Positions 1 to 31,500 of a stretch of DNA of 31,500 bases are shown piece by piece. Position numbers and translations under genes: made by a program. Below the pieces are notes generated by a model, which had not been told where the DNA came from, did not search any database, and saw only the letters and a list, made by a program, of their open reading frames with translations. The first letter of the stretch is position 1, and each line of letters starts with the position of its first letter. The DNA comes from a virus. Where the stretch lies: positions 1 through 31,500 of the IMG/VR virus record IMGVR_UViG_3300027784_000017; one strand, 5' to 3'.

Positions 1-981
1 TATCACGTGGACGCCAGTTTCGTGGGCCTCGGAAGCGTCGAGAATTACGGTATTGCGACCACTGCAGAGGCAGAAGAGGGTACGGCGGACGACAAGTACA
101 TGACGCCGCAGAAGACCAAGGAAGCCATAGCGGAACTTGCAGGTAGCAACGTAACGGCCTCGGACGTCGGGCTCGGCAGCGTTGAGAACTATGGTATAGC
201 AACCACCACGGAGGCCGAAGCGGGAACAGCAAACGATAAGTACATGACACCCTTGCGGGTAGACGAGCAGATCGCGGCCACCGTTGACGCGAGTTATGTC
301 GGCCTCGGAAGCGTAGAGAACTACGGTATCGCCACCAATTCGGAGGCAGAGGCAGGGACTTCAAACACCAAGTACATGACACCACTCCGTACGGCCGAAG
401 CGATCGCCGCACAGGCCGCGGATCACGTGGACAAGGCGGACGTGGGGCTCGGCAACGTGACTAATGATCAGCAGGCCACCAAAACCGAATTCGACAATCA
501 TACAGACGACGGTACGATCCACTTTGCAAAGAGCGATGTAAGTAAAAGCGATGTAGGACTCGGAAATGTTCCTAACTGGAATGGTTCTACAAACAGCAGT
601 CTTGGCTCTTCTGACTCAACGATACCTTCTCAGAAAGCCGTTAAGACATATGTTGATGACGGTCTTAGTGACAAAACACCCTATCCTTATGAGACCTCTC
701 GAGTGGGAAATGACAATGATACGACAGCCTATCCTTATAGTTTCTACTATGGTGGTGGAAGTTACAACTTGAACTTTGACTCCTCTAATTTTTCAAGGGG
801 ATCTTTTGTAATTATTTCTGCTTCATCTGAGGACGTTACATTAAAAGCAACAGGTTCAGAAGATGATTTCGTTTGGAATGATAATGGGGCACGGTGGGGT
901 ACAAGTTTCACTGTTCCAAGATATTCTACAGTTCTCATCACAAATTCGTCCAACTTTTTCTACATCCTAGGAGTATTATAA
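1..981 (+). CDS. Tail fibre / receptor-binding protein, 5'-truncated
   Basis: The reading frame is open from the first base, so the N-terminus lies outside the window; the GTG at base 7 is not a convincing start. The visible 326 residues carry repeats built around VGLG(S/N)V, beginning near bases 22, 166, 298, 442 and 553, with a spacer of the type YGIAT..EAE.GT...KYMTP. Such repeats are usual in collar, shaft and fibre proteins of siphoviruses. From about base 540 the sequence turns AT-rich and uses different codons, and the last 100 or so residues (rich in S, N, G, Y, F) look like a globular tip. Role inferred: host recognition at the tail end. The composition break suggests that the tip was exchanged. 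Confident for a fibre-type structural protein, not for the receptor. Confidence 0.75.
   Translation, partial: YHVDASFVGLGSVENYGIATTAEAEEGTADDKYMTPQKTKEAIAELAGSNVTASDVGLGSVENYGIATTTEAEAGTANDKYMTPLRVDEQIAATVDASYVGLGSVENYGIATNSEAEAGTSNTKYMTPLRTAEAIAAQAADHVDKADVGLGNVTNDQQATKTEFDNHTDDGTIHFAKSDVSKSDVGLGNVPNWNGSTNSSLGSSDSTIPSQKAVKTYVDDGLSDKTPYPYETSRVGNDNDTTAYPYSFYYGGGSYNLNFDSSNFSRGSFVIISASSEDVTLKATGSEDDFVWNDNGARWGTSFTVPRYSTVLITNSSNFFYILGVL
22..570 (+). repeat. Five in-gene repeats of the tail fibre shaft
   Basis: The VGLG(S/N)V core recurs five times in one frame at spacings of 144, 132, 144 and 111 bases. The first three units are close copies over about 44 codons (VGLGSVENYGIAT followed by EAE.GT...KYMTP), while units four and five are diverged. 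The DNA of the first three differs mostly at third positions, so protein-level selection keeps the units alike. They probably form a trimeric fibre shaft and offer homology for unit gain or loss. Confidence 0.8.
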
Positions 982-1243
982 TCTTTCCGGTGTCAGCAAG
1001 TACGACGCCAAGGCCTACCCGGCCGACTTCCAACCGGGAGACACATTTGTGGTGGCCTGTTCCGGCTACAGTTCTGTCATTGGGTCTGATGACTCCAATA
1101 CAACATTCAGATATTATAGCACTGCGGGCGATCAGGAAGAGTCCCAATACATTGAACTCGATGTGGGTAAAATGGTCCAAGTCTTTTATAGTGGATACAA
1201 TTTCTTCGTACTCGGCTCAGGAGACGGAATAAGTAACGCATAA
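971..1243 (+). pseudogene. Orphan second tail-fibre tip cassette without its own start
   Basis: After the fibre stop a different frame (+1) stays open from 971 to the TAA at 1241-1243. Read in full it resembles the C-terminal tip of the preceding fibre: both have F.(R/P)G..FV(I/V)..(S/C)S, a central stretch of S/D/T/N residues, and an ending of the type (N/Y)(F)F(Y/V)(I/L)LG. There is no ribosome binding site or plausible start at its beginning; the only internal start in frame is a GTG at 1049. I read it as a displaced or alternative tip, either a remnant of a tip swap or a donor for recombination. A frameshift join to the fibre is possible, but I see no slippery motif for it. Confidence 0.5.
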
Positions 1244-1263
1244 CACCTAGAGGAGGTTGCGAC

Positions 1264-1623
1264 ATGGATATAGGAGTGATAGAGGCGGTAATAGGTGCCG
1301 CCATCGGGACCGGGACGATCGTCGGATCCCTGGCTGGGTATATGCGGTGGCTCGTGAGGCACGAGATCCGCCCGATCGCAGAGCGCTTAGACGCGACAGA
1401 GAAGCAGGTACTCAGGCATCAGGTTCTCACGTTTACCCTGTCCCTGCGTGATGGCCACAAGCCTAGCATGACCGAGTTCCGGAACATCTACCACGACATT
1501 GACAGGTACATACACATCGGCGGGAACATGTTCGTCCGGAACGAGAAGGCCTTCATCGACAGGATTTACGAGGAGATCTACGGCGCACCGTGGGGAGGTG
1601 TAAAGCATGATAGAGAACATTGA
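1264..1623 (+). CDS. Small membrane-anchored protein of the lysis region
   Basis: 119 residues, ATG start with an AGAGGAGG box about seven bases upstream. Residues 5-27 form one hydrophobic, glycine- and alanine-rich segment (VIEAVIGAAIGTGTIVGSLA) that could cross the membrane. The rest is charged and soluble, with no motif that I recognise. The gene overlaps the next one by 17 bases, which suggests translational coupling. The position between tail fibre and holin fits a lysis accessory protein, for example a second holin, an antiholin or a haemolysin-XhlA-like protein. That assignment is inference from position and topology only. Confidence 0.6.
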   Translation: MDIGVIEAVIGAAIGTGTIVGSLAGYMRWLVRHEIRPIAERLDATEKQVLRHQVLTFTLSLRDGHKPSMTEFRNIYHDIDRYIHIGGNMFVRNEKAFIDRIYEEIYGAPWGGVKHDREH

Positions 1624-1945
1624 GATGATAGCCAGTGCGATCACGGCTCTGATCACGCTCATTACGATTATCGCGGTCCTGATCGCGAAATACGCCAAGA
1701 GCGAGCGGGCGCGCAAGTTTGCGGACACTATGCTCTTCGTACGCGATCAAGTAACCATGTACACGGAGCGAGCCGAGATGTTTCAGGACATGTCGGGACC
1801 CGAGCGCAAGCAGTGGGTCGTGGACAAGATTCACAAGATCTTGGAACAGTACAACGTGGACGTTAGCGACGCGAGTATCGAGTTCCTTATAGAACAAGCC
1901 ATACAATACTCGAAGCGCGTCAACCAGCGCGACAAGGACAAATAA
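1607..1945 (+). CDS. Putative holin, LL-H type
   Basis: 112 residues. The N-terminus has one long hydrophobic segment (about residues 6-27, IASAITALITLITIIAVLIA), followed by a basic and amphipathic tail with an EQAIQYSKR-like end. The order (one membrane helix, then a helical cytoplasmic domain whose end reads IEFLIEQAI) resembles the LL-H family of phage holins. These hold the membrane until a set time and then open it for lysis. The start ATG overlaps the end of the preceding gene, with GGGGAGGTGT as ribosome binding site. No endolysin follows directly. Moderately confident. Confidence 0.6.
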   Translation: MIENIEMIASAITALITLITIIAVLIAKYAKSERARKFADTMLFVRDQVTMYTERAEMFQDMSGPERKQWVVDKIHKILEQYNVDVSDASIEFLIEQAIQYSKRVNQRDKDK

Positions 1946-1962
1946 GCGAGAGGAGCGGAAGC

Positions 1963-2739
1963 ATGAATGTTATAAAACACTTCTTAGGCCGCTCCTTGCA
2001 AGCCGTTCACATCTACGTGATCGGCGATGCTCATTTGGGTAGTAAGGAGCACCGGATCGACGAGTTTCAGGAAACGATCGAGCGTGTACGTACTGAACCC
2101 GACACCTACGCGATCCTGAACGGCGACCTGATTAACAACGCCTTGCCTGCCAGCAAGAGCGACCCCTTTGAGGAGCAACTCTCTCCGGAAGGTCAGATCA
2201 GTCGCCTGCGGGATCTGCTGGAGCCGATCAAGGACAGGATCCTCGGAATTATCGAGGGCAACCATGAACGGCGCACCTACCGAAGCACGGGCCTCAACCC
2301 GACGCGGATCCTAGCGAGGGAGCTCGGGATCGAGCACCTCTATGACCCCACCGGCAACGTGATATTTATCAACTTCGGCAAGACACCAACCTGCCGGAGC
2401 GGCTTCACGTTCACGATCTATCAAGTTCACGGGACCGGGGGCGGGAGAACCGTCGGAAGCAAGATGAACAACCTGCACCGCATGGCGGGCGTCATTAACG
2501 CGGACGTCTACGTGCATGGGCACACGCACATGCCGGCCATATTCAAGGAGAACTATTGCTTGACGGACACGCGGAGCAAGTCCGTCCGGGAGACGGAGAG
2601 GCTGTTCGTCAACAGCAACGCATATCAGGCTTATGGGGGTTACGGGCAGGAAAAGATCTACACGCCCGCTAACCGGAACCCGATCAAGATCACGCTATGG
2701 TACGATCCCAAGTACAAGCGTACCAGCGCAAGCCTATAA
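1963..2739 (+). CDS. Calcineurin-like metallophosphoesterase
   Basis: 258 residues with the full ordered set of metallophosphoesterase motifs: GDAHLG near residue 22, GDLIN near 53, GNHER near 98, an isolated histidine (QVHGTGGG) near 152, and GHTH near 187. These residues bind two metal ions and cleave phosphomonoesters or phosphodiesters. The substrate cannot be read from the sequence; candidates are nucleic acid ends, cyclic nucleotides and nucleotide tags. The start ATG has GAGGAG seven bases upstream. The gene is last in the rightward lysis-side operon and ends just before a strong terminator, so it is probably expressed late. Family assignment is secure, function is not. Confidence 0.85.
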   Translation: MNVIKHFLGRSLQAVHIYVIGDAHLGSKEHRIDEFQETIERVRTEPDTYAILNGDLINNALPASKSDPFEEQLSPEGQISRLRDLLEPIKDRILGIIEGNHERRTYRSTGLNPTRILARELGIEHLYDPTGNVIFINFGKTPTCRSGFTFTIYQVHGTGGGRTVGSKMNNLHRMAGVINADVYVHGHTHMPAIFKENYCLTDTRSKSVRETERLFVNSNAYQAYGGYGQEKIYTPANRNPIKITLWYDPKYKRTSASL

Positions 2740-2743
2740 GAAA

Positions 2744-2777
2744 AAAAAGAGGAGGGCATTTTCGCTCTCCTCTTTTT
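2744..2777. terminator. Bidirectional intrinsic terminator between convergent operons
   Basis: An 11-bp perfect inverted repeat AAAAAGAGGAG / CTCCTCTTTTT surrounds a 12-base loop. Its A-run and T-run give a U-tract in either direction. It lies between the stops of the rightward metallophosphoesterase gene and the leftward early operon, so it probably ends transcription from both sides. Confidence 0.9.
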
Positions 2778-2785
2778 ATTAGGTG

Positions 2786-2971
2786 CTATCGGATGATCAT
2801 CTGTACGCGTCGGCAGCCCTTGCGGATCTCCTCGATGATATTCTCGGCGTCTGATATCGACATGCTGGACGCGTCTTTGCGGCGGTACGCTATCAACAGC
2901 CGATCGTCCACCTTCCGGATCCATCGGAGTTGTCCGACGCGTGTCTCAAACTCTACTGCTACCATGTTCAT
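2786..2971 (-). CDS. Small protein of unknown function
   Basis: 61 residues, last gene of the leftward early operon. The ATG overlaps the stop of the primase-helicase gene and has AGGAGG six bases upstream. The product starts with a short beta-like stretch (NMVAVEFETRVGQLRWIRKV), has a basic middle and ends in a helix-like segment (AENIIEEIRKGCRR). I do not recognise a family. The good ribosome binding site and coupling make it a probable gene. Confidence 0.6.
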   Translation of the reverse strand: MNMVAVEFETRVGQLRWIRKVDDRLLIAYRRKDASSMSISDAENIIEEIRKGCRRVQMIIR

Positions 2972-4665
2972 TCAGGTCCTCCTTTTCGCATTTTCTTGAA
3001 TACGCGCGACATCGTGTCGCGGCCTTCGATCTTGAGCTTCGAATTGAACTGGTCCTGATTAGTGATCTGCTGCGTGAAATCATTATCATCCGAACCGGCT
3101 TCGGCGTCGACTAGGGAGTCCGTCTTGGCCGTCGTGATATCGAAGTGCCAGTCCGTAATGTCGAAACTGATCTTGAGGGTGGATGGTACGGCCACGTTCT
3201 TGAAGTGGCGTTTCAGGTTAATCGTGCCCTCGTTACGGGTGGGGCGCAACTGCCATCCGGTCTCGAGCCATGCATTGAGGAACTGTGACCCCCACAGGCT
3301 CTCCCGGCCACTCATGTCCCCGCGCTTGACCGTGTGGTGCGCGATAATGAACGAGGTGCCGTACTCGTCGCGCAGGCGCTTGAGTTCGAGCATGTTCTGC
3401 GCGCCCTCGGCCATGTAGTCCTTGGAACTGATCGCCGAATAGAGCGGATCAATGATGACCATGCGCGGCCGTATCTTTTCCACGGCCTTCTCGAGACCCT
3501 CCACTGACTTGGGATCCTCAAAGTTTAGGCGCCGATCGGTGTGCCAGTGGATGGACGGCATGGGTGGGGGCTTGGGTAGGAAGTACTCCCCGGCCTTCTC
3601 GTGCGGCTCGCCGATATTCATGATCGAGCCTATGCGGCTGAACAGCATGGCGAAGGGATCCTCCTGCTGGATGATCAGGACCGGCCCGGGGTTCTCGACC
3701 GGGTACTGATTTAGGAACGGCTTGCCCGTGGCCACGCTGATCGCAAGATCGAGCAGGATCCACGTCTTATAGTTCGCCGGCGGTGCGACCACGAGGGCGC
3801 ACGTCGCCTCCGGGACCCAGCCTTCGACAGTCCATTGGGTTTCCTGAAGCCCGTACCGTTGCAGGGCGTCCTCGAACCCGTGGACCTTGAAGTAGTCCTC
3901 AGCGGCCACGGGATCCTTCTTGCCTTCTCCTAATTGCTCCTCCCGCGTGGCGCCCCATTTCTTCTCGATCGAGTTCACGATCTTTTCAACCTGCCATTCC
4001 GGAAGTGACGGCTGACAGTGGTCGGAGTTCCAGCCCTTTAGAATGTTCAGAACTTCCTGCTTCGGCAGTTCCGCCCGGAATAACTTGCCGGCGCGTCGCG
4101 TCAGTTCCGCGTCACGCTCGCCCTCTCCGATCGTACGCTGCCAGTCCTCATCCGTCACGCCCTTGGCCTTCTCGTTGCGATCCTGTCGGATCTTGTCGAG
4201 GAATGCCTGAGGCATGTCCGGGATGTCCTCCCAGCCCGTAAATCCGCCGACCCACTTGTACGTGGTGCCGTTCGGGTGCACGCTGGGCGGGGCCACGACG
4301 AGCCCGTTCTCCCCACGTATGTCTACGCCCGGGAGGATCCGGACGCCATTGGGGACGAAGCCGCCGGGATGGCGGAAGTAGAAGTGATATCCCCCGCCGC
4401 CCGTCTGTACCGTGGCCGGGGCCCCGTTAAGGTAAGAGTCAACGAGTTCCTTGCCCTCTTCACTATCAACATCGACGACGACGAGCCCGCTGATCTGTCC
4501 GGTCACGATCCCGACGTTCGCGTCAGGGTACTTGTTATTGAACCAGTGCCGGATCTTCTCGGGGTTCGCGCGCTCCTTCTGCCACGCCGCAAAGTAAGGA
4601 CGTTTTTGGTCGACAGGTATGACGTTCCACCCGATGTCATTGTATTTAAGTGCATCTTGAAGCAT
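2968..4665 (-). CDS. Primase-polymerase / replicative helicase fusion
   Basis: 565 residues. Residues 1-150 match the bifunctional primase/polymerase (PrimPol, archaeo-eukaryotic primase fold) N-terminal domain: WNVIPVDQKRP, an acidic VVVDVDSEEG and a histidine in GGGGYHFYF. Residues about 185-240 look like a PriCT linker (ERDAELTRRAGKLFR, then a KIVNSIEKKW end). The C-terminal half is a RecA-fold ATPase of the RepA/AAA_25 helicase type with an atypical P-loop APPANYKTW and a Walker B-like MVIIDPLYS. Inferred role: primer synthesis and unwinding at the phage fork, where phages of other families use a DnaG- and DnaB-like pair. The ATG has AGGAGG upstream. PrimPol genes are reported in several Z-DNA phages, which fits the PurZ-like and polymerase genes nearby. 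Confidence 0.85.
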   Translation of the reverse strand: MLQDALKYNDIGWNVIPVDQKRPYFAAWQKERANPEKIRHWFNNKYPDANVGIVTGQISGLVVVDVDSEEGKELVDSYLNGAPATVQTGGGGYHFYFRHPGGFVPNGVRILPGVDIRGENGLVVAPPSVHPNGTTYKWVGGFTGWEDIPDMPQAFLDKIRQDRNEKAKGVTDEDWQRTIGEGERDAELTRRAGKLFRAELPKQEVLNILKGWNSDHCQPSLPEWQVEKIVNSIEKKWGATREEQLGEGKKDPVAAEDYFKVHGFEDALQRYGLQETQWTVEGWVPEATCALVVAPPANYKTWILLDLAISVATGKPFLNQYPVENPGPVLIIQQEDPFAMLFSRIGSIMNIGEPHEKAGEYFLPKPPPMPSIHWHTDRRLNFEDPKSVEGLEKAVEKIRPRMVIIDPLYSAISSKDYMAEGAQNMLELKRLRDEYGTSFIIAHHTVKRGDMSGRESLWGSQFLNAWLETGWQLRPTRNEGTINLKRHFKNVAVPSTLKISFDITDWHFDITTAKTDSLVDAEAGSDDNDFTQQITNQDQFNSKLKIEGRDTMSRVFKKMRKGGPE

Positions 4666-4698
4666 GTATACCTGCCCTCCTTTCAGCGTTAGCGTGCA

Positions 4699-5136
4699 TT
4701 ATCTCTGTTGCATGTGTTTGAGGAATGTTACGGCACTTTCGAAGGTCGCCATCATGGGAGTATGCTTGAGATATGCCATGCGGTTAACGCGCTGAGGGTC
4801 AGGGGTTACGATTACGGTGGGCTTGCGTTGTTCTATCGCTTGCTGTATCTCCATGTAGGTGCCGCTGGTGTGGACATTGGGGTCAATGTAGACGATCAGA
4901 GCGTCGCTCTCGCGGATCGCCGTGTCGTTAATCACGCGCATGGCCCATGCGGTGCGCTTGTCCTCGCCCGAGTACGTAAATGCGTGCGCGGGAGAGAAGG
5001 AACTCATGCCGTGCTGCCTAAGGACGTCCCTAGCGGTTTCCCGCCACGATTTCCTGTCCTTGTCGGTAGCCATGTCGATGGCCCCGCAGAGATACACGAG
5101 ATCGATGACCTCCGGATTATCTGTGTGGTCTGTCAT
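4699..5136 (-). CDS. Nucleoside 2-deoxyribosyltransferase-like enzyme
   Basis: 145 residues. The N-terminus has YLCGAID, the usual start of the deoxyribosyltransferase / DUF4406 Rossmann-like fold. The C-terminal half has ESDALIVYIDP followed by TSGTYMEIQQAIEQRKPTVI, the family's (S/P)GTxxEixxA nucleotide-binding segment with the catalytic glutamate. Members exchange bases on deoxynucleosides or hydrolyse deoxynucleoside monophosphates. I chose the internal ATG because an AGGAGA box lies eight bases before it. The gene follows the AbrB-like gene, with the PurZ-like gene just beyond. A role in shaping the purine deoxynucleotide pool (for example removing dAMP or salvaging bases) is inference. 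The exact substrate is unknown. Confidence 0.7.
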   Translation of the reverse strand: MTDHTDNPEVIDLVYLCGAIDMATDKDRKSWRETARDVLRQHGMSSFSPAHAFTYSGEDKRTAWAMRVINDTAIRESDALIVYIDPNVHTSGTYMEIQQAIEQRKPTVIVTPDPQRVNRMAYLKHTPMMATFESAVTFLKHMQQR

Positions 5137-5140
5137 GCTA

Positions 5141-5401
5141 TCATTCTCCTTTCTCGTCAAAGTGACTGATATCTTTGATACACTGTTTGCAAAGGGCTCG
5201 ACCCTTCACATGCATGTGGGCCGGTGCCCCGCATATGATACACCGGCGTCCCTGCTGGCGTTGTGGGGACAGGATCAGGCGACGCCCATCCTTGTACATG
5301 TGGATGTTGTCGCCCTCCCGGATCCCGAGGGACTCGCGGACGGAGGCGGGGATGACTATGCGCCCCCATTCGCCCATGCGTTTACTGCTTAGGTATTCCA
5401 C
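5141..5401 (-). CDS. AbrB/SpoVT-type DNA-binding protein with C-terminal zinc ribbon
   Basis: 86 residues. Residues 5-45 match the swapped-hairpin AbrB/MazE fold: MGEWGRIVIPASVRESLGI then REGDNIHMYKDGRRLILSP. Residues 53-75 add a CIICG...LCKQC zinc ribbon. The GTG start overlaps the end of the PurZ-like gene by 20 bases and was chosen because it gives the whole AbrB domain; an internal ATG (5375-5377) would cut the first strand. AbrB proteins regulate transcription in transition phases, and with a zinc ribbon this one may act on phage or host promoters. It could also be an orphan antitoxin-like protein, but no toxin gene is adjacent. Confidence 0.75.
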   Translation of the reverse strand: MEYLSSKRMGEWGRIVIPASVRESLGIREGDNIHMYKDGRRLILSPQRQQGRRCIICGAPAHMHVKGRALCKQCIKDISHFDEKGE

Positions 5402-6452
5402 CGAAAAGATCCTCGAAGTCCTCGCGCTTTACGAAGTCATCCCAGTCCGGTCCGTCGCGCAATAGGATGACTGGAGCTTGGCCGCCGGCTTCGCGCTCCA
5501 TGCGCTTGATGTGCTGATAAATGTCAGCGCCACCGTTCAGTGCGGGGGCCCACCAGTCAATGAATGTGAGAATGATGCGGTCGGGCCCGGTCAGGGCGAG
5601 GGACTTGCGGTAGTCCTCCCAACTCCAAGTGAATACGCGTTCGCGATCCCCGGAGTCCGTTTGTCTCTTAGCCTTCTCGGGAAGGGTCTTGCCCATGGCT
5701 TCCTCGAGTTCCTCCCACGTGAGTTCCCGTGAGTCGTCGGCCACGGGGCCACTGTTCCCGGGCACACGCATGGGCACGGCGCGATAGATCGCGTACACGT
5801 GGCGCACGGCGCTGATCGGGATCCCGGCCTCGGCCAACAGGCCGGCGGGGGTTGTGTCCTTGGCGGTGCAGTAGGGATAATAGCCGTGGTTCAGGGACAG
5901 CAGGACACCCTGATTTCCTTCAAGTAGTCCGAGACCGCCGTCCTTTAGTTTCTCTTGCACTTTTGCATATACCTCGGTACTTACATATTCCGAGATCTCA
6001 GGATAGTCCTTCGCGAGCAAGGAAGACCCATCCCGGCGTGCTTTTGCGGCTGCTGTACGTCCGACGCCTTGGTGCGTGGTGCCTCTCCATGCGTTCGGAC
6101 TATGGTCTCCGATGTCCTTCGGAACGATGGCGGCCTGCGGGTCGATCCATAGGCGCTGGCGTACATTGTCCGGCCCGAACCGATCGATCAGGCTCTTGAT
6201 CTCCTCCTGCAGGGTGTCGAGTCGGATGACGTGCCCGGCTCCGAGATAGAGTGCGAGATCCGGGTCGATCCATGCGGCCGTCGGGATCACGCGGGATGTG
6301 TAGGACTTGCCGTCCGGGGTCTTGAAGCGGTGTTCTGCGTTGCTGCCACCCACGCGGATGGCGAAATCATAATCATTTTCATATGCGAGTTGTGCGGCCA
6401 CGGAGCCCTTGCCTTCGTCTCCGAATTGGCCGCCCACTACGATGTCGATCAT
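5382..6452 (-). CDS. purZ: PurZ-like succino-2-amino-deoxyadenylate synthase (PurA family)
   Basis: 356 residues from an ATG with AGGAGG seven bases upstream. Family motifs in order: VVGGQFGDEGKG (P-loop-like, Asp12), GGSNAEH (His41), RGTTHQGVGRTA, LLEGNQGVLLSLNHGYYPY, PMRVPGNSGP and DRIILTFIDWW. PurA joins aspartate to IMP; PurZ joins it to dGMP, the first step toward 2-amino-dATP. The short length (PurA is about 430), the EGNQG and RVPGNSGP variants, and the setting between replication genes point to PurZ and not housekeeping PurA. Asp12, equivalent to the catalytic Asp of PurA, is kept; as I recall, classical PurZ replaces it, so this may be the PurZ0 type. A longer in-frame form is possible (see 6453-6635). 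Confidence 0.8.
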   Translation of the reverse strand: MIDIVVGGQFGDEGKGSVAAQLAYENDYDFAIRVGGSNAEHRFKTPDGKSYTSRVIPTAAWIDPDLALYLGAGHVIRLDTLQEEIKSLIDRFGPDNVRQRLWIDPQAAIVPKDIGDHSPNAWRGTTHQGVGRTAAAKARRDGSSLLAKDYPEISEYVSTEVYAKVQEKLKDGGLGLLEGNQGVLLSLNHGYYPYCTAKDTTPAGLLAEAGIPISAVRHVYAIYRAVPMRVPGNSGPVADDSRELTWEELEEAMGKTLPEKAKRQTDSGDRERVFTWSWEDYRKSLALTGPDRIILTFIDWWAPALNGGADIYQHIKRMEREAGGQAPVILLRDGPDWDDFVKREDFEDLFGGIPKQ

Positions 6453-6635
6453 ACTTGTTCCTCCTTTGGGATTTGCGGCTTGGATCGGCGCCAAAGCGCC
6501 GTCCCGCTGCAGTTCTTGTATTTCGTCGAGTGTGTACATGTTATGTGTGCACGTATGACACAGGTAAATCACTTGGCCCGGCTCATTGAGTTCGTACCCA
6601 CGATAGAATGCGCGCCCGCAGTCATGACAGATCAT
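6453..6635 (-). other. In-frame zinc-ribbon module upstream of the PurZ-like core
   Basis: Sixty-one codons precede the PurZ-like ATG in the same frame without a stop. They begin with an ATG that overlaps the stop of the RuvC-like gene (ATGA), so translation can pass straight in. The segment holds CHDCG and CHTC, a four-ligand zinc ribbon, then a YTLDEIQELQRDG helix. Ribosomes starting here would make a 417-residue fusion, while the internal AGGAGG and ATG give the 356-residue enzyme. Both forms may be made. Otherwise this is a former separate small gene that lost its stop. Confidence 0.6.
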
Positions 6636-7066
6636 GATGCGAAGCCCTTAATGAGATAGTACAGGGCGTGCCGGGCGGCGTCCTTCTCGTGCGGGGTGTT
6701 GAGGTTCTCGATCCAACCGAGTTGCGATAGTTTGCTGTCAGTGGAGAAGGGTTTCACGGTACCGGCGCTAAATAGGACGGTCGGCACGTTCGCGACGTTT
6801 GCTGCATACCCGAGCATTCCGATCAGCCGGGCGGGAATGATACGATCGAAACCCATTTGCTGCGCCACCCACGGGTAAAGGACGAAGTCCTCTATGACCC
6901 ATGCGTCGGCGTCATTCCATCGGCCTTGCCGGAGCCCGTACTCAAGTTCCTCCGGGGTCACGGTTGCAGACTCTACCACCTCGCCCTTGTTAATGACGAT
7001 CACGCCCGTATGTTCGCCGGGGTCAAAGGCGACGACCTTCTGCTTCCTGTCTATGGGGATCCTCAT
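6632..7066 (-). CDS. RuvC-like / RNase H-fold nuclease
   Basis: 144 residues with RNase H-fold signatures: VVAFDPGEHTGVIV (first Asp) at the N-terminus, DAWVIEDFVLYP (Glu) in the middle and HEKDAARHALYYL (Asp) near the end. These are the acidic positions of RuvC-type Holliday junction resolvases, common in small phage replication modules. The ATG overlaps the polymerase stop (ATGA), so translation is coupled. Inferred role: resolving branched DNA before packaging. The start given skips nine upstream codons that overlap the polymerase end. Confidence 0.75.
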   Translation of the reverse strand: MRIPIDRKQKVVAFDPGEHTGVIVINKGEVVESATVTPEELEYGLRQGRWNDADAWVIEDFVLYPWVAQQMGFDRIIPARLIGMLGYAANVANVPTVLFSAGTVKPFSTDSKLSQLGWIENLNTPHEKDAARHALYYLIKGFAS

Positions 7067-8775
7067 ACTTCGAGATCCTCCGCGTCCGCCCATGTGTCTC
7101 CGACCTTGCCCTCGACGGTGATCGGGGCGCGAAAGTCAAAGTCCTCCATGATCCGCTTGATCTCCTTGGCCCAATACATGACTTCGTCCTCGGGCACTTC
7201 GAACAGGAGTTCATCGTGCACTTGGAGGACCATGTGAGCGCGGGACCCTTCGAGACGCTTGCCGAGCCGCGTGGTGGCGACTCGCATCATCTCGGCCACG
7301 CCGCCTTGGATCAGGTTGCTCATGGCCTTGTAAAACTCGTCTTGCGGGCGATAGTGGCGCAGGCGACCGGTCCACATGGGAATGTGGCCCTTGGTCTTAG
7401 CCATGCGCTCGGCGGACTTGTAGAGTTTGCGAATGCCGGGGATCAGACGGTGGTACTTGTTGAGGTATTCTGCCGCTTCCTTCTCCGGGATCTCGAGGTC
7501 GTGCGACAGGCCCCTCGCTCCGATCCCGTAGACCACGCTGAAGTTAATGCGCTTCGCGAGATCCCGCGGGAGGTCGAGTTCGTTCGCCGTCTGCGTATGG
7601 ATGTTCTCGCCGTTTTGGAACGCGTTCAGCAGAAAGGGTTCCTGCGTATAGTGCGCGAGTAGGCGAAGTTCGGCCTGACTCCAGTCGAAGGCCACGATCT
7701 TGTAGCCCTCCGGCGCGATGATCAGATCTCGGACCTTGTACTGACTCTTGCCCTTGGGCAGGCCCTGAAGGTTCGGCTTGCGGCAGGCTAGGCGTCCGGA
7801 GATCGTACCGTGCAGGAGCAGGCTCGGGTGGATCCGGTTGTTCTTGTCGGCAAGTTCTAGGAACTTGCTATAATAAGTGTTGATGGCCCGCGCCCACCCA
7901 CGATACTGAAGTAATTTCTTCGCGATGGGGTGCTTGGACTTGGCTAGGGCCTTCTTGTCCGTATGCTTCTGCCCGAGGATCTTGCGTAGTTGGGGCACGC
8001 TGTTCGGGTTGAACTCGTGTCCGACCTGCTCGACCATGTCCTGATAGAGTTGCTTGCGGTGCTCCGCAGCCTGCTCCATGAACTCCCGGCACTTGTCCGG
8101 GTCGATCAGGACGCCGCGGTTCTCCATGTTCATGATCGCCTGAAGGTATTCATTGATCTCGGGCCACAGGTGTGCGATCCCCTGCTCCTCGAGCCAGCCC
8201 TGATAGAACTGCGCCATGCGCCAAGTGATCCGGACGTCCATGGTCGCGTAGGGCTCGACGTCCTCGGGCGGGAGTTGGTCCATCTCGCCCTTGCCGAGTT
8301 TGCGCTCCTTCAGGAGGACGGCGAGTTGCTTGTCCGCCTCTACGGCCTCCGGGCCGATGTACTTGGCCGTGAGCCGCTTCAATGTAAACCCGAGTTCATT
8401 CTCGTTCGCCAAGTGGGCCGCCAGCATGACGTCCACCAGCGAGTTCCGGAGTTTGATACCCTCCGTAAGCGTAAATTGCGCGTCGAACTTAACATTGTAC
8501 CCTATCATGGCTCGTTCAGGGTCCTCGAGCACGGGGTAGAGATCCTTGAGTGCCGAGATCGGCAGGTTCTTGCCGACCTTGTGTCGGATCGGGATGTAGT
8601 AGTCGTTGCCTAGGCTTCCGCCTTCAAGGTCCGGGACCAAGATCGCGATCCCGATAACGTGGTCGTCCTCGAAGGGGTTCACGCCATTGGTCTCAAGGTC
8701 ATAGACGAAGACGTCCTTGACCTCTTGCAGTTCCCGTACTACTTCCTTTAGTTTCTCTTGCGTTTGAACTAGTAT
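7063..8775 (-). CDS. Family A DNA polymerase with 3'-5' exonuclease domain (DpoZ-like), apparent AUA start
   Basis: 570 residues. The N-terminal DEDDy-like exonuclease has VYDLET (Asp26, Glu28), then MIGYNVKFDAQF and the later EPYATMDVRITW. The polymerase domain has motif A DWSQAELR (Asp364), O-helix RDLAKRINFSVVYGIG and motif C VLQVHDELL (Asp521). There is no 5'-3' nuclease domain. No ATG, GTG or TTG lies between the in-frame TAG and the exonuclease motif. The only codon placed correctly behind the AGGAGG box (six-base gap) is ATA at 8773-8775, so I start there. A GTG start at 8682 would lose the catalytic DLE. Together with the PurZ-like gene this fits the DpoZ polymerases of Z-DNA phages; that link is inference. 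Confidence 0.9.
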   Translation of the reverse strand: MLVQTQEKLKEVVRELQEVKDVFVYDLETNGVNPFEDDHVIGIAILVPDLEGGSLGNDYYIPIRHKVGKNLPISALKDLYPVLEDPERAMIGYNVKFDAQFTLTEGIKLRNSLVDVMLAAHLANENELGFTLKRLTAKYIGPEAVEADKQLAVLLKERKLGKGEMDQLPPEDVEPYATMDVRITWRMAQFYQGWLEEQGIAHLWPEINEYLQAIMNMENRGVLIDPDKCREFMEQAAEHRKQLYQDMVEQVGHEFNPNSVPQLRKILGQKHTDKKALAKSKHPIAKKLLQYRGWARAINTYYSKFLELADKNNRIHPSLLLHGTISGRLACRKPNLQGLPKGKSQYKVRDLIIAPEGYKIVAFDWSQAELRLLAHYTQEPFLLNAFQNGENIHTQTANELDLPRDLAKRINFSVVYGIGARGLSHDLEIPEKEAAEYLNKYHRLIPGIRKLYKSAERMAKTKGHIPMWTGRLRHYRPQDEFYKAMSNLIQGGVAEMMRVATTRLGKRLEGSRAHMVLQVHDELLFEVPEDEVMYWAKEIKRIMEDFDFRAPITVEGKVGDTWADAEDLEV

Positions 8776-8816
8776 GTCGGTCCTCCTCTCCTATCTTGAG
8801 ACATAAAGAGTACAAA

Positions 8817-8839
8817 GGAGGGCAAAGGAGATGCCCTCC
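8817..8839 (-). terminator. Possible intrinsic terminator or processing hairpin before the polymerase gene
   Basis: A 7-bp perfect stem GGAGGGC / GCCCTCC with a nine-base loop lies between the stop of the DUF669-like gene and the polymerase. On the leftward transcript it is followed by TTTGTACTCTTT, a weak U-tract. It may lower readthrough so that polymerase is made in smaller amounts than the single-strand-binding-type protein upstream. Confidence 0.5.
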
Positions 8840-8851
8840 CGTGTACGTCTC

Positions 8852-9376
8852 TTATCCCTGAGCGGGCTTGTCTGCGTCAGGCTTGGCTGCACGGACTGCT
8901 GCCTCGTCCGCGGGATAGACCCGGTCGACCTTGTGCGTAGTGCGGTTGTCATATTCGTCATGAATGACGTCAATGATACAAGGCTTTCCGATGATGTCCT
9001 TCTGCGTGAAGCGGGCAACGGTGCCGGCGGCTTTGACGCCTACGGCCTCAAGGGTCTGTACGGTTTTCCAACGTGCCTGCGGGAGCAGGCTGGTCCAAAA
9101 GCGGACCTCGATGCCTTCGGAGTCTCCTGACGTGATCAGGAACTGCCAAATGTAGAGGGGGTTGCCGGTCTTGCTGGTCGACTTCTCAAAGTCAATAACC
9201 TTTGCGGGGTGCTTGCCTTCGGACGCCAGCGCGAAATCGCCGCCACCGTCCTCGTCTTGGAAGTCCTCAACGAACTCCTGATCCTGTTCTTGCTGGAGGC
9301 CCGAAACGGCCGCCTTTGTGTCTCCGGGGGCGCCGTTCGCGCCGGTGCCCGGAATGTTCGGTTTCTTGTCTGCCAT
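8852..9376 (-). CDS. DUF669-like single-strand DNA-binding protein
   Basis: 174 residues. The middle reads like the DUF669 family: a KHPAKVIDFEKSTSKTGNP strand with an IWQFLITSGD strand, then FWTSLLPQARWKTVQTLEAVG. The N-terminus and C-terminus are acidic or low in complexity, like the tails of single-strand-binding proteins. Members sit in phage recombination-replication operons beside a RecA-like ATPase, as here. I took the second ATG, because AGGAGA stands six bases before it while the first ATG abuts the box. Inferred role: coating or annealing single strands at the fork. Confidence 0.75.
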   Translation of the reverse strand: MADKKPNIPGTGANGAPGDTKAAVSGLQQEQDQEFVEDFQDEDGGGDFALASEGKHPAKVIDFEKSTSKTGNPLYIWQFLITSGDSEGIEVRFWTSLLPQARWKTVQTLEAVGVKAAGTVARFTQKDIIGKPCIIDVIHDEYDNRTTHKVDRVYPADEAAVRAAKPDADKPAQG

Positions 9377-9378
9377 AA

Positions 9379-10182
9379 TCATTCTCCTTCTTTAGTTTTG
9401 GACGTAACCATGTCCATTATTTTTGGCATTGAGGGATCCGAGAACACCATGCCGAGTTTATTTCCCGGCGTGCGGTCCTTCGCGATCCACTTGTCGTACG
9501 GTTGCGTGAGCAGTTTGCGCACGGTGCGCGTGTTGCCCTGCTCGTCCTGTTCGGTATCCGTGAACATGAAGCCCACGACGTCCATGTAGCCGAGGATCGC
9601 CGTGCGGAGTTTCGGCGTGAAGTTCGGTCCGATCGTCTCGTTCTTCTGCTTGTCCTGATCCGAACGCTCGGAAGCGATAAAGATCACGTGCATGGGCAGG
9701 TCGCGGAACTTGCGAACCCAGCGGCGCAGTTGTTGCGTCGAGGCCCCATAGTCCTCCTGCCATACGTCGTCGACCGAGGTGCGCTTCGCGCCTGATTTCG
9801 TGGTTGAGTCGAGTTGCTCCTGAACGATCCCCTCGATATTAACCATTTGCAGCTCGGATAGGCTGTCGATCACGACGGTCTGATAGGGGTGGTCGTCCTT
9901 GGCGAGGTACCAAAAGATCTGATCGAGGTGCTTGAAGTCCTGCAGATCCGTTACGTGTGGGACCTCGTCCAGTCCTAGGACCTCGATGTCCGTTACGCTG
10001 AGCATGCCGCCTTCAACGTTGATCATGAGCACGCGCTTGGTTAGCGGGTGCAGGTCAGCGGTAGCGGCGAGTGATGTCTTACCGACACCGGGCGGCCCAT
10101 ACAGAAGCATTTTGAGTTTGTAATTCTCGATTTGGGGTTGGTAAATGTGAAGCCCATTATCCGTAGAGTGTTTTTGAGTCAT
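9379..10182 (-). CDS. RecA-fold AAA ATPase (Sak4-like)
   Basis: 267 residues. Walker A is LYGPPGVGKTSL near residue 27 and Walker B is QTVVIDSLSEL near residue 100. A following VWQEDYGASTQQLRRW segment and the MHVIFIASER strand are typical of the phage AAA_24 / Sak4 ATPases. These are single-strand annealing or strand-exchange proteins that work with a DUF669/SSB-type protein and a nuclease, and both are neighbours here. The ATG with GAGGAGG upstream lies inside the last 26 bases of the preceding nuclease gene. Confident for fold and motifs, moderately for the recombination role. Confidence 0.85.
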   Translation of the reverse strand: MTQKHSTDNGLHIYQPQIENYKLKMLLYGPPGVGKTSLAATADLHPLTKRVLMINVEGGMLSVTDIEVLGLDEVPHVTDLQDFKHLDQIFWYLAKDDHPYQTVVIDSLSELQMVNIEGIVQEQLDSTTKSGAKRTSVDDVWQEDYGASTQQLRRWVRKFRDLPMHVIFIASERSDQDKQKNETIGPNFTPKLRTAILGYMDVVGFMFTDTEQDEQGNTRTVRKLLTQPYDKWIAKDRTPGNKLGMVFSDPSMPKIMDMVTSKTKEGE

Positions 10183-11149
10183 CTTCTTCCTCCTCTCTTT
10201 CAGGTTTCGGCATGAAATCGAGATCAATGATGTCCTCGACGTCTCTGCCCTTGAGTTGCTCGAGACATAACTCTCGATAAGGGCACGTGCCGCAGTGCAT
10301 GTGGGACTGAGCGCAATAGAGGTGCTTCTTGTTCCGAGTCACGTCCCAAACCATCTTCTCCATCTCCCGCGCAAAGATCTTGATCTCCTCGGGTGGACGA
10401 TAGATCCTGTACCTGCGGAAGAACTCGAAGTCCTTCAGTTTGGGTCGCATGTCTAGGTAGTCGTCGGGGTCCTGACCTGCCTCGCTGACGGTGCGCGAAT
10501 AGGTCTCCCAGTCCGAATAGATCTTGGCCCGGGAAAACTCGCCCTTTTGGGTGCGCTTCGGGATGGCCGGCGTCCTGCTGAGCAACTGATTATAGATCGT
10601 TCCGACGACCGGGTATCCGACGCGGTGCGCCGCATACTGATACACTCCGATCTGTCCGTCCATGAGGACTGCGTCCTCGGAGCGGAACTGCTTCGGGAAC
10701 TTGTGCTCCAGCAGCCACAGGTGTCCGTCGGGATCCTTGACGATGGCGTCAAAGTACCCTATGAGCCTAGTCCTGACTCCGCGGATCCCGATCGAGAACT
10801 TCTGTTCGACCGCGACCGTCTCGAACTTGTCGCCGTACTCCTTGATGTACCTTTCGACGATGTTGACGACCGTCCGGTAAATCTCATCGTACTCCTCGAT
10901 CTCCTCGTCAAACAGATCTGACTCGGCGATCTTCTTGTCGTACCATTCACGGAGTTCCTTGCGCCAGTCCTCCCCGCGCAGATACGCCGCGAGTGCGGTG
11001 TGTCCCGCAATACCTAGGGAAAGCGGGCGCGGGGTGCGCTTGGGCACGATCCGACGCACGTAGGTCCAGTACCACCTCATGCGGCAGGTGTTCCAAGTCT
11101 GTAACTCGGACCAACTGACGTGACCCTGTTTCTCCTTGTTCTTCGTCAC
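10157..11149 (-). CDS. PD-(D/E)XK nuclease of the RecB/Cas4 type with a cysteine cluster
   Basis: 330 residues. The N-terminus has SWSELQTWNTCRMRWYW, the cysteine-bearing start of Cas4/AddB-like nucleases. The core has LIGYFDAIVKDPDG and LWLLEHKFPKQF, which supply the Asp and E-x-K catalytic residues, then QIGVYQYA. The C-terminus has CAQSHMHCGTCPYRELC, completing a four-cysteine iron-sulphur cluster with the N-terminal cysteine. Inferred role: 5' or 3' resection for recombination with the downstream Sak4-like ATPase. GTG start with AGGAGG seven bases upstream, directly behind a consensus promoter, so it is the first gene of a transcription unit. Confidence 0.85.
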   Translation of the reverse strand: MTKNKEKQGHVSWSELQTWNTCRMRWYWTYVRRIVPKRTPRPLSLGIAGHTALAAYLRGEDWRKELREWYDKKIAESDLFDEEIEEYDEIYRTVVNIVERYIKEYGDKFETVAVEQKFSIGIRGVRTRLIGYFDAIVKDPDGHLWLLEHKFPKQFRSEDAVLMDGQIGVYQYAAHRVGYPVVGTIYNQLLSRTPAIPKRTQKGEFSRAKIYSDWETYSRTVSEAGQDPDDYLDMRPKLKDFEFFRRYRIYRPPEEIKIFAREMEKMVWDVTRNKKHLYCAQSHMHCGTCPYRELCLEQLKGRDVEDIIDLDFMPKPEREEEEDDSKTLYG

Positions 11150-11178
11150 TTTCTAACCTCCTTTCGCTGTTCATACCC

Positions 11179-11208
11179 ATTATAACACGGCTTGCCAAAC
11201 CCTGTCAA
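11179..11208 (-). promoter_or_regulatory. Sigma-A-like promoter for the nuclease-polymerase operon
   Basis: On the minus strand: TTGACA at 11208-11203, an 18-base spacer and TATAAT at 11184-11179, preceded by TG one base upstream (extended -10). The start point would fall about 20 bases before the GTG of the RecB/Cas4-like gene. Both hexamers are perfect consensus. The promoter lies between the helicase stop and the nuclease gene and should boost the replication genes. Confidence 0.9.
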
Positions 11209-11238
11209 ACAGATACGAATATTCTCGAGCCATGTAAC

Positions 11239-12933
11239 CTAACGCCCCGACTTGGCCCTCGCGTCGCGTCTCTCGATCACTGCATCCACGAGCCGCTTCT
11301 TATGCTTGTTGGTGTCCTCTATGAGCCTGTCCGCCTCGGAGTTCAGGGCGATCAGTTCTATCACGGTCACGGGCTTCGTCTGTCCGTGCCTGTGCACGCG
11401 ATCCTCCGCCTGCTTGTTCGTAGCGGGGGTCCAGTGCTTATCGAGGAGTATGACGACGCTGGCCGCCGTGAAGTCTAGTCCCTCGCCCCCGGCCTTGAGG
11501 GTAGTGAGTAGGACCTGAGTCTCGGGATCCGTGTTTAAAGCCGATATGGCCTCGCTTTGCTCCTCGTCGCTCGAAGCACCCGTGAAATATGTACACCCCG
11601 CCCCTGCTGCTCTGAGCTCTCTCGCGGCAAGCGAGATAGCCTCCGCGAATTGCGAGAACACTACGATCTTCTCGTCCGTGCTCTGCACGAACTCGACCAG
11701 TGCCTCGAGTTTGACGCTGGGGGCGTCGCTACCCACGAGTTCCGGCGATATGGCGATCTGCCGGCACCGCATGATCTTGCTCAGTACGATAGGCGCGACC
11801 AATATCTCCTGATCGGAGATCTCGGCCATGAGTTCCTCCCACATCTGATCATGGAGCCTTGCCTGCTTGCTTCCCATTTCGAGCCATATCTTCTGACGGG
11901 TCTTTTCAGGCATGTCCGGGAAGACCTCCTCCTTCTCCCTGCGGATGAAGTAGGGCGCGATCTCCTCGCGCAGGGCGTCCGGGTTCGAGGCGTGGTCGTC
12001 TATGACCCAGCCGAACCGGCCCGGGTGTGCGTTCGCATACTTCTTGACGAAGGACCAAAATGAAGTGTAGCGGTCCGGATTTATCACGTGGAGCAGGCTC
12101 CACACCTCCGGCACCCGGTTCATGATCGGCGTACCCGTGAGGAACCACGCATTAGGGGCCTTCTTGGCAAGCCTCGATACGTCCTGCGACTGTTGGGTCT
12201 TGCGGTTCTTGATGTTGTGCGCCTCGTCCACGATCACGACGTCCCAGTCCTGCTTGAGTAGTTCGTCAATGTAGTCGTGATCCCTGAGGACCATCCTCTT
12301 CTTGCCGTCGACCTTCTTCATCTGCTTGCCTCGCCGGGCAGCCTCGTAATGGATGATGAAGTAGCCATCGACGTACTGATTAAGGACCTCCGTGCGCTTC
12401 TTACGCGTGGATCCCACGAGACTGAGCACCCGCCGATCGGGCGCCCACTTGCGGATCTCGTCGTACCAATGGTGCTTCAGGTTGTTCGGGGCGATGATCA
12501 GGACCTTATTGGCGCGCATTTCCTCGGCCGTGATTATGGCCTCCACGGTCTTGCCGAGGCCCATGTCATCCCCGAGTATGGTACGCCGGGCCTTGAGTAG
12601 GAAGCCCACGCCGGTGCGCTGGAACGGATACAAGTATTGCTGGTTCTTACACGTGAGAGTCACGGGGGTGCCTTCCCGTATGTGCTCGAGTTCCTGCCTG
12701 TGCGCCTTCGCGCGTTCATACCACGCGTGCACGTCCGGATCCACGTACGCGCCCGGGAGCGCGCGCGTGAGATCCTCATACACGCCAAGATCGGGACTGA
12801 ACGTCCAGCCCCGATCGCGCTTATTAAAACGCCCGCCGCCCACGCGTTTTACCCGCGCATTTTCACTACGCGGGCATTTAACGAGCAGACGGCGGGGCTT
12901 TCTACTGGTCCATGTGATGTCAATGGTTGCCAT
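11239..12933 (-). CDS. SNF2-family helicase / translocase
   Basis: 564 residues. The N-terminal 100 residues are a small domain of unknown role. The ATPase follows: PFQRTGVGFLL (Q-motif region), LGDDMGLGKTVEAI (Walker A), VLIIAPNNL, IVDEAHNIKN (Walker B, DEAH), WFLTGTPIMNR, then in the second lobe KIVVFSQFAEA, GGEGLDFTAA and QAEDRVHRHGQTKPV (arginine finger). SNF2 proteins move along double-stranded DNA; phage members are placed in replication or recombination modules or counter host factors. The ATG has AGGAGGTC upstream and overlaps the previous gene by 14 bases. Confidence 0.95.
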   Translation of the reverse strand: MATIDITWTSRKPRRLLVKCPRSENARVKRVGGGRFNKRDRGWTFSPDLGVYEDLTRALPGAYVDPDVHAWYERAKAHRQELEHIREGTPVTLTCKNQQYLYPFQRTGVGFLLKARRTILGDDMGLGKTVEAIITAEEMRANKVLIIAPNNLKHHWYDEIRKWAPDRRVLSLVGSTRKKRTEVLNQYVDGYFIIHYEAARRGKQMKKVDGKKRMVLRDHDYIDELLKQDWDVVIVDEAHNIKNRKTQQSQDVSRLAKKAPNAWFLTGTPIMNRVPEVWSLLHVINPDRYTSFWSFVKKYANAHPGRFGWVIDDHASNPDALREEIAPYFIRREKEEVFPDMPEKTRQKIWLEMGSKQARLHDQMWEELMAEISDQEILVAPIVLSKIMRCRQIAISPELVGSDAPSVKLEALVEFVQSTDEKIVVFSQFAEAISLAARELRAAGAGCTYFTGASSDEEQSEAISALNTDPETQVLLTTLKAGGEGLDFTAASVVILLDKHWTPATNKQAEDRVHRHGQTKPVTVIELIALNSEADRLIEDTNKHKKRLVDAVIERRDARAKSGR

Positions 12934-13213
12934 GCTTTCTGACCTCCTTGAGGGCCTTCTTGAGTATCTTCAGACAGTTCCGGGCCTCTTCGGTCTCGAG
13001 GTGCTTGGAAATGTAGCGGTGCCGAGATCTCGCAATGTGCTTCATACCATCCTGATAGGTGTTGTCGATGGCTCGGACCTTGGGATCCGGAAGATCGTAG
13101 GCCTGAAGATCTTCGTAGGTGTGGTTGAGTTGCTTCTCGACCTGCCTGCGGTCTATCATTGGACCAAAACTGAATACTGGGATGAACAGGACGATAACTG
13201 TAATTAGTACCAC
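12920..13213 (-). CDS. Small single-pass membrane protein
   Basis: 97 residues from a GTG start with AGAGGT upstream. Residues 1-16 are strongly hydrophobic (VLITVIVLFIPVFSFG) and form a membrane anchor or signal anchor. The rest is charged and helical (QVEKQLNHTYEDLQAYD, later EEARNCLKILKKALKEV), like a cytoplasmic or external coiled domain. I recognise no family. It overlaps the SNF2 gene by 14 bases and belongs to the same leftward transcript. Confidence 0.65.
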   Translation of the reverse strand: MVLITVIVLFIPVFSFGPMIDRRQVEKQLNHTYEDLQAYDLPDPKVRAIDNTYQDGMKHIARSRHRYISKHLETEEARNCLKILKKALKEVRKHGNH

Positions 13214-13227
13214 GGTTTACCTCTTTC

Positions 13228-13500
13228 CTAATCCCAGCCGCGGCAGCCGCAGTAATAGGAGTCCTCGGACTGATCCGGCTGGTATTCAAAAAACGGGAGT
13301 CTCATGCTGCTCGTGGTCCTGCGTCCGCATTGTGAGCACCGGGCCACCCGACCGCTAAGGTCGGGAGACTCGGCTATCTGCCACGATCTCGGATCGGGGC
13401 AACAGATGGCGCAGACCACCTTGTCGCCATCGTGTGCGTTAGCGGTATGGCCACATTCCATCAATGGCGGCTCGGTCTGTTTCGTCGATGCCTTGCCCAT
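13228..13500 (-). CDS. Small zinc-finger protein
   Basis: 90 residues from the ATG at 13500; AGGAGG lies about 12 bases upstream, a somewhat long gap. Two metal sites are visible: MECGHT followed by VCAICC in the first half, and CSQCGRR followed by YYCGC near the end. The alternation resembles small zinc-ribbon proteins of Gram-positive phages, whose function is mostly unknown. It overlaps the end of the upstream gene by 62 bases. Cysteine density supports a real protein. Confidence 0.6.
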   Translation of the reverse strand: MGKASTKQTEPPLMECGHTANAHDGDKVVCAICCPDPRSWQIAESPDLSGRVARCSQCGRRTTSSMRLPFFEYQPDQSEDSYYCGCRGWD

Positions 13501-13789
13501 AAAGTATCTTGACCTCCTTGTCAAAGTGCTTGAGGCTGCGGAAGTCATTCAGGTTGAGACGCTTGTCGCGCGCCCAGTCGATCTCCGCCTGCCTGCGCTC
13601 CTGAGGCGTGGCGGGACGGATGAAGTAACACCCGTCCGGCGCCTTGCTCAAATGCAGTATTTCCTCGTCCTCCATGAGAGCCGGCAGTTCCTTGAGTACG
13701 ATACTCGAGTAGGTGTGATCTGTCGCGCTCTCCCTGGTGCGGAGGTACTTCATGATCCGGTTAGCCACTTGCTTGGGTCCTTGCTTCAT
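13439..13789 (-). CDS. Protein of unknown function
   Basis: 116 residues, ATG overlapping the stop of the upstream gene (ATGA), so probably translationally coupled. The sequence has a basic, helix-rich N-terminus (KQVANRIMKYLRTRE), a middle with LPALMEDEEILHLSKAPDGC followed by FIRPATPQERRQAEIDW, and an acidic C-terminus. The arrangement resembles a small winged-helix-like fold, but I cannot name a family. Confidence 0.6.
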   Translation of the reverse strand: MKQGPKQVANRIMKYLRTRESATDHTYSSIVLKELPALMEDEEILHLSKAPDGCYFIRPATPQERRQAEIDWARDKRLNLNDFRSLKHFDKEVKILYGQGIDETDRAAIDGMWPYR

Positions 13790-14133
13790 TCCTGCTGCGC
13801 CCCCACCTTGACGCCCTCGAGCTCGTAGAGTTCCTCCGGCTCGTGGCCGAAGTGTCCCTTAATCTGCTCGATCAGGAGCGCCTTGATGTTCCGGCACAAC
13901 TTGTATGAGGGTGCGGCGATCTCGTACTCTATGAGGAGTTCGTCCGCCTCATTGTATCCGAGCGAGAAGCGCGCGTCTCCGTAGTCCACCTGATCCTCGA
14001 GTCCTAGGACGTTCTCGAACCAAGACGCGGTTGCCTCGCCGTGCTCGGACATATATTCATGTACGTTCTCGCTGAGTACGAGCCACGATCCTTTGAGGGA
14101 CCGGCTGTTAGGTAGGTTCGTTTCATTCGTCAC
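13786..14133 (-). CDS. Protein of unknown function
   Basis: 115 residues from a GTG that overlaps the upstream stop (GTGA). It is an acidic protein with alternating strands (WFENVLGLEDQVDYGDARF, ELLIEYEIAAPSY) and a C-terminal helix. It shows no cysteine motif, membrane segment or nucleotide-binding motif. Codon use matches its neighbours. Its place in a run of overlapping genes is the main support. Confidence 0.6.
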   Translation of the reverse strand: MTNETNLPNSRSLKGSWLVLSENVHEYMSEHGEATASWFENVLGLEDQVDYGDARFSLGYNEADELLIEYEIAAPSYKLCRNIKALLIEQIKGHFGHEPEELYELEGVKVGAQQE

Positions 14134-14621
14134 TTGAGTAGCCTCCTCTTCTTGCTCTTGATCTGCTCGTCTACCTTGGCCTTGAGTTTTGTGCCCGCTT
14201 CGGAGCGCAGGAAGTCATAGGCCTCGTCCGGGATCTCGTCCTTGCTGTCCGGATCGAAATGGGCCTTGACGAACATTTTCACTAGTCTTGAGTCATGGCC
14301 CTGTCTGAAGCGTCTGCCCGGCTTCACGGGCTGGCCGCAGCCACACAGGCACTTGGGCGGATCCTGCTCGTCCTTGCGGACCTTCTCGCGTCGTTCCTCC
14401 GCCTTCTCCTTCGCCCGGTTCTTCAGGCGCGTGACCACGTTGTTTGAGAGCAGCAACAGGTACCCGCCCTGACCGTCGCGGCTGAAGGCCCTTGGAACGA
14501 CCTCGCCGATGGCGTCCTCTACGGCCATGGGCGCGTCAATGTTGTCGCGCTCTATGAACTTGGCCGCCTTCAGGATAATTGAGTACTTTTCATGATCGCT
14601 TAGTCTTACCGTTGTGGACAT
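14130..14621 (-). CDS. Small basic protein with a CxCGCG...GHD zinc-knuckle motif
   Basis: 163 residues, ATG start with AGGAGG about ten bases upstream. Residues 92-112 contain CLCGCGQPVKPGRRFRQGHD, a compact motif seen in several phage and bacterial small proteins, in which three cysteines and a histidine could bind zinc. It is flanked by a highly charged helix (LKNRAKEKAEERREKVRKDE) and a lysine-rich C-terminus (EQIKSKKRRLLK). This points to nucleic-acid binding, but the role is unknown. It overlaps the upstream gene by 32 bases. Confidence 0.65.
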   Translation of the reverse strand: MSTTVRLSDHEKYSIILKAAKFIERDNIDAPMAVEDAIGEVVPRAFSRDGQGGYLLLLSNNVVTRLKNRAKEKAEERREKVRKDEQDPPKCLCGCGQPVKPGRRFRQGHDSRLVKMFVKAHFDPDSKDEIPDEAYDFLRSEAGTKLKAKVDEQIKSKKRRLLK

Positions 14622-15171
14622 CTCTCTCTGTCCTCCTTATGATCCGAATGCCCTCAAAGGGGCCCGGATCGGATTTCACGTCGACGATAACGCCGCGTGT
14701 CTTGTTGATCTTGGCATATCTCTTCATGCGTGGGTTGTAGATCTGAACGAATTGGTCGTTGAGTTCCTCGGGGGTGCGCCTGACACGTCCGAGGTGGTCC
14801 GCCCACCGCTCGGTGGGAAAGGCGAAGTAGGACCACCCGAAGCGCCGGCGCAGGGGTCCGCACAACGTGCTCCACAGGATCGAGGGGATCCCGATCAGGA
14901 CGAGGTAGAGCGGACCCAGCCACCGGGACTGATATGAGTGTCCGATCTCGTGGCGTAGGTACTTCTCCCCGGATCCTCGGGGCACCATGATGAACTCCCC
15001 GAGCGAGATCCCGCCCCGGAGCCCGTCGATCGCGTAGATACGCGAGTCGAGTCCGGTGCTGGCGTCTCGCATGTGGATCGTCGTCGTGATCCGTCGGGCG
15101 AAGACCACCCGGAGGACCATTCCCAGCAGGTGCTGGGGCAGTTGCCAAATGAACAGAAGGGTCCTTTTCAT
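14590..15171 (-). CDS. Membrane-associated HEIGH zinc-peptidase-like protein
   Basis: 193 residues. A hydrophobic N-terminus (LLFIWQLPQHLLGMVLRVVF) precedes GGISLGEFIMVP, then YLRHEIGHSYQSRWLGPLYL with the HExxH zinc motif, a membrane segment (YLVLIGIPSILWSTL), and FPTERWADHLG, whose glutamate would be the third zinc ligand. The order resembles a small family of bacterial membrane proteins with HE(I/Y)GH..QS and PTE.WAD that looks metallopeptidase-like. The substrate is unknown; an action on host membrane or cell-envelope proteins is inference. The ATG overlaps the previous stop (ATGA). Confidence 0.7.
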   Translation of the reverse strand: MKRTLLFIWQLPQHLLGMVLRVVFARRITTTIHMRDASTGLDSRIYAIDGLRGGISLGEFIMVPRGSGEKYLRHEIGHSYQSRWLGPLYLVLIGIPSILWSTLCGPLRRRFGWSYFAFPTERWADHLGRVRRTPEELNDQFVQIYNPRMKRYAKINKTRGVIVDVKSDPGPFEGIRIIRRTERDVHNGKTKRS

Positions 15172-15881
15172 CCCAGCACCTCCTCCATCTCGTAAGTGAG
15201 TTCGCCCTCGTCGAGTTGCTTCTGAAAGTCGGCGATCTCCTGCCGGATGATCTTGTCCCGGGACTCGGAGAGGTCTGCCTTGTGACGGATCTCCTCGTAC
15301 CGCTCGTCCAAGTCAAACAGGGAGCAGTACGTTAGCATGAGTGCCGTGCGCATTTTGAACTTGAGTGCGTCCCTGACGTCATTCCGGAAGTCCTTCACGT
15401 TGTCCCACACGAAGGAGTCTATGTAAGCCTCGCGTATGTCCTCGTGGGTCACGCCCTCGCTGTCTAGAAACTCCTCCGCGAGTTCCCTGAGATAGTCCTT
15501 GTGCTCCCGGTTCTGCTGCCTTGCCCGTTTGTACATCTCCGTGTCCGCGATGTCCGTGTCCTCGACTGACCTGAACAGGCGGATGACGCGACTATGGAGA
15601 CGGCGCTCAGCCGCCTCCGTGGTCTCGTCCTCGTGCTCAGGGTAGACGTCGAAACTCGTCGTGACGCTGCTTGAGAATATGTCGTCCCTCGGACCTTGCA
15701 CGACCTTGAGCTCCATGCTCAGGTGCTTGTTCTGTACGTGGATCCGGTCGAGCCGGAGCACGACCTCGATGTCGTCATACTTGAAGATCGTCCACGCGGC
15801 GCGCCACAGTTTCGGGTTGAGGTAGTTGTTCAGGATGAAGTCGAAATTGATGTCGTACACCTTGTGCGCGAGTGCATTCAT
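15168..15881 (-). CDS. Large protein of unknown function
   Basis: 237 residues, ATG overlapping the upstream stop (TGAATG). The N-terminal half is predicted to be beta-rich (FKYDDIEVVLRLDRIHVQN, LSMELKVVQGPRDD); the C-terminal half is helical and highly charged with two coiled-coil-like stretches (EMYKRARQQNREHKDYLREL and SRDKIIRQEIADFQKQLDEG). I see no catalytic motif. It is the largest unassigned protein of the proximal early region. Confidence 0.65.
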   Translation of the reverse strand: MNALAHKVYDINFDFILNNYLNPKLWRAAWTIFKYDDIEVVLRLDRIHVQNKHLSMELKVVQGPRDDIFSSSVTTSFDVYPEHEDETTEAAERRLHSRVIRLFRSVEDTDIADTEMYKRARQQNREHKDYLRELAEEFLDSEGVTHEDIREAYIDSFVWDNVKDFRNDVRDALKFKMRTALMLTYCSLFDLDERYEEIRHKADLSESRDKIIRQEIADFQKQLDEGELTYEMEEVLG

Positions 15882-16225
15882 TCCTTATCCTCGACCCCCT
15901 CCGCCTTGTTCAGGGCCGTGACGTACGTGGTCTCCTCGCTAATGATCGTGAAGGGCTCCATGTCGAGTCCGTCCCTGAAACGCTTCTCCACCTCTTTGAC
16001 GACCTGACGCGGAGTTTTTGAGGGGTCCTCGGGGTCGCCCTGCGAGACGAGGATCAGAATGATCCGGTGGGAGTCTTCGTGCTCGCCTGTCTTGACCCCG
16101 CAGACCTCGTAATCGGTGTCCTCGATAAGCGAGTCAAATGCGTCCTCGTTGTTGTGCTTGTCGAGTTGCTCCTTGGGACCCAAATCATAGTTCCGGCTGT
16201 ATTGCGTAACGTCTTTTGTTGCCAA
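15878..16225 (-). CDS. Small protein of unknown function
   Basis: 115 residues from a TTG whose AAGGAG box lies nine bases upstream. The nearer ATG (ending at 16234) abuts the box and is less likely to be used. The protein is acidic. Its middle (DTDYEVCGVKTGEHEDSHR then IILILVSQGD) suggests a small alpha-beta fold, and the end is EETTYVTALNKAEGVEDKE. No family recognised. The stop overlaps the next gene. Confidence 0.6.
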   Translation of the reverse strand: MATKDVTQYSRNYDLGPKEQLDKHNNEDAFDSLIEDTDYEVCGVKTGEHEDSHRIILILVSQGDPEDPSKTPRQVVKEVEKRFRDGLDMEPFTIISEETTYVTALNKAEGVEDKE

Positions 16226-16244
16226 TGAAACCATCTCCTTTAGA

Positions 16245-16595
16245 TTATAGTTTTTTGTTCCTATGACGCTTGAGTCTCTTGCCCTGCTTCTCGTGAAGTA
16301 GAAGAATGTACGCGTTGAAGAATGCATGGTCGAGATGGGGCATCCCGCTCTCGGGATCCGTGATCTCGCCGTCCTGCCATGCAAGCAGGTGCCGATACAG
16401 GGCGCCGAGATAGGTGTCCGGCTGCCCGAGTTCGTACGTGGGTCCGTGCTCGACCCCATACTTATTGAGCCCGTACCTTAAGGTTTCGCCTAGTGACTTC
16501 ATAGCCACGGGGTCGATAAGTTGCATGGGCGGCTTGTCGAGCGTGCTCTTGTGGTCGTAGTCCATGTGCTCCTTGCTGCTTTTCGTCTTGCTCAT
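16245..16595 (-). CDS. mazZ: MazZ-like dATP/dGTP diphosphohydrolase (MazG fold)
   Basis: 116 residues. The motif order LIDPVAMKSLGETLRYGLNK, then YLGALYRHLLAWQDGE, then DPESGMPHLDHAFFNAYILL is that of the dGTP/dATP diphosphohydrolase N-terminal family (MazG-like all-helical fold). In Z-DNA phages such as Acinetobacter phage SH-Ab 15497 this enzyme (MazZ) cuts dGTP to dGMP, the substrate of PurZ. Glutamates and aspartates in ITDPESG and HLDHA would hold the magnesium ion. The ATG has AGGAGG six bases upstream. It lies about 10 kb from the PurZ-like gene but on the same strand. It could be a general phage nucleotide hydrolase. Confidence 0.75.
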   Translation of the reverse strand: MSKTKSSKEHMDYDHKSTLDKPPMQLIDPVAMKSLGETLRYGLNKYGVEHGPTYELGQPDTYLGALYRHLLAWQDGEITDPESGMPHLDHAFFNAYILLLHEKQGKRLKRHRNKKL

Positions 16596-16608
16596 TTCAT
16601 GCCTCCTT

Positions 16609-16818
16609 TCAGAACATAGTCTTGAGCCCGTGCTCGGACTCGTAGAATTGGAAGATCTGCTCACGCGTGACGCCGCGAATGCGCAGGCCGTCGTGTCCGT
16701 TCACAGTCATGTGGACGTCGTACGCGCCCGGTACCTGCACGGACTCCGAGATCTTGAGGACCTTGTCCGTGACCTCCTGCGTGTCCGGTACCGCGGTCTT
16801 GTAGAGTGCGCGCCACAT
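16609..16818 (-). CDS. Small protein of unknown function, start uncertain
   Basis: 69 residues from the ATG at 16818, which has no clear ribosome binding site. Codon use looks like phage coding sequence and remains coding-like about 13 codons further upstream, so the true start may be a rare codon or a diverged site. The protein reads DTQEVTDKVLKISESVQVPG followed by a short DVHMTVNGHDGLRIRGVT and a helix REQIFQFYESEHGL. This is a plausible small fold, family unknown. Confidence 0.45.
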   Translation of the reverse strand: MWRALYKTAVPDTQEVTDKVLKISESVQVPGAYDVHMTVNGHDGLRIRGVTREQIFQFYESEHGLKTMF

Positions 16819-16866
16819 AGTGACGTCGTCCCGCTCGAAATAGTGCGGGGAGTCAACCCTCCGCAG

Positions 16867-16889
16867 ACGCCCGCGGGATCCGCGGGCGT
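16867..16889. other. Perfect 10-bp GC-rich hairpin with three-base loop
   Basis: ACGCCCGCGG / CCGCGGGCGT with GAT between, followed on the plus strand by only two further T. It lies in a 190-base gap (16819-17008) with no convincing gene, in front of the small gene that ends at 16609. It could end or process transcripts or control translation. The short U-tract argues against a strong terminator. Confidence 0.55.
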
Positions 16890-17008
16890 TTCGGCTTCTC
16901 GAATGTGTCTCCTTTGCTCTCCCTTGGCGTCTGAATAGTGGGTCGGTGCGTACATGTTCGTACACGGAAAAACGGGCGCGGAGAGCAAGCGAGACCGTCT
17001 CCGTGGCC

Positions 17009-17275
17009 TCAGAAGTCCTCGTGTCGGATCACACATCCGCCCCGCCACGTGCCGACGATCTTCACGTCCGGGCCCCAGTCGTCCCGGGCCTCCTGTACGC
17101 TCCCGTACTCGGAATAAGCCTCGTTGATCGCCGTCGCGTCGAACTCGCGTTCAATACCGGTAAAGTTCTCCTGCTCCCGAATGTTATCGAAGATCTTGTC
17201 GGCCGCCTGTGCGGAGAAGTCCGTCTCGCATAGGAGCCGGCCCACGAAAATGCCTGGTGACATGCGTGCCTTCAT
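17009..17275 (-). CDS. Small protein of unknown function
   Basis: 88 residues, ATG with GGGAGG upstream at about seven bases. The protein has SPGIFVGRLLCETDFSAQAA, an acidic middle and a C-terminal WGPDVKIVGTWRGGCVIRHE. No recognised family, membrane segment or zinc motif. It sits one base from the next gene, in the first part of the promoter-proximal early operon. Confidence 0.6.
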   Translation of the reverse strand: MKARMSPGIFVGRLLCETDFSAQAADKIFDNIREQENFTGIEREFDATAINEAYSEYGSVQEARDDWGPDVKIVGTWRGGCVIRHEDF

Positions 17276-17276
17276 A

Positions 17277-17471
17277 CTAGTTCCTCCCTTCTCCGAAAAT
17301 AAAGTGGTTCGGTACCCTGTGCTGCTTCGCGTAGAGTGTCGCGTCCTCCTCGGTGCGGAAGTACAGGGGCTCCTCGGTGTCCAAGTTGAACAGGCACCAC
17401 AGGCCCTCGTCGTCCGCCTCCGCCTCGAGGATCTCGCCGAGCGAGAGTGGGCGCACCTTCTTAGCCATCAT
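17277..17471 (-). CDS. Small acidic protein of unknown function
   Basis: 64 residues (63 if the second ATG is used). The sequence has LSLGEILEAEADDEGLWCLF then EEPLYFRTEEDATLYAKQHR, consistent with a small alpha-beta protein. It lies one base after the stop of the upstream gene, and its weak GGGG box suggests translational coupling. Function unknown. Confidence 0.6.
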   Translation of the reverse strand: MMAKKVRPLSLGEILEAEADDEGLWCLFNLDTEEPLYFRTEEDATLYAKQHRVPNHFIFGEGRN

Positions 17472-17472
17472 T

Positions 17473-17670
17473 CTACCCCTTCCGCCTGTAAGTGACTGTG
17501 ACGTCGTCCGGGCCGACCTCGAACTGAATGGTGCCGTCCGTGTAGGTCGGCTCCCACTCGGCCGTGACGCCGATGGGGTGGTCGTGCAACTTCTCCGCGA
17601 TGTCGAGCATGTTCACGCGGTCTTCTGCGTTGCGGACGCACTTGAGCGCGTTCTGCGTGATCGTGATCAT
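17473..17670 (-). CDS. First small gene of the main leftward early operon
   Basis: 65 residues starting at the ATG at 17670, seven bases after AGGAGG. An upstream extension of the frame (to 17796) has non-coding-like composition and was left out. The protein starts MITITQNALKCVRNAEDRVN and has strands WEPTYTDGTIQFEVGPDDVT, fitting a small alpha-beta fold. It follows the consensus promoter at 17914-17943 with a leader of about 240 bases. Role unknown; the first gene of an early operon is often host-directed. Confidence 0.65.
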   Translation of the reverse strand: MITITQNALKCVRNAEDRVNMLDIAEKLHDHPIGVTAEWEPTYTDGTIQFEVGPDDVTVTYRRKG

Positions 17671-17913
17671 AACATTTCCTCCTTTGGGTTTTGGATTATC
17701 GACGCTTTCAGAAGTCCGGGAGGTCCGGGCCCCTGAAGCCGCCGACAATGTGCGTCCTTGGCTTGCCGGTTCAGATCTCCGGCGTCTCCGATCCATCTCG
17801 TGAACGCTCTCGGCCGGGTCGGTGGCCTGTCCTCGATGTGCCTAGAGTGGGGCGCGTCCTCGTTTGGGTGTCTAATGGGGGTATGTCCAAGACCGGGGGC
17901 TAACTTTACTTTT
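17671..17913 (-). other. Long 5' leader of the early operon
   Basis: About 240 bases lie between the -10 box and the first gene. The segment is GC-rich with G- and C-runs, and I find no open frame with a ribosome binding site. Short complementary blocks around 17695-17735 could fold. I do not recognise a riboswitch class or a clear terminator with a U-tract. Confidence 0.4.
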
Positions 17914-17943
17914 ATTATAACATGTCGGTACACGTTATGTCAA
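17914..17943 (-). promoter_or_regulatory. Strong sigma-A-like leftward early promoter
   Basis: On the minus strand: TTGACA at 17943-17938, an 18-base spacer and TATAAT at 17919-17914, with TG one base before the -10 (extended -10). All twelve positions match consensus. The spacer contains ACATGT and ACACGT half-palindromes. The AACCACATA repeat cluster begins 37 bases upstream, so a protein bound there could activate or repress this promoter. Confidence 0.9.
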
Positions 17944-17979
17944 GCACGAACTTTATGAAAATGTTCCCTGCCCTCGGAG

Positions 17980-18326
17980 AACCACAGCAACCACATATGT
18001 GGTTGTCGCGAGCGCAGATCTCCGAACCCCCTATTCGAGGCAGAACCACATACGAACCACATATGATCTGAGCGAGGCCCAGCACGGGGCTGAAGGAAGC
18101 GCCGAAGAGGGCGCGAACCACATACTCAGAACCACACATGTTCTCGAAAGTATGTGGTTGAGACCCTCTCCAGAGCTTAACGACGCCGCCTTGCGTATGT
18201 GGTTGAAAGTCCGGACACCCCGGGGGTGGACGACGGAGAACCACATAGTGGTGTCTCCCGTCTGTCCCAATGCCCCGCGGGACCCGAGAACCACACATCA
18301 ACCACATGTGGTTCCGAACCCCATAT
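17980..18326. repeat. Cluster of AACCACATA sites and palindromes: candidate origin or operator array
   Basis: The 9-mer AACCACATA, or a one-mismatch form, occurs on one strand or the other at 17989, 18044, 18055, 18116, 18130, 18239, 18289, 18300 and 18317, and as its complement at 17996, 18151, 18196 and 18305. Two places form palindromes: CAACCACATATGTGGTTG (17988-18005) and AACCACATGTGGTT (18300-18313). The pair at 18044/18055 is spaced 11 bases, one helical turn. A weaker copy starts at 17980. No gene is supported here. Such arrays bind initiator proteins or repressors. The place beside the main early promoter, upstream of all replication genes, fits either an origin or a master operator. 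Confidence 0.85.
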
Positions 18327-18336
18327 CTGTGTTTCA

Positions 18337-19098
18337 TTAGTCCGGCTTGTGGGTGGTGCAATAGACCTGCGTGGTCCTTAACTTCTCCCGGAACGTGTCC
18401 GGTGCGTTGTCCCGCTTCCACGTGTAGGGCTTGCCGCGCGGGGAGTCCGGTCCCGGTACTGCGTGGAGTTTCTTCGGATCGTCCTCGCCGCACACTATGC
18501 AGTTGTGATCCATGAGCCATGCGTCGTAGATCCTGTCGTTCTCCTCGCGCCTGCTCTGCTCCCGGGCCTTGCGTTTGTTCTGCTCCTTCTCCATGTTCTT
18601 GGCCTGTTCGGCGTGGTTGACGTCTCCCCGCTGCCAAAGCAGGCAGGAGGTGCACAGGGCCTCGCCGTTCACGATGTTGTAGGAGCCGGGAGCCGGGTCG
18701 GCCCAGGGGTCCCAGCGCTTGCCGCACTTCGAGCAGATCATGGGTGCGGGCGTGGCTATGCCGTAGTCCTCGTGGATCTCGAGCCTCGCCTTCTCCGCAC
18801 ACTTCTCGCATAGGATCGGCGGGCGGGAGTCGTAGTCGTACTTGTCCCTGTGCATGATGAGTGCGCCCTCGACGTCCCTTATGAAGGCGCGGGGATCCTC
18901 GTGCTTGCTTGCGAGTTCCTTCAGGAAGTATTGGTCGCTCTTGAGCTCGTCATTGATCGCGGGCCTCAGGTAGAGCAACTTCCTGTGCTTCCGTGAGTCC
19001 TCGAGAGGGTGTCCGGGGTTCTCACATGCGGCGTACTCGAGCCAGTCTCGGAGAGCCTCCCGGACCTCCTTCTGTGTAAGTCTTCGTTTATGCGTCAT
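18337..19098 (-). CDS. Multi-zinc-finger protein of unknown function
   Basis: 253 residues, ATG overlapping the previous stop (ATGA). Zinc-type pairs: CEKC near residue 97, CSKCG near 122, CTSC near 149, CIVCG near 200 and C..H (YCTTHKP) at the end. A long charged helix (AKNMEKEQNKRKAREQSRRE) lies between the third and fourth. The last pair with LHAVPGPD and the final C..H resembles a degenerate HNH-like zinc fold, but the second catalytic histidine pattern is not clear. It is the gene next to the AACCACATA cluster, so it is one candidate for its DNA-binding partner; that is inference. Confidence 0.6.
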   Translation of the reverse strand: MTHKRRLTQKEVREALRDWLEYAACENPGHPLEDSRKHRKLLYLRPAINDELKSDQYFLKELASKHEDPRAFIRDVEGALIMHRDKYDYDSRPPILCEKCAEKARLEIHEDYGIATPAPMICSKCGKRWDPWADPAPGSYNIVNGEALCTSCLLWQRGDVNHAEQAKNMEKEQNKRKAREQSRREENDRIYDAWLMDHNCIVCGEDDPKKLHAVPGPDSPRGKPYTWKRDNAPDTFREKLRTTQVYCTTHKPD

Positions 19099-19247
19099 TT
19101 GCGTCTCCTCCCCCTCTTGCCGAGGTGCTTGAAATACTCGACCTGCCTGAGTCTCGTCTTGGCCTGCCTCTTGGTGTGATAGGGTCCACCCAGCGGTTTG
19201 CCTTGCTCCGAGTACACCTTCCAGCCCTTCTTAGTCTTTCTGATCAT
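19095..19247 (-). CDS. Small basic protein, KGWKVYSEQGKPLGGPY type
   Basis: 50 residues. The sequence starts MIRKTKKGWKVYSEQGKPLG, then GGPYHTKRQAKTRLRQVEYF and a very basic end. Short proteins of this pattern (VYS..GK.LGGPY.T...A..RLRQVE.F) recur in many phages. They have no proven function, but a nucleic-acid-binding role is likely from the charge. The stop overlaps the ATG of the next gene and the start lies inside the RHH gene. Confidence 0.75.
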   Translation of the reverse strand: MIRKTKKGWKVYSEQGKPLGGPYHTKRQAKTRLRQVEYFKHLGKRGRRRK

Positions 19248-19419
19248 CGGTCTTCGCCTCCTTCTTCTCGTCTTCGTAACCCTTGTGATCCTGCACGTAC
19301 TGCATGAGCAGGTTCCGAGTCAGCGCAGAGAGGTTCAGGGACCTCTTGTCTGCGAAGTCGAGTATCGCCTGCTTGTCCTCGGCCGCCATGCGTACCGTGA
19401 GTTTTTCCGTCTTGTCCAT
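19231..19419 (-). CDS. Ribbon-helix-helix type regulator
   Basis: 62 residues from an ATG eight bases after AGGAGG. The first 47 residues read KTEKLTVRMAAEDKQAILDF followed by NLSALTRNLLMQYVQDH. This is a short strand plus two helices, typical of the CopG/Arc ribbon-helix-helix fold, with an acidic tail. It is the first gene behind the promoter at 19441-19470, with a leader of only about 15 bases, so it may repress its own promoter or the neighbouring late promoter. It is also a candidate binder of the AACCACATA array. Confidence 0.75.
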   Translation of the reverse strand: MDKTEKLTVRMAAEDKQAILDFADKRSLNLSALTRNLLMQYVQDHKGYEDEKKEAKTDDQKD

Positions 19420-19440
19420 TTGTCTCACCTCCTCGGGTTC

Positions 19441-19470
19441 ATTGTACCACGGAGGGGGGTCCGTAGTCAA
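19441..19470 (-). promoter_or_regulatory. Leftward promoter with an operator-like inverted repeat in its spacer
   Basis: On the minus strand: TTGACT at 19470-19465, an 18-base spacer and TACAAT at 19446-19441. The spacer contains ACGGA-N6-TCCGT (19449-19464), the N6 being a G/C run. A repressor bound there would block polymerase. The start point falls just before the RHH gene, which suits autoregulation. Confidence 0.8.
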
Positions 19471-19504
19471 GCGTACGTACATGTTCATAAGGGGTTCGGT
19501 TCGT

Positions 19505-19534
19505 TTGGAGTCAAGGCGAGTTTCGTGTTATAAT
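19505..19534 (+). promoter_or_regulatory. Rightward promoter for packaging and structural genes
   Basis: TATAAT at 19529-19534 with TG one base upstream (extended -10), and TTGGAG at 19505-19510 with an 18-base spacer. The -35 is weaker than in the leftward promoters, which suits a late or activated promoter. It points at the terminase genes 250 bases downstream and diverges from the promoter at 19441-19470. Confidence 0.75.
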
Positions 19535-19786
19535 GGAACTGAAGTCGAAGGTAACATTTGCATCATATGTATACGCACGCGTTTCGTGAACATCGACACA
19601 CTACTACCCGGCCCGGCGGATCTTCTGACAGGTTTTGCTGGGCCTTCTCCGTTCCGGGACTCCGTTGCCTGATGTCCGAGAGGCCGCGGAAGGCATCTCT
19701 TTTTGTCTCCGTTGGCGCGGCGGGCATCGACAAGGGTGCACACACCCGGACACGTAAAGACGCAAAGAGGGAGGAAGCGAGAGGCC
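19535..19786 (+). other. Untranslated leader before the terminase genes
   Basis: About 250 bases with no frame carrying a ribosome binding site. It contains a terminator-like hairpin at 19678-19704, described separately, and ends in a GAGGGAGG stretch before the small terminase gene. A leader of this length before late genes is a usual site for antitermination; no cos- or pac-like site can be named from the sequence. Confidence 0.45.
19678..19704 (+). terminator. Attenuator-like terminator in the late leader
   Basis: GAGA-G-GCC, a six-base loop GCGGAA, then GGC-A-TCTC and five T: a 4-bp and a 3-bp stem separated by one mismatch, with a U-tract. It lies about 140 bases downstream of the predicted start point and 80 bases before terS. 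It could hold back late transcription until a phage factor permits readthrough. Confidence 0.55.
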
Positions 19787-20320
19787 ATGGGAACACCGAT
19801 GAAGTTCGAGACTCCGGAAGATCTGGAGGACGCGATAACCGATTACCTTGAATGGGTAAAGGAGCAGAACGAGCCGAGAGTGATGGAGTTCTGCAAGAAG
19901 TGCGGCAAGATCAGGAAGCGGGCGGACTCGAAATGCTGCGGGCTCGGATTTGAGCATAGGCTCGTCCACCCGGATCCCGCCGAGAAGATCAGGCCCACGT
20001 ATTACGGCTTCGCCGCTTGGGCCGGAACCACGCGCAAGACGCTGTGGGAGTACTCGAAGCGGGACGATTTCGCCAAGGTACTGGACTGGTTCAAGACGAT
20101 CCTGCAGGCTGACGTCGAGCAGATCCTCCTGAACCCGCACACCAAGAACGTACAGGGCGCCAAGTTCGTAGCGATCAACAACTATGGCTGGGCTGAACGT
20201 CAAGAGATCTCCGGAAAGGGCGGTGGTCCCGTTGAAGTCCGAGAAGCCCGAGACAAACTTGCAAGACTTATCCAGCGCAAGCGAGGGGGAGATCCGGAAG
20301 ACTCTGAAGGATCTGACTGA
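19787..20320 (+). CDS. terS: Terminase small subunit
   Basis: 177 residues from the ATG at 19787; GAGAGG is close upstream and GAGGGAGG slightly further. The N-terminus (ETPEDLEDAITDYLEWVKEQ), a four-cysteine zinc site (CKKCG...CCG) near residues 36-52, and a DNA-binding helix-turn-helix (GTTRKTLWEYSKRDDFAKVL) are the pattern of small terminase subunits that recognise phage DNA. KYMTP-type repeats of the fibre are absent. Position directly before TerL supports the call. TerL overlaps its 3' end by about 137 bases. Confidence 0.8.
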   Translation: MGTPMKFETPEDLEDAITDYLEWVKEQNEPRVMEFCKKCGKIRKRADSKCCGLGFEHRLVHPDPAEKIRPTYYGFAAWAGTTRKTLWEYSKRDDFAKVLDWFKTILQADVEQILLNPHTKNVQGAKFVAINNYGWAERQEISGKGGGPVEVREARDKLARLIQRKRGGDPEDSEGSD

Positions 20321-21551
20321 CAGCGAGGCGCTCGCCCTGATGTATGACTGGCCGCTTTGGGCACGGCCGAACCAACTGCCTCCGAAGACGTTCGGGACCA
20401 AGCACAACATTTGGATGATCCTAGCCGGACGCGGGTGGGGCAAGACGAGATCCGGAGCCGAGGCGATCAGGCAACTGGTGTACGAAGGCTACAAGCGGAT
20501 CGCACTGATCGGACCGACCCCCGCTGATGCCCGGGACTTCATGGTCGAGGGCGACGCCGGGATCCTGAGCGTATTCCCGCCCGACGAGAAGCCGTACTAC
20601 GAGCCGTCCAAGAGGCGGATCACGTTTCACACGGGCGCCGTCGCGACACTGTACTCAGGCTACAAGCCCGACCAACTCCGTGGGCCCTCGCACGACGCCT
20701 TTTGGGCCGACGAACTGGCATCATGGCAGTACCTTCAGGAGACTTGGGACATGCTCATGTTCGGCTGGAGGCTCGGATCCCCGCGCGGGGTCATAACCAC
20801 CACACCGAGGCCGCTGCCCCTAGTCAAGGAACTCAAGGATCGCAGGAACGCGGCGGTCACGGTCGGATCGAGTTTCGAGAACCGGGACAACCTAGCGCCC
20901 GAGTTCTTCGAGGCCATAGTCGACAGGTATCAGGGCACGAGGCTGGGCCGTCAGGAACTCTATGCGCAGATCCTAGACGACAACCCGCACGCACTGTGGG
21001 CGCGCAAGGACGTAGAAGGCGCCCGCGTAGACAAGGCCCCCGAGCTCAAGCGCATAGTCGTGGCCGTGGATCCGAACGCAAGCGACAACAAGGACAGCGA
21101 CGAGTGCGGGATCGTGGTCGCCGGCCTAGGCGTGGACGAGGTTTCGTACCTGCTCGAGGACGTATCCATGAACGGCACCCCGCAACAGTGGGGCAAGATG
21201 GCCGTGACGATGTATCGCAAGTACAAGGCGGACCGGATCGTCGCCGAGATCAACCAAGGCGGCAACATGGTCGAGCACGTGATACACACCGTCGATCCCG
21301 GCGCCGCGTATTCAGGAGTCAGGGCCAGCAAGGGCAAGATCGCCCGGGCTGAGCCAATAGCAGCACTTTACGAGCAAGGCAAGGTTAAGCACTTCGGCAA
21401 CTTCCCCGAACTGGAGGACGAACTCTGCGAATGGGAGCACGGCATGCCGTCCCCGAACCGGATGGACGCGCTGGTGTGGGCGATCACGGAATTGATGCTC
21501 GACGGAGTGCAGCCACTTAAATCAATTAGCAAAGCGAGGTTAGGATTGTGA
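20184..21551 (+). CDS. terL: Terminase large subunit
   Basis: 455 residues. The ATPase domain has LAGRGWGKTRSGAEA (Walker A), FWADELASW (Walker B with the catalytic Glu) and GVITTTPRP (coupling motif). The nuclease domain has VVAVDPNASD, AEINQGGNM and SPNRMDALVWA, the acidic residues of the RNase H-like fold. It cuts concatemers and drives DNA into the prohead at the portal. The start is uncertain: the ATG at 20184 lacks a good ribosome binding site, and another ATG at 20340 would lose only the poorly conserved N-terminus. Confidence 0.95.
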   Translation: MAGLNVKRSPERAVVPLKSEKPETNLQDLSSASEGEIRKTLKDLTDSEALALMYDWPLWARPNQLPPKTFGTKHNIWMILAGRGWGKTRSGAEAIRQLVYEGYKRIALIGPTPADARDFMVEGDAGILSVFPPDEKPYYEPSKRRITFHTGAVATLYSGYKPDQLRGPSHDAFWADELASWQYLQETWDMLMFGWRLGSPRGVITTTPRPLPLVKELKDRRNAAVTVGSSFENRDNLAPEFFEAIVDRYQGTRLGRQELYAQILDDNPHALWARKDVEGARVDKAPELKRIVVAVDPNASDNKDSDECGIVVAGLGVDEVSYLLEDVSMNGTPQQWGKMAVTMYRKYKADRIVAEINQGGNMVEHVIHTVDPGAAYSGVRASKGKIARAEPIAALYEQGKVKHFGNFPELEDELCEWEHGMPSPNRMDALVWAITELMLDGVQPLKSISKARLGL

Positions 21552-22885
21552 TAGAGACGAAGGACGTAGTGACGATCATCAACTACTTCAACCGGTACCG
21601 GCTCGATAGGCTGCGGGCCTACTATGACGGCTGGCATGACATCCTCGAGAGGTACTTCGAGGACGAGACCAAGCCGAACAACAAGATCGTGACGAACTTC
21701 TGCAAGATCGTCGCGGACACGAACGTGAACCACTTCATGGGCGTCCCGGTCACATATGGTGCGAACGAGGATCACGAGAAGGCGCTCGAGGAATTGCAGG
21801 AGATCTTCAACTACAACAATGAGCAGAACGTGAACTCGAAACTCGCCAAGTACGCCTCGATCTACTCGAGGGCCTACGAGATCCTGTACGTGACTGAGGA
21901 CTCGGACGGGAACACGGTCCCGGCCTTCCGGCCACTGGACCTCAGGCGCCAGTCGGTCTATGTGAAGTACGCCGACACGCTGGAGCAGGAGATCGAGTGG
22001 GCACTCCGCTGGTTCGAGGAGACTGATCCGATCGGCGAAATGAGCCCCACGCCCAAGCGCAACCCGATCCGCGCCTTCCTGTACACGAAGGACGAAGTGA
22101 TCGAGTACGTCGTCGAGGACGGTATGGCTAGGGAGGTCGACCGAGAGGTACACTATTTCGGCGAAGTACCCATCAACGTCTATTGGAACAAGGAACCGGA
22201 CGGACACGGGGACTTCGAGGACATCATGACCCTGAATGATGCCTACAACATCCTCAACTCTGACGATATCAACGAGAGCGAATACTCGAACGACGCCTAT
22301 CTAGTGATTAAGAACCTAGCCGCCGACGAGGAGGACCTGCAGGATCTCAAGGAGAAGCGGGCCATCACGGTCGGCAAGGAGGGCGACGTCCGCTGGCTCA
22401 TGAAGGACATGGACGCCACTTGGAAGAACTCCCTCAAGGACAGGCTCAGGGAGGACATCTTCTCAGTCGCGGGTACGCCCGACATGACGGATGAGAACTT
22501 CGCCGGGACGAGTTCCGGGGAGGCACTCAAGTATAAGTTGCTCAATTTCGAGAACAACAGATCTGACAAGGAACGGATGTTCAAGGAGGCACTGGGTCGC
22601 AGGATCCGCATGATCTTCAACTTCATCAAGGCGAAGGGGCGCAGTTATGACTGGCGCGCCATCTCCATGAGGTTCAGCGCGAACCTGCCGAAGAACCTAG
22701 TCAACGAAGCCGATCTCGTCAATAAGTTGGCGGGCAAGGGCATCGCGAGCAAGCAGACCCTCAGGAGCGTCCTCTCGATCATAGAGGACCCCGCCAAGGA
22801 GAAGGAACGGATCGAGGATGAGCAGGAGGCGCCCGTACTGGACGATCCTCAGGATCCCCCGATCCCTGAAGACGAGGATGAATAA
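21548..22885 (+). CDS. Portal protein, SPP1 gp6 type
   Basis: 445 residues from a GTG that overlaps the terL stop (GTGA). The N-terminus (RLRAYYDGWHDILER, KIVTNFCKIVADTNVNHFMG), AFRPLDLRRQSVYVKY, GEVPINVYWN and ENFAGTSSGEALKYKLL are typical of the SPP1 gp6-like portal family (DUF1073/Phage_prot_Gp6). Twelve copies form the ring through which DNA enters the head. The C-terminus is very acidic (KEKERIEDEQEAPVLDDP). Placement after terL is standard. Confidence 0.95.
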   Translation: MIETKDVVTIINYFNRYRLDRLRAYYDGWHDILERYFEDETKPNNKIVTNFCKIVADTNVNHFMGVPVTYGANEDHEKALEELQEIFNYNNEQNVNSKLAKYASIYSRAYEILYVTEDSDGNTVPAFRPLDLRRQSVYVKYADTLEQEIEWALRWFEETDPIGEMSPTPKRNPIRAFLYTKDEVIEYVVEDGMAREVDREVHYFGEVPINVYWNKEPDGHGDFEDIMTLNDAYNILNSDDINESEYSNDAYLVIKNLAADEEDLQDLKEKRAITVGKEGDVRWLMKDMDATWKNSLKDRLREDIFSVAGTPDMTDENFAGTSSGEALKYKLLNFENNRSDKERMFKEALGRRIRMIFNFIKAKGRSYDWRAISMRFSANLPKNLVNEADLVNKLAGKGIASKQTLRSVLSIIEDPAKEKERIEDEQEAPVLDDPQDPPIPEDEDE

Positions 22886-22887
22886 CC

Positions 22888-24540
22888 ATGGCGAACACAT
22901 CGAAGATCTTCAATGAACTGAACAAGCGTTCCGCGCAGATCGAGAAGGAGACCATGAGGCAGCTCCGGGGCCAGTATCAGAGGGCCTTGGACGACACCCG
23001 GGGCAAGTTGGCGAACCTGAACGGCCAGGGTGTACTGAACCCGGCGGCGATGGCGGAACGTGGCCGGCTTGCGAACCTAGAGAAGTTCATAAACGAACGC
23101 ATGGCACGCGTCAAGGGCGAGTCCGTCCAGGCCACCGGGCGAGGACTCACGAAGGTCATGAAGCAGTCAGTCAGCATGACGCGCTTCGGGATCGAGGACG
23201 CGCTGCAGAGCCGCCTGTCGTTCGGGGTCTTCGACGAGGAGGCTGCGAAGGCGGCGATCGAGAACGACTACGCGCTGGGCAAGTGGCGCGAGGCCGCCCA
23301 GTTGAACGGAGATCAGGCGGCCAAGCGGATGCGCGATCGCGTGACGCAGGGGATCATCCAGGGACAAGACTATGATACCCTCGCCCGCGGCGCAGCCGAG
23401 GAGATGGGCGTGGCCCTGAACAAGGCCGATCGCGTCGTCAGGACCGAGAGCCATCGCGCCCGGGAGACCGGCAAACTCCGCACCATGAAGGAGGCCGAGG
23501 ATCTCGGGGTCAAGCAGAAGAAGCGCTGGATCGCGACCCTCGACGGAGCCACCCGGGACAGCCACCAAGAACTCGACGGCAAGACGATCCCGGTGGACAA
23601 GGACTTCGAGGGCGAGTTCGGATCCGGCCCGGCACCCGGACAGATGGGATCCGCGCAGGAGGATATAAATTGTCGCTGCACCATGATCACGGTCATAGAG
23701 GACTTTGAACCCGAGAACCGCCGCGACAAGGAGGGCATGAAGGAGTACAAGGACTACGACGAGTGGGCCAATAATCAGAAGCGCGAGCCGAACGTACCCG
23801 AGACGCAGGAACCGATCAGGGACGTACGGCGCCGCCTGAGGGACGAGAAGAACATGGACTGGCAGGAACCCAAGTTCAAGCCGTCCGGCATCCCGGAGGA
23901 CATCCGCGAGGAGCAACTCCGACAGGTGGACTACCTGTCTCGGCGCTATGATCTGAACAAGTTCGGACAAAGGGAGACCATGAGGTTCATGCCCAAGAAC
24001 ATGAACTCCCTGGGTCAGACCGGGTTCAACTATCAGAAGCCCGTGCAGAACATGTATTTTAGCCCCCGGTACTTCAATGACCGGGACACCATGATAAAGC
24101 AGATACAGGACGACATCTCGGTCGGGTACGCGACCAAGGTCAGCCCTGACATGTATTCACGATACGTAGTCACGCATGAGTACGGGCACATGGTTCAAAA
24201 CAAGATCACGCACGACTACCTTCTTCAGGACAAGGGTTATATGGCTGACATGCGAGCCGCCGCACAAGGTATGCGGGGCCCCGATCCGGGACGGTACCTG
24301 CGCCAAGAGTGGCTCGAACCCTATCGCAGGAACATGCAGGAGGAGATCTTGGAACGTGCCGCCAAGGAAACCGGCAAGGACGTCACCACGCTGTATTATG
24401 ATCAGGTCAGCAACTACGGCAAGACGGAGCCCGCGGAGTTCTTCGCGGAGACCTTCGCCAGTCTAGAGGGCGGCGAGCCCAATGATCTAGCCCGCGCCAT
24501 GGAAGGCTGGCTCAAGGATAAAGGAGTGATCAAGGAATGA
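22888..24540 (+). CDS. MuF-type head morphogenesis protein with C-terminal zinc-peptidase-like domain
   Basis: 550 residues. About residues 120-270 are the SPP1 gp7/MuF domain (VRTESHRARETGKLRTM, RWIATLDGATRDSHQELDG, INCRCTMI with its cysteine pair). A linker follows, then a second domain with VTHEYGHMVQN at residues 428-438 (HExxH, His430/Glu431/His434) and SNYGKTEPAEFFAETFAS, where Glu514, 517 or 521 could be the third zinc ligand. MuF proteins are packed in the head and can carry effector domains. The added domain resembles zincin-type toxins or maturation proteases, so injection into the host is a possible role. Confidence 0.85.
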   Translation: MANTSKIFNELNKRSAQIEKETMRQLRGQYQRALDDTRGKLANLNGQGVLNPAAMAERGRLANLEKFINERMARVKGESVQATGRGLTKVMKQSVSMTRFGIEDALQSRLSFGVFDEEAAKAAIENDYALGKWREAAQLNGDQAAKRMRDRVTQGIIQGQDYDTLARGAAEEMGVALNKADRVVRTESHRARETGKLRTMKEAEDLGVKQKKRWIATLDGATRDSHQELDGKTIPVDKDFEGEFGSGPAPGQMGSAQEDINCRCTMITVIEDFEPENRRDKEGMKEYKDYDEWANNQKREPNVPETQEPIRDVRRRLRDEKNMDWQEPKFKPSGIPEDIREEQLRQVDYLSRRYDLNKFGQRETMRFMPKNMNSLGQTGFNYQKPVQNMYFSPRYFNDRDTMIKQIQDDISVGYATKVSPDMYSRYVVTHEYGHMVQNKITHDYLLQDKGYMADMRAAAQGMRGPDPGRYLRQEWLEPYRRNMQEEILERAAKETGKDVTTLYYDQVSNYGKTEPAEFFAETFASLEGGEPNDLARAMEGWLKDKGVIKE

Positions 24541-24713
24541 CGTACATGCCGAAACCCAAGTTCATGGAGAACGACGAATGGTACTACTTCGATTTCGAGA
24601 CGGGCACCGTGAAACTCACGGAGAAGGCGCCCAAGGAAGCGAAGGAGAGTTATGATAAGTTCATGAAGCAACTCGGTGGGACCATCGAGGCCCCCGAGGA
24701 CGAAGAGGATTAA
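24537..24713 (+). CDS. Small acidic protein of the head region
   Basis: 58 residues. The ATG overlaps the MuF stop (ATGA) and has AAGGA upstream. The sequence starts MTYMPKPKFMENDEWYYFDF and ends with an acidic tail. Its strand-rich start (WYYFDFETGTVKL) and helix suggest a small fold. I recognise no family. Such partners of toxin-like domains are sometimes immunity proteins, but this is speculation. A short terminator follows directly. Confidence 0.6.
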   Translation: MTYMPKPKFMENDEWYYFDFETGTVKLTEKAPKEAKESYDKFMKQLGGTIEAPEDEED

Positions 24714-24715
24714 AC

Positions 24716-24730
24716 GGGCTTCGGCCCTTT
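24716..24730 (+). terminator. Short UUCG-tetraloop hairpin after the head morphogenesis genes
   Basis: GGGC-TTCG-GCCC followed by TTTAAT. The stem is only 4 bp but has the very stable UUCG loop. It probably lowers readthrough between the MuF operon part and the scaffold-capsid part. The gap 24714-24819 holds no other gene. Confidence 0.5.
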
Positions 24731-24819
24731 AATAGGCCCCGGGCACGGCGTTAAACTACCCAAAAATAATTGGACTTTGAGGGCCTGCGGGAACTCGAAG
24801 GACAAAGGAGGACACCACC

Positions 24820-25500
24820 ATGCTACAGTTTTTGCAACTATTTTTCGCCGAAGGCGGATCAGGCGGGGGCGCAGACCCCAAGAAGGAGGGTCCCAAGAAG
24901 GACGACCCGGATCCTGATGATGATGATCCTGAAAAGGACGATCCCGAACCTGACGACGATGGGGGCGAAAAGACCTACACCGAGGAGGAACTGCAGAAGA
25001 TCGCGGATAAACGCGTCTCGGAGGCGGTTAAGACTCGGGAGAAGAAACTCCGCAAGGAGTTAGAGGAACAGATCAAGCAGGAGCGAGAGGACGCCGAGCG
25101 CAGGGCGGAACTCTCCGCCGAGGAAAGGGCGGAAGAGGAGCGCAAGCAGCGCGAGCAGGAGATCGCTGAACGTGAAGCGAAGCTCAAGCACAAGGAACTT
25201 CTCGCCGACACCAAGGACCACCTCCACGAGAAAGGCATTCCCGTGAAGTTCGCGGACATGCTCGTGGGGACGGACGAGGACGCCACCAAGGAGCGCATCT
25301 CAGCGTTCAAGAAGGAATGGGAGACGGCCCTCGACGAGGCCGTGAATGAGCGGCTCAAGCAGAAACCGCCCAAGCAGGGCGGCAGGAAGTCAGGTAACAA
25401 GATGACTCAAGAGGAGTTCAACAAACTGGGCTACCGGGACCGCGTAAAACTCAAGAAGCAGGATCCCGAGTTGTATGATGAACTCATTAAAAACGCGTAG
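24820..25500 (+). CDS. Scaffold protein (DUF4355-like)
   Basis: 226 residues, ATG with AAAGGAGG upstream at about nine bases. The start (MLQFLQLFFAE) and the glycine- and aspartate-rich low-complexity part (residues 12-48) match the DUF4355 scaffold family. A long charged coiled coil (about residues 55-135, e.g. KLRKELEEQIKQEREDAERR) and a C-terminal basic helix (NKLGYRDRVKLKKQDPELYD) follow. Scaffolds shape the prohead and leave it before DNA packaging. It stands just before the capsid gene, as expected. Confidence 0.85.
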   Translation: MLQFLQLFFAEGGSGGGADPKKEGPKKDDPDPDDDDPEKDDPEPDDDGGEKTYTEEELQKIADKRVSEAVKTREKKLRKELEEQIKQEREDAERRAELSAEERAEEERKQREQEIAEREAKLKHKELLADTKDHLHEKGIPVKFADMLVGTDEDATKERISAFKKEWETALDEAVNERLKQKPPKQGGRKSGNKMTQEEFNKLGYRDRVKLKKQDPELYDELIKNA

Positions 25501-25537
25501 CCACAACTAAAAAACTATTCCATAGGAGGAATTAATC

Positions 25538-26605
25538 ATGGCAATGACAAAACTAGAACACATGGTCGATCCGGAAGTTCTCGCGGGGATCGTCAGGGAC
25601 TACCTTCCGAAGGTAATGAAGTTCTCTGCACTCGCACGTATCGACCGCACCCTCGAAGGGCGCCCCGGTTCCACCATTACGGTGCCTAAGTTCAAGTACA
25701 TCGGCGATGCGACCGAGGTTGACGAGGGCGCAAGTATCGACACCACCCTTCTCGAGACTTCTACCGAGGAGTTCACTATCAAGAAGGCAGCCAAGGGTGT
25801 CGAAATCACTGACGAAGCAATTCTCAGCGGCTTTGGCGATCCGGTCGACGAAGCGGGTAATCAACTCGCTCTCTCCATCGCGGCCAAGGTTGACACCGAC
25901 ATCATGACTGCGATCCAGCAAGCCGTGCTGTGGGCTAACAGCACCGCCTTCGACATCGATGCCGTCTCTGACGCTATCGACTCGTTCGAGGACGAAACCG
26001 ACGAGACTCTCGTGCTCGTCATGAACCGTTACGACGCTTCCGAACTCAGGAAGGCCGTCGGTGGAAACTGGGAACGCGCCTCTGATCTCGGGGACCAAAT
26101 CGTTACCGAAGGCGTCTACGGCGCCGTACTCGGTGCACAGGTCATGAGATCTGACAAACTCCCCCGCGGAGTCGCCTATCTCACTCGCCCCGAACCTGCG
26201 GCTCTCTACATGAAGCGCGACGTAGAGATCGAGGAAGATCGGGACGTTCTCAAGAAGACCACCATCATGACCGCGGACCAGCACTATGGTGCGCATCTCT
26301 ATGACGAGAGCAAGATCGTCGCACTGCACAAGGCCGACGAGGTCACTGCGACCATTTCTGACGAGGAAACCACAGGCTTCACACTCAGCCTTAGCCCTGC
26401 AGTCGACGGACTCACTGCAGACGACATGACCCTGCTTGACTCGGACGACGACGAAGTCACTATCGACTCCGTCAGCACTTCTGACGATGGCGCGTCTTAT
26501 GACGTCGAAGCCACCCTGAGCGCAGGCAGCACGTACACCATCAAGGTTGACGACCAACCCGGTTACACCATGGACGACGCTAAGGACGTTGACGCGCCTG
26601 ACTAA
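25538..26605 (+). CDS. Major capsid protein with C-terminal Ig-like or bacterial-adhesin-like extension
   Basis: 355 residues, ATG with AGGAGG about seven bases upstream. Residues 1-270 are the capsid core of the HK97 type in the N4-gp56/SPP1-like group: VDPEVLAGIVRDYLPKVM, TVPKFKYIGDATEVDEG, EEFTIKKAAKGVEITDEA, AAKVDTDIMTAIQQA, DVLKKTTIMTADQHYGAHLY. Residues about 272-355 add a domain rich in T, S and D (TGFTLSLSPAVDGLTADDMT, STYTIKVDDQPGY), like an Ig-fold decoration on the outer shell. The DNA has fewer GATC sites than its neighbours. A strong terminator follows. Confidence 0.9.
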   Translation: MAMTKLEHMVDPEVLAGIVRDYLPKVMKFSALARIDRTLEGRPGSTITVPKFKYIGDATEVDEGASIDTTLLETSTEEFTIKKAAKGVEITDEAILSGFGDPVDEAGNQLALSIAAKVDTDIMTAIQQAVLWANSTAFDIDAVSDAIDSFEDETDETLVLVMNRYDASELRKAVGGNWERASDLGDQIVTEGVYGAVLGAQVMRSDKLPRGVAYLTRPEPAALYMKRDVEIEEDRDVLKKTTIMTADQHYGAHLYDESKIVALHKADEVTATISDEETTGFTLSLSPAVDGLTADDMTLLDSDDDEVTIDSVSTSDDGASYDVEATLSAGSTYTIKVDDQPGYTMDDAKDVDAPD

Positions 26606-26617
26606 GGTAGATAAGAC

Positions 26618-26644
26618 GTGAGGGCCTAATGCAACGGCCCTCAC
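26618..26644 (+). terminator. Strong intrinsic terminator behind the capsid gene
   Basis: A perfect 9-bp stem GTGAGGGCC / GGCCCTCAC with a nine-base loop, followed by TTCATTAT. It lies 13 bases after the capsid stop, so capsid RNA should be more abundant than the connector RNA downstream. Confidence 0.8.
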
Positions 26645-26671
26645 TTCATTATCACATGAGGAGGAAACAAT

Positions 26672-26866
26672 ATGATCTACAGTAGACGCTACAACACCAA
26701 GAGGAGCACACCGAAGCCCCAGCCTAATCGCCCGGCCGTGAAGCGCGAACGCTCGAAGCGGCGCCTCTCCATGAGATCCAAGGGTGGCGGCTGGTATCAG
26801 ATCTCGGACGGTACTCGCGTTCAAGGCCGCGAAAAGGCCCAGCAGTACATTAAGAGACACGAGTGA
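26672..26866 (+). CDS. Small basic protein behind the capsid gene
   Basis: 64 residues, ATG with AGGAGG about seven bases upstream. It is lysine- and arginine-rich (SRRYNTKRSTPKPQPNRPAV, KRERSKRRLSMRSK) and ends in GGGWYQISDGTRVQGREKAQ. Small basic proteins in this place are known from several SPP1- and Lactococcus-like phages. The role is unknown; DNA binding or a head accessory function is likely from the charge alone. Confidence 0.65.
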   Translation: MIYSRRYNTKRSTPKPQPNRPAVKRERSKRRLSMRSKGGGWYQISDGTRVQGREKAQQYIKRHE

Positions 26867-26880
26867 GGGGATGATCTGAC

Positions 26881-27117
26881 ATGGCTAGAGAAGACCTCCT
26901 CCAGTGGGTGCAGGACTATACCCGCAACCCGGATCTCGAGGACTCGGGTCCGATCAGCGTGATCATTGACCGCCTCGAGAAGTTTGAACAGACAGACAGC
27001 ACCGTGCAGTCCAAGTCCATTTCCCGCTATTCCGTCACATATCGCGAAGGCGTACCGAAGGACATCTATGACATGCTTCAGCCCTACGTCAAACTCAAGA
27101 CCATTAACTTCTACTGA
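26881..27117 (+). CDS. Head-tail connector (adaptor-type) protein
   Basis: 78 residues. The N-terminus is helical (MAREDLLQWVQDYTRNP) and the rest reads VIIDRLEKFEQTDSTVQSKS then ISRYSVTYREGVPKDIYDML. Position directly behind the capsid and before the stopper-like gene is that of the SPP1 gp15-like adaptor group, although the protein is short. ATG with weak upstream box. Confidence 0.6.
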   Translation: MAREDLLQWVQDYTRNPDLEDSGPISVIIDRLEKFEQTDSTVQSKSISRYSVTYREGVPKDIYDMLQPYVKLKTINFY

Positions 27118-27119
27118 TC

Positions 27120-27449
27120 GTGGATATCGTGGTCGAACTCTTCCGGACCATGGAGATCCGGGAGAAGGTACGCGTGGATGACGGGATGGGCGGATGGACC
27201 GAGGACTGGACGACCGTGGGCACCGTCGAAGGTGTCCTAGACCTCATGGCGCAGTCGGACAACAGTTACATTCCGGCACAGAAGGCGCTGGAGAGGTCGA
27301 CACACATCTTCATCTGTGATACGCACCCGGAGGTTCAGCAGGGGCGCTGGCTCAAGGATGGGGACAAATACTTCGAGATCCTAGATGTGGATAACCCGGT
27401 GGAAGGCGACCACCATCTCGAGGTATATCTTGAATACAGGAGCGGATAA
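27120..27449 (+). CDS. Head closure (stopper) protein, gp16-like
   Basis: 109 residues from a GTG near the previous stop; the ATG 10 codons later is an alternative start. The sequence has RVDDGMGGWTEDWTTVGTVE, DLMAQSDNSYIPAQKALERS, and DGDKYFEILDVDNPVEGDHH, the typical pattern of SPP1 gp16/head-tail joining proteins (beta-barrel). These close the portal until the tail is attached. Confident by content and place. Confidence 0.75.
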   Translation: MDIVVELFRTMEIREKVRVDDGMGGWTEDWTTVGTVEGVLDLMAQSDNSYIPAQKALERSTHIFICDTHPEVQQGRWLKDGDKYFEILDVDNPVEGDHHLEVYLEYRSG

Positions 27450-27450
27450 C

Positions 27451-27768
27451 ATGTCCTATGACAGCAACCGGCGAAAAGTGGAGCAGGATCTGCGCCGCAA
27501 GCTCGCACGCGCGACGAGCGCGGTGGGCGCATTTGTAGAGGGCGAGGCCAAGGTACGGGCGCCCGTACGAACCGGTGCCCTGCGGGGCAGTATAACTCAC
27601 AAGGACTACGGTAGGACCGGCACCACCGTGATCGGGACGAACATGCATTACGCGGTCCACCAAGAATACGGCACCGAGAAGATGGCGCCGCAGAGTTTTC
27701 TGCGCCCCGCCATCACGGAGAACAAGAGCCGGATCCGCAAACTCGTAGAGCGGGCGTACAAGTGGTAA
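27451..27768 (+). CDS. HK97 gp10-like tail completion protein
   Basis: 105 residues from the ATG at 27451, one base after the stopper stop. VEGEAKVRAPVRTGALRGSI and GTNMHYAVHQEYGT, then FLRPAI, are the hallmarks of the HK97 gp10/tail terminator-associated family. A longer upstream frame was left out, because it overlaps the preceding gene. Predicted role: joining tail tube to head. High confidence on family. Confidence 0.9.
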   Translation: MSYDSNRRKVEQDLRRKLARATSAVGAFVEGEAKVRAPVRTGALRGSITHKDYGRTGTTVIGTNMHYAVHQEYGTEKMAPQSFLRPAITENKSRIRKLVERAYKW

Positions 27769-27769
27769 T

Positions 27770-28132
27770 ATGCAAACACTGCTAGAGACGTTCGTCGCAG
27801 AAGCCCAAAAGATCCTCCCGATCGGATCCCAATGGGTATCGCCTGAAACGGAAACCCCCTACTGCACTTATCAATACAGTGCCGAGGAACTTAATCAGAA
27901 CCGGGAGATCACGGTCACTCTCGACGTATGGGACCGCAACACTTCGCCCGTCCGCATTGAGGGCTTAGTAACGGACCTGCGTGACAGTCTCGACCGTAAC
28001 GTCCTCGTGAACGGGGATCACTGGGTCATGACGACCCTGCAGTCACAGCGCGCGATCCCGGAGGACGAACCCGAAACGAAACGTATTCAGATGGTCTTCA
28101 TGCTCAAGTATTACAAGGACACGACAGGCTAA
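27770..28132 (+). CDS. Tail terminator / tail-to-head joining protein
   Basis: 120 residues, ATG just after the previous stop. The start (MQTLLETFVAEAQKILPIGS), the CTYQYSAEELNQNREITVTL strand pattern and DRNTSPVRIEGLVTDLRDSL suggest the SPP1 gp17-like / DUF3168-like tail-completion fold. Such proteins cap the tail tube below the head. The position before the tail tube gene supports it. Sequence similarity is weak by eye. Confidence 0.7.
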   Translation: MQTLLETFVAEAQKILPIGSQWVSPETETPYCTYQYSAEELNQNREITVTLDVWDRNTSPVRIEGLVTDLRDSLDRNVLVNGDHWVMTTLQSQRAIPEDEPETKRIQMVFMLKYYKDTTG

Positions 28133-28155
28133 TCTATTAGAAGGAGGAACAAATC

Positions 28156-28713
28156 ATGGCACTCGACAGAACAACTAGCGTTGAGAACATCGACCCGATC
28201 ATCATTGATGCCGGTGTGGTCTACAAGGATTACGAAGAGACCGGCGAAACCACGCTCGGGGTCACGCGCGGGGGTACTACCTTCAGCGTCACGCCCGAGT
28301 ACAAGGAACTGGAACGCGACGGTGCGCGGGGCAAGGAGAAGGGACTCAAGCGCCTCACTAACCTGAGCGTCCAACTCAGCACCAACCTCATGAGCCTCAC
28401 GAAGGAGAACATGAAGGACGCCCTCGGCGTCGCCGATGCCGGTACGGACATCATTAACTCCAAGATCGACCTCGAAGACTCTGACTACATCGGCAACATC
28501 GCCGTCGTAGGCGAAACCATGGGCGGATCCTACGTCGTGGTCATCATCAAGAACGCTCTCGCAGACGAGGGCATCGAGATCTCGTTCGAGGACCGCGAGG
28601 AAGCCGTGCTTGAAGTCACATTTAGCGCGCACTTCGATCCGACGGCCGCAGACAATGCGACCTATGAGGACATCTTCGAGATCAGATATCTCGACACATT
28701 CCCTGAAGCATAA
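28156..28713 (+). CDS. Major tail tube protein
   Basis: 185 residues, ATG with GGAGGAAC upstream. Strand-rich sequence with VVYKDYEETGETTLGVTRGG, TFSVTPEYKELERDGARGKE, LTNLSVQLSTNLMSLTKENM and AVLEVTFSAHFDPT, typical of tail tube proteins of the lambda V / SPP1 gp17.1 type. It lies directly before the frameshifting chaperone gene, as in almost all siphoviruses. Many copies stack to form the tail tube. Confidence 0.85.
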   Translation: MALDRTTSVENIDPIIIDAGVVYKDYEETGETTLGVTRGGTTFSVTPEYKELERDGARGKEKGLKRLTNLSVQLSTNLMSLTKENMKDALGVADAGTDIINSKIDLEDSDYIGNIAVVGETMGGSYVVVIIKNALADEGIEISFEDREEAVLEVTFSAHFDPTAADNATYEDIFEIRYLDTFPEA

Positions 28714-28731
28714 CCCTAAGGAGGATAACCT

Positions 28732-29067
28732 ATGATTAGCAACGATAAGGCTTTCGATATGCTCCCCCATGCGGTGGAGATCTTTGAGAAACTCGACATC
28801 CAGACATACATCAACGAGCACAAGATCGAGATCGACGGGGACGCAGATCGGGACGCCCTGACGCAGGAGCAGGGCATGCAACTGATTAAATACGTCCTGC
28901 GACATGCGAGCGAGGTTAAGGAGGAAGTCTTTAACATCGTCGCGATCGCCGAGGACATGGCCGTGGACGAAGTCCGCGAAGCGGGGATCTCGACAACCAT
29001 AACCACCTTCAAGAACCTCCTTCAGGACAAGGAACTAATGGGTTTTTTCTCGCAGGGTACTCAGTAG
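28732..29067 (+). CDS. Tail assembly chaperone, short (G-like) form
   Basis: 111 residues, ATG with AGGAGG upstream. Mostly helical and acidic (DKAFDMLPHAVEIFEKLDIQ, MQLIKYVLRHASEVKEEVFN), the pattern of G-type tail chaperones. It ends in GFFSQGTQ just behind the slippery site at 29043-29049. The short form is made without frameshift; with a -1 shift it becomes the long form below. Chaperones hold the tape measure during tail assembly. Confidence 0.85.
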   Translation: MISNDKAFDMLPHAVEIFEKLDIQTYINEHKIEIDGDADRDALTQEQGMQLIKYVLRHASEVKEEVFNIVAIAEDMAVDEVREAGISTTITTFKNLLQDKELMGFFSQGTQ

Positions 29068-29405
29068 GCTATTTCCGCGCCCTCCGACTGATCCACAAGC
29101 ATTATGGCACCCTCCCGTTCCACCGTGTACGCGACGGACTCGAGGATGCGATCAAGGAGGAGCAGGAGGACAAGCGTTTCGAGATCATGCTCGGGCGGTG
29201 GCTGGCACTATTGCCGCACATGGTAGTGCCTACCACCATGGGCAAGAAGCCGCCGCTCAAGTTTGTCCCCCTTTCTAAGTATATGAAGGAACTGGAGAAC
29301 CCTGAACCCAAGAAGCGCACCAAGGACAAGACACCTGAAGAAATAATCGAGGAAGTAGAGCGGACCCGCGCCTACAACCGCGAGAAGGAGGAGCGAGGTG
29401 ACTAG
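28732..29405 (+). CDS. Tail assembly chaperone, long (GT-like) form by -1 frameshift
   Basis: A -1 shift at TTTTTTC joins 105 codons of the short form to a second frame that runs to the TGA at 29403-29405, giving about 224 residues. The extension reads FLAGYSVGYFRALRLIHKHY, then FEIMLGRWLALLPHMV and a charged C-terminus. The second frame has no start with a ribosome binding site near its beginning. The combination is the classic G/GT arrangement between tube and tape measure genes. Confidence 0.85.
29043..29049 (+). promoter_or_regulatory. -1 ribosomal slippery site TTTTTTC
   Basis: In the zero frame the heptamer splits as T TTT TTC, ideal for a simultaneous -1 slip. The zero frame ends six codons later. 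I cannot calculate a stimulatory structure downstream by eye. Confidence 0.85.
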
Positions 29406-29408
29406 ACT

Positions 29409-31343
29409 ATGCTCTTTAAACTGGCAGGACGCATAATGATTGAGGACAAGGACGCGAAGAAGTCCTTGGAGAACATAGACGAAAAGGCGAAGGAGACCGA
29501 GTCCAGCATGACGGACTCATTCAACTCGATCGCCAAGGGCGCGGCAGCCTTCGCGGCTGCGGTCGGAACTGCGGCCATCGCGAGTTACAAGATGGCCATG
29601 AGTTTCTCGAATGATGCCGACGTGATCGACAAGACCTCCCTGAAACTGGGGATCACGACCGACGCCTTCCAAGAACTCCGCTATGCCATGGGTCAGATGG
29701 GTATCAGCGGGAGCCGCGTAGAGCGCGGACTCGGACGCTTGAACCAGCGGATCGGGCGCGCGGCGCAAGGCAACGACAAGTATGCCGAGGCCCTGTACAA
29801 GTTGGGCTTCTCCTACGAGGAAGTGCAGAACGGCACCCTCGACACGGAGGAGGCCTTCATGCGGGCCATCGACACCCTGCATAACATGGAGAACGCGACG
29901 GATCAGAGCGCCCTAGCGAGCGAACTCTTTGGTACGCGCATGGCGCGCGACCTCATGCCGGCCATTGCGGCCGGTACCGAGTCGATCGACGAACTGCGCC
30001 AGCGGGCGCACGAACTCGGTGGCGTCATGAGCGAGGAGAACGTGGAGGCGGGCGTACTGTTCGCCGACACGGTCGATAGCGTCAAGTTCGCCGTCCGGGG
30101 GCTCTTCTATGAGATCATAGAGGACGCGCTCCCGGCCATGCAGGAAATGGCAGAGTACCTCATGAACAACGCCCCCATGATCGCCGAGAAGGTCGAGGAC
30201 TCCATGAGCGGGATCACGACCGCCATCTCGAAGGTGTGGGGACTCATAAGAAAGTATCCTAAGGCTGCTTTAACCGCCTTTGGTGCCGCTGTGGCTACGG
30301 TCGGAGCGGCCGTTACCCTATGGCTCGGCAAGATCGCAGCGGCGTGGATGGTTACGCAGGCCAAGACGGCCGCCGCCATCGCGAAGGCGATCGTGCACAT
30401 GGGCCTACTCATGGTTAAGTACGCAGCCCTCGGGGTCGCAGCACTGGTCCACGCGGCCAAGGTCGCGGCATCGTGGCTCATCGCCATGGGTCCGATCGGG
30501 CTCGTGATCGCGGCAGTCCTCGGACTGGTCGCGCTGATCGTAGACAACTGGGACACGATCGTGGAAGCGACCCAATGGCTGTGGGGCAAGATCAAAACGA
30601 TCTTTACCACAGTATTCGACTTCATGAAAGACCTCTTCCTGAGGTTCCACCCCATAGGCATTCTCATTGATAACTGGGACGCCGTCTCCGGCTTCTTCAG
30701 TGATCTTTGGGGCAAAGTGACGGGGGTAGTATCGAAAGCCTTCGGGAAGTTAAAGGAGATACTGACGAGCGTGCTTCCGATGCCGTTGCTTCGCAGCGCA
30801 TGGGAGAAAGTGACAGACTTCTTCGGCAAGATATGGGGCGGAGTCCTCAAAGGACTGAACGCCTTCAAGGAGCATTTCAAGGACGCGTGGGGCGAGTTCG
30901 TGGAAATCGTCAAGGTACCCCTGAACATCGTGGTCGCGCTGCTCAATAGCATGCTGAGCGGCTTCGAGAAGATGATCAACGCACTCGCGGACGGCATCAA
31001 CGGCCTCCCCGAGTTCGAGATCCCCGACTGGGTCCCCAAGATCGGCGGCGGAACCTTCGGACTCCCCGAGATCCCGGAGGCCAGCCTGCCCAAGATCCCG
31101 GCACTGGCCCGGGGCGGAAATGTACAGAGATCCGGAGCGGCCCTCGTAGGAGAGGCCGGACCCGAACTGCTCGAAGTGAACCGCGGAGCCCGAGTGACCC
31201 CACTCCAAGAATCCCCGGGCAACTTGAGCACCGGCAAGGACACCGCGAACATCTACGTCGAACTGGACGGCCGCCTGCTCGCCAAGGCACTTGGTAAGCC
31301 GCTGGTCGATCAGATCCGACTCAGAAGCGGGGTGCGTATCTAA
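29409..31343 (+). CDS. Tape measure protein
   Basis: 644 residues, ATG behind GAGGTG (gap of eight). Early part helical with SMTDSFNSIAKGAAAFAAAV, then the tail-length family part TSLKLGITTDAFQELRYAMG and LASELFGTRMARDLMPAIAA. Hydrophobic segments lie at about residues 285-390 (ALTAFGAAVATVGAAVTLWL, IGLVIAAVLGLVALIVDNWD) that may enter the membrane, and a C-terminal LVGEAGPELLEVNRGARVTP motif typical of tape measures. It sets tail length; by the usual rule of about 0.15 nm per residue the tail would be near 100 nm. Its length is modest for the family. Confidence 0.95.
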   Translation: MLFKLAGRIMIEDKDAKKSLENIDEKAKETESSMTDSFNSIAKGAAAFAAAVGTAAIASYKMAMSFSNDADVIDKTSLKLGITTDAFQELRYAMGQMGISGSRVERGLGRLNQRIGRAAQGNDKYAEALYKLGFSYEEVQNGTLDTEEAFMRAIDTLHNMENATDQSALASELFGTRMARDLMPAIAAGTESIDELRQRAHELGGVMSEENVEAGVLFADTVDSVKFAVRGLFYEIIEDALPAMQEMAEYLMNNAPMIAEKVEDSMSGITTAISKVWGLIRKYPKAALTAFGAAVATVGAAVTLWLGKIAAAWMVTQAKTAAAIAKAIVHMGLLMVKYAALGVAALVHAAKVAASWLIAMGPIGLVIAAVLGLVALIVDNWDTIVEATQWLWGKIKTIFTTVFDFMKDLFLRFHPIGILIDNWDAVSGFFSDLWGKVTGVVSKAFGKLKEILTSVLPMPLLRSAWEKVTDFFGKIWGGVLKGLNAFKEHFKDAWGEFVEIVKVPLNIVVALLNSMLSGFEKMINALADGINGLPEFEIPDWVPKIGGGTFGLPEIPEASLPKIPALARGGNVQRSGAALVGEAGPELLEVNRGARVTPLQESPGNLSTGKDTANIYVELDGRLLAKALGKPLVDQIRLRSGVRI

Positions 31344-31500
31344 TGCTTGTTAAGATCGGAGATCAGAAGCACCCGATAGAGCGCGATAGCCTGGACGTCG
31401 ATCATGCCGTTCAGGACCGCTCCATCGCGGGCTTCAGCGTCATTGACATGGATAACGTGCATGAGTTCTATCGCGGCATGCCCGTACGGATCGGGCAGGC
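31343..31500 (+). CDS. Distal tail protein, start only (3'-truncated)
   Basis: The ATG overlaps the stop of the tape measure gene (TAATG) and the frame stays open to the window end: 52 codons, starting MLVKIGDQKHPIERDSLDVD and going on with SIAGFSVIDMDNVHEFYRG. The position after the tape measure and the content suggest a distal tail or baseplate-hub-type protein. The sequence is too short for a firm call. Confidence 0.6.
   Translation, partial: MLVKIGDQKHPIERDSLDVDHAVQDRSIAGFSVIDMDNVHEFYRGMPVRIGQ

Follow-up and report, generated by a model that had tools for sequence, protein, structure and literature searches.

A phage locus with a third lineage of PurZ-like synthetase and a candidate pathway for a modified purine deoxynucleotide

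A stretch of viral DNA of 31,500 nucleotides (positions 1 to 31,500 of IMG/VR record IMGVR_UViG_3300027784_000017; hereafter the window) carries a PurA-family synthetase gene whose product, judged by phylogeny, profile scores and active-site residues, is neither PurZ, PurZ0 nor PurA but a member of a third lineage, apparently undescribed so far. Some viruses replace the adenine of their DNA with 2-aminoadenine (Z), and the explanation that we prefer, held with about equal belief and doubt, is that the locus encodes a phage pathway whose product is a purine deoxynucleotide, aminated at position 6 and destined for phage DNA, with a synthetase lineage that stands beside PurZ and PurZ0. This pathway would most likely act at the deoxynucleotide level on dGMP and yield 2-aminoadenine by way of a new active site, and the presence of Z in virion DNA can reasonably be inferred.

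Genes of the locus

An initial annotation had proposed a Z-genome pathway here from genes for a PurA-family synthetase, a MazG-fold diphosphohydrolase (the DUF5664 gene) and a family A polymerase, with a PrimPol gene nearby. All three lie where it had placed them, on the minus strand, PrimPol is indeed close (2968-4665, PF09250 match), and the polymerase is, as described, a family A enzyme with a 3'-5' exonuclease and without a 5' nuclease (PF00476, E 3.5e-78; PF01612). An NDT-family gene directly after the synthetase gene (4699-5136; PF05014, E 1e-10) had been overlooked. The genes had also been thought to be widely spread, which is true of the DUF5664 gene (7.5 kb off); the PrimPol, NDT, synthetase, RuvC-like and PolA genes are contiguous (2968-8775) and therefore less scattered than had been supposed.

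2968..4665, minus strand: PrimPol (bifunctional primase-polymerase; PF09250) with PriCT-1 and AAA_25 domains
4699..5136, minus strand: NDT-superfamily protein, DmtZ-like by residues, PF05014 and fold match
5382..6452, minus strand: PurZ-like synthetase of the third lineage, probably 356 aa (Asp kept, NAEHR, TDSGDRER loop)
6453..6635, minus strand: in-frame N-terminal extension with a zinc-ribbon-like stretch (CxxC...CxxC), read from the sequence
6632..7093, minus strand: RuvC-like protein (PHROG 1981), lying between the synthetase and polymerase genes
7063..8775, minus strand: family A DNA polymerase with 3'-5' exonuclease, without 5' nuclease
8852..12933, minus strand: replication block of DUF669, Sak4-like AAA_24 ATPase, PD-(D/E)XK nuclease and SNF2 helicase
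16245..16595, minus strand: stand-alone DUF5664 (PF18909) dATP/dGTP diphosphohydrolase-like protein

The synthetase open reading frame (5382-6635) matches PF00709 (E 1.3e-32), and among PDB entries it is most similar to phiVC8 PurZ (E 3e-40) and archaeal PurA (E 6e-34). Its probable start is the ATG at 6452, giving 356 aa, because a strong Shine-Dalgarno site, AAAGGAGG, stands there; the extension upstream may be translated from an ATGA-coupled start at 6635 or may lie outside the enzyme. The DUF5664 gene start at 16595 is also preceded by AAAGGAGG. In the polymerase open reading frame no ATG, GTG or TTG precedes the Exo I motif YDLETNG, so the coding sequence probably starts at an ATA codon (8775), behind a strong Shine-Dalgarno site.

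A synthetase lineage beside PurZ and PurZ0

The third lineage comprises the window synthetase and those of 14 other viral and two MAG contigs, and the 16 members tested form one group in the tree (support 100/100). With midpoint rooting this clade joins PurZ and PurZ0 (95/94), and a grouping of the clade with archaeal PurA is rejected by the AU test (p 0.030), which rejects neither PurZ (p 0.35) nor PurZ0 (p 0.07) as its sister group. The initial annotation had called the synthetase PurZ-like and had proposed its phylogeny with PurA, PurZ and PurZ0 as a check. That likeness stands in so far as the enzyme groups with PurZ and PurZ0 and has features associated with deoxyribose choice, but it does not extend to membership of either family, since the tree gives a separate third branch, the catalytic Asp is kept and the aspartate-binding loop is another one; no grouping with IMP-using PurA was seen. 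The synthetase scores below the NCBIfam cut-off for PurZ (NF038379, 178.8 bits against 300), as well as those of the archaeal PurA profile NF003295 (175.9 against 368) and the PurA profile TIGR00184 (122 against 396). A literature search found no PurZ-type enzyme with a retained Asp.

An AlphaFold model of the synthetase (pLDDT 86) has phiVC8 PurZ (6tnh, TM 0.82) as its best Foldseek match. In addition to this fold, the clade shares with PurZ of the phiVC8, S-2L and SH-Ab 15497 type the short form, an RV-xGxSG loop insertion, Phe at the Lys331 site, YPYCT in several members and a PolA/PrimPol neighbourhood, whereas it differs in having Asp rather than Ser, NAEHR rather than NAGHT, Glu for Arg305 and no TTVTxxxRR aspartate loop, in the lack of a detected DatZ or MazZ/DUF550, and in a synthetase identity of 33%. 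The systems with PurZ0 (Ghobes, Wayne/Cholula, Hiyaa) resemble it in the RVxGNSGP loop, in accessory NDT (DmtZ) and DUF5664 genes, in an NDT-dUTPase fusion found in one clade member, and in a replication block with a Cas4/PDDEXK-type nuclease, a Sak4/RecA-like ATPase, PrimPol and PolA; unlike them, it has Asp instead of Ser, a different aspartate loop, PolA instead of DpoZ-1, no dutZ in the window and a synthetase only ~30% identical. Archaeal short PurA of the Pyrococcus horikoshii PH0438 type is similar in length, in the catalytic Asp and GDEGKG, and in fold (~31-35% identity), but it is without the PurZ-type insertion and has Arg303, Arg305, TVTGRxRR and TKxD, at each of which the clade differs.

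PurZ and PurZ0 of phages are believed to share a single origin, of which the replacement of Asp by Ser is the mark. A third lineage that combines the retained Asp with deoxyribose features and the same accessory enzymes might be an intermediate that explains the origin of PurZ from an archaeal-type PurA; alternatively, it may show that guanine can be read by a second kind of chemistry, or be the route to a new DNA base. With it, altered-base genomes would reach into phages that show Bacillota-like features, and the synthesis of altered-base DNA would gain new enzymes.

The active site and the amine donor

The catalytic Asp13 (GDEGKG) is kept in all 15 clade members that are readable there, the window included, while Ser occupies this site in each of the nine PurZ and PurZ0 sequences compared and in 147 of 147 phage PurZ/PurZ0 in published work. 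An intact Asp and GDEGKG, as in PurA, would fit an ordinary PurA-type auxiliary enzyme that converts IMP to adenylosuccinate and boosts host purine supply, and many phages do have PurA-like genes with this Asp and a canonical loop (L020-L086). We regard this explanation as distinctly improbable, however, given that the clade is separate from both phage and archaeal PurA, that it has lost Arg303, Arg305, the TTTGRxRR loop and Lys331, which nearly all PurA keep, that it has gained the PurZ-type insertion and scores 176 where archaeal PurA requires 368, and that the synthetase co-occurs with a DmtZ-like NDT.

The insertion lies after Val273 and reads RVPGNSGP in the window. The RV(P)GNSGP insertion and the loss of Arg303 are found in the clade and in PurZ/PurZ0 but in none of 34 PurA sequences, and both have been tied to deoxyribose selection (PMC8342488). 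Site 303 is Asp in the window and Asp, Glu or another residue across the clade, and the GTP-binding Lys331 site holds Phe or Tyr (Phe in PurZ). Two further changes, Arg305 to Glu and NAGHT to NAEHR, occur in 16 of 16 clade members and in none of 43 comparison sequences (PurA, PurZ and PurZ0). Gly40 has become Glu and Thr42 Arg, beside the metal and donor-phosphate site; the aspartate-binding loop is rebuilt (TDSGDRER in the window), with the TVT/TTT loop gone; and clade-specific Arg residues stand at T42R (16/16) and I126R (15/16). The His41, P-loop, Asp13, Gln224 and Arg306 positions are kept. By these residues the clade active site is unlike both the known viral and the known cellular enzyme, so the product may be 2-aminoadenine or something new.

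The several altered substrate residues could also mean that the protein has decayed or taken on another role, such as a regulatory or non-catalytic one, and that no modified base is made. This seems to us very improbable: the active-site changes are uniform among members that are mutually only 37-56% identical, the P-loop, Asp13, His41, Gln224 and Arg306 survive, and the AlphaFold model shows an intact fold with good confidence.

In PurA, Arg305 is part of the aspartate site, and in H. pylori AdSS the equivalents of residues 303 and 305 (Arg294 and Arg296) bind an anion in this site (PMC11571797). With Arg305 replaced by Glu and the TVT/TTT loop lost, aspartate as donor is doubtful. The synthetase might instead couple dGMP, or a different purine deoxynucleotide, with some amine that is not L-aspartate, and hence place a new N6-substituted 2-aminoadenine or adenine in DNA, while accessory genes drain dATP. 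This proposal would account for the charge reversal at Arg305 in all 16 members, for the loss of Arg303 and of the TVT/TTT loop and for the changes at Gly40 and Thr42, of which only the loss of Arg303 has a counterpart among the 43 comparison sequences (in PurZ and PurZ0), and for the fact that no PurB gene (PF00206) was found in 14 clade records. However, the new Arg residues at 42 and 126 could take over carboxylate binding, and no gene for synthesis of an unusual amine was recognized near the synthetase; on balance we consider another donor unlikely.

Accessory enzymes, polymerase and proposed pathway

DmtZ, a dAMP/Z enzyme of PurZ0 phages, has defined key residues (PMC12884076). The window NDT, which adjoins the synthetase gene, has five of the six: the equivalents of the Ghobes DmtZ catalytic triad Tyr6/Asn77/Glu103 (Y6, N77, E103), D12 and P57. 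Unlike DmtZ it has Val in place of the W124 lid. Its fold matches deoxyribosyltransferases and DNPH1, and tblastn at 1e-5 gave no match in any phage record. Half of the clade loci (8 of 16) contain an NDT gene, against none of the 67 loci around other phage PurA genes (Fisher p 3e-7); such genes are found in 0 of 78 archaeal PurA loci and in all three fully read PurZ0 loci. The NDT gene strengthens the case for a modified-purine pathway. One clade member (L014) has an NDT-dUTPase fusion, and a DmtZ-DutZ fusion architecture has been described in 77 of 85 dmtZ-bearing PurZ0 genomes. The presence of a dUTPase was dropped as evidence because such genes are common beside other phage PurA genes too, and the upstream gene in L017, considered as a dUTPase, proved to be a dCTP deaminase.

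The DUF5664 gene, found in the window and in L010, exceeds the PF18909 gathering score (69.5 bits against 27; E 2.5e-19). The product earlier labelled "MazG-fold" is a stand-alone domain of the DUF5664 or dATP/dGTP diphosphohydrolase N-terminal kind; MazG itself (PF03819) had no match in the window or in 14 clade records. DUF550, HD/DatZ and dUTPase had no match among the window proteins scanned.

Like DpoZ-1 and DpoZ-2, the window polymerase is a family A enzyme with a 3'-5' exonuclease and without a 5' nuclease. It was rejected as a DpoZ because it falls below both NCBIfam cut-offs (NF038380, 213 against 500; NF038381, 66 against 350) and has Tyr at the site of Phe459 in helix O, the only residue common to both DpoZ groups. 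Tyr is found there in 11 of 12 clade polymerases (the exception is L018), and 10 of the 12 form a lineage of their own (100/99).

For the preferred explanation, a phage pathway to a 6-aminated purine deoxynucleotide, these parts suggest the following sequence of events. By homology with the stand-alone Wayne DUF5664, which hydrolyses dATP and dGTP, the window protein would turn these into dAMP and dGMP, both draining dATP and supplying substrate. The synthetase is predicted from its residues to phosphorylate O6 of dGMP and add an amine, with the retained Asp as base and deoxyribose chosen by means of the PurZ-type insertion and the missing Arg303. At the weakest step, the donor would most likely be L-aspartate, held in a rearranged, charge-swapped site (Glu for Arg305, new Arg residues within NAEHR and preceding the GTT motif), after which host PurB and kinases could yield dZTP. 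The DmtZ-like NDT, going by its catalytic residues, may remove dAMP, salvage Z base to dZMP, or both. PolA and PrimPol would then replicate the genome while dATP is scarce, so that the polymerase need not be selective; in S-2L, too, Z-DNA is made by a non-selective PrimPol and dATP depletion.

Several observations count against this pathway: the retained Asp, the change of Arg305 to Glu, the lost TVT/TTT loop, the non-DpoZ polymerase and the lack of a phage PurB in 14 clade records, although the host could supply this enzyme. In addition, about half of the clade loci, many of them fragments, are without a visible NDT or DUF5664 gene, and MT-A70 or N6/N4 DNA methyltransferases are encoded by several members of the clade.

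Elsewhere in the locus, the RuvC-like gene is present also in L008, L009, L010 and L087, and the replication block is conserved among clade members. Host signals are mixed, the nearest terminases being those of phages of Pseudomonadota and an uncultured phage, and the nearest capsid that of a Bacillus phage.

Gene content of the window

The window is a linear IMG/VR virus record of 31.5 kb. Its plus strand bears a siphovirus-like structural module, and genes for replication and nucleotide metabolism form a module on the opposite strand. All the genes named in the initial annotation (synthetase, DUF5664, family A polymerase and PrimPol) are present, and directly 3' of the PurA-family synthetase (356 amino acids) lies a gene of the nucleoside-deoxyribosyltransferase (NDT) family that had been overlooked.

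Gene starts in the window, each with a strong AAAGGAGG-type ribosome site
6452, minus strand: synthetase (5382-6452)
5136, minus strand: NDT (4699-5136)
16595, minus strand: DUF5664

The polymerase gene has no ATG, GTG or TTG start upstream of its Exo I motif. An ATA codon (8773-8775, minus strand) lies behind GAGAGGAGGA, a strong Shine-Dalgarno site with the expected spacing, and aligns with the Met (ATG) of relatives; this ATA, at 8775, is the likely start, and may reflect rare codon usage for initiation, a mutation or an error in sequencing.

The structural module (20184-26605, plus strand) is mosaic, its terminase being closest to those of Brevundimonas, Desulfofustis and uncultured phages and its capsid to that of a Bacillus phage (52%). 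An in-frame zinc-ribbon-like extension (CxxC...CxxC; 6453-6635, minus strand) precedes the synthetase and is ATGA-coupled to an upstream RuvC-like gene.

Phylogeny and active site of the synthetase

Deposited phages contain no close relative of the synthetase, the best phage matches being vibriophage PurZ proteins (31-32% identity). In IMG/VR, tblastn found ~14 relatives (34-55% identity). Further ones lie on two contigs from genome bins, one assigned to a Spirochaetaceae and the other to a Syntrophomonadaceae bacterium. In a midpoint-rooted tree of 54 sequences, all 16 clade members tested form one group (support 100/100), and PurZ, PurZ0 and the clade fall together (95/94) relative to archaeal PurA and other phage PurA. 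Grouping with archaeal PurA was rejected as a forced topology (p 0.030), and neither PurZ (p 0.35) nor PurZ0 (p 0.07) was rejected as a forced partner of the clade; the clade is therefore a third lineage, to which either of these two may be sister.

The predicted model is confident (pLDDT 86), with phiVC8 PurZ and archaeal PurA as best fold matches. By curated models the synthetase is neither PurZ (179 versus a cut-off of 300) nor archaeal PurA (176 versus 368), and the former score, with Asp rather than Ser at position 13, rules out the name PurZ.

Residues were taken from a shared alignment and are numbered as in E. coli PurA. Like PurA, the clade keeps Asp13 and Glu14 (GDEGKG), whereas PurZ and PurZ0 both have Ser at 13; Ser is reported in 147/147 phage PurZ/PurZ0 sequences (PMC12884076). 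Like PurZ and PurZ0, it has a lengthened loop after Val273 (RVPGNSGP; RVAGNSGP in PurZ0) and no Arg at 303, features tied to deoxyribose choice (PMC8342488); the 303 equivalent in H. pylori PurA, Arg294, binds the 2'-OH of IMP (PMC11571797). Lys331, a GTP contact, is Phe or Tyr in the clade; PurZ also has Phe, which in S-2L PurZ stacks on adenine.

Other changes are found in none of 43 comparison sequences: NAGHT becomes NAEHR (Gly40 to Glu, Thr42 to Arg; 16/16 members), Ile126 becomes Arg (15/16), Arg305 becomes Glu (16/16), and the TVT/TTTGRxRR aspartate loop is replaced by TDSGxxER, ...EEER or GGxER. In H. pylori PurA the aspartate site contains a sulphate held by the 305 equivalent, Arg296 (PMC11571797). 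A reading in which aspartate is the amine donor is weakened most by these changes, in which aspartate-binding arginines are uniformly lost and their charge is reversed. The new arginines nearby may replace those lost; alternatively, another donor may be used, and hence a new base made.

Associated genes and a proposed pathway

NDT genes occur in 8/16 clade loci (the window and records L008, L009, L010, L013, L014, L016 and L088, the L016 match being weak) and in 3/3 fully read PurZ0 loci, and are absent from 67 other phage PurA loci and 78 archaeal PurA loci, as judged with one profile that is biased towards clade and PurZ0 NDTs because it was built from them. An independent Pfam search of the clade records agrees for 6 of the 8. 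The window NDT has equivalents of Tyr6, Asp12, Pro57, Asn77 and Glu103 of Ghobes DmtZ, the dAMP/Z enzyme of PurZ0 phages, but lacks Trp124. In L014 the NDT is fused to a dUTPase, the reported DmtZ-DutZ architecture of PurZ0 phages (PMC12884076); dUTPases were left out as evidence because they are common in control loci. DUF5664 genes occur in the window and L010, and the stand-alone Wayne DUF5664 hydrolyses dATP, dGTP and dUTP.

Among 12 clade polymerases, 10 form their own group (100/99), separate from DpoZ-1 and DpoZ-2, the Z-DNA phage polymerases; those of L013 and L014 lie near DpoZ-1 in this small tree. One Phe is common to both DpoZ groups (PMC8599892); at this site the window polymerase has Tyr, as has every other clade polymerase except that of L018 (2-1525; NFGIVFGIG, Phe at the DpoZ F459 position). 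Z-DNA would still be compatible with such polymerases: S-2L copies its genome with a PrimPol that lacks selectivity, the removal of dATP making this possible (PMC8065100).

These observations of gene content, lineage, residues and gene association are read most economically as a purine 6-amination pathway acting on deoxynucleotides, for which we infer substrate, donor, product and DNA content. DUF5664 and NDT would reduce the levels of dATP and dAMP and increase that of dGMP, the synthetase would aminate dGMP at position 6, and 2-aminoadenine would result if aspartate is the donor and the host supplies PurB. The altered-adenine genome proposed initially gains support from the overlooked NDT, although the names PurZ and DpoZ do not survive direct tests, and the lineage is a novel form of the PurZ-type system.

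Synthetase neighbours across clade loci include PolA, PrimPol, DUF669, a Sak4-like ATPase, a PD-(D/E)XK nuclease and an SNF2 helicase, with ribonucleotide reductase genes next in L008, L010 and L088. MT-A70-type adenine methyltransferase genes lie near the synthetase at L008:8458-9018, L009:4632-5186 and L087:1365-2039, directly 5' of it in L008 and L087; other N6/N4 DNA methyltransferases occur in L003, L012, L013 and L014. A dCTP deaminase-like gene (PHROG 1663; L017:9162-9857) is also directly 5' of the synthetase, and a separate AbrB/MazE and zinc-ribbon gene lies just 3' of it in L008-L010 and L088. The window has a calcineurin-like phosphoesterase gene (1963-2739, plus strand), a family with members near the synthetase in L012 and L013. 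In L190, a further clade member (GDEAKG, NAEHR, EEER), the next gene (1034-1552) encodes a different protein that has no PHROG match and whose CGSTRF...NVGGYIG motif looks like a nucleoside-deoxyribosyltransferase fold.
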